NCBI RefSeq assembly: GCF_963675165.1
Contig: NC_087387.1
Location: 2,221,501 to 2,285,500 of the forward strand
Reading direction: 5' to 3'
DNA from: Halichondria panicea
Lineage: Eukaryota > Porifera > Demospongiae > Suberitida > Halichondriidae
Length of the DNA: 64,000 nt
Shown: in pieces, positions 1 to 64,000 of the stretch
Layout of the letters: every line of letters starts with the position of its first letter
Position numbering within the stretch: the first letter of the stretch is position 1
The notes under the pieces: model-generated
Database searches by the model: none
The model's input: the letters and a program-made list of their open reading frames with translations, nothing else
What the model was told of the DNA's origin: nothing
Program-made: the position numbers and the translations under genes

Positions 1-3
1 ATG

Positions 4-1193
4 CAGGGGGAGGTCACTACTATGCACACTACACTACCGTTCGCTACCGCGGTCAAGATTCTTGACCCCCCAATTTTCTTCTTGACCGCTTGACCAGCCT
101 AAGATATTATGCTTGACCCCTTGACTGCAAAAAATTAAGCTCTTGACCCCTTGACCATTCAATTATCGCCGCAACAGACTGCACTATTCATGTCTATCAT
201 GCAATGCAAGGGTGTACATGCTCATAAACTGGTCCAGTGGATCCACTACATGTACAGGTATTTATATATACATGTAACAGTGATAGCTCTAGCTAGGATT
301 ATAGCTCTATAAAAGAGATTTTCATTGACACAAATTGTACAACATGTCATTTATCTAAGACTATTCATGCACAGACCTGTCATATTAATCACTGGCCACA
401 TATGAATTGGTCAGGAGAAGTGGTTATGGATGGAGCATGCACATGCACTAGCTAGGACCTCTTATATTACTTTTATGACTTCATGATCTTGCTCCAAGAG
501 TATCACTATGGGAAGCTGTCTGTCTGTGCACATCGCTGAAAATTCGCCACAACAACAAGATATGAGCATGCTCAATAAACAAGCGGAAACAATTGGAAAT
601 TAGAGAAGGACCTACTGCTACGAAGTATTTAATACGTGATATGGGACATGATGAGAAGCAATTGTACTTTTCTATCGATCAGGATCCTAAGAAAAAGATC
701 TCCTATACGTTCAGGACCGAACATGAAGCCAGGTTCTTCGTAGACATAATTTTGTTTATGCAGGCTGACAATTGTCTAAATCCGGCAACTTTGTCAGAGG
801 TTGCTACACCAGACTATACTCTCTTTCAATCCATATTGCATAGGAATGCTAAGGATCACTGACTATTAGAGTTCATTTGCTGGCACTGTGTAGCTACAGG
901 ATAGTAATTATGTGTGTGTTGTAATTCCTGTCTGTGGCTTGTTGTGTTGTGGGTTGTGGGTTGTGGTTGTGGTTATTGAGCTAGTGTGCGCATTGGATTT
1001 TGAATTTCCCGGTTAGCTTAATGAGTTCAAAGTCCACTAAAAGAGTGCTTTGTTGTCTTGACTTTTGACCTTTTGGTGGTGTATTTACCTTGTTGACCCC
1101 TTGACCATCATTAAAATACCCCCTTGACCCTTTGACCACATCTTGACCGGGTAGCGAACGGTAGTGTAGTGTGCATAGTAGTGACCTCCCCCT
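4..1193. mobile_element. hAT-like DNA transposon with ~50-bp terminal inverted repeats
   Basis: The ends are near-perfect inverted repeats of about 50 bp: CAGGGGGAGGTCACTACTAT at 4-23 is mirrored at the end of the 1141-1193 stretch. Inside each terminus are degenerate copies of CTTGACCCC (about 60-165 and 1090-1150), as expected for transposase subterminal sites. The 3' flank begins TTATG and the three visible 5' bases are ATG, which fits a 5-bp target duplication, but the window edge hides the rest. CAGGG ends are typical of hAT elements, some of which make 5-bp duplications. No transposase is visible, so it is probably non-autonomous. Confidence 0.8.
566..862 (+). CDS. small unidentified ORF inside the hAT-like element
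   Basis: An open frame encodes about 98 residues with mixed charged and hydrophobic composition and no recognised domain. The peptide includes GPTATKYLIRDMGHDEK and an aromatic-rich stretch around FRTEHEARFFVDIILF. There is no ATG at its start. A second frame beginning with ATG at 508 encodes MGSCLS, which resembles an N-myristoylation plus palmitoylation signal, and ends at a TAG at 601-603, just past the start of this frame. One indel or a small splice could join the two. It lies wholly within the transposon, so it is either captured cargo or a transposon-encoded protein remnant. I do not recognise the family. Confidence 0.3.
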   Translation, partial: ACSINKRKQLEIREGPTATKYLIRDMGHDEKQLYFSIDQDPKKKISYTFRTEHEARFFVDIILFMQADNCLNPATLSEVATPDYTLFQSILHRNAKDH

Positions 1194-1195
1194 GT

Positions 1196-1640
1196 TATGC
1201 GGGCATAATTTGGGGCATAAAATAGGTTAGGTCATATTATGCTGGCATAATTGGGGCATAATAGGGTTAAAATTTTGAATTTGGTCAATTTGGTACAAAT
1301 ACAACGGTCCTCTACTGTTGCTGAACGTGTTTTTTCTCTTTTAATGACTCTTTCATGTCTAGAGGATTATGTTCAGTTATGTTACAAATGTACAAATATG
1401 AATACAAGTACAAGAGATAATCTATTACTGCTCAGTGAAAAAATGACGTCAATCATGGGTTCTTTCGACAAGCATAATAGGCTGAATTTGGGGCAGTGCT
1501 CAAAAGCATAATAGGCAGAAAAAAGAGCATAATTTGAGCTCCTTGTAACCGAGTTCATTCGCAGCCAGGTATGGTTCAACACTAAAATTAGCCTTTGCTT
1601 AGAGTCAATAATCCTTCTTTTCACGTTCATTATGCTATAA
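1196..1640. repeat. GGCATAAT-rich repeat patch
   Basis: Short motifs of the GGCATAAT / GGGGCATAATAGG type recur at about 1203-1270 and again at 1470-1540, with an inverted copy near 1628-1645. It may be a decayed inverted-repeat element. Short frames here on both strands have no recognisable content. Confidence 0.35.
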
Positions 1641-2600
1641 TAGGAAAATATACGGAGTGTTACCGCCCACTATGATGTGGACAAATCTGATTGGCACTGC
1701 CAAGTGATTCTGGCAGGGGTCCACAGAATTGCTGCAATAGTGACCAGACGTTCCCTCCCTCCCACGTCTGCTCGCGAGACTAGTATTCATGCACTCCTAC
1801 CATGTATCCATGGATCAGAAAAACAGCTCCCCCCTTCCACATGGTGCCAATTCCCCCAACCAACTTTCAGGGACAAAACATGGGGGTATTAGCCCCCGAC
1901 TGGAGAAATCTTCTGGTGGTGTCTGACGATGTTACATTGCAAGCTGAGTGGATGAGCACTGTACAGCAGTGTACAACGCTTTGGTTTAGTTAACTTGAGT
2001 GATTGTGTATATAGTTCAGTACTAACTAACTGTATTGGTGTATTTTAACACAACTGTAGGTGTATTTTCTCACTAAAAATGATAGCTGTAGAGTAAGTCG
2101 CCAAACTCTGTCAGACATCAAAGTGTGTCGGGCGTGTAATGCACGAACATAACAAGATTGATTCAAACTAATTACACACACTAACAGATGGCCATGGGAC
2201 TACTATCCAGCGAAAACTTGGATAGGCCAAGTCGCTTCCAGTCCGAGCAAAAAAACTACCGAATAATTTGATTTGCGCCAGAACGTACCGATCCCCGTTT
2301 TTGCCAAACTACACAGCTATAGAGCTAACTGACAAGCTGAGTACAATCTAGATAGAGTGCATGCAGTACAGAGTGGAGCAATTCCCATAATCAGGCAACC
2401 CTGTAAAGCAGAGGTACACTTGTTTCTTTGTGAGGGTTGTAAAGTGCTGAGTCAGCAATACTCCAGCTATAAGCGCTAATATATAGCGCTATAGCTGTGA
2501 CTTACTCTATAATACTGTTGGTGTATTTTATCCACTTCACTTAATTGTTATATGAGGGAAAGAACTGGTCCAAATTGAGGTAAGAGGCATAGGGACGAGG
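1641..2600. other. intergenic, no gene seen
   Basis: The stretch around 1840-1900 resembles one near 34145-34200 (both contain TTTCAGGGA followed by ACATGGGG), so it is a dispersed repeat. The rest carries no convincing exon. Confidence 0.4.
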
Positions 2601-2602
<2 letters not shown>

Positions 2603-2646
<44 letters not shown>

Positions 2647-2660
2647 ACACACACACACAA
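2603..2660. repeat. (AC)n microsatellite
   Basis: An uninterrupted AC dinucleotide run with one AT interruption. The antisense frame through it is a translated microsatellite. Confidence 0.9.
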
Positions 2661-3500
2661 ACACACCTGCGAAAATACTGTATACGACGACCAGGAACAT
2701 CTGCTTAATAATAATCTTTTGTGTAATCTAACATCAAACATTTGTTTTACAGGAGCTAGAAGGAGGAGCAACTGGAACTCAAATCTGCTAAACCTGACGA
2801 GTATGTGGTAAGTTTTTCTTTGGTTCATTCCCGTTCCCGTTAATACTATATCTTCCCATAGTTTGCGCATGAGCGGACCCACCAGTTGCTTCAGCAGCTA
2901 AGAGGAGCAGCAACTGGCCAGGGAGGAAGAGCTACCTACCATTAAAGTTAGGCGTGGTTATATGCAGCAACCTGACCCCCTGCCCCTTTTTCTTGATGGC
3001 AAACCCCGCGAGGTAGGACACACCTCACATCACATTAGTGAATTCACACGCAACACACACACGCAGACATGCACACAGGAAGTATCTTCTTGATTATCAA
3101 AAGAATGTCAGAGCTCCCCCTTTATTTCCCCATGCTTTTCCTCTTGGTACCCCACCACCACGTTCTTGATTTGTGGATTAGTATACTAAAACTTTTTTCT
3201 CGCTAGTTTAAAGGCTGTTGCAGTCTCTTCAGAATCTTTCGTAGCATCATTTGTTCGCACAAAGTTTCTATAATTTAGTCTTGCCTAAAGCGCTAGCTTT
3301 TTGTTAGCTACAAGAGTCAGAAAAGAGCTGTAAAGCTAGCTAGCTCTTGCAGACACACCCCTTATTCCTGTGTGTAACTAATGTATGCGCGCATTCTATA
3401 ATTCTTCTGTTTAGCCATTGTCTGTGGCTACTGCTCCTATCTACACCTGCTTAAAGATGTAAGCATCAGAGGCTTATAGGAGCTATTCTATCGCAACTTT
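2661..3500. other. intergenic with possible exon relics
   Basis: An AG...GTAAGT-bounded stretch at about 2752-2808 and a similar sequence near 2890-2925 share GAGGAGCAGCAACTGG-like sequence. They could be decayed duplicate exons, but neither has a recognisable product. A copy of a dispersed repeat with GCTAGCTTTTTGTTAGCTAC lies near 3290-3340. Confidence 0.3.
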
Positions 3501-3504
3501 AGGA

Positions 3505-4030
3505 CGATGGACTGTGCCATCCAGTGGCCTATGCGAATCGCTCTCTAACAGCTGCAGAGCGTAATTATGGAATTACCGAACTAGAGACCCTAGCAGTCGT
3601 TTGGGCACTGATTCACTACCGCAGCTACCTTTATGGACAAGAAGTCACTGTGTACACGGACCACTCCGCAGTGAAGGCTGTCCTCCTTACACCGAAGCCA
3701 AGTGGGAAGCACGCTTGATGGTGGACCAAGACATATGGCTCTGGAATCCGGGACCTGAATATTGTACATTGCTCAGGCAAGAGTAATGCTAATGCCGACT
3801 CTCTGTCGCGCAGCCCTCTATCTCGATCCCCACAAGAAGGCATTGGTGAAGCCGAGTGTCAGATTGCGGCGATTTCCTTCCGGTCAGTCGATGTGCGTGA
3901 CATTTCTTCCTTATTGCAGTCGGAGTTGTCTTCGCCCAAACAGACTATCTCTAGAAGAGCAGATGAAAGACCCGTGGCTAGAGAAGCTCTTCCGAGATGG
4001 TAACCTGCTGCTGGATGGGCAAGGAAAGTT
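3505..4030 (+). mobile_element. Ty3/gypsy-type retrotransposon remnant (RNase H region)
   Basis: The plus-strand frame from about 3505 reads as the RNase H domain of a Ty3/gypsy polymerase: AYANRSLTAAERNYGITELE with the conserved Glu, then YTDHSAV with the catalytic Asp, then the family-typical ending around SNANADSLSRSP near 3785-3820. An in-frame TGA at 3716-3718 interrupts it, and the downstream connector ([11 protein letters not shown], about 3970-4005) is in another frame, so it is dead. No reverse transcriptase, integrase or LTRs are visible. It abuts the HMG-box pseudogene at about 4040. Confidence 0.8.
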
Positions 4031-4039
4031 CTACTACAG

Positions 4040-4753
4040 AGCAGATCATTGGTCAGAAGTGGCGTGAGCTCTCAGAGGAAGAGAAGCAACCTTTCAACGA
4101 TGAGTACGAGGCAGATAAGGCTAGATACAATGAGCAGCTGAAGGTTTATTGAAACTCGGTAGCCTTCAGACGATGGCAAAAAGCAAAGCAACCAGGTCAG
4201 CAAACAATGGTGTTTTAATGGTGTTTATTGTCAATAAATTATTTCCCCGTATAGCTGAGACTGCAGCTCGTGAGGCGGCCGGTCGAGAAGCAGCTGGTCT
4301 GAGTGAACACGGCTCCCCACCCCCTGCTGTGAATGCCCCACCCAGACAGAATAGTGCTGAGGCTAGGTTGCAGATGATGCAGCAAGAAGAAAATGATGAA
4401 GGTGAACAATTTGTATAGTTTCTAAATTTCTTTTCTTCTGCAGATGAGTACATCATCAAGAATTAAGCAGTTGGCAGCAATACGTTTTCACAGAAACCAT
4501 GCATCGTCTGATGCTGGAGATCTTCGGTGACACAAAAATCGCCGACACACGTTCTGTTGTGACCAATTCACGACTGGTAGTCCTACGCAAGCAGGTCACT
4601 CCTGCATCATAATTATCGCAACGAGTTCATAATTTTTCCAGAGAAAACTGGAGTCCGAGATCAAAGGATTTGATGTCTACAAGGCGAAGAAAACAAGAAA
4701 AGAGCATGCATGTTTGGACGACTCTGAGAAGTTTAGAAGAGAGCTAAAGAGGG
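4040..4753 (+). pseudogene. SMARCE1/BAF57-like HMG-box pseudogene
   Basis: The second half of an HMG box is clear at 4043-4150 ([14 protein letters not shown], then [16 protein letters not shown]), followed by NSVAFRRWQKAK. This matches the order seen in BAF57, a subunit of SWI/SNF chromatin remodellers, where the HMG box is followed by an NSPAY-type linker. A GT-AG intron (4196-4254) leads to an Ala/Glu-rich exon and another (4402-4443) to the region with RFHRNH and then TRSVVTNSRLVVLRKQ, as in BAF57. A further exon ending at 4753 carries RKLESEIKGFDVYKAKK. Damage: an in-frame TGA right after LKVY, and at least two frameshifts, one a 4-bp duplication near 4498. The 5' half is missing and replaced by the gypsy remnant. 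Retained introns mean it is not a processed copy. Confidence 0.75.
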
Positions 4754-5133
4754 TAAGCTAAACTGCATGTTGTTGTGATATGTTGCTCTGGCCCTCGGTA
4801 GCTTCATGAAACCCCACCCACAAGTTGGAAGAAACCAGCGCTGTCTCTAGCCTCAAAGGATTTGCCAGAGCCAGTGTCAGATCCAAAGTATAAGACATTG
4901 TGAAAGCAAGAACATTCTCATATAACACTGTTGAGCTTCACTCTAGCATCAAAGATCACTTTTGATTTTGTGATGTCAATGAGCTGTAATTGCCATGCGC
5001 ATTGATTAGATTACAATGTAGAGTCTAGTCGGGTAAAGAAATTTATATCAAAATAATGCATGGGCGGCTAACTTTTCAATGTATACATATTTTCATTGAA
5101 CTGCTTCTTCTCAACTCATCAGCAAAAAGCATC

Positions 5134-5258
<125 letters not shown>

Positions 5259-5285
5259 ACATCTCATTCTCAACTGAACTTAACT

Positions 5286-5317
5286 GGTTCTTCTAAGAAC
5301 CACCACATTTCAAAGAG
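5286..5317 (+). terminator. histone 3' stem-loop and downstream element
   Basis: GGTTCTTCTAAGAACC at 5286-5301 forms a 6-bp stem with a 4-nt loop, the shape of the metazoan replication-dependent histone mRNA stem-loop. CAAAGAG follows at 5311-5317, about 10 nt downstream, and resembles the purine-rich histone downstream element recognised by U7 snRNA. The signal is intact although the coding part is deleted. Confidence 0.8.
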
Positions 5318-6490
5318 TCACCATTTCATTTTTTGTCTTTTGTGAATTAACCACTGCAGTTTACCAACGTTAACAAGTAGTCTATGCATGGTGTGACATT
5401 AGTGTCAAGATTAGGGTGATTTCAATGAGGGTGTTGTTTTCTGCCAGTTAGGGTGCTTGCTAATCTTATGAGGATGCATCAGTTTCTGCCAATGAGACCA
5501 GGGTGATCATTGCTGATCTTATGAGGGTGTGTTTTCATACATTGAGGGCTGATCTACGACGAGGGATTGAGGGTGCTCGCTAATCATATGAGTGACTCTG
5601 CAGAGTGTGTACCATGATCAAACAAAGCTGGGAAAGTCCCTTGCTTGTGAGACTGTGCATGTACCATGATGCAAAGCTGGGAGGAAGCCAGGGAGTCCCT
5701 TGCTTGCAATAACACTACACCACACATGCAATGTGCGAACAAGAGCCCTCGCTTGCATGCTCAACATAGTTGCTACGATTGGCCGGGGAAAACACCAAAA
5801 AGCTAGCTTAGCTACTTCGCAGCGTGCGAGGAGTATGTCAATCTGTCACAACATCATTCACGTGCATGATGTATATTCTTTAAAACTAAAGATTACTGCT
5901 ACGGCCAAAGCTGAAAAACAGCCTGGTCCACAAATATCAATGTGTTTGCAAAGTTTAAGACTTTAGTTTTATGTCACTCAAACTACGAGCTACAGCTATG
6001 CACTCCTGATTTCACGATCGTCTCATGCATCGAATCATTATTTTTGTTACTAACCCTCATTTGTATCAAGCCTATATATTACCAATCATGCAGTATCTTG
6101 ATAATGAAGTAAAGAAAAGCCACTCACTAGCCATCTGAGCTATAGCTATCTGCCGGCGATCTATATAATTTGGTGAACCCCACAGAAAAAAGTATTCACC
6201 CCTTATTTTGCACAGTTCAAACTAGATCTACTTCAAGCTGAATGAATGCCAGCAGGCTCAACAAGGAATTGTTAGTTAATCTCTATAGCTCTCAGTCTAA
6301 TTATGACCTGTAGACTACTCGGTGTATCTTGCTATCTAGTCTATATTGACGGTCGTGTGTATTCTAGGATATGTATTTGCATAGCTAAATCTACATCTAG
6401 ATAGATGACACAGAAATTAATATTTTACATCTCCTCAGATAACGCTAAGCCTTACGCAATAAATACAGCACTTGATAATTTCCCAAAGCC
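5318..6490. other. intergenic; degenerate short repeats
   Basis: At about 5410-5600 there are loose direct repeats around GAGGGTG, CTAATCTTATGAGG and GCTGATCTTATGAGG. A copy of the GATTGGCYGGGGAAAACACC element end lies near 5777. No coding exon is recognised. The 5' flank of the TRIM-like gene occupies the last part. Confidence 0.4.
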
Positions 6491-8596
<2,106 letters not shown>

Positions 8597-8760
8597 TGCC
8601 AAAGAGTGTTGTGTTTATAGTAGATCTATCTATCAATCCATTCCTCCTGGAAACAAAGCATGCATGGCCAAGCAAGTGTTAGAACGTGCTGAAGTACGTT
8701 GTTGTTTTACTTTAACGAGACAAATCTCACACGCTAGCTGGCTAGTCCCTTACATGCATG

Positions 8761-8885
8761 GTCCTAAATTGAGTCGTTATATATAGGTAAATTATTTCCT
8801 AGCCTATATATAGTATAACAAAGGGCGTATAAAGAAAGTTTACTTTTATATGCCCTTGGTAAAACGATTGACTAAATTAGGACCA
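8761..8885. mobile_element. short inverted-repeat element (MITE)
   Basis: GGTCCTAAATTGAGTCGTT at the left is mirrored by AACGATTGACTAAATTAGGACC at the right. An inner hairpin pairs AAGGGCGTATAAAG with CTTTTATATGCCCTT. No coding potential. Confidence 0.7.
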
Positions 8886-8937
8886 CCACGTAACATTTTT
8901 AAATGCATGGGGAAGTGCATGGCCAATTTAACAATGA

Positions 8938-9330
8938 CAACAGCAAGAAAAAGGAAGGCCTGCTGGGAATGAGGCTAGGGAAGCACCAAAAAGCAAGAAA
9001 ATTCATATTCCAATTCGTTACAATATCATTCACACGTAAATTGTTCGCGTATAAAGATCTATAGTTTTTCCACGCTATTTAGTGTTTTTCCATTTTTTTC
9101 TTTGCTTCCTCATTTCATCTATTCTTTTTTTGCTACCTTTTATTTATGTCATGACATCAGCATGACAACAGCAAGAAAAAGGAAGGCCTGGGAACGAGGC
9201 TAAGGAAACACCAAAAAGCATGAACATTCACTCCAATCCGTTACAACGTCATTTCACGCATAAATTATAAAGATCTATATATAGTTTTCTACGCTATTTG
9301 CTGGTTTTCCCGGCCAAATCCTGTAGCAAT
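8938..9330. repeat. two direct copies of a GGAAGGCCTG / CACCAAAAAGC repeat
   Basis: The blocks starting at about 8939 and 9166 share CAGCAAGAAAAAGGAAGGCC, ACACCAAAAAGCA, CAATCCGTTACAA and TATAAAGATCTATA. The second ends in GGTTTTCCCGGCCAAATC, an end shared with the 15539 element, so these are members of one short-element family. Confidence 0.6.
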
Positions 9331-9977
9331 GTAACCATAGTTATATATGGCACGCAACTACCCTATATAATTGCAGGAGTACATAAAGGAGAGTAAGCAA
9401 CTACTATACAGCCCATACAAATGTGTTGTTATCTCACAATTGTCGGATTGTTATTTATAGTTATTAATGAGTCAGTTCGATCACCTACTAAGAAACTGAT
9501 AACACAAATTGTATGATATTAAGTATAGGTGATCTAATTAGTATGCGTCAAGTGCATGTAAATTTAAGTGAAAACAGTTGGTTTTAATCAAATGTAAACC
9601 GTCCTTGTTGCCCAGTGAGTGGGCAGATCAAAGCAATCCAGTGCTCAGTATATGGCATTGCATCACTGCCATGGCTACCATATATTGCACTGCATTATAT
9701 GGCATAATGCACTGGATTATATGCACTTGCACTGTGTGTAAATGCAGTAGATTTCTTTAAGAGATATCCATTTGGGACTTATGCCCCACCATCCTACCCA
9801 ATACTCAGTTGGTCCCTTTTATAGGCTACTACCTTTACAACTACTAGTGGGAAGAAAACCTAAAAAATTTACTATGGAATTCAGCAAAACTAATGAATAC
9901 ACTAAATTCCTTCAAAACACATGTCTTTTATTACGATTTATATGACCAGTCAGACGAGTTTAACGTCATTGGGCAAC
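9331..9977. other. intergenic, no gene seen
   Basis: The 9600-9730 stretch repeats ATATGGCATTGCA / ATAATGCACTGGATTATATG pieces related to the hairpin that follows. No exon is recognised. Confidence 0.4.
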
Positions 9978-10109
9978 AAGTTAGTTATTGCCGGCGCCCT
10001 CGTGCAACATGCCATATATTGCACTGGATGACATAATGCCCTCGGGCATTATATTGCTCCAGTGCAATATATGGCATGTTGCACTCTGGCTGGGCAATAA
10101 CTAATACTT
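9978..10109. mobile_element. hairpin element with ~65-bp arms
   Basis: AAGTTAGTTATTGCC at the left is mirrored by GGCAATAACTAATACTT at the right. The arms are nearly complementary through TGCAACATGCCATATATTGC down to a tiny central loop at CCCTCGGGC. A transcript would fold into a long hairpin. Confidence 0.75.
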
Positions 10110-10420
10110 GGAGGTTTACTGTATGTAGTGGACATTAAGTAATCAAGGACAAAGTATGCTGTATGGTGATCATTACCAGCTCTAGTGCTCAATAGGCGGG
10201 GTGGGCGATGGTTGTTTCTCGTGTAACCAAATCTCAGACAACATCATCTAGAAGTATAATAAACTGCCAATTCACAATCATGCACATAAATGCACTGGCA
10301 TGTATACATGTATATACAAAAATAGTCATTCTATAAATCCTACAGAATCAGTACGACTTCACTGACACCAAAAATACACGTACAACAAATACATGCATAC
10401 ATGCATGTACGTAAAAGTTT

Positions 10421-13376
10421 TCAAACAGAAGTTTGGTATGAAGATCGTCGTCTGTACATTACATTAGTATATCCAGTGGCTGTTCTTACGCCTCGATTGC
10501 CATTACGCGGTTCAGATTCGGATTGTTGTGGGTCGCTGTTGAAATGGTGAGCTGATTCAGTAACCTGCAAATCGTGTTCACTTCTCAGCCCATAAACAAG
10601 ATTGGTCTCCATGGTTTTTTGTTCAGCTTGTAACTGATCCTCGTCTCTGAGCCCATACGAAGCATTTGTTTCCATCTCAGTAGCAGCCTCAGTAAGTTTG
10701 CTTTGCTCTTCGAGCGAGAGGACATGATCATACTCTGTTGTAGGGTAATAGAACACTCAGTCAAACACTTAAATATATCACTAACCTAACACGAACTATC
10801 AGAATACTACATTACTAATACATTACGACACCTTAATACAAATGTAGAAGGTGCTTCTGTTGAATTTGCTAAGAAACACAACAATTACGGAAATGCGTTC
10901 AATTAATACAGTGTCTCCTATATACTCAGAGTGAACTTGCTTACTGTGTTCATCCTCAGTGATAGCGACTAGCTCCATGTTCAATTCCATGTAGCCCACC
11001 ATGATGCTTAAAACTTTCTCCAACTCGGTTGCTAGCTCATCAAAGGATGGCCTCTCTTCTGAATCCTCGTACCAACATCTGGTCATCAGTGAGACCCTGT
11101 AGTGATACGATCAGCTAGTTACAACATAGACAAGGCAATGTACTTCCATACAATACTAGAATCAAAGCATATTATTATGATTTGCCATGATAATTATATA
11201 CTAGTATAATGAATTGGTATACATAACTTAAAGGTGTTCCTTAACTGCTAGTGTATCAATGTTTATACTTACATCTCTGTAGAGCAAGCAGTATTCTGGG
11301 GAGGTTCCAATCTCTTTCCCTCTCTGAGTAGAGCCACTAGGGACATTGGGTCCACTCCAGGGTAGGGGGTTCGGCCACCACTGAAGACCTCCCACACGGT
11401 TACACCATACGACCACTGCATTATTGTGGAGACAACATACAAGGCTAGACTAATGTAGTCGTAATGTCAACCAAATAACGTATATGCTTTGAGGGCACAA
11501 AACTGAAGTCTATATAGAGCAACAATAACAATGTTACATTAATTCTGTAGCTGAATCCGTTCGTACTGAGCACCACACGATGTTTATTTTATTGCTACCG
11601 TAACTAGAGCATCATACATACCACATCAGTTTTCTCGTTGAAGATAGCATCGCTTAGACTCTCCATTGCCAACCATTTGTACGGCAGTTTAACTCCCTCA
11701 GCTTCACCCTGTCTGAAGTATCCTTGCGTATACATATCCTCAGCCAAGCCAAAATCACTAACTTTGAGGTCACCGTTTGAATCCAACCTACATATTCAAT
11801 GAGAGTAACTCACAATCTATTGAAGATTTCCTGTAACCTGAACTATACATTATATTGATAAATTATATGCAAATGCTTAACGTTACTGTGTGCACATGCA
11901 CAAGACTACAGTCTAGTCTAGACAAACTACAAACCAATTCAGTGCCTCACATGCAGTTCCTAGCAGCCAGATCTCGATGGACGAACTTGTGCCCAGCAAG
12001 ATACGCCATTCCAAGAGTTATCTGATGACACATCTTCAACAGCAACTTCCTCACAGCAAACACCTACGTACAAATTGTAAACGAGATAATTTTGCATAAT
12101 TATGAGTTAAGATTAGCATATAATTATAGTAACAAAAATTAATTACAACACATACGTAAGTTGATAGGCCTTGCAAAGAGTCATGTAGTTTTGTAATGAA
12201 ATTCCTAACTCATAATTATTATTGACCCTCGAAATTCCTGGAGTTTGCAAAGCCTTTGCAAAACATCTATAAAAGCGTTGCACGTTGCACGTTCTTTATA
12301 TCAGTACTAATACAAACTACAATGTGTCACTATTTTCCATATAAGGAACGCACAACGCGCAATGTTTTAAGTTTTATCGAAAGCTATATAATTGTTTAGT
12401 ATTATAAGAGTGACCAGCACATAGGGTGACCACAATAACTGCATGATTGTGCTAACACTTGCTCGGCCGTACTGAATTTTCATTTTTGGCATGGAATTCA
12501 AAATACCTTCTCAGAATCCTCTCCCTCTGCCAACTCTAGGTTAGACCTCTCTTTTTTCAAATAGTCTAGTAGACTCCCGTTCGTCATATAAGGCATCACC
12601 ATGGAAACACCGGATCCGGCATCAAGACACACCCCAATCAGAGGCATGACGTGAGGGTGGTGGAATTCTTGCATTTTGGTGATCTCACTCACCATGCTCT
12701 GTACGTCATTCTGAGTGAACAGACCTGGGGAGAGGGGGGGGGGGGGGGGAGGTATAATGTACTCATAAGTAGCTATAGGACTTGTGCATGTGTCCGCTCT
12801 TAGACAAGAGAAAGTTTGAAGGTACACATATAAAATCTGCCGGGAGACTTGTTTCAAAAACGCACGAGTATATATGAAATATATGTGCTTATAATTTATA
12901 GTTAACCTTTTAGTGTCTTCAAAGCCACACCCCTCATGGCAACGTTATTCCAGTCCATTAGTAATCCTTTGTACACAATCCCAAAGGCTCCTAGAATGAT
13001 GGGAACAAACCAAACATTATCAAACTGCCAGAGATGGACAAGAGAATGAAGTCTGACAAGCAATATTCTTGTAATGTGGATCCCATGCACTTGAAGGTGT
13101 TCAAACTATAATTATGATAGTTCTTGGCTGGTAACTATAGTTCGCCAAAGAAAAGTGGGATCTATCCATTACGTAGTTACCTTGACCAACTGCATCTTGC
13201 AATTTCAGATTAGAGCTGGGAATTCTCATTGATTCTGGAACATACTTCAAAATCTCCCGCGTTTGATATTCTGCAGAATGAGAAATGCATGAGATTGATT
13301 TGAATGCCCATACACGTGCAACATACAGTATATATACATACCTATAAGAGTTCCTGGGCCAGACAACTTCCTCATT
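10421..13376 (-). CDS. kinase domain and cytoplasmic tail exons of the receptor
   Basis: Conserved kinase motifs appear in order. The Gly loop spans two exons ([12 protein letters not shown]). Then come the Lys strand VALKTLKG, the helix-C Glu in VSEITKM, a hinge ending [16 protein letters not shown], the catalytic loop [17 protein letters not shown], an activation loop with Tyr residues (MYTQGYFRQ), the substrate loop [10 protein letters not shown], and [28 protein letters not shown] and KWLAMES mark it as a tyrosine kinase, and nothing essential is missing, so it should be active. The tail after about 10734 has two similar Tyr sites (ASYGLRDED and [10 protein letters not shown]) and GYTNVMY, where YTNV fits a Grb2 SH2 site (YxNx). 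The stop is at 10421-10423. Confidence 0.92.
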
Positions 13377-16300
13377 CTATAAAAGGTTTATAATGGCAAT
13401 AATATACACAGCACAGCAGCTACACAGTTCAAATACTATACATGCAGACACTGTTGGGGCACCTTTTCTACTTTTATGGCTCAGCCATCGTAAAGAGCTC
13501 ACCTTATAGTAGACACTCTTAGCTTTTTTTCTTTGTTTCGTACCGATCTTCTCGTACAGAGACAGCAAACTATCGCCAATATAGCAAGAGCAGCCATAAC
13601 CATGACAGCGGTGACGCTGATAATCACAGGGTCACCTCCCTGACTGATTGACCGAGCCGTGGACACTGTTGGGTCTAGAGATAAAATCAGGCAATTATGT
13701 ATAATTGTTATATCAACAGAGGAACTCAAACAATTTGGGGACAATATACAAAGCATGTAATTGAAGTTATACAGGAGAAAGAATTGTACCTAAGCCTATT
13801 TCCTTGTCATAAAAAAGTACACTAATTTTGTCACGGGACTACTGCATATTACACTGAATATATACACACCAGTAGATCTACCAGCCACACATACATATAC
13901 CCAGGGCTTACTTTCTATGCATGCAGGTTCTGTGGCTGTCCAATTTCCAGTGTCACATATCCTATAGCTAGTGGCATTTCCATCCAGCCTGAATCCATCG
14001 TCACAAGTGTATGTTGCAACAGTTCCATTCGGTCTAGTGGCATTAAACAGACTTTCCATCATATCATATTCCAAGACACCGTTGTCAATTGGAGGCAGGT
14101 CACGGCAAAAGGCTACAATAATGAACAAAACCTTGAGTTTTAATTTGAATTCAAAAATCAAACTAGGTAAAAGCCAAGTACCAGAGATTTGCTTGGTAGA
14201 AAATAGAGGCTATATATGTAACAGTGTCCCACATATAGCCTCGAAATAATTAAGGCCTATATAGACGACTGTAACCTGCCCGGAAATATTTGATTATTAT
14301 ACTTTTACTAGGCCAGTGCGAATATAACAATTCTAGGTTTATAATAATGTAAATAATGCAGCAATGAACCATACCTATACATGTCGGCATTGTACCCAAC
14401 CATTCACTGTTGTTACATGTCCTGTTTTCATCTCCAGAGAGAGTGTATCCTTGATTACAGGTGTGAGTGGCAACAGTACCATACGGCCTCAGAGGGTAAC
14501 CATCAAAACTATAGGAGATGTTTCCATTGGACAACGGGGGAAGATGATCACACTGACCTGCGTACATTCAACATCAGCAACATAAATTATAACAGTAGTC
14601 TAAGAACGTTTCAAATAATAATCTAAACTCTAAAATCAACACTTTTTGGGGACCGTCTAAGAACCCAGAAGTGTTCTACACTTGACCTGCATGCATACGT
14701 ATGTAGGTTACTTGAACATCAATTAAAAGTGGAACCAATGTGGATTGGGACCTAGGGTTGATTTCTATGTATAAGTACCATCAACTGCATGGGTATATAT
14801 AAACACATATTCTTTGAACTGCAACAGCAATCATTAGACGTAAATCATACAATCGACAAACTATAGAAAGGGGCTTAATTTTCGCCGTTTTCGTGGGTTG
14901 GCAATCCTACACGGAAATTAAGTCCAGGAAATTGTTCTTTAATTAGCTATAACGTGCAAAGATTAAAGGCATGGCTTCCGGTAAGCTGTCTCCCACGAAC
15001 ATTGTGCAACGAAATGCTTTTAGAGGCCATTCCACGAAATATAAGTGCATGCGCATGCCTCAAAAATTTCGCACTATACGGTATATAGTGATTGTAGGGA
15101 CACATTAATGATAATTAAGCGTGACAGCTGTATACGTACGTACCTTGATCGTCTATAATGGTGATGGTGTAACTTTGTCGTGGTAGATAACAGTTTTCAC
15201 TAGCATCACATTCAACAAATATTTCCAATTTTTCAATTGGTTCCGGAATGTCATCATCAATTATGGGCACGATAAATCGATTAACGGGAGCTGAATTACG
15301 GCGTCTCCATCTCATGTTACTATTGCCTGATCCTGGGCGTACACCAGTTAAAGTATAGTCCTCTCCTGCATGTGGAAAAAATGTTTGGTGGCTGCCTGAA
15401 TCTACAACATTCATTGTCTTTTAACTAGGATTTAATTGGCATGCACTCCATGTTCACAGTAGAATAAGTTCCTAATGTCTGTGTTTCTATGCATGATGGT
15501 AAATAGAGACCCACAAAAACGTTTGCAATGTGCTATAGGATTGGCTGGGGGAAACACCAAAAAGCGTAGAAACAAGAAAGCGGACTGGGGCAAGAAGAGC
15601 ATACTACACTAATCCGTTACATATCTAAGGCTACATGTATGTATACCTTAATTTCTTGGCTGGTAGTTTTTCTATGCTATTTTTGTGGTTTTCCTGGCTA
15701 ATTGTTCAATCTATGGTCCGACAACCGTGCACCTAACATTAATTTTTGCTGAATCAGCATTTTCATAAAACTTGTCTTTAGAGGTACGTGTTGCACTCTT
15801 CTTAGACTTAGTCCTCTGTCTTGTATTGTTAGGTCTAGTAATAGGAGCTAACTCTCTCAACAACATCTGTAAAGGCAAGTTTTATTAAATGCTGATTCAG
15901 CAAATCGGACCTCCTCTGGGGTTCTTATTCTATTGGAGTGGTGCCGTCATTAATTAGGAAAGACGGTAGCCTACGTATTTATTGCTCACCCTACATTATT
16001 TTACCTTCTGTTGCAGACAAATTTCTAGTAACAGCAAAAGCTCTTGTTACTGTTGAACGGTCCCCTCTTGTTATCAAGAACTCCATATCCACTTGACCCA
16101 CTGTTTCCAAAACACTCATGTCTTGAGCTTCAATCCAAGCCACTGCAAGAGGAAAAAAGTGAAGTGAAATTAAGGACACATTTTAGGTGGTATAGAACTT
16201 ACGTCCTATTGGTTTCATCGCAAATGGAAGAGGGTAAGCAAATGAAATTTCCTTAGCAAAACCATATGCATACCCCCAGAACGGTACATCACCAGAAAAA

Positions 16301-19300
16301 TGTATATCAAATGCATCTACTCCGAAGACTCCAGTAGCTCCCCGCCCACACACCATTGATGCAATACAGTCCACACTACAATCGATGGTAGTGAAACCAT
16401 CAGTTGGTGTGTATGCATCTCCATTGACTAGTAATCCTTGAGTGTTTGGTTCGTAATCACTTTCCCGGAGAGTATAGCTTAAGGACACAGAAGAAGGATC
16501 TGACAGACTTGTGAGACTGTACCGAGTTAGATAGGAATCGACAGGTGGTATGTACACCATCGAGGGACTGATGATTAGATTAGTGAAGTTCAAATTATCG
16601 ACTGAACTTCCAAGGGTGTAGCTCATAACTGTAATCGGACGTGTTGACTGGACGCTGCAAAATGTACGACTGTTATGTGGTGTTCTGCACTCAACGTATT
16701 GGCCTCGATTTATAACAGCGGTCATAGACCGACCAAAGCCTGATAGGAGGACTCTTCGACCATTACTACTAGCAGAGACTGGCTCACATAGACAGTTCAC
16801 TTGTATAGAGGCTTCATCGCTGACAGTACCGATTCTATATACTTCACCACTTTGTCGAAGATCAAATGGTGCAAGAAAAAACATATTACCGTACGTTGGG
16901 TGTGGTGGAATTTGTTCTACCAGATAATCGCAAGTTCCATCGTTGGTAGGTTTTCCACATTGATGGCCACTGAAAACAGACAAAGGTTTGTCAGATGTAA
17001 TGATAGAGCTGGTTAAATCATTCATATTACTAAGCATCAGAGTGTCGAAGCGATTGAAGTGCACTCCGTATGTCGATTCTACCCGAGTGTTAGTGATAGC
17101 AGGGTTTGGTCTCACCCAGGAGGGATGAAGCTGTCTTTGTGATGTTATCATTTGAATACGTGTGTCATCCTGACATGGTGTGATGAGAAACTGACTCTCA
17201 AAAGTTCCTCCACCGTTTGCATCTGACGAGAATATGAAATATTGGTAATCTTTCGCTGTTGGAAACTCGACACAGTTAATAGCCATGAAGGCATCAGCGG
17301 AGGAGGCCATGTCATTATTACTACTGAGAGCATATACGGTGAGCTCATCATTTGGATTATTTGCAGTTAAAATCAGTCCTTTTTGTCTATCATTTGTAGA
17401 TCCATCATTATCGCCGTCACTCTGTACTGATAAGTCCTGCCGTCCGTTACTCACTCCACCAGCTTGCAATTGAATGACTGTGAAATGCCCCCTCTGTGCT
17501 GTGCCAGTACGAGAGAACAACCCACTGTCAGGTGATACCTCGTTGAATCTAACCAGGCCAGGAAGCCTCGTTTCAATAGTGAAAGCAGACACATCTTGTT
17601 CCGTCGTAATATAAAGTGATATTTTGGACCGTCCAACAGCATTTCTCATAAATGCAAAAGCAAATTTATTGCCTCTGGTTTTAAGAGAATTGGAATCTAT
17701 GGAAATAATGTCATTATGAGAGGTACATACTTTGTGACCTGTAGGAGGTTTGTTATAATGATAAACTTTTTTAGAAAGCTGTTTATGGTCTCACACTTAT
17801 ACATCATCCTGTACTGAGGTGGTGGTACATCGTAACTAGGGTAAATACATAGACACTTACTATACACAGGTGCCTTGCGGGAAGCTCTGATTTAATAAAT
17901 TGTTTATGTTGAATTTTAACGTGAAAGAAATGAAGAAAATCTTACACGATAAGATTGAGACACTTATTAATTTGCACTATCAATTACAGCAAGTACCGGT
18001 ACTTATAGCCAGTCAATCGACAAGCTTATAGCTATATACGTTGTATAGGGGATCATTGTGTAACTTACATCCAAGCTTATAATTCTGTATTATAAGTACA
18101 TACAGTCATATGAAATGTATATAATTATACCATCAAACCACAAATTAAAGCATGTACGGGCGATTTGGAAACAAGTGCATGTAAGTGAAATATAGACACA
18201 ACTATCCACATACCAGGGCTCTGGATTTTATACAGAGGTAATTTATGACCCAGTGGATAAATAAATAATGCAGCAATTAAACCTACCTTTACATGTCGGC
18301 ATTGTTCCCAACCATTCACTGTTGCTACATGTCCTATTTTTATTTCCAAGGAGATAGTATCCTTGGTTACAGGTGTAAGTGGCAACAGTACCATACGGCC
18401 TCAGAGGGTAACTATCAAAACTATAGGAGATGTGTCCATTGGGCAACGGGGGAAGATGATCACACTGACCTGCGTACATTCAAAGGTTAATCACAGTGCA
18501 TGGAACCTCTAAATGGTCACACTTCTGGGAACTATAATTATGGAGATTGATCTTTGTGTCTTGATTTCAGTGGTTAATTTCTACGTGCTTCTATTTTGAT
18601 TGAGTGACCTGATTATAGAAGTGCCTTGTCTACATGCATTTAGTTACATTGAACATAAATCACTAATATGCATACAGTGCATGGACAAACTAATGAATGT
18701 GGGCACACACAACATAAGATGATGAGCATGACAGTGACGTACGTACCTTGATCGTCTATAATGATGATGGTGTAAATTTGTCGTGGTAGATAACAGTTTC
18801 TATTGTCCTCACATTCAACAAAAATCTCTAATACTTCGATTGGTTCCGGAATGTCATCATCAATTATGGGCACAATAAATGGAGCAATGGGAGCTGATGT
18901 ATGACGTCCCCATCTCAAGTTACTTTTGCCTGTACCTGGGCGCAAACCAGTTGAATTATAGTCCTCTCCTACAAGACAAAAGAAAATACTGAGTTTAATC
19001 TCTCTACATGCAATACATTAGTGAACACATGCATGCACTTTGTAATCTAAAGCTCTTGGACTGAGTATCATTTTAGAGCATGGACCCTGCGAAAAATTTC
19101 TCCAACATGTACATGAATAAAAAGAACCTGCCAATACCTTCCGTTGCAGACAAATCACTAGTGACAGCGAAAGCTCTTGTCCTCACTGAATTGTAACCTC
19201 CTGTTATCATAAACCCCATATCCACTAGACCTACATTTTCCATAACAGTCTTGTTTTGGGCTTCAATCCAGGCCACTGGAGAAAAGGAGTGAAGTAAATA

Positions 19301-22300
19301 AGGGACACATTACTTTTGTGTGTATAACTTACGCCCTATCGGTATCATCTCAAATGGTAGAGGATAAGCAAATGAAACATCCTCAGCAGAACCGTATGCA
19401 AACCCCCAGAATGGTATATCACCAGAAAATCGTATATTAAAGTTTCTTTGACCTAAAAATTTAGTAGCTCCTAGCCCTCCTAGCCCACATAGCACTTTTC
19501 CAATGCAATCGATTAAACCCTCAGATGGTGTGAATACATCTCCGTTGACAAGCAATTCTGGAGAGTTTACATCGAAATCACTTCGCCTGAGAGTATAGCT
19601 TAAGGACACAGAAAATGGATCTGACAGACTTGTGAGACTGTACCGAGTGAGATAGGAATCGACAGGTGGTATATACACCATTGAGGGATCGCCGATTGGA
19701 TTTGTGAAGTCCAAATTATCGACTGAACTTCCGAGGGTGTAGCTCATAACTGTAATCGGACGTGTTGACTGGATGCTGCAAAATGTACGACTGTTATCTG
19801 GTGTTTTGCACTCAACGTATTGGCCTCGATTTATAACAGCGGTCATAGACTGACCAAAGCCTGATAGGAGAACTCTTTGACCATTACTACTAGCAGAGAC
19901 TGGCTCACATAGACAGTTCACTTGTATAGAGGCTTCATTGCTGACAGTACCAATTCGATATACCTCACCACTTCGTCGAACATTAAATGGTGCAAGAAGA
20001 AACATATCACCGTACGTTGGGTGTGGTGGAATTTGTTCTACCAGGTAACTGCAAGTTCCATTATTAATAGGAGTTCCACATTGATGGCCACTGAAAACAG
20101 ACAGTGGCTTGTCAGATGTAACGATAGTGCCAGTCAAATCATCAACATTGCTAAGCATCAGAGTATTAAAACGATTTAAATGTAGTCCGTATGTCAATTC
20201 TTCTTGAGAGCGAGTGATAGTGGAGTTTAGGCTCACCCAGGAGGGATGAAGCTGTGTTTGTGATGTTATCACTTGAATACGTGTGTCATCCTGACAGGGT
20301 GTGATAAGAAACTGGCTCTCAAAAGGTCCTCCACCAGACGAGAATACAAAATATTGATAATTGGGTGCTGTTGGAAACTCGACACAGTTAATGGCCATGA
20401 AGGCATCAGCGGAGGAGGCTATGTCATTATTACTGCTGAGAGCATATACGGTGAGCTCATCACTTGGATTATCTGCAGTTATAATCAGTCCTTTTTGTCT
20501 ATCACTTGTATCATTATCGCCGTCACTCTGTACTGATAAGTCTGGTCGTCCGTTACTCACTCCACCAGCTTGTAATTGAATGACTGTGAAATGCCCCCTC
20601 CGTGCTGTGCCAGTACGAGAGAACAATTCATTGTCCGGTGTTACCTCGTTGAATCCAATCAGGTTAGGAAGCCTCGTTTCAATAGTGAAAATAGACACAT
20701 CTTGTTCCGTCGTAATATATAGTGTTATTTTGGACCGTCCAACAACATTTCTCATAAATGCAAGAGCAAATTTATTGCCTCTGGTTTTAGGAGAACTGGA
20801 ATCTGTAGAAATAGATTTCATCACATGAGAGGTACATACTTTGTGACTTCGTGATTTGTACGTTACTTTTTATGCATGGTCGTGATCCCCCTCTGTAACA
20901 GCTAGGTGATATCTTAATTATCGATCTAAATACAGTGGAACCTCCATAAACGGACACCATTGGGGAACAGCCATTTGGCCGTTATAGAGAGGTGGTCTTC
21001 CTTGGGAGATTCCGATTGCCAGCTATTTATGGTCTATGAGTCATTTCTTGCTGCAAATGAATCTTGGAGCTTTGCTAACTGCTCTTTAGCTCATACAAGC
21101 TTTGAAAAGGCTGTAGAGACAAGCTACAGCTAGGTTTTCACGATTGTGCAAAATAATGCTATCTCAGCAATAATTTCTGAGTGTGGCTGTCCGTTCTGGG
21201 AGGTTATTTTCCATTGCTAAAGCTGGTTGGGGACTAGAAAGCTACTCGTTATATGGAGTAGAGAGGTGGTCGCTCCTGAGAGGTTGCTTTACATTGTAGT
21301 TTCAATCCGGACCTGAGCTCTTGGCTGTTATATAGCGTGTGGTTGCTCTTTGGAGGTGGTTGTTAATGGAGGTTCCACTGTACCACCCCATGTCAAACAT
21401 CCTATAATATTATACCCTGGCCTGCATGTATCAATGTCCACAGAAACTAGAACTATAAGTTCTCACTTGGAGTGACCGGCCTAAGTGCACCACAATCTAT
21501 ACCGTATAGTGGGTAATTTTTGTGGATTCGTTAATTTAAATAGCTGATTTTCGTGAGTAAAAATTTCGTTTGCTTTATTACGTGCACTGTAGTGCATGCG
21601 TTGTTAACCACGCCTATGTTTTCATGTGGCAGTAAACTAATGACGTGACAAAAGTATAGGATATACCACACCTAAGAGGAGGATATGTACCCATATATCC
21701 TCCGCTACTGTGGTTACTCCGAGGCGTAGCCGAGGGGTATGTAACCATGGTAGTGGAGGATATATGGGGTGCATATCCTTCGAGTAGGTGTGGCATATCT
21801 GACTTATACCACGTGACCGCAGCACTATAAAAGGACCTCCCCCTAGCAACAATTCAATCCACGATGCAGACTGCAAAAAGAACAAGGCTGTGTGCCGGAT
21901 TTTGCAGCCGTCAAAGAGCTAGTTGAGCAACGTGTTGACTCCTACAGATGCTCAAGAGCTTCGATCACTGGTCCAAGTGTTGACCATTCGACGTCCCTTA
22001 CTGGAGTTGCAAGCTCTTCTTGGATAAAATGCACGAAGCTTAGCCATCTTGTTGGGAGCAGCTTCCGTATTTCTGCCGTCACTTTGAGTCTTAGTACCGT
22101 TAAGCATGGCTCTTTTCTCTTTGCTTACTTTCTTGACAAATTAAAAAACAACTTGAAAACTGTGCATGCCTGGGGCTGCATAATATTTTTCTATATATCT
22201 TACAGCTGTTAACCAATGAAATCAATTAGTGGTGACGTAAGTGTGGTATAACTATAGCTTGCAAGCGCTCAGTTATGTGTTTCATGCATTGCCACTATCA

Positions 22301-25300
22301 ATATTATCATGCATGCAGCAAGTACTGGTAATTGTATAGTCATTCAGTCGACAAGCTTATATAATTATAGGTATATACAGTGTAGGAGATCTAATTTCTA
22401 AGTGTGGAACTTTGCATACATGTACTTGTATATACGACAATTGTACGTATACATGTACAGTGTACTGAAAAATGTAACCAAGTATAATAATTATAATAAA
22501 TACATACCATTAAGCCACAAAATAAGTTTGAAAACATGTGAATGTGTTTGAAAGAAAGCAGCGACTGCTAGGAAATGTTCGTCGATAAATTTTGCACTTG
22601 TTAGAAGTGAAATAGGCATGACTATCCACATACCAGGGCTCTGGATATGACAGACCTAATGGTCTCAATTGGAGTATTATATTGACCCAGTGGATAACAT
22701 TTTAAATAAATAATGCAGCAATTAAACCTACCTTTACATGTCGGCATTGTTCCCAACCATTCACTGTTGTTACACGTCCTATTTTTATTTCCAAGGAGAT
22801 AGTATCCTTGATTACAGGTGTAAGTGGCAACAGTACCATACGGCCTCAGAGGGTAACCATCAAAACTATAGGAGATGTTTCCATTGGACAACGGGAGAAG
22901 ATGATGACACTGACCTGCGTACATTCAAAGGTTAATCAGCAGCATTATACAATTCGATGGAACCATAATCATCTCTAAGTACAATCAACTATCTCTACAT
23001 CAGCACCTTTGGGACCTATGGAAAGCATCCTCTATACATTTAGGTTTCCTGAAGTTCTACTGGAGTGTCTTGATTATAAGAGGTGTCCTAATTTCACTAA
23101 TTTTAGGGGTACCACTGAACATCAATCATAGACTACTATGTATAATCATAATTATACAGTCGACAAGCTAATGAATGGCAGAACTATACAAAAACTGCAA
23201 ACCGTGCAGATAAGAACCTCACTATATATAGAGCTGTAGTAAGTTTTTTGTAAATACTGTTGCTATTTACGAATTGGGGAAAAAGTGTACAAACAAGTGC
23301 AAAAAAATATTAATTTTTGTGAAATGGCTCGAGTACCAAAAATAGACTAAGTATTGGTTATTTTATAGTTATAGTTATAGTTGAGATTGCATGGTTTGAG
23401 TGATATAGGATACAGTTTTACGTACCTTGATCGTCTACAATGGTGATGGTGTATCGTTGTCGTGGTAAATAACAGTTTTCGTTAGCCTCACATTCAACAA
23501 AAATCTCTAATACTTCAACTGGTTCCGGAATGTCATCATCAATTATGGACACAATAAACTGATTATTGGGAGTTGAATTTCCAGCTCTCCATTCCAATTT
23601 ACTACTATTGCCCAGTGTACCTGGAAGTAAACCAGTGGAACCATAGTCCTTTCCTAGAAGAAAAATGATAACAGTAACCACCCTACACGTTTTATTACGC
23701 TCGGGAGACTACAGTCCCTTTGGGCTTTTAAATCCCATACGGACACAACTCACATATAAATTATAGTGTCTAGATATACTACAGATTTAGTGTGAATGTG
23801 CAAGCCTTGCCCTCGAGGCTACTAACTACCGTATAGCGGGTAATTTTCGTGGGGTAAAAAATTCGTTTAACTCGAAAACGGTGATTTTCGTGAGTAAAAA
23901 TTTCGTTTAGTCTCATTGCCTCCACTGCATTAAAATTTCGTGGAGGTCAGCTTGCCCACGAAAATAACGAATTTTTTACCCCACAAAATTACCCGCTATA
24001 CGGTATACAATACAACAAGTTTATTGTACTTGGCAACAGGCTATTCGTTAATTCCATGCTAAAATACCTCCTCAGAGCCATGTATAATAATTATAAGATC
24101 TTCAACTATGTAGTAAGTAATATTTAACAGTACATTGTATTAACACAGAATAATCCTCTTACCTTCTATTGCAGTAATATTTCTAGTGACAACGAAAGCT
24201 CTTGTTCTCAGTGAAGTATCTCCATTTGTTACTCTGAACCCCATATTTACTAGACCCACAGTTTCCATAACGATCATATCTTGAGCTTCAATCCAGGCCA
24301 CTAAAACATTCAAAGAAGTTATTACGGACACGTTTATACGATATAGCTAAAACTTACGTCCTGTTGGTATCATCTCAAACGGTAGAGGGTAAGCATATGA
24401 ATTGTTCGTAGCAAAACCATTTACAAAACCCCAGAATGGTACGTCTCCAGAAAACTTTATATCATGATTTTTTGGGCTTAAGAATCCTGTAGCTCCCTGA
24501 CCGCACGACATCGATCCAAAGCCCTCATTGCAATTGATGGTAGTGAAACCATTAGTCGGTGGGAGTACATCTCCATTGCCAATCAATCCCTCTGTGTTGG
24601 GTTCGTAATAATCTCTTTCCTGGAAAGCATAGCTTAAGAAAGCAAAACGAGAATCTGACAGATTTGTGAGACTGTACCGAGTCAAATAGGAATCAACAGG
24701 TGGTATATAAACCATAGAGAAATACTTGAAAAGTTTATTATAGTTCATTACTGTAACTGGACGCGATGACTGAACGCTGCAAAAGCCTTGGGCCTGTGAT
24801 CTACATTCAATATATTGGCCTTGATTTATAGTAGCAGTGAAAGAGCTACCAGATCCTGAAAGGAGCACTCTATTACTACTCGCAGAGACTGGCTCACAGA
24901 GACAGTTAACCTCAACAGAGGTTTCATTGCTGACAGAGCCTATTTGAAACATTAAAGATATTGATGCAAGAAAGAATAAATCACCGTAAGTTGGATGAGG
25001 TGGAATTTGTTCTACAAGATAACTACTGTCTATTAGAGCGCCACTGAAAACAGATAACGGCTTGTCAGATGTAATGATAGTGCCCGTCAAATCATCCAAA
25101 TTGCTAAGCAACAGAGTATCAAAGCGATTGAAACGCAGTTCGTACAAGGCTTCACCCCGTGGATAAGTTGTATTAACACTTGGACTCACCCAAGAGGAAT
25201 GATGATGCACTTGTGAAGGTCTCACTCGAATAGTTGTCTCATCTTGACAGGGTGTGATGAGAAACTGACTCAGAAAATCACCTCTGCCAGTTACATCTGA

Positions 25301-28300
25301 TGAGAACACGAAATATTGGTAATCTCTTGTCGTTGGAAACTCGACACAGTTAATAGCCATGAAGGCATCAGCGGAGGAGGCCATATTATTATTACTGCTG
25401 ATAGCATATATTGTGAGCTCATCACCTGGATTATCTGCAGTTAAAATCAGTCCCTTTTGTCTATCACTTTCATCAATATTGCCATCAGTTAGTACAAATA
25501 TGCCTGGCTGCTCGTTAACTTCTCCAAAAACAACTTGCAATTCAACAACAGTGAACTCCCCCCTTCGAGCTGTCCCAGGACGAGAGTACAGTCCAGATGA
25601 CGTTTCGCTGAATCCATTTAGGCCTGAAAACTTCGTTTCGATAATGAAATTAGACACCCTTTGTTCAGTCGTAATATATAGCAGTATTTCAGCTCGTTTA
25701 ATACTATTTCCCATAAACGCAAGAGCAAATTTACTACCTCTGGTCTTAAGGACATTTGAATCTGTAAAAAAGAAATAACATAATGAATGTTGCAAGCTGC
25801 GCTGTGCTAATGCCTCTCAGCATATCTTGCTTTGCTTAAAAAGTATGGAGTGTTACAGAAGAGGTAATTGTTATGTTCCGAAATAATTATATGGAATTCC
25901 ATATTAATCTCAAGAGTGTTATAATTATAGAAATGGAAACAGATATAATGAAAGCACCGCAGGTGCTGATGCCTCGGTGGAGATGCCAAAGCTACATAAC
26001 ATAAAGCTACTATAATAGCTTAATTTTATACACATGATGAACATTTTTTATTTGCATGCTGCATGCAAACTCGAAGAGTGGGTAATGATCGACCATGATT
26101 GTTGTTAAAAACGATCGATGCCAAAGTTCAAGTCTAAAATTAATAACTGCCATCAGCAGAGCCTTGCAGCTTTCTTCTCACTCTTGCAGCTACCAATAGC
26201 TAGCGTTCTAGTGCAGAGCTAACTACTAAGTAGAGTAGCAACACTCGGTAAACAAGTTTGGCTACGTGCTCTTCTGAAAAGGCTGCATTGGCATTCCAAG
26301 TAAGCAAAACTAGGCATAACTCGAGAACGAAGCATTATTTTGAAAATCCACGAATTAAAATCCAAGAAAACATGACTAGAAGAAGCCTATAGAAACTCTT
26401 ACTTGCACTTCATTGATCTTTGAGCAGCTGTAGCAGTCTACCACACAGACAGACACACACACAAACACACTACCGTACACCTCGCTTGTGCATGCGCACC
26501 GAGGCATAATTATGGTGGGGCTTGATGAATGTTCAAGGATAGAAGCATATAGATCTAAAGTTTTAAGGAGTATTTTGCGTGCAGAAAAAGGGGTGTATCT
26601 GCAATAGGTTAAAGTTCGCAATTTCTTGTTTCCACGCTTTTTTGTGTTTCCCCTGGCCAATCTTAGCAACCGTTTTACGTTTTTTATCCAGATTCCCTTT
26701 CTTTTTTCAGAACAGAAGTAGTACGTTTCAATAATGAATACATAAGTCGAACATCAAGAAGCAGTACAAGTTAAATATGAGAAGACATGCAGGACTGGAA
26801 TAAACGCATATATACCGTCTTTCTTCTAACTACAGGACCACTTTAATAGTAGAACCAACTGTCAGTTGTGTTCTATTTATGAACCATTTCTAGGTGTTTA
26901 GCTAATTATATAGGCTTGAAACCCATCACCCTTCTTTTGGTGGACAGCCCACACCCATAAGGTCTAATAATAAATCGAAACAAAGTGTACATTTACTGGA
27001 TTTTACATAATTACCTGTCCAGTAGTAGATTAGCTAAATGTCAGACTCAGCTATAGATCTACTTACTGACTTTACTTTTTATACTCGAGACATAGTTTAT
27101 CATTCTCGAAATAACAGCCATGCAATTACAAATTGCCAGCTATTACCGTATAGCGGGTGATTTTTGGGGGGCTAAATATTCGTGGTTGGCAATATTTATC
27201 GTGATTGCTGCACTGCAGGTAAAGGTAGGCAAGGTCGGTTCATTTGTGGGTAAAATATTCGTGGTAAGACCTTCAACCCCGAAAACCACGAATCTTTTGC
27301 CCCAGGCTAAAATTAATTACCCTCTATACGGTATTATTCCCCGCATTACTCCTCAGTTTAAACCTTAAGTACACCCCAGAGTTATCAATCAACGGTACAT
27401 GCATGGTGCTGTTTGGAATGAGGGATGACATTATCTTAATTAAGTTTGTTACAGAGTATGTATCAATTAACAGTGTGCATGAAGCAATAATGGGGTACAT
27501 GAATGGTACTGATTGGAAGAGGGATGAAACAAACTTAACTATTAATGGATATAGTTTCTTCTCAAATTCCTGCAATCTATAAGCACCACTCTATATATGC
27601 TGTGTGTTCTTCGGGGCATGTCAGTTGGTTACTGTCTTTGAATTATGCACGCAACATTCATTAATGTTGCGTGCACGTACAATTTGAATTATTAATTAAG
27701 AGAGGTGAATGGAAAAGGATAATAGGAGAATTCTATGGGAATCAGAGAATAGAATAACAGGAAATGTCTTGAGCATAATCTATAAAGGCCTAACAGTCTG
27801 GGAATGCACTGGATCAGACTGCTGCTTGAAAAAGATGCTTAAAGTTCAAAGTTTATAATTAATGGCTGCTCTGTGCAGCTTAATTTGCAGCTCTTTCCTC
27901 ACTCCTAATCTAACAGATTTTGCTATGCACGTGTTTGAAGAACCTGCAATAGCCATTAATAACTTGAGAACGAAGTAAATCCACCAACGAATAAAATGTA
28001 GCTAAAAGCCTATAATTATCCCTTTACCGGTCAATCGTTTAATTCGGGAAAAGGGTCATCACTTTAGTTTGAATTTGAATTTGTGGGTCAGCCCAACCCA
28101 CCAACTTAGCTTGATTTGATCATTCCAATGAAGACTTGGCTTAGAAGTAGTCTCGAATTCCAGCCTCTTTGCAAGCTAATTTGGGGAGGGCGTGGCCAGA
28201 CTAGCTTAGAAGATGGGCGTGGGTCAATGGTTGTGCACACACACACACACTAACCAGTCGATTATGCCTTGCTGCTTGCCTCGATGGAAGTATGTGTGGC

Positions 28301-31300
28301 CTTTAAAAGCTGTAGCTGGTCTAAACCTTCAATTTGACTGGTAAAGGGACACAGTAGGACACACAAAAGCCTGGAGAAAGTAATATTAAACTTGGCATAT
28401 TTAAAGGTGGTGTAGATGGAAGCAGTAGCCAACAGACAATGGCTAAACAGGAGAATAAGCAGTTAAGAACACCTGAAAAAAAAAGAGTACAATGCTTCCA
28501 GAGCCATCCAGTTTCAAGTGTCTAGCAGCTCAGCAAAACTAGTACTTCAAAGCTCTCACAATCTACCACACAATCCAATATCAACATTGATCAATATTGA
28601 CAAGTGAATAGCATGCTCCTTTGTTGTTGTAATATTTACAACAATTTGACCGGTAAAGGGATATAGAGCTCTTATCTGCACTTCAATTGTAACTGTCGAG
28701 CAGCTATAGAAGTGGTGACACACACAAACACATGCATACACACACTGTATACCTCACTGTGCATGCATGACAACACCGAGGCATAAGTATGTATGTGTAT
28801 GTATGTATGTACTATATCAATGTTTCCAAATACTCACTCACTCACTCACTTACAATTGAAATAGTCCAATCTTCAAATGATAATGAAAGTTTATCGAGTA
28901 CCGTATAGCGGGAAATTTTCGCAGGTGCAAATTTTCGCTATTCGGCTAGAGAGCCCTCAAAAGAAATTTTTGCAGTTGTAATATCCGTATTCAATGCCAG
29001 AAAACCACACCTACCAAGCGTTTTGCATGTGAAATACCGGTGTGTTAGCTTCCTTCGCAGACTCTCCTTTTTCTGTTCTTTGTCACTATACGAGATGAAT
29101 TGGAGGAACAAAAAAAGGAAGAAGGAAGAGACAAAGAAAAGGAGAGCCTGCCTTGCTAAATCGCGTGACGTTAGACAAGTGGTATACAAGTGAAAATGAA
29201 CGTGGGCAGTCACTAGCTGGACGGAGCCTGGCAGGGCAAAAAACTACAGCATGCCTACGCATTCCATACTCACCATAGTATAAGTATAATTATGCTCTCA
29301 CACATAAAAGCTGTAGCATCATAGATAGTATGCCAGAATCAAGTGTGGAGACATCGTAGACGAGGGATTACCTAGTAAAGATTAAAGATCTAGATCTACT
29401 TTTCCTGAGTTCAGAACAGACCCAGAGTAGATATAATTCGCAAACAAGGTATACGATAGTGTGTTTGTGTGTGTGTGTGTGTGTGTCTGTCTGTCTGTCT
29501 GTCTGTCTGTGTAGACTGCTACAGCTGCTCAAGGATAAATGAGGTGCAAGTAAGAGGATTCTAGTAATGTTTTCTTGGATATAAATTTGTGGATTTACAA
29601 AATAATGCTTCGTTTTTGAGTGATGCCTAGTTTTGCTTACTTGGGAATGCCTTTTCAGAAGAGTGCGTAGCAAAACTTGTCCATGCACCGAGTGTTGCTT
29701 TTACTTAGTAGCTAGCTCTGCACTATAGCTAGAACACTATAGCTATTGGTAGCTGCATGCATGCAAGAGTGAGAAATGAGCTGCAAGGCTCTGCTGATGC
29801 AGCCATTAATTTTAGACTTGGACTTTTGGCATCGATCTTTTTTAACCAACAATCGTGGTAGATCATAACCCACTCACTCTTTGAGTTTCCCTGTGATTCT
29901 GGATTCTGCCTGCGCATGCAGCAAAATAAAAATGTTGATCATGATACAGTAGAACCTCGCTAATCCGAATAGAGCCGGACCAGATCCCATCCAAATACAT
30001 GAAAATTCCGGATTAACAGATTTCATTATGAATATCAACGAAGAGATACTTTTGTACATGTATTATGATATTACTGTAGCCAGAAGGGAAGCTGCTAGCT
30101 CTCCAATACAGTCAGTCTTGTGAGCTCTCTCTTTTTTTTCTTTGCAGTGGCCATTGTTTGAGCAGTTTATTAATATTAATAAAATTATTGCTGATTCAGA
30201 AGAAAGTTAGATTGCGCATGCGCAATAGTATATTCTATACTGACAGCCCTCCTCTTTTTCAGTTTGCCGTTTTGTCTGGATTTGCGAGGTTTCAGACTAA
30301 AGAGGTCCGGATTAGCGAGGTTCTACTGATATGTGTACTTTATATGTTATGCATGTAGTTTTGACACCTCCACCGAGGCATCAGCACTCGCGGGGATTTC
30401 ATTTTTACAACAGTAACAGTCTACTCTAGTCTTTCATACTTCCTCTACTGACTAAAGGTCTCACGAAGGCTGACTCTACTGTAGCCTCGTTTCCAGCCTC
30501 GTTGTCTCTAGCTAGGCCGCCAACTAGGCCTGGTGTTGATTGTATCTGGGCGTGTATCTGAAAAGAACAGAAAAAGGAGGGCCTGCGAAGGAGGCTACTG
30601 GTTGCGTTGGCCCAGTTTGATTTTCACGTTAACTGCTCTGCATGCCCTCGAAAAACGTGAAATTTTGTACTGCTAGAAATACGGTATCATAACGAGTGCT
30701 GCAAGTTGCGCTGTGCTAATGCCTCTCGTATGTCAAAAACTATTAGAGTGTTATAAAAGAGGTAATTATAGTTTGCTTTGATAATGTTCCGCAAGAGTAG
30801 ATAAGAGTAAAAGTGTTGCAGCATTTGCCTTGTATTGCATCATCACTTGACAGTAATCAGTATACTATGTTAGCAAACTTCCCAGAAGCCACATATGCTG
30901 ATTGGGCAATTACTGAGTTACAAACCACAAACCACATTACTCAACAGGACTCGAATAGTGACCATAGTGATGACGCAATTTAAGGCAAATGCGGTTTCAC
31001 GTTTACTACAGGAGTTCAACACTCTTACTCTTGTGTTACGTTATTATGTTGTATATAATGTTAATTACGTTATTATTATTGTTGATTGCAATTGTTCTAC
31101 ACATGCAGCAGTCATATTATAGGAGAGGAGCTGAATGGAAACAGAAGCCTATTTGATGGCTTGATGAATTATCTTTAAGGATAGAAGCACTAAACTGCAT
31201 GTTATTATACATGTACAATGTAGAAGGTCAATGAATCATGTCTGGAGTCATGTATGACTTTTGTTGAAATGGCCATTTGATGCAGGTACAGTAGACTCTC

Positions 31301-33211
31301 GCTATTCCGGCTCCCTGAAGTATGGCCATCTCGATATACTGGCCATTTGGCTTGGCATGGAATGCTAGCTATATGTTTACTGCACAAAACTCACCCTGAA
31401 GTACGGCCACTCGCTATTCCGGTTACCGGCCAGTGCTGGCTGTCCCAAACAGGGTTTTCAATGTAATTTTATACGTGTATTACGGCCGGATATGACGTTT
31501 TGGGTGTGGTTTAGCAAATAAAATTGAATTACACTTAAATAGAGAACAAAATGATTCATTATCCTACATTATCCTCGAGACAAAAACCGCAAAAGTAGTC
31601 ATTAGATTTGAGGTAAGGTCGTTTTTAAGCCGCGGCTATTTCCTGAGCTGCAGCCACCTCGCTATTCCGGCCAAGCTGCATGGTCCCAAGGGTGACCGGA
31701 TTAACGAGAGTCTACTGTAAGTTGGATGTGGTCCCACCATAGATTGAAGAGAAAGGGATTGGCAACGGAGTGCACTTCCGGTACCATCCGTGTTTCGCCT
31801 CGAGGCTTACTTCTAACGTGGGAGTCTAAATCATGAGAATTGTTTTTGCCGTCTGTAAAAAAGTCTACGAGCAGTTCTACTGCTATACATCAACTTCACC
31901 TCATTTGTGTGGCCATTTGATCAGAGGTTTTTCATGCTTGTGTTCCTATAGCACCTATATGATATAGCTAAAGTTGTGTTACTAAGTAGTGTGTAGTGTG
32001 TCCCACCCAGTACCTCTAGCTACTTCACGAAAATCAAGATTTCATTTCCAAATGAATAATTCTACATGCATGGTAGCATTGTAGTGTTTCATGGCTTACA
32101 TGGACCTCATGAAAAAGAAGAAATTGTCGATCTCACACACGTGCATGGGATGAATGCACATGCGCAGAAAAAGGGGTGTATCCACAATAGGTTGAAATTC
32201 GCAATAGCTGCTGCATTCTGGCAGTACAGCTTTGTAGCTCTTTTCTGACTCTTGTAGCTAACAAAAAGCTAGCGCTTTAGTGCAAGGCTAACTCATAAGT
32301 TGAATAGAAACTTTGTGCAAACAGATGATGCTACAAAAGAGTCTGAAGAGACTGCAACAGCATTCACTGCAAGTATAATTAGCCATTTGTCGCATTGCTA
32401 CCATACCGTTGAGCTAACTTCGATCCTAGGCCGAGTTTTCGCTTTTATTTCGCCTATCCGTTTTAAAAGCGAAAACTCTGCCTGGGATCGAGGCTACAGT
32501 TGAGCAGTTACAGCTGCACACCTTCGTGCGGCTAGACCTCGAGGCATAATTATTACACAAAGAATAAACTGTGCATTTCCAGATTATCATGCAGGCCTTT
32601 CACTGCAGTATAATTATATTGAACATGAGTGAAATATACCGTATTAGCAGGTTATTTTTGTGGAAATTTTTCATATTTTTCGTATTATTTTTCGTATTGT
32701 AATTTTTCGTACTGTAGAGTATCATCCGAATATTAAAACTGTTCCGCAATAGATTCAACGTCACTATACCTGAGCTGTACGAATATTTAAAATACGGGCA
32801 GTTCATACGAAAATTAGCACCAACAAAAATTACCCGCTCTACGGTATGTGAATTATTGCACCACAACGTACTGCCAATCCTATGTAAAAACCTACTGGTT
32901 TTACACTAATACTGAATTAACATAATTATAGTCCCGTACTGTCAAAACAAAGTCACCACAAAATAAACATGCATGAAGACTTGGAACTCGTGCATACAGT
33001 GAAATAGACTTCACATACCAGGCTCCAGATTTATTGCAGCTTGTCGTCTCTGTCTGGTTCTATCAACACTGCTGGAAAAGGTGCTTGTAATGGATGCCGC
33101 AGCGGTAGGTACTCCACAGTCAGGACAGTTGCCATCTTGTACTGCCTTTTGCATAAGTGCAAACAGAATTAGGACACATGCAATAAGCTTATACATCACA
33201 GAAGTTCTCAT
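10421..33211 (-). CDS. receptor tyrosine kinase with triplicated IgGFc-binding / Calx-beta / Sushi ectodomain
   Basis: A 24-exon model on the minus strand predicts about 2,627 residues. Exons: 33019-33211; 24358-25761, 24163-24300, 23426-23653, 22732-22914; 19333-20802, 19138-19275, 18747-18968, 18287-18469; 16203-17696, 16005-16142, 15144-15365, 14375-14557; 13912-14112; 13503-13674; 13342-13376; 13181-13270; 12907-12990; 12507-12724; 11951-12063; 11622-11787; 11273-11415; 10945-11096; 10421-10734. All have GT-AG borders and the frame is kept throughout. Order: signal peptide, three ectodomain modules, an extra Sushi, one transmembrane helix, tyrosine kinase, tail. It should be a plasma-membrane receptor binding an unknown extracellular ligand. 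The weakest link is the 7.3-kb first intron. Alternatively, modules 2 and 3 could be separate short genes, though neither has its own start or anchor. Confidence 0.7.
13503..14557 (-). CDS. receptor exons: two Sushi domains and transmembrane helix
   Basis: Exon 14375-14557 encodes a Sushi/CCP domain ([50 protein letters not shown]) with four cysteines and the typical Trp. Exon 13912-14112 encodes a second ([35 protein letters not shown]). Exon 13503-13674 encodes a short Ser/Thr linker, a hydrophobic helix ([20 protein letters not shown]) and a basic stop-transfer ([12 protein letters not shown]). All exons start in phase 1. The second Sushi is unique to the membrane-proximal side. Confidence 0.9.
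14873..15083. mobile_element. TACGGTATA-type hairpin element in receptor intron
   Basis: Shares GGGGCTTAATTTTCGC, CGTGGGTTGG, GCATGGCTTCCGGTAAGC-like and AATTTCGC...CTATACGGTA segments with the 57174-57404 element. The left terminus is worn. Confidence 0.7.
15144..17696 (-). CDS. receptor module 1: IgGFc-binding-like domain plus Calx-beta
   Basis: Exon 16203-17696 (498 codons) encodes a domain like the N-terminal IgGFc-binding domain of FCGBP, seen in [35 protein letters not shown] and [20 protein letters not shown]. Exons 16005-16142 and 15144-15365 together form a Calx-beta domain: [16 protein letters not shown], an [14 protein letters not shown] junction, then [15 protein letters not shown] with the acidic calcium-binding type run. 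All junctions are phase 1. Next downstream is the Sushi exon at 14375. This module is very similar to module 2. Confidence 0.88.
15539..15704. mobile_element. short inverted-repeat element (GATTGGCTGGGGG family)
   Basis: GATTGGCTGGGGGAAACACC followed by AAAAAGCGTAGAAA at the left is mirrored by TTTCTATGCTATTTTTGTGG and TTTTCCTGGCTAATTG at the right. Related ends occur near 5777, 9310 and 26640. Confidence 0.65.
17697..18286 (-). other. receptor intron between modules 1 and 2, with exon relic
   Basis: Contains a relic of the signal-peptide exon end at about 18207-18240: on the minus strand AAAATCCAGAGCCCTG then GTATGTGG, like the end of the 33019 exon and its intron. A 2-bp difference puts it out of frame. 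It is best skipped by splicing. Confidence 0.6.
18287..20802 (-). CDS. receptor module 2: IgGFc-binding-like, Calx-beta and Sushi
   Basis: Exons 19333-20802 (IgGFc-binding-like: [36 protein letters not shown]), 19138-19275 and 18747-18968 (Calx-beta: [15 protein letters not shown], then [14 protein letters not shown]) and 18287-18469 (Sushi: [36 protein letters not shown]). Lengths and phases match module 1 almost exactly, and identity is high across the whole block. The Sushi exon ends in phase 1, so it splices in frame to module 1 at 17696. Confidence 0.88.
20933..21380. mobile_element. pogo/Tigger-like non-autonomous element
   Basis: CAGTGGAACCTCCATAAACG at the left is mirrored by TTAATGGAGGTTCCACTG at the right, and TA dinucleotides flank both ends (20931-20932 and 21381-21382). 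The TA duplication and CAGTRGAACCTC ends are typical of pogo/Tigger elements. No transposase. Confidence 0.75.
21500..21572. mobile_element. truncated TACCGTATA element
   Basis: Starts TACCGTATAGTGGGTAATTT and continues with GATTTTCGTGAGTAAAAATT, as in the 23827 copy. The other half is missing. Confidence 0.55.
21642..21816. mobile_element. large hairpin (foldback) element
   Basis: The arms pair GTGACAAAAGTATAGGATAT and ACCACACCTAAGAGGAGGAT on the left with mirrored sequence ending in ACGTGAC on the right, around a short GAGGCGTAGCCGAG centre. Each arm is about 80 bp with scattered mismatches. Confidence 0.75.
22732..25761 (-). CDS. receptor module 3 (outermost): IgGFc-binding-like, Calx-beta and Sushi
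   Basis: Exons 24358-25761, 24163-24300, 23426-23653 and 22732-22914. Architecture is as in modules 1 and 2, but it is more diverged and the IgGFc-like exon is shorter (468 codons). The stretch holding the GHQCGxP...C cysteines is deleted: VFSG runs straight into [14 protein letters not shown]. The NLDFTNP-type segment before [14 protein letters not shown] is shortened too. The Calx-beta part keeps [14 protein letters not shown]. Phase-1 borders are kept on all exons. Confidence 0.88.
23827..24005. mobile_element. TACCGTATA...TATACGGTA hairpin element
   Basis: Left TACCGTATAGCGGGTAATTT is mirrored by AAATTACCCGCTATACGGTA on the right, with further pairing of GTGGGGTAAAAAATTCGTT. About 179 bp. 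It lies in an intron within module 3. Confidence 0.85.
25955..26513 (+). repeat. dispersed repeat family A, copy 1
   Basis: A roughly 550-bp unit. It contains GAGTGGGTAATGATCGACCA, CAGCTACCAATAGCTAGCG, AAGTAAGCAAAACTAGGCAT, CTCGAGAACGAAGCATTATT, TTGAGCAGCTGTAGCAGTCT, a CA-rich tract, and ends GCATGCGCACCGAGGCATAA. Other copies lie near 29480, 38090, 40560 and 45850. Confidence 0.75.
27144..27333. mobile_element. TACCGTATA...TATACGGTA hairpin element
   Basis: Left TACCGTATAGCGGGTGATTT is mirrored by the right TAATTACCCTCTATACGGTA, with inner TAAATATTCGTGG pairing. The long frame across it is only the translated element. Confidence 0.8.
28899..28950. mobile_element. single TACCGTATA element end
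   Basis: TACCGTATAGCGGGAAATTT followed by TCGCAGGTGCAAATTTTCGC. I see no matching right end, so it is truncated. Confidence 0.45.
29480..29890 (-). repeat. dispersed repeat family A, copy 2 (inverted)
   Basis: Carries AGACTGCTACAGCTGCTCAA, AAAATAATGCTTCGTTTTTG, TAGTTTTGCTTACTTGG and CTATTGGTAGCTGC, the reverse complement of copy 1. A TGTG/TCTG simple tract precedes it at about 29460-29510. Confidence 0.7.
29947..30328. mobile_element. pogo/Tigger-like non-autonomous element
   Basis: CAGTAGAACCTCGCTAATCC at the left is mirrored by GGATTAGCGAGGTTCTACTG at the right. TA flanks the left end; the right flank is AT, probably mutated. Confidence 0.7.
31289..31717. mobile_element. pogo/Tigger-like non-autonomous element
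   Basis: CAGTAGACTCTCGCTATTCC at the left is mirrored by GGATTAACGAGAGTCTACTG at the right, with TA on both sides. Internal repeats of CTCGCTATTCCGG are present. 429 bp, no coding frame. Confidence 0.8.
32415..32495. mobile_element. TAGCCTCGA palindrome element (9-bp target duplication)
   Basis: The left TAACTTCGATCCTAGGC is mirrored by CCTGGGATCGAGGCTA, and GAGTTTTCGCTTTT pairs with AAAAGCGAAAACTC. The flanks CCGTTGAGC and CAGTTGAGC match at 8 of 9 positions. Confidence 0.7.
32637..32846. mobile_element. TACCGTATA-type hairpin element
   Basis: Left TACCGTATTAGCAGGTTATT is mirrored by right AAAATTACCCGCTCTACGGTA (last 7 bases TACGGTA). Confidence 0.7.
33019..33211 (-). CDS. signal-peptide exon of the receptor
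   Basis: From ATG 33209-33211 the exon encodes [20 protein letters not shown], a classic signal peptide. A short Cys-containing stretch (GNCPDCGVP) and a basic RTRQRRQ site that could be cut by a furin-type protease follow. It ends in phase 1 (CTG GAG CCT G, then GTATGTG), the phase needed to join any of the IgGFc-like exons. The nearest on this strand is 25761. The intron start resembles the relics at about 18210 and 22630, tying this exon to the module duplication. Confidence 0.65.
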
Positions 33212-34081
33212 CCGATATAGCAGTTTGTATTGTTACAGGCTAGCTAGCTATAGTCTGATCATGCAGCACTCCTGTTAGATCTTATACTGCGAGCTAGCTA
33301 GAGGCTGGAACCACTTGACCTTAGCTAGCTGTGCCTTGACCTCGAGAACAAGCCCCTCATGATATCGAGGCTAGTACAAGAACACTGATTTGATCTCTGC
33401 TTCTGAGCAAAATTAAAAGTTAACCTCCTGCAAAATAACGTTTTAAAACTTATAGACACTAAAAACTAGGCTTGAAGTAGTCTGTAAAAGAAGTTTGGAG
33501 AAATCCAATTAGTGACCTTAATTAGCTAAGGTCAAGTGGCTCCAGTCCACAGCTATCAGAGGCACAAAGATCCTTCGTAAAAACATGGAGCACTATTTCG
33601 AGATTGAAATGAAATCGCCTTTTTTCGGACAAGCTAGACAAGTGGGCCTGGGTACTGAACACACTCCACTGGAAAGCAATAACTACGATTTTACGCGCCT
33701 CCTCTAGCTCTGTACTGAAGCTCATGTAACAGGAATTTCAAACAGACATCAAGCCCATTATATTAACACATTGATGTTAAAGGCTTCTCCATAATTTCAT
33801 CATATCATTGCCAAAAAGGTCCTGCCAAAATGGCTGTCCCTTCCCTTTGGTGTGGTCAGTAGAAACCCTAGCTCTTGGCCACACCTGAAGAAAGGTCAAC
33901 TACGATAAAAGCCCCAAATGATTTGTACAAAACAACTCTTCAACAAAGGCCATCTCTGTATAAGGGCCAAAACAAAGATATCCGTAATAATTATCTGTTA
34001 ATAATTATACAGGGGCTCTACAGATTACAACTGTATTGTATCCATAGAACCCCTCTCCTTGTTTATAGGTGCCAACTTCCC
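33212..34081. other. receptor 5' flank and intergenic, no gene seen
   Basis: The receptor promoter should lie here, reading leftward, but no clear TATA box is seen. AGCTAGCTAG runs occur near 33240 and 33295. A short antisense frame at 33522-33725 has no recognisable content. Confidence 0.35.
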
Positions 34082-34145
34082 TAGCCTCGATTCCAGGCCG
34101 CGAAGAGAAAGGCGCCTTTCTCTTCGCGGCCTGGAATTGAGGCTA
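34082..34145. mobile_element. TAGCCTCGA palindrome element (9-bp target duplication)
   Basis: TAGCCTCGATTCCAGGCCGC and GAAGAGAAAGGCGCC pair nearly perfectly with the right half, which ends GAATTGAGGCTA. The 9 bases on each side are identical (CAACTTCCC), a clear target-site duplication of the length made by Mutator-like elements. Confidence 0.85.
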
Positions 34146-34412
34146 CAACTTCCCCAGCCGAATTTCAGGGAGAAAACATGGGGCCATTAGCCCCAAGCCA
34201 AAGGAGTCACATTTTTGGGAATTTAAGAACACACGACTCTGGTTTTCAGGGCAAAGACAACAATTCTTCTTTCACATGGAAAAAATACATGGAAAAAATA
34301 TAAATTGTTGTGGGGATGCTCTCAATGTGGCTTTATCGTACTAACTCACTGTGCATGCTCATAATTGGGGCGAGCGAAGCGAGTCCCTTCCTAGTGATGA
34401 ACGTTGCAATTT

Positions 34413-34416
<4 letters not shown>

Positions 34417-34501
<85 letters not shown>
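34417..34501. repeat. (TG)n microsatellite
   Basis: A TG run with one interruption at about 34446. Frames on both strands here are translated repeat. Confidence 0.95.
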
Positions 34502-34503
<2 letters not shown>

Positions 34504-34897
34504 GCACAATATTTGTTTTTTGTACTCGTGACCCTTTACCAACTTTTACGTGAAAGCTGCGCATGGGCACAAGAGCTAGCTATACACTCAGAACGAGGCT
34601 CAGACAAGCACGCCTACAGCTAGCCTCGGTCCCAGGCCGATTTTTTTTAATAGAACGAAGTTGAAAAATACGGCCTGGTATTGATTGTATCTGGGCGTGG
34701 CAGGAACCGGAAACTAAAGCAGAGATTCTTCACATTTTGTTTCCTGCTTTTTTTCTGTAATACTAAAGGTGTACGTAGAGGCATTTTACTCCCGTAAAAC
34801 TTACAGTAATGTAGCTCCGTGTCATGTTCTCAATTTATAGCTAGCTAGCTATGGCATGCAACGCGTTGTTTGTTTGAAGCAAGATGGCCTCACTCTC

Positions 34898-35285
34898 ATG
34901 GCAGAACAGGCCCAGGCTCTCAAGCTCCTGTTTGAGGGAAGGGACGTGTTTATCTGGTTCCCAACGGGGTATGGCAAGTCTCTCTGCTATATCAGTTGCT
35001 ACCCTTTTTAATGGACTACAAGCTAGGTAGGACCAAGGCTCCTCCTGTTGACAAAAGTGTTGTTCTTGTTAATTGTCTCTCCCCTTGTATCTCTCATCAT
35101 GAGACTCATAATTGACCAGGCAGGAGTCTAAACAATAGAGGTGTTTCTGCTGCCATCCTCAGTAGCTCAGTAGCAATAAAGGAATCGACAAAAATTTGGT
35201 TGCCACTGCCAAAAAAGTGTCTTCTGGAAAGTATTTCCTGCTGTATACTGCCCCAGAGGTTGTTGTTGAAGACCACTGTTGGAGG
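34898..35285 (+). pseudogene. RecQ-type helicase fragment
   Basis: The frame from ATG 34898 encodes EQAQALKLLFEGRDVFIWFP followed by TGYGKSLCY, the helicase motif I (Walker A) of RecQ-family ATP-dependent DNA helicases, and stops after 37 codons. Motif Ia-like sequence (SVVLVNCLSP) follows. Further frameshifts separate RGVSAAILSS (about 35135) from SGKYFLLYTAPE (about 35220), both of which fit RecQ-like proteins. At least three disruptions. It ends at an inserted repeat carrying CCACGCCCAGATCACGCCC. No complete gene. Confidence 0.6.
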
Positions 35286-35339
35286 ATTCATTTTTTGTTG
35301 TACCAGAGTCAATTTATTAAAAAACCACGCCCAGATCAC

Positions 35340-36000
35340 GCCCAAATACAATCAATACCAGGCCTAGTAGGCGACCTAGCGTTCAATTGGAGACGGATCG
35401 GCCTTGGATCGAGGCTAGCCTACAGCAGGTCAGAGCGTCCCCATCTGAGCCTAAGATCACACAGGCACGCCTGCAGGAGGTCACAGCAGCTTACTTGCCA
35501 CGTTTCACTTCCAAGTCTTGTGTTTTTGTGATAATAAACCTGCTAGCTCAACAGGACAGGGATCGAGACCAGTCACTACGACAGGTCAGAGCAGCTCAGA
35601 TGGAGACTTCTGAAGTTGCACAGGCACCTTTAGACAATACAGCACTACGGCAGGTCAGACCAGCTCAGATGGAAACTTCTGAGGCCACACAGGCACGCTT
35701 ACAACAGGTCAGAGTAACTTACTTACCCGGCAAGGATTGTTCACAGTATACTATTTTGTAATTTGGGTCCAGCAAGAAGTGATAATATCTCCTTGCTCCT
35801 AACCTTGCTCCTCATGTTAGTTTGTGTAGCCAGCTCCTTCATGCTGAACTTTCACTCATACATATGTTTCACCTTGAATCTTGATGTTACACCACAGTCA
35901 AACAACCCTACACCACTCAGAATAATTGTCACGGATATACAGCTGGCACAGGGAAATCGTATCTAATCCACTGCATCAGACTACTCGTTTATATTCACTG
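35340..36000 (+). mobile_element. PIF1-helicase / Helitron-type ORF remnant
   Basis: A 124-codon frame (35387-35761) has an imperfect repeat of about 30 residues (LRQVRAAQMETSE, QARLQQVR). This resembles the Arg/Gln-rich repeats preceding PIF1-type helicases in some animal transposon proteins. After a stop, the frame near 35905-35940 gives PLRIIVTD, and a neighbouring frame gives TAGTGKSYLIHCIRL, the Walker A motif of PIF1 helicases, offset by a small indel. PIF1-like helicases form the C-terminal part of Helitron transposases. No Rep domain or Helitron terminus is seen, so the assignment to Helitron is inference. Confidence 0.5.
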
Positions 36001-36196
36001 TTACACAATCACTGTTACTAATTTCATTTCATGCGATAAATAAAACTTAAATTACCACATCATGCACTGTACAACAAACACAAATTGCTCGCTCGCCCCA
36101 AACATGCTCTGCATGCTCCTAGTAATAATAATGTCATTATTAAATGCACAAGCAAGTGAGCCCCGCCCATTTATTAGATTCGCGCTAGCTAGCAGG

Positions 36197-36254
36197 TAGC
36201 CTCGAGACCAGGCCGATAAAAATATGTATTTTAATTGGCCTGGTCTCGAGGCTA
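36197..36254. mobile_element. TAGCCTCGA palindrome element (9-bp target duplication)
   Basis: TAGCCTCGAGACCAGGCC is mirrored by GGCCTGGTCTCGAGGCTA. Flanks are GCTAGCAGG on both sides, a perfect 9-bp duplication. A further truncated copy follows at about 36263-36300 and is cut by the element starting at 36317. Confidence 0.85.
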
Positions 36255-36316
36255 GCTAGCAGGTAGCCTCGATTCCTAGCCTCGATCCCAGGCCGATCCC
36301 TACGGTGGCCCTGACT

Positions 36317-37118
36317 TACGGTGGCCCTGAGCGCTACTCTAGTTGGTAGTTCATACTTGATAGTTCAAATGCGTAGTTGGTAGTTCGCAGTTGCTACTTG
36401 ATAGTTCAAATGCGTAGTTGGTAGTTCGCAGTTGCTACTTGATAGTTCAAACACGTAGTTGGCAGTTGGCAGTTGGTAGTTGGCAGTTGGCAGTTGGGAG
36501 TTGGCAGTTGGGAGTTGGTAGTTGGGAGTTGGCAGTTGGTAGTTGGGAGTTGGAAGTTGGCAGTTCGTAACCTTTAAACTTTGCAACAATAATTAGCCTG
36601 CTTTTAAATTATGATACTGGCACAGATATCTAGTTGGCCTAAGACAGCAATATTAAATCTTATATGTACACATCTAGGTAGGGAGATCATTTCAAGTCTA
36701 ATCCTCATGTACCTATATTCCCAGATCCCAGCAGGGAGGGGGGAATTATAGAAACAGGTTTTGCATGGCACTTTTAGATTCTATTGAGGCTATTTAAAGT
36801 TATGGTTAAAAGATTAGAGGCAGTGCAAAGATATATCTATATACAACATTTGCTAACTGCAAAGTTTAAAGGTCACGAGCTATATACCAACTGCCAACTC
36901 CCAACTGCGAACTACCAACTACCAACTGCCAACTGCCAACTACCAACTACCAACTGCCAACTGCGAACTACAACTGCCAACTCCCAACTGCGAACTACCA
37001 ACTACCAACTGCCAACTGCCAACTACCAACTGCCAACTGCCAACTACCAACTGCCAACTGCGAACTCCCAACTGCTAACTGCCAACTACCAACTGGAGTA
37101 GCACTCAGGGCCACCGTA
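36317..37118. mobile_element. inverted-repeat element built from a 7-bp minisatellite, copy 1
   Basis: Ends TACGGTGGCCCTGAGCGCTA and its mirror (GCACTCAGGGCCACCGTA). Inside the left end is an array of AGTTGGN heptamers (to about 36570); inside the right end is the same array in inverse (CCAACTN, about 36886-37100). A unique middle begins GTAACCTTTAAACTTTGCAA. The flanks on both sides read CTGACT. The long frames in the arrays are translated repeats. Confidence 0.75.
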
Positions 37119-38090
37119 CTGACTCCTATATAGTTGATAGTTCATACTTGATATTTCAAATGCGTAGTTGGTAGTTTGCAGTTGCTACTAGATAGTTCAA
37201 ATGCGTAGTTGGCAGTCGGTAGTTGGCAGTTGGCAGTTGGCAGTTGGTAGTTGGCAGTTGGTAGTTGGGAGTTGGCAGTTGGGAGTTGGAAGTTGGAAGT
37301 TGGCAGTTGGGAGTTGGTAGTTGACAGTTGGGAGTTGGTAGTTGGTAGTTGTCAGTTGGGAGTTGGTAGTTGTCAGTTGGTAGTTGGTAGTTGTCAGTTG
37401 GCAGTTGGGAGTTGGCAGTTGGCAGTTGGGAGTTGGGAGTTGGCAGTTGGGAGTTGGCAGTTGGGAGTTGGCAGTTGGTAGTTGTCAGTTGGTAGTTGTC
37501 AGTTGGTAGTTGGTAGTGGCATGCAGTTGGGAGTTCGTAACCTTTAAACTTTGCAATAGCTTGCTTTTATGTAAGTTAAAATTATGATACTGACACCAAT
37601 AGATATCTAGCTGGAGCCTAAGTCTAAGACGGCAATATTAATCTTTACATGTTATATGTACACATCTAGGTAGGGAGGTAATTTCAAGTCTAATCCCCAT
37701 GCACCTATATTCCCGGATCCCAGTAGGGAGGGGGGGGGGAGGGCATTATAAAAACAGGTTTTGCATGGCACTCTTAATTAAGGCCATTTAAAGTTATGGT
37801 TAAAAAATTAGAGGCAGTGCAAAGATCTACATACAACATTTGCTAACTGGCGTAGAAGATATAGTCTTTACTGGCCTCAGACGGCACTAATGTGTGTCCA
37901 CTAATTAAGTAGGGCTTGTACCCATCAATGAAAGCTTAGAGAAACAGGTTTTGTAGAATAATTCCTGGCATTAGTTTGTTGCGAAGTTTAAAGGTCACGA
38001 ACTACCAACTGCCAACTACCAACTACCAACCACCAACTGCCAACTATCACTGCCAACTACCAACTAGGAGCAGCACTCAAGGCCACCGTA
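37119..38090. mobile_element. inverted-repeat element built from a 7-bp minisatellite, copy 2
   Basis: Direct tandem neighbour of copy 1 with the same layout: AGTTGGN heptamer array (about 37200-37530), a middle homologous to copy 1 (AACCTTTAAACTTTGCAA, GCATGGCACT, GAGGCAGTGCAAAGAT), a short inverse array (about 37998-38066) and the right end AGGCCACCGTA. Its left terminus is not a clean TIR, suggesting tandem duplication or nested insertion. Confidence 0.7.
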
Positions 38091-38340
38091 GCATTCCAAG
38101 TAAGCAAAACTAAGCATAACTCGAGAACGAAGCATTATTTTGCAAATCCATGAATTAAAATCCAAGTAAACATGACTAGAAGCCTATAGAAACTCTTACT
38201 TGCACTTGATTCATCCTTGAGCAGCTGTAGCAGTCTACACACACACACACACGCACGCACGCACGCACACACACACACACACCCTACACACACACACACA
38301 CACCCTACACACACACACACACACACACACACACCATAGA
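38090..38340 (+). repeat. dispersed repeat family A, copy 3 (partial) with CA tract
   Basis: Begins GCATTCCAAGTAAGCAAAAC and runs to TTGAGCAGCTGTAGCAGTCT. A CA/CGCA microsatellite at about 38237-38335 follows. The left part seen in copy 1 is missing, replaced by the minisatellite element. Confidence 0.75.
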
Positions 38341-39415
38341 TACTGTACACTCCGTGGATGTGAAACACTTCCGCCCACTACCAAAAGTCCTGAAACACTC
38401 ATTGCAACGGATGACACGGACCCAGTATCCGGAATTCCGTATAGTATACGGAATCTACTGCATGTGGATACAATAATAACAGTAACTACGTGTGAGTGAT
38501 AGGATAACTGAAGCTCCCAGTCCAAGTTCTTCCAGTGCTAACTGATTCTCTGCGCAGGGAGAGCCAAGAGAGATGTTCATGAATGAAAGTGGAAATGCAG
38601 AAATCATATTGGAACCTGATCTAGCTACATGTACACTGCTGATTTAATTTTTGTGATGACATTGTATATATAGCACAGCATGTATGCACACAGAATATTA
38701 TATAGGCAGGCATCCATGTACGGAGATAGACTTAGTAATAGACAACTAAATGGACAACTAAAACCGATTTAAAGTTGAAGGAGGATTCTTCTTCGTCTTA
38801 TCGCTACTTGTGCTCGTACACTTGTTTGTTAGTCTTGCATCAGGGAATAATTATGCTCCTTTCCGCTTCCTTTGGTGATAGAGCATTACCTAAATTAAAA
38901 AAGTATGTTAGTAATAATAATTTACTCAGGCCGCTGTTGTACGATCATGTATGCATTATCATCATACAGTACATTTGTATGAGTAAACATGTTCACCACA
39001 AAAAAACACGCTTTCCTGAAATAACAAAACATTTACTGAGGGTCAAAATATTTATACCCTATAATAGTGCCGCTAGCAATGTATATTATAGTGGCTTGCT
39101 CAGCCCTCAGCCCCCCCCCCCTTCTTGATGGCAATCGATTCCACCATGGAGCGTTTGACTATAATAATGGTGTTAGATCGAGACTACTTTCTTCTTTGTT
39201 GGGTGGGAAGCTGAGTATCCGTAGTTGAGAACTCCTGATTGTCAGGGTGTTTAGCAGGATCCGGTACCTGCGGTGAGCCGTGTATAATTTTAAAGTGCTC
39301 TTTGCTTGCTTGCTGTAGGGAGGTGCACTTATATCTCCCATGGCTGTGATGGGTGGCGACCATCGTTTAAGGCCATTACTATCAAGACATGTAGGTTTGC
39401 CAATACCGCCTACCC
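38341..39415. other. intergenic, no gene seen
   Basis: No exon recognised. There is a C run at about 39109-39121. Short frames at 38775-39128 and 39159-39341 have no recognisable content. Confidence 0.35.
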
Positions 39416-39960
39416 TGCCATTTTATTGAGTTTGCTGCCAGTTACCATAACCCGCCTTTTGTCGGTGCCATTTTCTGAGTTTGCCCTGCACTTTTTCCTA
39501 AATGTTGTTGAGTTTGCCATACCCCTCCTGTTGTTGGTACCATTTGTTGAGTTTGCCATAGCTATACCCTACTGAGTTTTGCTGCGTTTGCCATACTCAG
39601 AGTTTTTCATACCTGCGAACTTTGCGAGATACCTGTGGTGCGTGCAGGAGCAGTTCATAAAGTGTACTGTGGCTCTTTGCTTGCTGAGGTGTATATTGTG
39701 TTTGATTGACCTGCCCCGACATTTATTTTGGGGGATGGGCCCAGGGGGGTATATATGCCATACCCCGCTACTTGAGGTTAACTTGCAATACCAGGGTTTG
39801 CCACACCCTACTCGGCTATATTTGTTGAGTGTGTTGCCATTTGTTGAGTTTGCATTTGCTATACTCTGGTTTATTAGTATGCCATTTGTTGGGTTTTGCC
39901 ATACCCGCCATTATTGTGCCTCGGTGCGCATGCGCAAGCGAGGTATACTTTATGTATTGA
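39416..39960. repeat. degenerate GTTGAGTTTGCCATACC repeats
   Basis: Loose repeats of TTGTTGAGTTTGCCATACCC spaced irregularly. Related to the tandem array at 41378. The plus-strand frame over them is repeat translation. A CCTCGGTGCGCATGCGCAAG end of family A lies at about 39916. Confidence 0.6.
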
Positions 39961-39972
39961 GTAGAGTAGAAG

Positions 39973-40558
39973 AGGGTATTATGAGATGGAACCAATTATG
40001 AGACAGCTGTTTAAAACGGGAGTGCTTCAGCTATTCTGTCTGCAGTTAATAGCACTACCACTCTAGTATTTTTTTCCAAAAGAAATTTGGAGTTGTATGC
40101 TTGTGTTGACAGAGATACCACAATAGTTTGTTTAAGTACAGAATTTAATTGGAAAAAACATTTTTAATTGACCAAATTTAAGTGGGTGCCAAATGTTTGT
40201 AGTAAAATTCACTAGGTATCAGTTAAAACAGGAGTAACTGTTTTTATAGGCAAAATAATCACTATATTTTAATATCAAAAAGTTCCAGATATGTTAGAAC
40301 AGCCAATTAGCGTTAAAATTAATTAATTGCAATGGTGTCTCGTAAATACCCCCCCCTGTCTCATAATACCCAAACCACTTTGAACACTAAAATGCTAGCA
40401 TTAGCTGCAAACAAAGCACTGTCACTAATTTTTTTGCTTACATGCAAAGCATATTGACCATAATAGTTAGTGAACAGGCTATTTAGCTCCCTCAAGATTA
40501 CTGCAAGACAGGGGGGTCAGACACATTTAGAGGTCTCATAATACCCCCCTTGTACTCT
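39973..40558. mobile_element. possible element ended by GGGTATTATGAGA / TCTCATAATACCC
   Basis: GGGTATTATGAGATGG at the left is mirrored near 40535-40550 by TCTCATAATACCCCC. Another TCTCATAATACCC lies at about 40358. The interior has no coding content. Confidence 0.4.
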
Positions 40559-40559
40559 A

Positions 40560-40930
40560 TGTTTGTGTGTGTGTGTGTCAGTGTAGACTGCTACAGCTGT
40601 TCAAGGATCAATGAAGTGCAAGTAAGAGTTTCTCTATAGGCTTCTAGTCATGTTTTCTTGGATTTGCAAAATAATCAGTGCTTCGTTCTCGAGTTATGCC
40701 TAGTTTTGCTTACTTGGAATGCCAGAGCATGTATCCAAACTTGTTTACCGAGTGTTGCTACTCTGCGAAGTAGTTAGCTCTGAACTAGAACGCTAGCTAT
40801 TGGTAGCTGCAAGAGTGAGAAGAGAGCTGCAAGGCTCTGCTGATGGCAGTCATGACAGAGACAATTAATTTTAGACTTGAACTTTTTAACAACAATCTTG
40901 GTCGATCATTACCCACTCTGAGTTTGCATG
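40560..40930 (-). repeat. dispersed repeat family A, copy 4 (inverted)
   Basis: GTGTGTGTG tract, AGACTGCTACAGCTG, ATAATCAGTGCTTCGTTCTC, CTAGTTTTGCTTACTTGGAA and CTATTGGTAGCTGCAAGAGT, the reverse complement of copy 1. Confidence 0.75.
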
Positions 40931-41377
40931 CAGCAAAAATGTTCACCAGACCAGGCAAAGCAGCCTCCCACCACCACATGGTTTTTTTAAAAATTGATGA
41001 GGCCATGAGGGGTCACTAATCACTCTTCATTATGCTGACAATGCAATATTTCGGTACACAACCATTACATCATCAGTAATCGGTTTCTAATTTGCCGTGT
41101 GGGCTGCGCTGGGTGTAACTCATTAATTGTAGACCACTGCCTAATATACAGTGGGTGTGGCTCATTAATTTAGGCCACACCTAACAAATAATGAATAATG
41201 AACTTTTGGGGGAAGGCTAAAAGTGATGAGGGGGCTGATGAGAAATTACTGATCTAGTCTGCCTGGTATAATAGCTTTGCGTCTCCTGCGGTGCTTTCAT
41301 TTGCTGGGTTTGCCACGCCCTGCCAGTTGTTGCGTTTGCTATAGTCGGCATTTATTAACATGCACACTCGGCAGTTT

Positions 41378-41575
41378 GTTAGTATGCCATTTGTTGGGTA
41401 TGCCATCACCCTGGCATTTGTTGGGTCTGCCATCACCCTGCCATTTGTTGGGTATGCCATCACCCTGGGTCTGCCATTACCCTGGCATTTGTTGGGTATG
41501 CCATCACCCTGGCATTTGTGGGTATGCCATCACCCTGCCATTTGTTGGGTCTGCCATCACCCTGCCATTTGCTGT
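41378..41575. repeat. 28-bp tandem repeat array
   Basis: About seven copies of a 28-bp unit read GCCATTTGTTGGGTATGCCA and then TCACCCTG, with small indels. Looser relatives continue to about 41920. Frames on both strands are repeat translation. Confidence 0.85.
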
Positions 41576-42554
41576 GTTTGCCGTACCTTGTTGAGTTGGC
41601 CGCTGTCCGTGGAGCGACATGACATGTACTGTATATAGCTAGGTACTTAACTACGTATAAAGCATTTGATCCTACACCACCTTGGCAGTGGTTTGCTATA
41701 CCCTGCCATTGTTGAGTTTGCCATACTCTGTTGCTATTTGTTGAGTTTGCCATACTCATACTCTTATCTGTTTGAGTCCATGCAGCGACATGATCATTAT
41801 AGGTATTGTCTATACAGGTATACGAATAAAGCATCTATATGCACGTACATAGGCTTACTCTGTTGCTATGTTGATTTTGCCATACTCTGTTGCTACTTGT
41901 TGAGTTTGCCATACTCTCCATGCAGCGACATGATATAATTTATTAATTTATTGTCTATAGCTACACTGTCTATAGCTACACTGAGCATGAGGTACGTATA
42001 AGGCATGGTTAGCGACTATATGTATTGATCCTACACCACCTTGGCAGTCAATTGTGCCCCTGATTTTTCACATTCATATTAGAATGGAGAGGGGTTATCG
42101 ACGCGCCAGCTGCGGTGGTGTCTAAGTAACTTTTGGCTAAAGGCTTAGGTGTTCTGTACCTGCCAACTGAGGGGGGGGGGTCCATGGCCGATGACCGGGC
42201 ACTAATCGGTAGAGAGAATTGGTAGACAGAAGATGAATGAATGAATGAATGATGGACGTCTGATATGCTCACAAAGTGACTGCTAATAGTTCTGAGACTG
42301 CCACGAGGCTTCAACTTTAGTGCACATGCGTTGAGATGAGTGACGTCATTGCGGCCTGCTCCTTGTTGTTAACCCCATTTAATATGCTATTAAATTCCAT
42401 TTATAGACTACATCGCCGCATGCGCACCGAGGCATAACAAGTGCTCTGCTTGTGGGAGTGGCTAGGCATTGTAAGGGAAGCCAACACAATTACGTGACTG
42501 GTTTTCACTGCGTGTGTTTGATAGCACTCTAGTCTAGCTATATAGCTGAAAGAA
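41576..42554. other. intergenic; caspase gene 5' flank
   Basis: More degenerate TTGAGTTTGCCATACTC repeats to about 41920, an ATGA run near 42236-42254, and a family A end (GCATGCGCACCGAGGCATAA) at about 42419-42438. No exon. Confidence 0.4.
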
Positions 42555-43347
42555 ATGATGCAGTATGGTGCTCTTTCAGAAGGAGATATATGTGTGAGGA
42601 GGACTATTGACGAGAACCCTGTGGCCAAAGGGCTGGCCATTGTAGTAGCTAGTCAGGAGAGCCGAGCCTTTCCCAATGCTATTCTCGAAGGAGTCACGAT
42701 TGATTTTCAGAATACCTGCTCAGCTTTTAGATTATTAAGATATGCTGTACTGCCATTGCTGAATGCCACTGAAAAGATGATTACAGATGTTGTCCAAGCT
42801 GTCCCGAAATGCTTTCCCATATGTGGTGATAACGATCCTCGATACAAGCGAATTGTATTTTATTTTGCTGGGCATGGAGACAATAATGTTCAAGTTCATA
42901 CACATGATGGAGAAATTAATGTAGATCGAAAAATTATTTGGCCTCTCTTGCCAGAAAACTGTCCAAATTTGAGGCACATACCGAAATTGTTTTTCATTGA
43001 TGCGTGTCGTGGTGAAGGTACAGATATAGCCATACCTAGAGGAGGGGGTAATATCTTTTCTCGTGTGTCAGGTATGGCTAACTACCTTGTCGTGCGGTCC
43101 ACTTTGCCGACTATGAAAGCATTCGAGCAAAGCAATCGTCGTGGAGGTTTTTGGACTCAGGCGTTTGTAGAGCAGCTTATTAGCCCAACCAATAAAGGAA
43201 GGGATATTGGGTACATTCTCATTGAGATAAACCGTCAGGTGAATAGGTTATTCAACTCCCAAAATGTTCTGTGCACTCAACAAGCGATTACTGAGAGCAC
43301 ACTCCTTGATCACGTCTTCTTCCTGGATGAAGCTCAGGAGCTTGAAG
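42555..43347 (+). CDS. caspase catalytic exon
   Basis: Single exon holding the whole protease. The p20-like part begins KGLAIVVASQES (residue about 25). The His sits in an AGHG context, as in paracaspases and metacaspases, and the Cys in DACRG, close to the animal caspase QACRG. A possible interdomain cleavage region is GEGTDIAIPRGG. The p10-like part ends with LDHVFFLDE. Two ATGs are adjacent (42555 and 42558). Read on without splicing, the frame stops at 43358; the GAAG/GTACAG donor lies at 43347/43348. Confidence 0.9.
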
Positions 43348-46300
43348 GTACAGAATAATTGGAGCTTTGGTGATCACAGTTCAATCCATTGTGCATTGTA
43401 TTTCAGAACTGGCAAGTACAGCATACACTTGGAGCAGTTGTCAGCCTGGTTTGCCTGGTAAGTGTATGTTACTGCATGTGTCAGTGCATGAGCACACATA
43501 TTTACGTGATCGTATACAGTGTATTAATAGAATTAACCTGGTTTGTTTCATACCAGTAGGTTCGCATTCAGCTGGCTCCATTCCTGGTGCATTCCCACCT
43601 CCAGCATTTTACAGAGGTATATTATAGAGGCAAATCCTTTTAATGAGTTATATAGTTATTGACAAGAATGGATCGTAGGCCGGTATCTGGAGATTAATTA
43701 ATTAAGCTAGTGCATGTTTTAATTTCCCCAATACAGGTCTATTTGGGTCTACAGCCTCAGAACTGCCTACGTCCTTCTCTCTACCAGCAAGAGTTATACC
43801 GAGTGCTGCAGCAGTAGCGAGTGGAACCTCTGAAATAGTGAATCCTTTGGTACTAGTATCAGACCCAGTGTCCCAGTCTGATGCTATAGAAGATGTCATG
43901 TCACAATTACAGGAAGGTACGTATACTGAAGTTATTCTTTCCCTCTACCCAAAGTAGACTAAGCTCATACACATTCATGCCCAATCAATTTATAAACATG
44001 CTGCCTCAATTCTGCATGGATTACTATAATAGTTTTAGCAGACACAAAATAATTATACTGGCACACAACAGACTACTATAGCCTGTGGCCGCCTATTATG
44101 TGGCTTGGGTTAATAGAGCTATTGGTACAAGTAAAGTGCTGTAGGTACCGTGTATGCTTGATCAGGAGCCGCGGCTACTAACTGTTTCATTTTACTGGAA
44201 GAGGAGGCTACAATTCGAGAGAGGCCACTGTTCAAGAGCGACGTTTATTAGCTCTAGTTTGTCATCAAAAGTTATTTTCACCTGCAAAAACTTGAACTCT
44301 GCATGCCATGAGAAAGTCTTTGTGAAACACTAACAAGCAGTATCTAGTATAGTACATGTAGCTAGCTGCTAGTGTTAATAATAACTTTTTCTGGCTGCCA
44401 CGTGCAAAAATGCTAGAGTCAAAGTTCACTGAAGCTACTATTTGAGAGCGGCTACTAAATGGTTCATTTTGCTAGCAAAGGAGGCTACTATATGAGAGCG
44501 GCCTCTGATCGAGCGTATACGGTACTTTAATTACCCTGTGCGGGCATTGCGCGCAGCAGGGGTAGAGTGATTGGTGTGTGGACACAAATATGAGCTGTTT
44601 GAGCAAAATATACACTTTTATGGATTGCTGTATATAACTGCTAATGTGGCAGTGGTTGAAAAATAATAGGCTACTTATAGTAGGAACTTGTAGGCGATCT
44701 TCAAAGGCGACAAAAAACACTGTGTTCTAATCGTTGCTTTATGATTCACGATAATTTCCCATAATGAAGTCATTACAGTAAAACGTTATCGTATCCGTTT
44801 TGCCGCTGTGCGATGAAGCTCAACGCACAAGGTGAATGCTCTATTAGTATATCTTGTTTCTGGACCAATTGCCTCGAGGCGTCGCCGCGCACGAAGGGTA
44901 CGGTAAAGCTGACTGTGTGTGTGTGTGTGTATTCCAGCTGTAACTGCTCAACGGTTGTAATGCAGCGAAAACTAACCGCTTCTATAGGCTTCTAGCCACG
45001 TTCTCATGGATTTTATTCGTGGATAAGCGCTAGCTTTTTGTTAGGTACAAGAGTCAGAAAAGAGCTGTACTGCCAGAGTGCAGCAGCCGTTGCGAACGTT
45101 AGCGGATACGCCCCTTTTTCTGCACATGCACATTCAATCTCACGTGTGTGAGATCCTGACACGTGAGATCCTGAAACAAAATACAATTCTTTTCGTGGGG
45201 TTCTGGTAAGCCACGAAACACGTACTACAATTCTTGTTACCATGTAGATACACAACTCTTTCTTAAACCCCTTTCTCATTGACAGGAAATCAGGGTGTCA
45301 TACAGGATTTTGAAGTAGAGGGGGGAAATAAGAAAAGTAACCAGAAAATTTTGCTAAAAAAAGGTCAACTGTTATTTCATAGTATGTAAAATTGCCAGCT
45401 ATGGACCCTCAGTCAGCAAAAAAGGGGGGGGAAATTGGAGATAGGGGGGGGATATCCCCCCTTTCCCCCCTGTATTACACCCTGGAAATGTGAACTTTTA
45501 CATTGTAAATCTACATGTTCCTATGTTTCCATTAATTAAGCTCCTCTCCTATATATAAAGACTGTGTGGTGTGAACAAATTGCAATCAACAATAATAACG
45601 TAACATATACAAAGCAACCTCTTCTATAGCACTCCTAATAGTTTTTGAGCGAAAGAAAAACATGGCGAGAGCCATTACTCACCGCAATAGCACAGTGAAT
45701 TTGAGAATCGATGTATACAAGTCTAGCCTCATTCCCGGCCCTCTTTTCTCTAATAGGTTAAAAAGAGGGCCTGGTACCAATAGTGCGCATGCGCTTCAAA
45801 TTACCCAGAATATGCATGTGGAATCGTACTATGACCGTAAAACCTTAGTAAATGAATGCACCGCAGGTGCTGATGCCTCAGTAGAGGTGCCAAAGCTACA
45901 TAATATATAAAGATGAATTTGACGAACATGTTTTGCAATTTTGCTGCATGCAGGAACCACAGGGAACTCAGAGAGTGGGTAATGATTGTTGTTAAAAACG
46001 GTCGATGCCAAAATTTCAAGCCTAAGATTAATCCGGGCTGCATCAGTAGAGCCTTGTGGCTCTCTCTCTTAAGCTCACTGTTGCAGCTACCAATAGCTAG
46101 CGTTCTAGTGCAGAGCTAACTACTAACTAGAGTAGCAACACTCCATGGACAAGTTTTGCTACGCACTCTTCTGAAAAGGCTGCAATGGCATTCCAAGTAA
46201 GCAAAACTAGGCGTAACTCGAGAACGAAGCATTATTTTGCAAATCCAAGTAAACATGACTAGAAGCCTATAGAAACTCTTGCTTGCACTTGATTGATCCT

Positions 46301-47604
46301 TGAGCAGCTGTAGCAGTCTACACACACACGCATGCACACTCATGCACACACGCACACACTACCGTGTACCTCGCTTACGCATGCACACCGAGGCATAATT
46401 ATACGGTAGACTAGTCCGTTTACTAACAATATGTTCCATAATACTTTATGTTCATGACTGAGCTGTGAAGCTGTGGCTTAAACCATCTATTGCGTTGGTC
46501 TAGAAGGCTTGAACACTAGTCTGAGACAGAAGAGGCTCTCATCTACGTCTACGATGGTCCCATAGCCGGGTTGTCTGTCTTCGTAAGTAGCAGTTAGGAA
46601 GCACTATACACTTCCTGTAGCCTGTACAGATCCAAGCTACCTGACTACACAGCCATCACAGAGGTAGATGAAAGCCTTCTAGAACAATGCAATAGAAAGC
46701 TAAACTGCTTTACATAGATAGAAAAATAGATTAAAGAAAGAGAAAGGGGATTGAGTAAATTAACGCATGTGCACTATCGCACATGTAATAGGTACATAGG
46801 CCGTGTTATTTCCCCTTCCTGCATGTCTAGCTATTAGAAAAAAATCGGGACCGAGGCTAATACAAGTCTTACGTGTATAGTGCTGATAAGCTAGGAAAGT
46901 CTTGTGCTGTCATGTGTGCCAAATAAGATTAGTAGTTATTTTACATCTATACTGCCCCTCCTCCCTCCCTCCCCCGGCCATATAGTATGGCCACCCTGTT
47001 CTTTACACTGGGGAAAACGCTGATCTTAACAACTCTCTAATATAAATTTGTAACATATCGTATAGGCCCTGATCAGGAATTGGAAATATCTCCATTTGAA
47101 AATTATCCTCGAAGTACAACAATACCCGGTCATTATAAACAGAAAGTTAACCGTTTCTTCCAAGAGAACGGTATTAACCCCACATATGAATATCTATATG
47201 GCAGTGAAACTGGTCCCACTCAATACCGATGCACCGTACGCTACACAATATGCGGAGAATCCAAAGAAGTCGATAGTGTACATTACTACTTGAGCAAAGG
47301 AGATGCTAAAGAACAAGTTGCTAAGCTGGTACTTGAGAGAGAAAATGTTGCACCAATAGTCAGTAAAGGAATCAGTCCACCTTCCAACAAGATATGGAAG
47401 TCTAAACTGAAGGAATATTGTGACAAGAACAAGGTTGTCCTCCCTTCTTATTGCACCGTTCCAACTGAAAATGGGTTCAAATCGACGTTCACGTTGTTTG
47501 GTCAAGATATTAAAGGAAAAGAGTGTAAGAGCAAACAAGAAGCTGAACAGAATGTGGCCCACCAAGCATGGCTGAGTCTTGAACATAATAATGAGTACAC
47601 GTAA
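42555..47604 (+). CDS. caspase with two C-terminal double-stranded-RNA-binding domains
   Basis: Five exons (42555-43347, 43407-43457, 43557-43616, 43737-43916, 47066-47604) give 540 residues. Exon 1 is a peptidase C14 caspase fold. p20 has the catalytic His in VFYFAGHGD (about residue 102) and the Cys in FFIDACRG (about residue 152). p10 has YLVVRSTLPT and GGFWTQAFVEQL. There is no prodomain. Three small exons form a Ser/Ala/Pro-rich linker. Exon 5 carries two dsRBD-like domains. The second (KSKLKEYCDKNKVVLPSY, FKSTFTLFGQ, KSKQEAEQNVAHQAW) is canonical; the first is more diverged. All four junctions are GT-AG in phase 1, which supports one gene, but the last intron is 3.1 kb and the join is inferred. 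A dsRNA-activated death protease is a reasonable guess. Confidence 0.72.
44146..44524. mobile_element. inverted-repeat element, TACCGTGTATGC family
   Basis: Left TACCGTGTATGCTTGATCAG is mirrored by right GATCGAGCGTATACGGTA. Inside are direct repeats of GGCTACTAACTGTTTCATTT and AGGAGGCTACTATATGAGAG types. It shares only the TACCGT tips with the TACCGTATA family. Confidence 0.65.
45291..45484. mobile_element. CAGGG-ended element with 5-bp duplication GAAAT
   Basis: CAGGGTGTCATACAGG at the left is mirrored by CCTGTATTACACCCTG at the right. GAAAT precedes and follows the element, a 5-bp target duplication. The interior has G-rich and C-rich runs. hAT5-like by inference. Confidence 0.8.
45850..46398 (+). 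repeat. dispersed repeat family A, copy 5
   Basis: CACCGCAGGTGCTGATGCCT, GAGAGTGGGTAATGATTGTT, CAGCTACCAATAGCTAGCG, GGCGTAACTCGAGAACGAAG, TTGAGCAGCTGTAGCAGTCT, and the end GCATGCACACCGAGGCATAA, collinear with copy 1 at 25955. Confidence 0.8.
46487..46695. mobile_element. short inverted-repeat element
   Basis: CTATTGCGTTGGTCTAGAAG and GCTT at the left are mirrored by AAGCCTTCTAGAACAATGCA and ATAG at the right. No coding content. Confidence 0.6.
47066..47604 (+). CDS. exon encoding two dsRNA-binding domains
   Basis: The acceptor ATCGTATAG at 47065 leaves phase 1, matching the donor at 43916. Domain 1 (about 47128-47335): YKQKVNRFFQENGINPTYEY, GPTQYRCTVRYTICGES, then GDAKEQVAKLVLE, which keeps the helix-strand-helix order but lacks the basic KK of strong binders. 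Domain 2 (about 47392-47580) has PSYCTV, FKSTFTLFG and KSKQEAEQNVA, where the KSKQEAE basic helix is the typical dsRNA contact. The stop is at 47602-47604. If not part of the caspase gene, a start at the ATG 47080 would give a 174-residue dsRBD protein. Confidence 0.85.
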
Positions 47605-49690
47605 TTATAGGCACACAAATAGCTAGCGCGGACTCAACACATTATGACACCAGTACCGGTATATTTATTTTATATAGCTGCTATAGGAATCCAAACTGTA
47701 TTACTCATTATTGTCATTAATAAAAGTGTGTGTATAGACTATATATTCTGCTAGAAAATATTTGTGTTATTCTTTTAACAACCATCATGGTCGATCATTC
47801 CACACCATGGTCAATGACTGTAAAATTGTATTCGATTTACATGTACATGTATGTATATATTTAAGGCTTTGTTTTTTCCAATTTTATCGAATAACATTAT
47901 TGTAATAATTATACCCCCCCGGCCCACGCAGTCGAATTATTATTGTATGCTGTAAGGTATGCATGCATGTGAGTATAATACTATGTAAATGGAGATCAGA
48001 CCGAGGCTGTGGAGAAACATTTCTGAATCTACGTATACTGGAAAACTGGTGTGTTTTGTCTCGTATATCTCTGCTCAAACTGGTTAATTGTTTGTTGGCA
48101 TAATACGTATCTGTGACAATTTCCATGACGGTATATATATTATTTGTTTTGAAAATAGCTCTGCAGATGTTCAACACCGTATTGTTACAATGTTGTTTTG
48201 CGAGTGAACAACCTTTTTTTAATGTGCGAAATCCACTGTTAAGCGAATATGGTGGTGGACATCACTTTAGAATGATTGAAATCCTCAAGCTACATGTAGC
48301 GATATAGACAAAATTTGGATATAATTATGCTGTAGTACTACAGCATGTACTATAGCGCCTATATGCTCTTCGTATGTTTGAGCAGCTGTATATATGTAGT
48401 CTATATACACACACCAGAGGAGGTCCAACATGCGTGCACGAATCACTAAAAGTTTAGCATTGATGTCATTACGGTCACATAATAACATGCAGGCCACAAT
48501 GCACTGAACTTATAGTGATTCGTGCACGCATATCGGACCTCCTCTGTACACGCACACTAGCTTGCGCATGCGCACAAGCGTGCGTGTGTGTGTGATACCG
48601 AGGCAATAATTATGATTCTGAGCAATATTAAACATTACAAACGACCTCTACCATAATTCCGAGCTAGGCGAGGTTATGTTTGGGTCTAGCCTCATTCCCG
48701 GCCCGACTTTTCTCGACTTGAACGATACTATCATAATAGCCTCGATCCCAGGCGCTTTAGTGAAAAGTGTGTATCAAGACTCTCGCGACTGCATCAGAGA
48801 AATATTTCAGGCTATCTATCTAACACAAGGCATCACCATGCACCTCATGCAATTATGGGCTTTTAAACTTGTGATAATAATAAATTAAACTAACCTCAAG
48901 GTTTGTTTATTATTGTACAAAAGAGCAAGTGCCCTCTATAATGTTTGAAACCTTGATTATCCAGCTTGACAATTTTTAGGGGTGTGTCCCTTAAATGCGC
49001 ATGTGCATTGCAGCTGTTACCATGGAGACAGGCCTGCTCATCTTCTGTGCATGCGCAGACAACCATGTGGGACTGCTATTTATCAATTAAGTGGGTGGAT
49101 CAAGGCGTGATTTATCTATTCGATTATCCATTGTCTGGCCTGCCACTGGAACCAAGGTGTCCGGATGATCGAAGTTCTACTGTATATATATAGACACAAC
49201 AAAAATAATTGTTAATCAATTATGTGTCACGTACTCTAGTAATCAATTATATATTGCCGGAATCCGGGCAAGATCAACTGGTTACCTGAGGCGCGTGTGG
49301 GCAGGCGGCCACGGGTATAGTATAGCCGGTTGGTTTGTCTGTCTGTTTGAGCCTGCTCACCTGGATGCCACGCACACCATGTCAATTGATCTCTGAGATC
49401 AAAGTGCCACGATGCACTGTATTGCCTATGAATATCCGTATCAGTAAATTATTGGCGTTTGGCCAGCTTTTGGTAACCACATGCAGCTCATAATTAGATT
49501 AGATTACACATCCCACATAGCTGACGGTACATAATTTAATACCTTTGGGTTCCTTAGTCTAGTTAGCATAAAATTATAGCTGGAGCTAGAGAGTTAAGTA
49601 GTAGTCTACATAGACAGGGTGAAGTTAGCTAGCCTAGACCTGTAGTTTATATAATTTATTGATATTATAGCAGTATAGCTGGTGTACGGT
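47605..49690. other. intergenic between the caspase-dsRBD and CARD-like genes
   Basis: Contains the element at 48415-48549, a family A end at about 48560-48615 (GCGCATGCGCACAAGC, CCGAGGCAATAATTAT), a TAGCCTCATTCCCGGCC palindrome-family piece at about 48689, and a pogo-like end (GATCGAAGTTCTACTGTA) near 49165-49183. No exon recognised. Confidence 0.45.
48415..48549. mobile_element. short inverted-repeat element with probable 9-bp duplication
   Basis: CAGAGGAGGTCCAACATGCG and TGCACGAATCACTAAAAGTT are mirrored by the right half ending CGGACCTCCTCTG. Flanks TACACACAC and TACACGCAC match at 8 of 9 positions. A lone end occurs near 15905. Confidence 0.75.
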
Positions 49691-50137
49691 ATGGATCAGC
49701 CAAAAGCTAACTTCGTACAAACAAGATTTGAAAAACTTTTGAAACATTATGACATCAACGATTTTACCCGGTTTCTTGCCAAAAAGGAGTTCCTGCCTAG
49801 ATCTACGTATGAACTGAAATTTCTACCCAGTGGTAAATCTGCCCCCAAACAGGAAATCATTAGCTCTCTACTGTCTCATGTGTCTAGTAGAGACCAATTT
49901 GCAAGTGGCCTCTTGGACATTTTTTGTCAGTACACTGAATTTGTCTCAGAAGATGTGGCCTTGACACTTTCTGAAATACCCTCAGCTAGAAAGGTGGCCC
50001 TGACACTTTCTAAAACACCCTCAACTAAGAAGCACTTTTCACACAACAAAAAAGGATCCGATTCTGACTCGTGTTCGTCATCGTCATTCTCTGATGATTC
50101 TGACCCTTGCCAGCCCAGCCAAGAGTGTCCAACTACT
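49691..50137 (+). CDS. N-terminal CARD/DED-like exon
   Basis: ATG 49691 opens a 149-codon exon ending in phase 0 before GTAAGT. About 75 residues of alternating hydrophobic helices (RFEKLLKHYDINDFTRFL, EIISSLLSHV, FASGLLDIFCQYTEF) fit a death-fold domain; whether CARD or DED is unclear. A short repeat follows (EDVALTLSEIPSARK, then KVALTLSKTPSTKK), then a Ser/Asp-rich tract (DSDSCSSSSFSDDSD). Confidence 0.7.
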
Positions 50138-53100
50138 GTAAGTCTGACACAACCATGCACAGGACTTCACTATTGTATTGTTAGTAGATCATATATACCT
50201 CAGTGTAAGTATACTAAAGTATATTTGCGTTAAGTTCGGCCCCGGAAGTCATGTGGTCAATTATGGCTTCATTTATGCGCCTTTATGTGGTTGACAAGTA
50301 AGGACTTTTACTAACTTTTAGCTGGTTGAAGGTTATCAGCTCTACAGCATATACCGTAAAGTTAGAAATTTATGCGGCCCAAAAATTCTGTAAATCCTGC
50401 GAATGAATGAGTAAACGCAGAAATATTATCCGCAAATGCCTATTAACCATGCCTACTTTAAAGTTTAATTCGCAGAAATAGTATCCGCAGAATGTCTTTT
50501 TACAGCTAATCACAGAATTTTGGAGGCGCAGAAATGCAGTCTAGCTATACGGTAGATAGAAACAATTTTTAACAAGGAATCCATGACAAAGTTATGACAA
50601 CATTTATATGAAGGTCAATCTCAACAATATACTTTATTTAGTCTAGGTCTCATGGCTATATTATAACCTCTCAAAGTAAATCACATCATACAGTAAAGGG
50701 ATTGGAAACGGAAGCACCCTCAAAGTATCATTTGTGTATCCCTGAATCGAGGCTTACTTTTAACGTGGAAGGCTAACATAAATTTCATGAGAATTGCATG
50801 TTTTACTACCTGTAAAAAGTCCATAAGCAGTTCCGCTGCTAAACATAAATACCTTAATCACCTTATATTTGAGGACACAGCACTAGTTACTTAGTTATAC
50901 GGCTTTCAATAGCTATCCTTATATATACAAGCATGAAGAAGCGCTCTGCGTACCTCTAACTACTTCACAACAAGATTATGATACTCACCATCAAGAGACA
51001 TAACTAGAGCACTAAAGTGCAAACCCTCGGCTGTTGACGTGATAATAAAGAAACCAGAAGAGTGATAATGCAGTGCATGTAGCATGTATGAATAGCAGAG
51101 CACAGCAACTCAAGAGCAATAAAACTAAACTAACAACGTACATGCATGAGACATGCACTATGGACTGGGATCACAGCAAAGAAGCCTGGAGTCTTCTAGA
51201 CTAAGAGAAGTATGGCTCCTTCCAGGCTGGAGTACGTATAGGATCCAGAGTCAGTCAACAACCAGTCACAATTCTACTTTCTTGACAATTGTTCCTGGTA
51301 CGGGATCACTTCAGCTGAAAATACATAATCAAGCCTTGACTACGTATTTTCAGCTGAAGTGATTCCGTACCTTGACTCAAGGCCACGTGGCAAGTTTAAG
51401 CTTCTTAGCTTTTGCTCGCTTTTACTCGACAAAGAAGCTTTAACATCAAAATCTGCCACTATTTAAACCAAGATATTGTTGTGTGAAGACTACCTATGCT
51501 GCAAACGCAGTGCTATGGCATCCAGGTGAGTAGATATACTCGTTACAAACAAACAAACAAACAAACTAGAGCACTAAAGTGCAAACCCTCGGCTGGTGAC
51601 ATGATTATAAAGAAACCAGAAATATAATGCAGTGCATATAGTGATGTTGTTATCATGTATGACTTGCACAGCAACTCAGGAGCAATAAAACTAAACCAGA
51701 CTGGAGGCATGCTGAGAACAGGTAGTGGTAGACTACTATAGATGATATGCACTGTGGATTAGGATCACAGTAAAGAAGCCTGGAGTCTCAGAGAAGTATA
51801 GCTCCAGGTTCTGCATGGAGTAGGATCCCAGTCAGCAGCAGGAGCTATAATTCAAGCTCCTACTTTAGTGACCCTGTTCCATTGTTCCTGGTATATACAG
51901 CTTTCTACTTTAGTGACCCTGTTCCATCGTTCTTGGTACAGGATCACTTCAGTTATAAGTAACGCATGTGCAAGTTCTGTTCCAGCTACATTTTGCTCGC
52001 TTTTATTAGACAAAGGAGCTTTAACACCGAAAGCTGCCACTATCAAAAGTACTAACTTGTTGTGTGGAGGCTACTCATGCTGTAAACGCAGTGCTAGAGC
52101 ATCCAGGTAAGCAGACCTAGTCACAAGCTTATTCAAGCTTCTTAGCTTTTGCTCGACAAAGAAGCTTTAACAGCAAAATCTGCCACTATTTAAATCAAGA
52201 TATTGTTGTGTGAAGGCTATCCATGCTGTAAACGCAGTGCTGTGGCATCCAGGTGAGTAGATATACCTATGACAAACAAACAAACAGACAAACAAACAAA
52301 CCTAGAGCACTAAAGTGCAAACCCTCGGCTGGTACATGGTGACATGATTAAAAAGAAACCAGAAATATAATGCAGTGCATATAGTGATGTTGTTATCATC
52401 ATGTATGACTTGCACAGCAACTCAGGAGCAATAAAACTAAACCAGACTGGAGGCATGCTGAAACATTTGAGAACAGGTAGTGGTACTATAGATATATGCA
52501 CTATGGATTAGGATCACAGTAAAGAAGCCTGGAGTCTCAGAGAAGTATGGCTCCAGGTTCTGCATGGAGTAGGATCCCAGTCAGCAGCAGGAGCTATATT
52601 TCAAGCTTCTACTTTAGTGACCCTGTTCCATTGTTCCTGGTATATACAGCTTTCTACTTTAGTGACCCTGTTCCATCGTTTTCTTGGTACAGGATCACTT
52701 CAGTTATAAGTAACGCATGTGCAAGTTCTGTTCAAGCTACATTTTGCTCGCTTTTATTAGACAAAGGAGCTTTAACACGGAAAGCTGTCACTATCAAAAG
52801 TACTAACTTGTTGTGTGGAGGCTACTCATGCTGTAAACGCAGTGCTAGAGCATCCAGGTAAGCAGACCTAGTCACAAGCTTATTCAAGCTTCTTAGCTTT
52901 TGCTCGACAAAGAAGCTTTAACAGCAAAATCTGCCACTATTTAAATCAAGATATTGTTGTGTGAAGGCTATCCATGCTGTAAACGCAGTGATGTGGCATC
53001 CAGGTGAGTAGATATACCTGTGACAAACAAACAAACAAACAAACTAGAGCACTAAAGTGCAAACCCTCGGCTGGTGACATGATTATAAAGAAACCATATA

Positions 53101-56100
53101 ATGCAGTGCATTGCCATAATTATAGTGATGTTGTTATCATCATCATGCATGCATGACTTGCACAGCAACTCAGGAGCAATAAAACTAAACCAGACTGGAG
53201 GCATGCTGAAACATTTGAGAACAGGTAGTAGTACTATAGATATATGCACTGTGGATTAGGATCACAGCAAAGAGAAGCCTGGAGTCTCAGAGAAGTATGG
53301 CTCCAGGTCCTGTTGGATCCCAGTCAGCTAAAGCAAGCTTTCTACTTTAGTGACCCTGTTCCATTGTTCCTGGTATATACAGCTTTCTACTTTAGTGACC
53401 CTGTTCCATTGTTTCTGGACCTGGTACAGGATCACTTCAGTTATAAGTAACGCATGTGCAAGTTCTGTTCAAGCTACATTTTGCTCGCTTTTATTAGACA
53501 ACGAAGCTTTAACACCGAAAGCTGCCACTATTAGAAGTACTGACTTGTTGTGTGGAGGCTACCCATGCTGTAAACACAGTGCTAGAGCATCCAGGTAAGC
53601 AGACCCAGTCACAAGCTTCTTAGCTTTTGCTCGTTTTTATTTGACAACAAAGGTTTAACATGAAATTCTGCCACTATTAAAACTAATAATTTGTTGTATG
53701 AAGGCTATCCATGCTGTAAACGCAGTGCTGTGGCATCCAGGTGAGTAGATTCACCTGTCACAAACAAACAAACAAACAAACCAAACGACTACTATAACCC
53801 GTGGCCGCCCACGTGCCTCGGGTTAACAAACAGACCAACATACTACTATACCCGTGGCCGCCCACGCGCGCCTCGGGTAACTAGAGCACTAAAGTGCAAA
53901 CCCTCGGCTGGTGACATGAAACCAAAAGACTGATATAATGCAGTGCATATAGTGATGTTGTTATCATCATCATGCATGACTTGCACAGCAACTCAGGAGC
54001 AATAAAACTAAACCAGACTGGAGGCATGCTGAAACATTTGAGAACAAGTAGTACTATAGATAATTAATATGCACTGTGGATTTAGGATCACAGCAAAGAA
54101 GCCTGGAGTCTCAGAGAAGTATGGCTCCAGGTCCTGCATGGATCCCAGTCAGCTAAAGCAAGCTTTCTACTTTAGTGACCCTGTTCCATTGTTCCTGGTA
54201 TATACAGCTTTCTACTTTAGTGACCCTGTTCCATTGTTTCTGGACCTGGTACAGGATCACTTCAGTTATAAGTAACGCATGTGCAAGTTCTGTTCAAGCT
54301 ACATTTTGCTCGCTTTTATTAGACAAAGAAGCTTTAACACCGAAAGCTGCCACTATTAGAAGTACTGACTTGTTATGTAGAGGCTACCCATGCTGTAAAC
54401 GCAGTGCTAGAGCATCCAGGTAAGCAGACCCAGTCACAAGCTTGTTCAAGCTTCTTAGCTTTTGCTCGACAAAGAAGCTTTAACATCACAATCTGTCACT
54501 ATTTAAACCAAGATATTGTTGTGTGAAGGCTATCCATGCTGTAAACGCAGTGCTGTGGCATCCAGGTGAGTAGATATACTCGTGACAAACAGACAAACAA
54601 ACAAACAAACAAACAAACCAACAGACTACTATACCCGTGGCCGCCCACGCGCGCCTCGGGTAACAAACAGACAAACAGACAGACTACTATAACCCGTGGC
54701 CGCCCACGCGCCTCGGGTTAATTATGATTTGATTCAGTGATGGGGGTAGCTCTGAGATGTATTCATTGGCTATACAATAAGTTTCCCGGGTTCGTATAGG
54801 AGTTGTATAGAAGCAATACACATACAGGTGGTCCCAGAGCCACTATACCGGCGTAGACTTCAATGTAAAACTCACGCGTACGTGAATTGCTTCTGTTGCT
54901 AATCCTTTTCCTTTTCTATCTATATAATATGATAATTATCACATGACAGTAGACAAGTTAAGTCAATTTTCATTGAAATTAGAGAGACATAATTATGTAT
55001 GATGAATGATCACCAACCCCTGACTATACTCCTATTATTGGAAAAACCAGCCTTAGCACGTATTATTCTAAGCTTAAATGCCATGCAAGCATAATTGGTG
55101 TGTGTCAACAGGCAGCTGTCTTGCAGACAGACGTGCATCCCACATAAATGTGGGAGTGGGAGTATAATTATTTGAACGTCTGATATGTATGCAACAGAGC
55201 AATCATGTATGACTATGCATGGTATGACCTATGACTATGGTATGACCTATCAGTATATGACTATGGTATGACCTGCATGTATACTTACTTAATATGCAGG
55301 ACATAAGTGAATGTTTAGCCACTGATCCTGGGTACTGTACACAAAGCAATTCGCTGGGCCTTGAGCTCTCTCTGACTAGTAATGTTCAACTCCCTTCCGT
55401 GGAATGCCTTGAAGCGAACAGCAGACAATTGAAACCAACCCCAATGCATCACGAACGAACGAAGAAAAACAGACGCTCAGCAGGGATTGTGTACAACATC
55501 ACCAATAATCATTTTAATGTAATGCCTAAGAATTCAACAAGCCGTGGTTCTTCAAAACAGATATACAGCTTGCCACAACACCAGAGCCCAAATCAGGTAA
55601 CTATAATTACCAATATGCAGTTTTGTTACAAGCCAATCAACTGGCTGTAGCGGAATTGTTTTTTAAGTGTATTCATACTGTCATTAGGATGCCAAAAGTT
55701 CGAAGTTCATAGTATCAATAGGTGTTAGTCAAAGGCATACTTAACAGTGTAGATTCAGCTGTACAAATGCAACAGTCAATATAATATTATATACAACAAT
55801 GGGTAATACATGAATTAGCCTATGCAACACTCACATAAAAGCGGGTGTAATTTCCGTAGAAAGCGGTACTGTCGACGTCGCGTGTAACATCGTATAGTGG
55901 CAAAGCACATACATTTTTTTGCAGATTAACATTGGACTTCAAACATTACGACTGTGGAATTGTATAATTGATAAAATTTTCCAATTTACCGAATAAAAAA
56001 GTTATAGTGTTTTACTCTCCATTACAGTGTTCTTATCATTAATTTTACCAAAAAAATAATACAAAAGCAATCCTTGCCTCACCCACACCCTCACATGGAT

Positions 56101-56625
56101 CCTTGTCGGGGCCGCATGTGTGTATATATAGATAAGATATACCTTGAATCCAACTATTGTCTATGTTGCAGGATTTTCGTACAACAACAGACGGCCTATT
56201 TCCACTACAGTCATCAGTTTGTGGTATGTAAGTCCACCTATGTTATAGTTCTACAATAAGTTGAACATAAAAAATTATTCTGCTTTCAGCAGTACTTTTT
56301 TTTACCATGTTATATAGAAAAGATAACAAAGTTCCAGAGAGTACTACAAAAATGCTGCCATGAGTTTACAGTGTGCTTGAACGTACAATCATTGCTACCC
56401 TATCTGTGTGAGCAAGAGCTTTTGACATGGAACGAATTCGAAACTCTCAAAACGGGAACTCAAAATGAGCAGAACCAGTCACTATTACGTATACTACTCT
56501 ACAAAGGTGAACATGCTTACGAACGATTCCTCAAATGCCTATTAAACGATAAGGAACACTCAGGCCATGTGCACCTTGCAACACTACTGAGTAGTATGAT
56601 GTATCCAAAGTCGATTGATGTGTGA
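49691..56625 (+). CDS. two-CARD-like adaptor protein, four exons
   Basis: Exons 49691-50137, 55300-55596, 56172-56223 and 56318-56625 join in phases 0, 0 and 1 to give 367 residues. The N-terminal domain (about residues 8-85: FVQTRFEKLLKHYDINDFTR, then EIISSLLSHVSSRDQFASGL) and the C-terminal domain (about 275-360: QSLLPYLCEQELLTWNEFET, SLLRILLYKGEHAYERFLKC) both have the six-helix spacing of death-fold CARDs; the second is the clearer. Between them are a Ser/Asp-rich acidic stretch, a basic region (ERTKKNRRS) and a weak RHIM-like segment. It has no enzymatic domain, so it is likely an assembly adaptor in cytosolic death or innate signalling. It lies 2.1 kb after the caspase-dsRBD gene on the same strand. 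The 5.2-kb first intron makes the exon 1-2 join the least certain. Confidence 0.62.
50352..50554. mobile_element. TACCGTAAA...TATACGGTA hairpin element
   Basis: TACCGTAAAGTTAGAAATTT at the left pairs loosely with a right end GCAGTCTAGCTATACGGTA. Inner CGCAGAAATATTATCCGCA and CGCAGAAATAGTATCCGCAG direct repeats. Confidence 0.55.
51003..54560 (+). repeat. five-copy ~740-bp tandem array with conserved splice-like boundaries
   Basis: Copies begin TAGAGCACTAAAGTGCAAAC at about 51006, 51567, 52303, 53045 and 53881. Each includes a doubled CTACTTTAGTGACCCTGTTC piece and one or two smaller units ending GTAAACGCAGTGCTRGAGCA TCCAG then GTAAGC or GTGAGT. The A-type unit keeps an open frame in four copies (TFCSLLLDKGALTPKAAT, then LLCGGYSCCKRSARASR); the B-type has a TAA in the same frame. 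Units are separated by (AAAC)n runs. It could be non-coding satellite, or a duplicated exon. Confidence 0.8.
56318..56625 (+). CDS. C-terminal CARD exon
   Basis: The acceptor ATATAG at 56317 (phase 1) starts KITKFQRVLQKCCHEF, then LLPYLCEQELLTWNEFETLK, LLRILLYKGEHAYERFLKCL and HLATLL before a stop at 56623-56625. The L-x-x-L-x-x-x-x-x-L-T and LL-x-x-L-x-x-x-G-x-x-A-x-x-x-F patterns are the hallmarks of CARD helices 2-5. Confidence 0.8.
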
Positions 56626-57173
56626 GCAGTGCATGTACCATTGTATATACTTAAAAAATAACGTAGTTACAGTCAGTACATAATTAAAGTATTTAACATA
56701 CGTATATATACCTTTTGTTGTTGTAATGCAGCTATACTGAGTAATTATACTCTACTATAAGTCTTCTGTTAGATAATTTATGTCTTAACTTAACGTACTT
56801 AACGCTACATAAATTATTGTAATGACTGATACCACCTTATAGTAGTCACATTATTTGTAAATTGTTAAGTTATATACGTATATACAAGTAATTTTTGTTT
56901 GTACAATGTCACAACACCATTTTATAAGCTGTTATGTCAATTTTACCACAATTACTATGTGCATGTTCTTGTGCATACATGCATGTAGCTACTACCGTAG
57001 TTATTGATGTAAAGCTAAAGTCAAGTGCTTTAATAGAAATCAGGGCTAAAATGTGTGTGCTATAATTATATATGCAGTACAAGAGGAGTATTACAACTTG
57101 CTACACTCAATTAAGTTACGTTGCTCTGATCCCCTTCCTCTACTATCTATATGATGTGACTATGTGTAACGAA

Positions 57174-57404
57174 TACCGTATACGCGAAATTTTCGAGGGG
57201 CTTAATTTTCGCGGATTTCGTGGGTTAGAATTCTACACGAAAATTAAGTCCACGAAAATTGTTTGAGAATTACCTGCTATTATGCAAATATTTAAAGGCG
57301 TGGCTTCCGGTAAGCAGTCATTCCACGAACATTGTGCAACGAAATGGCTTTTAGAGGCCAATCCACGAAATATAAGTGCCTTGAAAATTTCGCGCTATAC
57401 GGTA
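57174..57404. mobile_element. TACCGTATA...TATACGGTA hairpin element
   Basis: Left TACCGTATACGCGAAATTTT is mirrored by right AAAATTTCGCGCTATACGGTA (final 7 bases TACGGTA). The interior GGCGTGGCTTCCGGTAAGC matches the copy at 14873. Confidence 0.85.
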
Positions 57405-57412
57405 GTACAAAG

Positions 57413-57509
57413 TACCGTATATATTATATAATATATATAGCGCGTATATTTCGAGGGTATAAATGTTCGCGAAAGTTTATACTCTCGAATTATACCCACT
57501 ATACGATAT
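57413..57509. mobile_element. short TACCGTATA-type element
   Basis: TACCGTATATATT at the left and CCCACTATACGATA at the right with inner TTTCGAGGGTATAAA / TTTATACTCTCGAA pairing. It lies 8 bp after the previous copy. Confidence 0.6.
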
Positions 57510-58488
57510 ATAATGTTTGCAGCAGTATTTCAACAAGATCAGTAGTAAAGCACGTATCCTTGACTTTAGTTTAGGCAAATGATAACAGATATCAATGAGA
57601 ACAACGACAAAACTAAACATGCATGCAGCTATAGGGACGGCGCAGGGCCTCTTCACAACAAAGCCTAGCTATAATTATGTACAGAACAATTTAGGGAGGC
57701 TCTGCTCTACTATATATACATTCCTATACAAGCATGTTACTAATAAGTCTTGCGGGCCATATATTAAAACACATACCCGGTGCTATATCTACATTTAACA
57801 TAAGTGACATGGAATGCTATAGGCCAGCTCTGTCATATACTACCATGCATGCAGTATGGTGCATGCACTCCTGATCTATTATACATGCACTGCATTAGTT
57901 TTGAGGCCGGGCCACAGTTAGCGGGTTATAAAATGATCTTAGAGTGAAAACGACTGTGCCATTAATATTCACCTATTATTCAAAATTATTCTCACTTCAT
58001 CAGGCTATAATTATTATTCATTACATACACAGCAGCGAATAACACACCTATAGCACATGCATGGGCTGAAGTTAATTTTCAACATTATTGGATAAAAATT
58101 TAGATTTACAGTGGAACCTCCCATATCAAAGGACAACCTCTCTATAAACATTAGCTATGGTACGGATTAATCACTATTATACCTCCCACGAGCGGACCTT
58201 CTTGATTCAAGCTTTAATTTGTCTTCCCAACTGACAAACTCTGTACAAAACCACCTTTTATTATCACATGGTAGACGATATTGAGTCTGCAATCGTATTG
58301 ATAAAATGTTTTACAAGTGAACAACCTTATTTTTTAAGTGCGAAATTCATGTAATAAACTGTTAAGCTGAAAAAACGTAGTGGTGGACAATCACTTCAGA
58401 AATCCTCAAGCTATAGATAATGAAAAATAGTACATGCATCTGTACATGTTATGTTATGTAGTACATAACATATACATATACATGTACG

Positions 58489-60654
58489 TTAAACTTGATT
58501 GTTAGCGACTTTCACTGGGAACATGCCCTTCATTGGTGGAGATGTTTTGCTTAGCAACGGAGATGATGGATGGCAGTCAGTCATGTAACCTGTAGACTTA
58601 TAGGATCTAACTTGTCTCTGTGAAGATGGGGAATAGTATTGAGGTGGGGTGGACAAGGGTTTCTCGTGAAGGCGTCTGTCAGTGGCCAAAAAAAAACAGT
58701 TAAGTAATGTGTAACAGATAAACTTGACATCAACTAATTATCTTTCAGGAACTTACTTTATCTCTTTCTTGCATTTTTTGTACTTTTCTTCAACGTGTGT
58801 CAATTCTTCCTGTAATTGCTCGTTGGTACTTTCTAGTCTTGTAATTTTGGATTCTGTCTTTGTTAGCTTTTCTCGTAAATCATTCAACATTGCCTTCTCC
58901 TAAAAAATTAATGTTATCCATTTCACTATAATAATTATATTGTCTATATACGTACGTCTTCATGTTTACCTGAGAGAGTGATGCATGAAGTGAGTAAACT
59001 ACTTTGAAGATATCCATGTCCTCTTCGAACAATTGTATCTTTTGTCGGGTCCATATGGAAAATTCAGACAGACCTTCTTTGAGTACAGTTGACTCAGTGT
59101 GTAGCAACTATATTAAATGGTATGAATCATGCACAATTATTCCGCTTTACTTGTACTTACAGCACATTCTTTTTTGTAAGTAGCTCTCTCATTGGCTCTC
59201 TTTGATCTCACACTATTGAGGTCACTCTCCATACGCTGTGTAAACACTCAAAAATTCATAGCAGCATGAATTTCATTACAGATAATTGTCACCTCTTTCT
59301 CCTCTTGAAGTGCAATGATATCATTCTTTGCGTTCTCCAAAGCTGTAATAAAATCTGACGGAACCGTTGCTTGATCGTTGACAGTCACTGTGGGCACTAT
59401 CTTTTTTGAATCAACCATAGGGGCTGTTTGGGTGCTACAGTCTCTCGTTGTAGCTGCTGCCAATTTGTACCTATAGGTTAATGGGGAACAAATGACGCTT
59501 GCATGTCTTAGGAAGGGCTTGAACGCAGAATCACTCACCTTCGAGGTATGACTGCTGGACTGTATGATAGAGGGGTACTGGTACCACTACGTGCTCCAGG
59601 GGTTATTTGGTCAGAGCTCACTACTAATAGCGGAGGCGAACATTTTTTTCCACTTGGTGGCAATCTAATATAAATAGCTAATTATTACATATATATACAC
59701 ATGCATAATTATGGGTCTAGCTATAATTTTGACACATAATGATGAGTATACTATGACTAGCTATATACTACATTAGGTATAAAATACAGTATATAGACCA
59801 ATTACTTTGCGGTTGGCGTGACTGTTTCAGTGGTGACAACATCACGTCGTGATGAATTTGAGCTCTCTCTTGGTGTGACAATATTCTCTTTGACGTCATT
59901 TTCATTGATCAGATCTGTCAAGCTTTGGCTCCTATCTCGCTGTCTGTTTACACTTAGTAGTGTAGACTGTGTTGCAGCTGACTCTATCTCGAGCTTTCGT
60001 ACTTTGAGTATCAACTCCTCTTTTTGCTTATTAGATATCTGCAATTTCTTCCTAAGGTCGTTACCGAGTAATCTCTCTTCTAAACAGTTTCTTTCCAGGG
60101 AGATGAGCTTCTCTGTTAAATCACTCCTTCCAACAGCCCCCTTTAACAGTGCATTCTCCATAGTAAGATCTAAATGAAGGTATATATATCGTATACATGC
60201 AGTTGTATAATTATATATACGGTATACACGACTTTTACATGCATTATTTTAACGATTGGTGCATGAATTATGTGAACTTCTATAGAACATAGCTATAAAA
60301 CATAGAACATTGGCCAAATTGATTCGGTAATCCCTATGTATACCTAGATTCACTATCTGGCTAGATCTATTAATTTCTCTAGACTATTGCAAACCCAATC
60401 GATGTAAGCTGGATGTCTACGTATACCTCACCTTCCATATTTTTCTTCAGCGTTTTTATCCGCCCCAGAGCAAGATCTCTCTCCCTCTGCAAATCGATCA
60501 CTTCCTCCATCATTACAGCAGCTCTATGCTCCTGCAACAGACGAATTTGCTCTCTCATCTTTTGTTCCATGGCAGTTACTGCAATGCTTTGATGAGAGGA
60601 GTTGATGGGCTGGCACTCATCTCCTACAACAGCTTTCCCTCCTTGTACTGACAT
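58489..60654 (-). CDS. coiled-coil protein, eight exons, complete
   Basis: Exons 60432-60654, 59806-60169, 59539-59664, 59293-59470, 59161-59235, 58970-59107, 58757-58899 and 58489-58675 join in frame to 477 residues. Start is MSVQGGKAVVGDE. Long heptad-rich helices follow: EQKMREQIRLLQEHRAAVMM with EVIDLQRERDLALGR; a Lys/Glu-rich helix around RNCLEERLLGNDLRKKL; and NDLREKLTKTESKITRLEST with NEQLQEELTHVEEKYKK. Between them are Ser/Pro-rich linkers (RSGTSTPLSYSPAVIP) and the tail is STPPQYYSPSSQRQ. This resembles cytoskeletal or centrosomal scaffold proteins, but I do not recognise the family. It is divergent from the sterol oxidase gene, 976 bp apart. Confidence 0.82.
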
Positions 60655-61630
60655 GCTGCTGTGTGTGTTAGTAGTAGACTGACAACACTTGGTATAAACT
60701 CAGGGGCGTAGGGAGGGGGAGGGCTTTGGGGGCTGGAGCCCCCCCTTTCTCTGCAAAAACTACACTAAGAGCCCACCTTCTCTGATGAGTCTTCAGCCTG
60801 GGAATTACTGGTATAGATTAGTGGCAGACAAACAGCATGTCCAAGAGCTAGCTATACTATACTAGTAACTTTGATTCTTTAGTGCAACTAAGCTAGCTAG
60901 CTACGGCTAGCTAGCTAGCTTTAGCAGTATTATTAATTGAAGCAAGGTGTGGCTATTTCTTGCACATGCGCAATGAGTCATTAATTAGGGGGTGTGGCTC
61001 CTGGTCACCGGAATTTTCGGCGCTCCGCGCCAAGTAGTTTCTGGCGCGAACAGCTCAGCCCCCCCTTCCTCAAATTCCTGCCTACGCCCCTGAAACTAGA
61101 CTACGTTTGAGCCCCACCCCCTTTAAAGCATTTTGTCTGAGACTGGCCATAACTATAGCTGATCATTGGCATTGCCTCAATCATCTATGGGCTAGCTAGA
61201 TATTATCACAAGCTTACCTGCACTGAAAATACTTCTCTAACTATAGTTAATTCTGCTCCAGAGTTCTGGTTCTGCTACACTATATACTAGCACTGTACAC
61301 AACCTCAAATACAGGTAAGGGGGCGCTCCTGCATGCAAAATGAGACCCTCCCATTATGGGCGTGGTCAGGTGGATAAGAAAATAAATCAGCTGAGGTACG
61401 TATACACGGTAAAAAGGTGAGCTGTTTTTCCACATCATTATTTTACCCACACATTCTTTTGTTTTTGCATGTGCTATGCACACCCCAGTTATGGTATGAG
61501 CAGTAGTTAGCAATGCACACACCATTCCACACAGATTAAAAGAAAGTCACTATTCAACTTGCACGTCCAGACAGCTAAGATATTCATCAAGTGATTGTAA
61601 GTCTACTGCTCACTCACCCTCAATAAGGAG
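60655..61630. promoter_or_regulatory. shared 5' region of two divergent genes
   Basis: The coiled-coil gene starts at 60654 (minus) and the sterol oxidase at 61631 (plus), so both promoters should lie here. A CAGGG-ended element occupies 60701-61092, close to the coiled-coil start, and CTAGCTAGCTAG runs lie near 60893-60920. No TATA box is assigned. Confidence 0.45.
60701..61092. mobile_element. CAGGG-ended element with 5-bp duplication AAACT
   Basis: CAGGGGCGTAGGGAGGGGGA at the left is mirrored by right TTCCTGCCTACGCCCCTG. AAACT lies on both sides. A 392-bp non-autonomous element, hAT5-like by inference. It sits just upstream of the coiled-coil gene. Confidence 0.8.
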
Positions 61631-63669
61631 ATGTCTGTGGATTCAGACTATATACTGAAGAGTGTCTATGAGACTGCATCCATTGTGGGAAACAGCACTG
61701 TACCTTTTGAAGGCTATGTCAAGACAGGATGGAACGCCATGACAGACAGATATTCACACTTCACCATTGCTGTGCTTTTCTCTGTGATTCTGCACGAGGT
61801 GAGTATTAGTGCAGCAACTGCATGTTTGTGTGGTTCCCATCCATTGTTTGATAATCCACTCTAAGGGCGTACTGTAAGCTTATACGCGCCCTTGGCTATA
61901 TATTGTTACTGCTACAGTTGATCAAGTAATACAATGTGCTGTGCGTTACTTACATTTCTTCCTGGAGGCATAATTATCAACTATCTGCGCATGCATATCG
62001 TTACATACATTTCTTCCTGGAAGCGTAATTATAGTCAGGGCTGCATTGAGGGGGGGGGGCGAGGGGGGTAATTCGCCCCCCCCTAGGATCTGGCAGATTC
62101 GGCATTTGTACTGCGATGACTTCCCCCCTACATTTTTCATTTGCGCAATTCGCCCCCTCTGATCCAAAGTCCTGGATGCAGCCCTGATAGTGCATACATA
62201 CTAGAGGATAAATATTGTTTGTTTGCTTAATGTTAATGTTAGTGTTTGGTTTCACTCTTGCAGATTACTTACTTCGGTCTAAGTACGCCTGGATTTCTGG
62301 CCCAATTTCTCCCCTTCATGAGGAGATTCAAAATACAGGTTTGTACACACAAGTATATAGTTGTGGTGACTCAGCTTGAAATAACTCGTGGTAAATTAAT
62401 TGGCCATTCGTTTCCTATTGTCAATGTGTTCCGTTTGTTATATTCATAGCCGTGGTTGGTCCAGATGTGACCTCATGTCTTGCATGTGATCAGGTGATCC
62501 CCTCACCCCATGTATATCATTCGGGTGCACGTATAACCATTATTTTGTACGTTTCAGTTTATACCTCGAGCTGGTTAGCTATCATCCTGAGATCTCACAG
62601 CGCCGCTTTATGAATTTTATGAATGTCTTGTCCCACTATTTACCGGCATAGAATTAAGCTTGTGTGTTCAGTCCCCTTATACTGTCTTTTATTAGCTATT
62701 GATGCCTTCGGTGTCACTGTAGTTACTATAGCTTCCACCTCACTGCCGTATATACTAACCCTGCATGCATGGACATGTACCGTTGATATATTATATCTGT
62801 AGGTGAAAATGCTGAGTGTTGTTGCTGGTACTCAGTAAAAGTATTTTCTTATTCATGCTTGTGTATAGAAATACATATCTTTAATGGGTACAGGAGAAGC
62901 CTGAGTCGACTAAAGTGCAGTGGAATTGTTTCGTTTACATCCTACTCAACCACTTCTTTATACAGGTATACAGTACACCTACCTATATAGTACATGTTGT
63001 ACATGTTTAGTACAAGTCACATGCAGTAAGCACATTCTTGATTAATTGTCCGATGAATGTGTTTATTCTATACGATGCATGTACATTAATAATCAGTACA
63101 TACGTGATCTCCTAATTTTCATGAACAACTTTTGACCATGCCGTCTCTTCCCATCTGTCTACATGCATACAGGCACCTATGATAGCTGGGATGTATCACT
63201 TCAACTACTACATGGGAGTGAAGTATGAGTATGATGACATCCCACGCTGGTGAGTTGTTGTTGCACTTGATAGAACTATTAGTAATATGCATCTAAAGGT
63301 CTGCGCTCACTTGAAAGCCATTTGAAAGTGTTGTTTTACCGACAGTTAATTACCTCATAGCCAGCTCGAGCATGCACATGTGTGTGGTGGTTATAGCATT
63401 GTTTTGTAAGGACTGTTTTAATTCCTTCATGTAGCGGTGTTTGGTTTGTACATGTATTTTTGTCTGATAGTGAAATATTGCGTTTTGTGACAGGTACGTG
63501 GTGATCCCTCAGCTGGTGGCTTGTCTGATGATTGAGGACACCTGGCATTATTTCATGCATCGACTTCTTCATCACAAACGTATCTACAAACACATTCACA
63601 AAATCCACCACCACCATCAGCAACCGTTTGGGTTAACAGCCGAGTACGCCCACCCTCTGGAAACAGTCA
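61631..63669 (+). CDS. MSMO1: C4-methylsterol monooxygenase, first five exons (runs off the window)
   Basis: Exons 61631-61798, 62264-62338, 62894-62965, 63173-63249 and 63494-63669 join in frame (phases 0, 0, 0, 2, 1). The protein starts [20 protein letters not shown]. Hydrophobic segments fit membrane spans in the ER ([34 protein letters not shown]). Then come the fatty-acid-hydroxylase His clusters: [12 protein letters not shown] (HxxHH type) and [12 protein letters not shown], with EYAHPLE. These bind the di-iron centre that oxidises the C4 methyl group of sterol precursors. The final His cluster and C-terminus lie beyond 64000. The related fungal enzyme is ERG25. Other members of the superfamily are possible, but the WxFMHRxLHH and EYAHPxE signatures favour MSMO1. 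Confidence 0.88.
62036..62186. mobile_element. CAGGG-ended element with 5-bp duplication ATAGT, in MSMO1 intron 1
   Basis: CAGGGCTGCATTGAGGGGGG at the left is mirrored by CCTGGATGCAGCCCTG at the right. ATAGT precedes and follows. 151 bp with internal CGCCCCCC runs. Confidence 0.8.
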
Positions 63670-64000
63670 GTAAGTGGAGTTGTCAGTACTAGAGCAGAGC
63701 ACTGTTTTGCTGAGTGGTGTGTACACTGTTCCATGTTCAATTTGTTCATGGCTCTTAATACCATGTCCTTTATACTAGCTAGGGTTGTGTAGCTACATGT
63801 ACATTGTAGTAACTGTTACTAGCTGTCAATGTGCATGCATAGTACTGCAGCTTAATGAATCAACATCTAACTTTATATCTTGAGGAGCTGCCCTGAACAG
63901 TGTTAGTAATGAAGAACCCACTGTTGTGTATGTCCTCACATGTGCACACACAGACACACCTTACGACTCTATCACCCCATCCACACGCACGCACAGTTCT
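63670..64000 (+). other. MSMO1 intron, continuing past the window
   Basis: Begins with GTAAGT. No acceptor plus His-rich last exon is seen before the end. A short AC/CGCA tract lies near 63940-63995. Confidence 0.5.

Follow-up and report, generated by a model that had tools for sequence, protein, structure and literature searches.

Does a single sponge gene join a caspase-like protease to double-stranded RNA-binding domains (dsRBDs) and, if so, what would the protein cut, and in response to what? The question is raised by a locus of Halichondria panicea in a 64,000-nucleotide stretch of genomic DNA (C11:2221501-2285500), which we call the window, where an exon with caspase motifs is followed on the same strand by an exon with two dsRBDs.

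Gene model and predicted protein

The first-pass annotation of this DNA proposed five phase-compatible exons with a total length divisible by three, and this is what we find. Joined, the exons in Table 1 make 1620 nt and 539 residues, the sole stop codon is the terminal one, and all four introns have GT...AG ends. All four are in phase 1, because exons 2 to 4 measure 51, 57, and 180 nt. The predicted donors are, in order, AAG/gtacag, CTG/gtaagt, GAG/gtatat, and AAG/gtacgt, and the acceptors end in tgtatttcag, cataccagtag, ccaatacag, and cgtatag. An in-frame stop (42543-42545) is found 9 nt 5′ of the exon 1 ATG, and a poly-A signal AATAAA is found at 47719, 3′ of exon 5. Exon 3 has an alternative acceptor AG 3 bases upstream, for which the frame is likewise open. 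Readthrough into intron 1 stops after 3 codons, therefore caspase-only isoforms would be possible.

Table 1. Features of the predicted gene, in coordinates counted from the first nucleotide of the window.
Feature	Position	Strand	Basis or remark
Exon 1	42555..43347	+	Encodes both subunits of the C14 catalytic domain; donor AAG/gtacag; Pfam E 2.6e-19
Leu44	42684..42686	+	At the place of caspase-3 Arg64 (P1-Asp pocket)
Catalytic His107 (AGHGD)	42873..42875	+	Alignment to caspase-3
Asp149	42999..43001	+	At the place of caspase-3 Gln161 and MALT1 Asp462; alignments; PMC4357240
Catalytic Cys151 (DACRG)	43005..43007	+	Alignment to caspase-3
Arg162-Gly-Gly, proposed self-cleavage site	43038..43046	+	Between catalytic Cys and second subunit; putative role
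Glu191	43125..43127	+	At the place of caspase-3 Arg207 and MALT1 Glu500; alignments; PMC4357240
Exon 2, linker	43407..43457	+	Splice consensus tgtatttcag/ and CTG/gtaagt, phase 1
Exon 3, Pro-rich linker	43560..43616	+	Frame read from sequence
Exon 4, linker	43737..43916	+	3′ end DAIEDVMSQLQEG similar to end of extra dsRBD-like exon of C16 gene a
Intron 4	43917..47065	+	3.1 kb; inverted repeats and one repeat common to C16 region
Exon 5, two dsRBDs and stop codon	47066..47604	+	Acceptor cgtatag/GCC; Pfam; blastn to C16 gene b
dsRBD 1	47134..47337	+	dsrm alone 21.9 bits, E 2.7e-4, just below cut-off of 23
dsRBD 2	47395..47580	+	Covers dsrm profile 1-66 of 66

Exon 1 has a Peptidase_C14 domain (Pfam 70.3 bits, E 2.6e-19, cut-off 21.4), and the two caspase motifs noticed at first pass, AGHGD and DACRG, are both in it. 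The HG and the DACRG align to caspase-3, and a caspase fold with the His/Cys dyad is present. A single-sequence structure prediction of this exon has pLDDT 34 and pTM 0.33. The linker that follows the caspase domain and leads to the dsRBDs is Pro/Ser-rich, and Pfam finds no CARD, DED, Death, or Ig domain in exon 1, in exon 5, or in the joined linkers of exons 2 to 4. Exon 4 is similar to an extra dsRBD-like exon in a paralogue on contig C16 (gene a, see below; tblastn E 0.65, weak, at the position expected), and it is perhaps a worn-down dsRBD remnant, perhaps the end of an older dsRBD.

Exon 5 matches the dsrm profile (PF00035) in two stretches, at 57.4 bits and E 2.2e-15 (cut-off 23). The helix-2 motif by which dsRBDs contact RNA normally has three lysines, with PKR as the reference. 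Compared with this motif, the helix of dsRBD 1 (SKGDAK) keeps two of the three contact lysines, and that of dsRBD 2 reads SKQEAE. A GP loop can also be read in the sequence of dsRBD 1. In the domain around KSKQEAEQNVA (dsRBD 2), which had been called canonical, the helix is missing two of the three usual lysines. A phage search with exon 5 produced no match; in bacteria, a single weak relative came up, in a planctomycete (L061; identity 34%, residues 89-158 of the query).

Elsewhere in the window, we observe a 560-residue open frame (6914-8596) with an N-terminus that by eye is coiled-coil/B-box-like, and a histone-fold C-terminus, which is histone H4-like by eye and matches Pfam TAF above cut-off and Histone below it (22.4 bits). 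Three tandem IgGFc_binding (PF17517) paralogues, all far above cut-off, lie on the minus strand (16183-17790, 19310-20869, and 24347-25816), and tandem repeats with a QLPTAN-like translation occupy 36365-37566. Just downstream of the caspase-dsRBD gene, a 184-residue ORF (49679-50233) appears helical and death-fold-like by eye; neither Pfam nor a comparison with solved structures gives a credible match for it (best E 0.46 for the structures).

One gene or two: the evidence of paralogues

The same exons could also be read as a pair of neighboring genes: a caspase gene that stops within or beyond exons 2 to 4, and a dsRBD gene copied alongside it. Intron 4, which is 3.1 kb long and has repeats, counts in favor of this reading. 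We searched the whole genome (131 Mb, 39 contigs) and counted exon matches, so the counts of places are lower bounds: at least 33 for Peptidase_C14 and at least 12 for dsrm. From 12 dsrm places in 131 Mb, itself a lower bound, about 0.0005 are expected within 10 kb downstream of a given gene and on the same strand. Because so few are expected, and because the arrangement recurs in paralogues, the adjacency of caspase and dsRBD is not due to chance.

Apart from exon 5 itself, the search lists at least three related exons, each on the minus strand of C16. Two of them end predicted genes that we read from open frames, without annotation. Gene a has, in order, a caspase exon, a linker, an extra dsRBD-like exon, and an exon with one dsRBD; gene b has a caspase, a linker, an extra dsRBD-like exon, another linker, and an exon with two dsRBDs. 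These are tandem paralogues with a caspase-linker-dsRBD order like that of the window gene. The extra exons have no Pfam match, and in the best shuffle test 13 of 2000 shuffles (a) and 3 of 2000 (b) scored as well. After gene b comes a third copy, consisting of a linker and a two-dsRBD exon, for which a caspase was not found.

As a separate observation on C16 (L047/L048, C16:4365001-4384000, reverse strand 12715-15151), a Death-domain-like exon is upstream of a linker and a two-dsRBD exon, and no caspase was found between them. The Pfam match of this exon is below cut-off (15 bits, E 0.028), and a shorter piece has no match at E 0.1. The locus is possibly a Death-dsRBD adaptor partner.

The caspase closest to that of the window, at 60% identity, is another C16 gene (C16:3868381, L035/L051), and it is followed on the same strand, after about 3.3 kb, by a dsRBD-like exon of its own. 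A profile built only from the dsRBD 2 of the window and of C16 finds this exon at E 1.6e-4 among 2331 ORFs, and none of 2000 shuffles equals it against each of the three dsRBD 2 sequences. A profile of other dsRBDs from the same genome misses it, a mixed profile gives E 0.27, and it is unlike dsRBD 1 (197-563 of 2000 shuffles are as good). It has no dsrm Pfam match, and its match to Dicer_dimer (E 0.0039) is below cut-off. Since only the dsRBD 2-specific profile detects it, we take this exon for kin of the window-type dsRBD 2 and not for a textbook dsRBD.

Two more C16 caspases, at C16:4282792 and C16:4278195 (L028 and L029), have dsRBD-like exons downstream that are below significance (E 0.026, 0.071, and 2.2; best shuffle counts 51, 338, and 16 of 2000), so that their linkage is suggestive. 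When we speak of six dsRBD-linked sequences, we mean four firm ones and these two. As a control, we scanned with the dsRBD profile downstream of eight C14 loci outside the family (L052 and L054-L060), and the best E-values were 0.74 to 10 with one exception, a 41-residue ORF at L059 (E 0.028 over 22 residues), which we judged to be a chance match and rejected as a dsRBD.

The edges of the exons are also informative. The blastn similarity of exon 5 to gene b reaches back into the acceptor, to 47063, and similarity to the other two C16 copies starts at 47117 and 47083; by eye, the TAG acceptor aligns with all three. The introns of the window gene and those of the C16 copies cannot be aligned, save one repeat in intron 4, and the DNA similarity of exon 1 to L051 spans 42613-43340 and ends seven bases before the donor. 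Also in favor of two genes, the dsRBD exon is much nearer to C16 than the caspase exon is (dS 0.56 vs. 2.27 or saturated), so that exon has moved. Against two genes, the 5′ edge of the dsRBD exon is a conserved phase-1 acceptor and lacks a start codon, a dsRBD exon also follows the closest caspase paralogue, and genes a and b repeat the order of the window gene. We regard two separate genes as very improbable. That the caspase and dsRBD exons form one gene, as first proposed, is strongly supported by the paralogues and by the acceptor site that the dsRBD exons have in common; judged from sequence, it is nearly certain.

How then did the dsRBD exon move? Between the window and the C16 copies, the dsRBD exon is 72-74% identical over 151 codons (dN 0.16-0.17), and the caspase exon about 30% (29-34%). 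Because the dsRBD exons are so much closer than the caspase exons, the dsRBD exon has probably been swapped between family members, an exchange that introns of the same phase would permit. Genes a and b have caspases 84% identical and dsRBD 1 only about 50%, and the caspase exon of the window compared with that of L035 has dN 0.30 and dS 1.88 (near saturation). In a tree of C14 sequences, ten ordinary caspases together with L025 split off (98/98); a single origin of the six dsRBD-linked sequences appears in 17% of 200 bootstrap trees, and the dsRBD-linked label needs 2 changes.

About 90 kb upstream, from C11:2174498 onward (L062, C11:2173500-2180500), there is a copy of exons 1-4 that has decayed: it contains many stop codons, its exon 4 is interrupted by an insertion, and it aligns to 42527-44106. 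This copy might suggest that the window gene is itself decaying or a pseudogene, but its 539 codons are free of stops, its catalytic dyad is kept, and dN is well below dS, all of which makes decay extremely improbable.

The low dN of the dsRBD exon indicates purifying selection. Some dsRBDs are protein binders only. The dsRBDs might instead guide the protease to RNA or RNA-protein partners such as the RNAi, editing, or translation machinery, where it would act locally or as a regulator without sensing foreign RNA. The dsRBD 2 helix, which is not lysine-rich, agrees with this, and so do the very divergent dsRBD-like domains of L035, L028, and L029: three of the four divergent domains tested match best the Dicer dimerisation domain and the fourth DND1_DSRM, all weakly and below cut-off. 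(Genome-wide, the Dicer_dimer Pfam profile has two places among the matches listed, both on C15.) Against it, dsRBD 1 retains SKGDAK and the GP loop, and the dsRBD exon is kept by selection. We consider partner targeting unlikely, and a dsRNA-sensing protease the best reading of the sequence.

Substrate pocket and proposed mechanism

Which residue would such a protease cut after? We aligned 21 C14 sequences of this genome, the six dsRBD-linked ones and 15 others; the comparison leaves aside L021 and L024 (equal to L020 and L023), the fragments L032, L033, L037, L039, L041, and L042, the distant L038, and three unlocated C14 places. The caspase-3 row has R64, Q161, and R207 at the pocket positions, and alignments to solved caspases set the pocket residues opposite one another just as the genome alignment does. 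The pocket is Leu/Asp/Glu in all six dsRBD-linked sequences (4/4 counting firm genes only), and of the 15 others 10 have Arg/Gln/Arg, 1 has Arg/Gln/Ser, 2 have Leu/Asp/Ser, and 2 have Leu/Asp/Gly. The pocket Asp by itself is not specific to the family, because four other sequences have it with Ser or Gly as the third residue.

Among the remaining caspase-like genes, L052 and L053/L054 (C8:3183000-3192900 and 3210000-3229000) have a Leu/Asp/Ser pocket and are followed by an exon that by eye is TIR-like. On C11, two pairs of identical caspase ORFs lie 9.7 kb apart (1829250/1838950 and 1834783/1844483), either a recent duplication or an assembly duplicate. Outside the C14 proteases, the genome has at least 47 Peptidase_C1 places; in the three that we read as silicatein candidates, the Cys is of the cathepsin type.

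According to the account of these pockets in PMC4357240, caspase-7 holds aspartate with Arg87, Gln184, and Arg233, and MALT1 has Asp365, Asp462, and Glu500 in similar positions of an arginine-binding pocket. Asp50 of the window protein matches MALT1 Asp365 by spacing, yet caspase-3 also has an Asp there, and the first pocket residue is Leu. A Leu/Asp/Glu pocket should be unsuited to aspartate and might accept arginine or lysine, and we predict that the P1 specificity of the dsRBD-linked enzymes may be basic. Overall, the sequence is closer to caspases than to MALT1. A profile of the family p20 scores human caspase-3 at 59.3 bits, human MALT1 at 16.2, and the genome's own MALT1-type exon (L032) at 19.9, and among the best 60 structures listed the closest solved ones are animal caspases (caspase-3 and insect caspase-1; best E 1.2e-32 with the family profile).

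The first-pass description of a death-family caspase is right as to fold and sequence, and not as to the aspartate pocket, which has been replaced by a partly acidic one; with that pocket gone, neither aspartate cleavage nor a classical apoptotic cascade is to be assumed. A dsRNA-switched protease that retains aspartate specificity and acts through the usual caspase cascade, the reading nearest to the first proposal, would fit the overall likeness to animal caspases rather than MALT1. It has against it that the three aspartate-holding residues are all replaced in 6/6 members, two of them by acids, and we find it improbable.

A second feature goes together with this pocket. An [RK]GG motif, searched within 85 residues of the active-site motif, is present between the catalytic Cys and the second subunit in 6/6 dsRBD-linked sequences (4/4 firm) vs. 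0/15 other C14 sequences. In five of these six, [RK]GG recurs elsewhere in the searched stretch, and MAFFT puts the motif Arg/Lys of the window protein (Arg162) and of L035 one column before that of the other four.

We propose the following mechanism. The C-terminal pair of dsRBDs, on its flexible linker, would gather several copies of the protein along a long dsRNA, for instance a viral one, and this clustering would force the N-terminal caspase-fold domains into dimers. Self-cleavage of the linker at Arg-Gly-Gly would follow, and the dimer would then cleave targets after basic residues, leading to cell death or immune signalling. To a single-gene alarm protease with all of these properties (dsRNA-responsive, activated as a dimer, self-cutting, and specific for basic residues) we give about an even chance. 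The lack of the usual contact lysines in dsRBD 2 and the possible caspase-only isoforms count against it. More tentatively, and at somewhat less than even chance, the family may be a caspase lineage in which aspartate specificity gave way to a MALT1-like basic-P1 pocket, in which Arg/Lys self-cleavage arose, and which came to be switched directly by dsRNA through exchangeable C-terminal dsRBD modules.

If this is true, an animal couples viral RNA sensing to proteolysis in one protein whose cleavage code is the reverse of the caspase one; P1 specificity can change in enzymes of the caspase lineage; and dsRBD-caspase fusions have more than one architecture. The predicted change of specificity is unexpected and easily tested, as one purified protein is enough to compare dsRNA dependence and Arg vs. 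Asp substrates.

Comparison with known systems

In PKR, two dsRBDs are joined to an enzyme whose presumed mode of activation is dimerisation on dsRNA. The window protein also joins two dsRBDs to an enzyme, with a protease in place of the kinase and the domain order reversed. With caspase-3 and insect caspase-1 it has the His/Cys dyad in common; unlike them, it has lost the Arg/Gln/Arg pocket and adds C-terminal dsRBDs. MALT1, as described in PMC4357240, resembles the window family in two pocket residues close to the P1 arginine, an Asp and a Glu; it differs by an Ig domain, of which none is found in the window exons tested, and the genome has its MALT1-type exon elsewhere.

The combination of caspase and dsRBDs, unfamiliar to the first-pass annotation, had in fact been published. 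The oyster Crassostrea gigas has Cg3C-like A and B, with two DSRM in the prodomain, a domain stated there in 2021 to be previously unreported in any caspase, and its authors suggest that the two proteins are a viral detector (PMC7836458). A figure legend in a mussel paper also has DSRM among the domain combinations of caspases (PMC10967218). In the sponge Amphimedon, large expansions of TRADD-N and Death-like domains are described, and the word dsRBD is absent from the available text of that paper (PMC8195603). A C-terminal dsRBD caspase, or a sponge dsRBD caspase, is in no title or abstract among the matches listed in our literature search, and one may already have been published, or a relative annotated.

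Like the window protein, the oyster proteins combine a caspase domain with two dsRNA-binding motifs, and their genes are duplicates (PMC7836458). They differ in the place of the DSRMs, which form part of the prodomain in these enzymes, classed with the executioners (3C); those of the window protein are C-terminal and in a separate last exon. In the window gene and its paralogues the catalytic exon comes first and the dsRBD exons after it, and the oyster-type N-terminal placement is absent. The Leu/Asp/Glu pocket is here set beside oyster caspases known by domain description only. What appears to be new relative to the published oyster prodomain form, as far as sequence can tell, is the C-terminal placement of the dsRBDs together with the inverted pocket.
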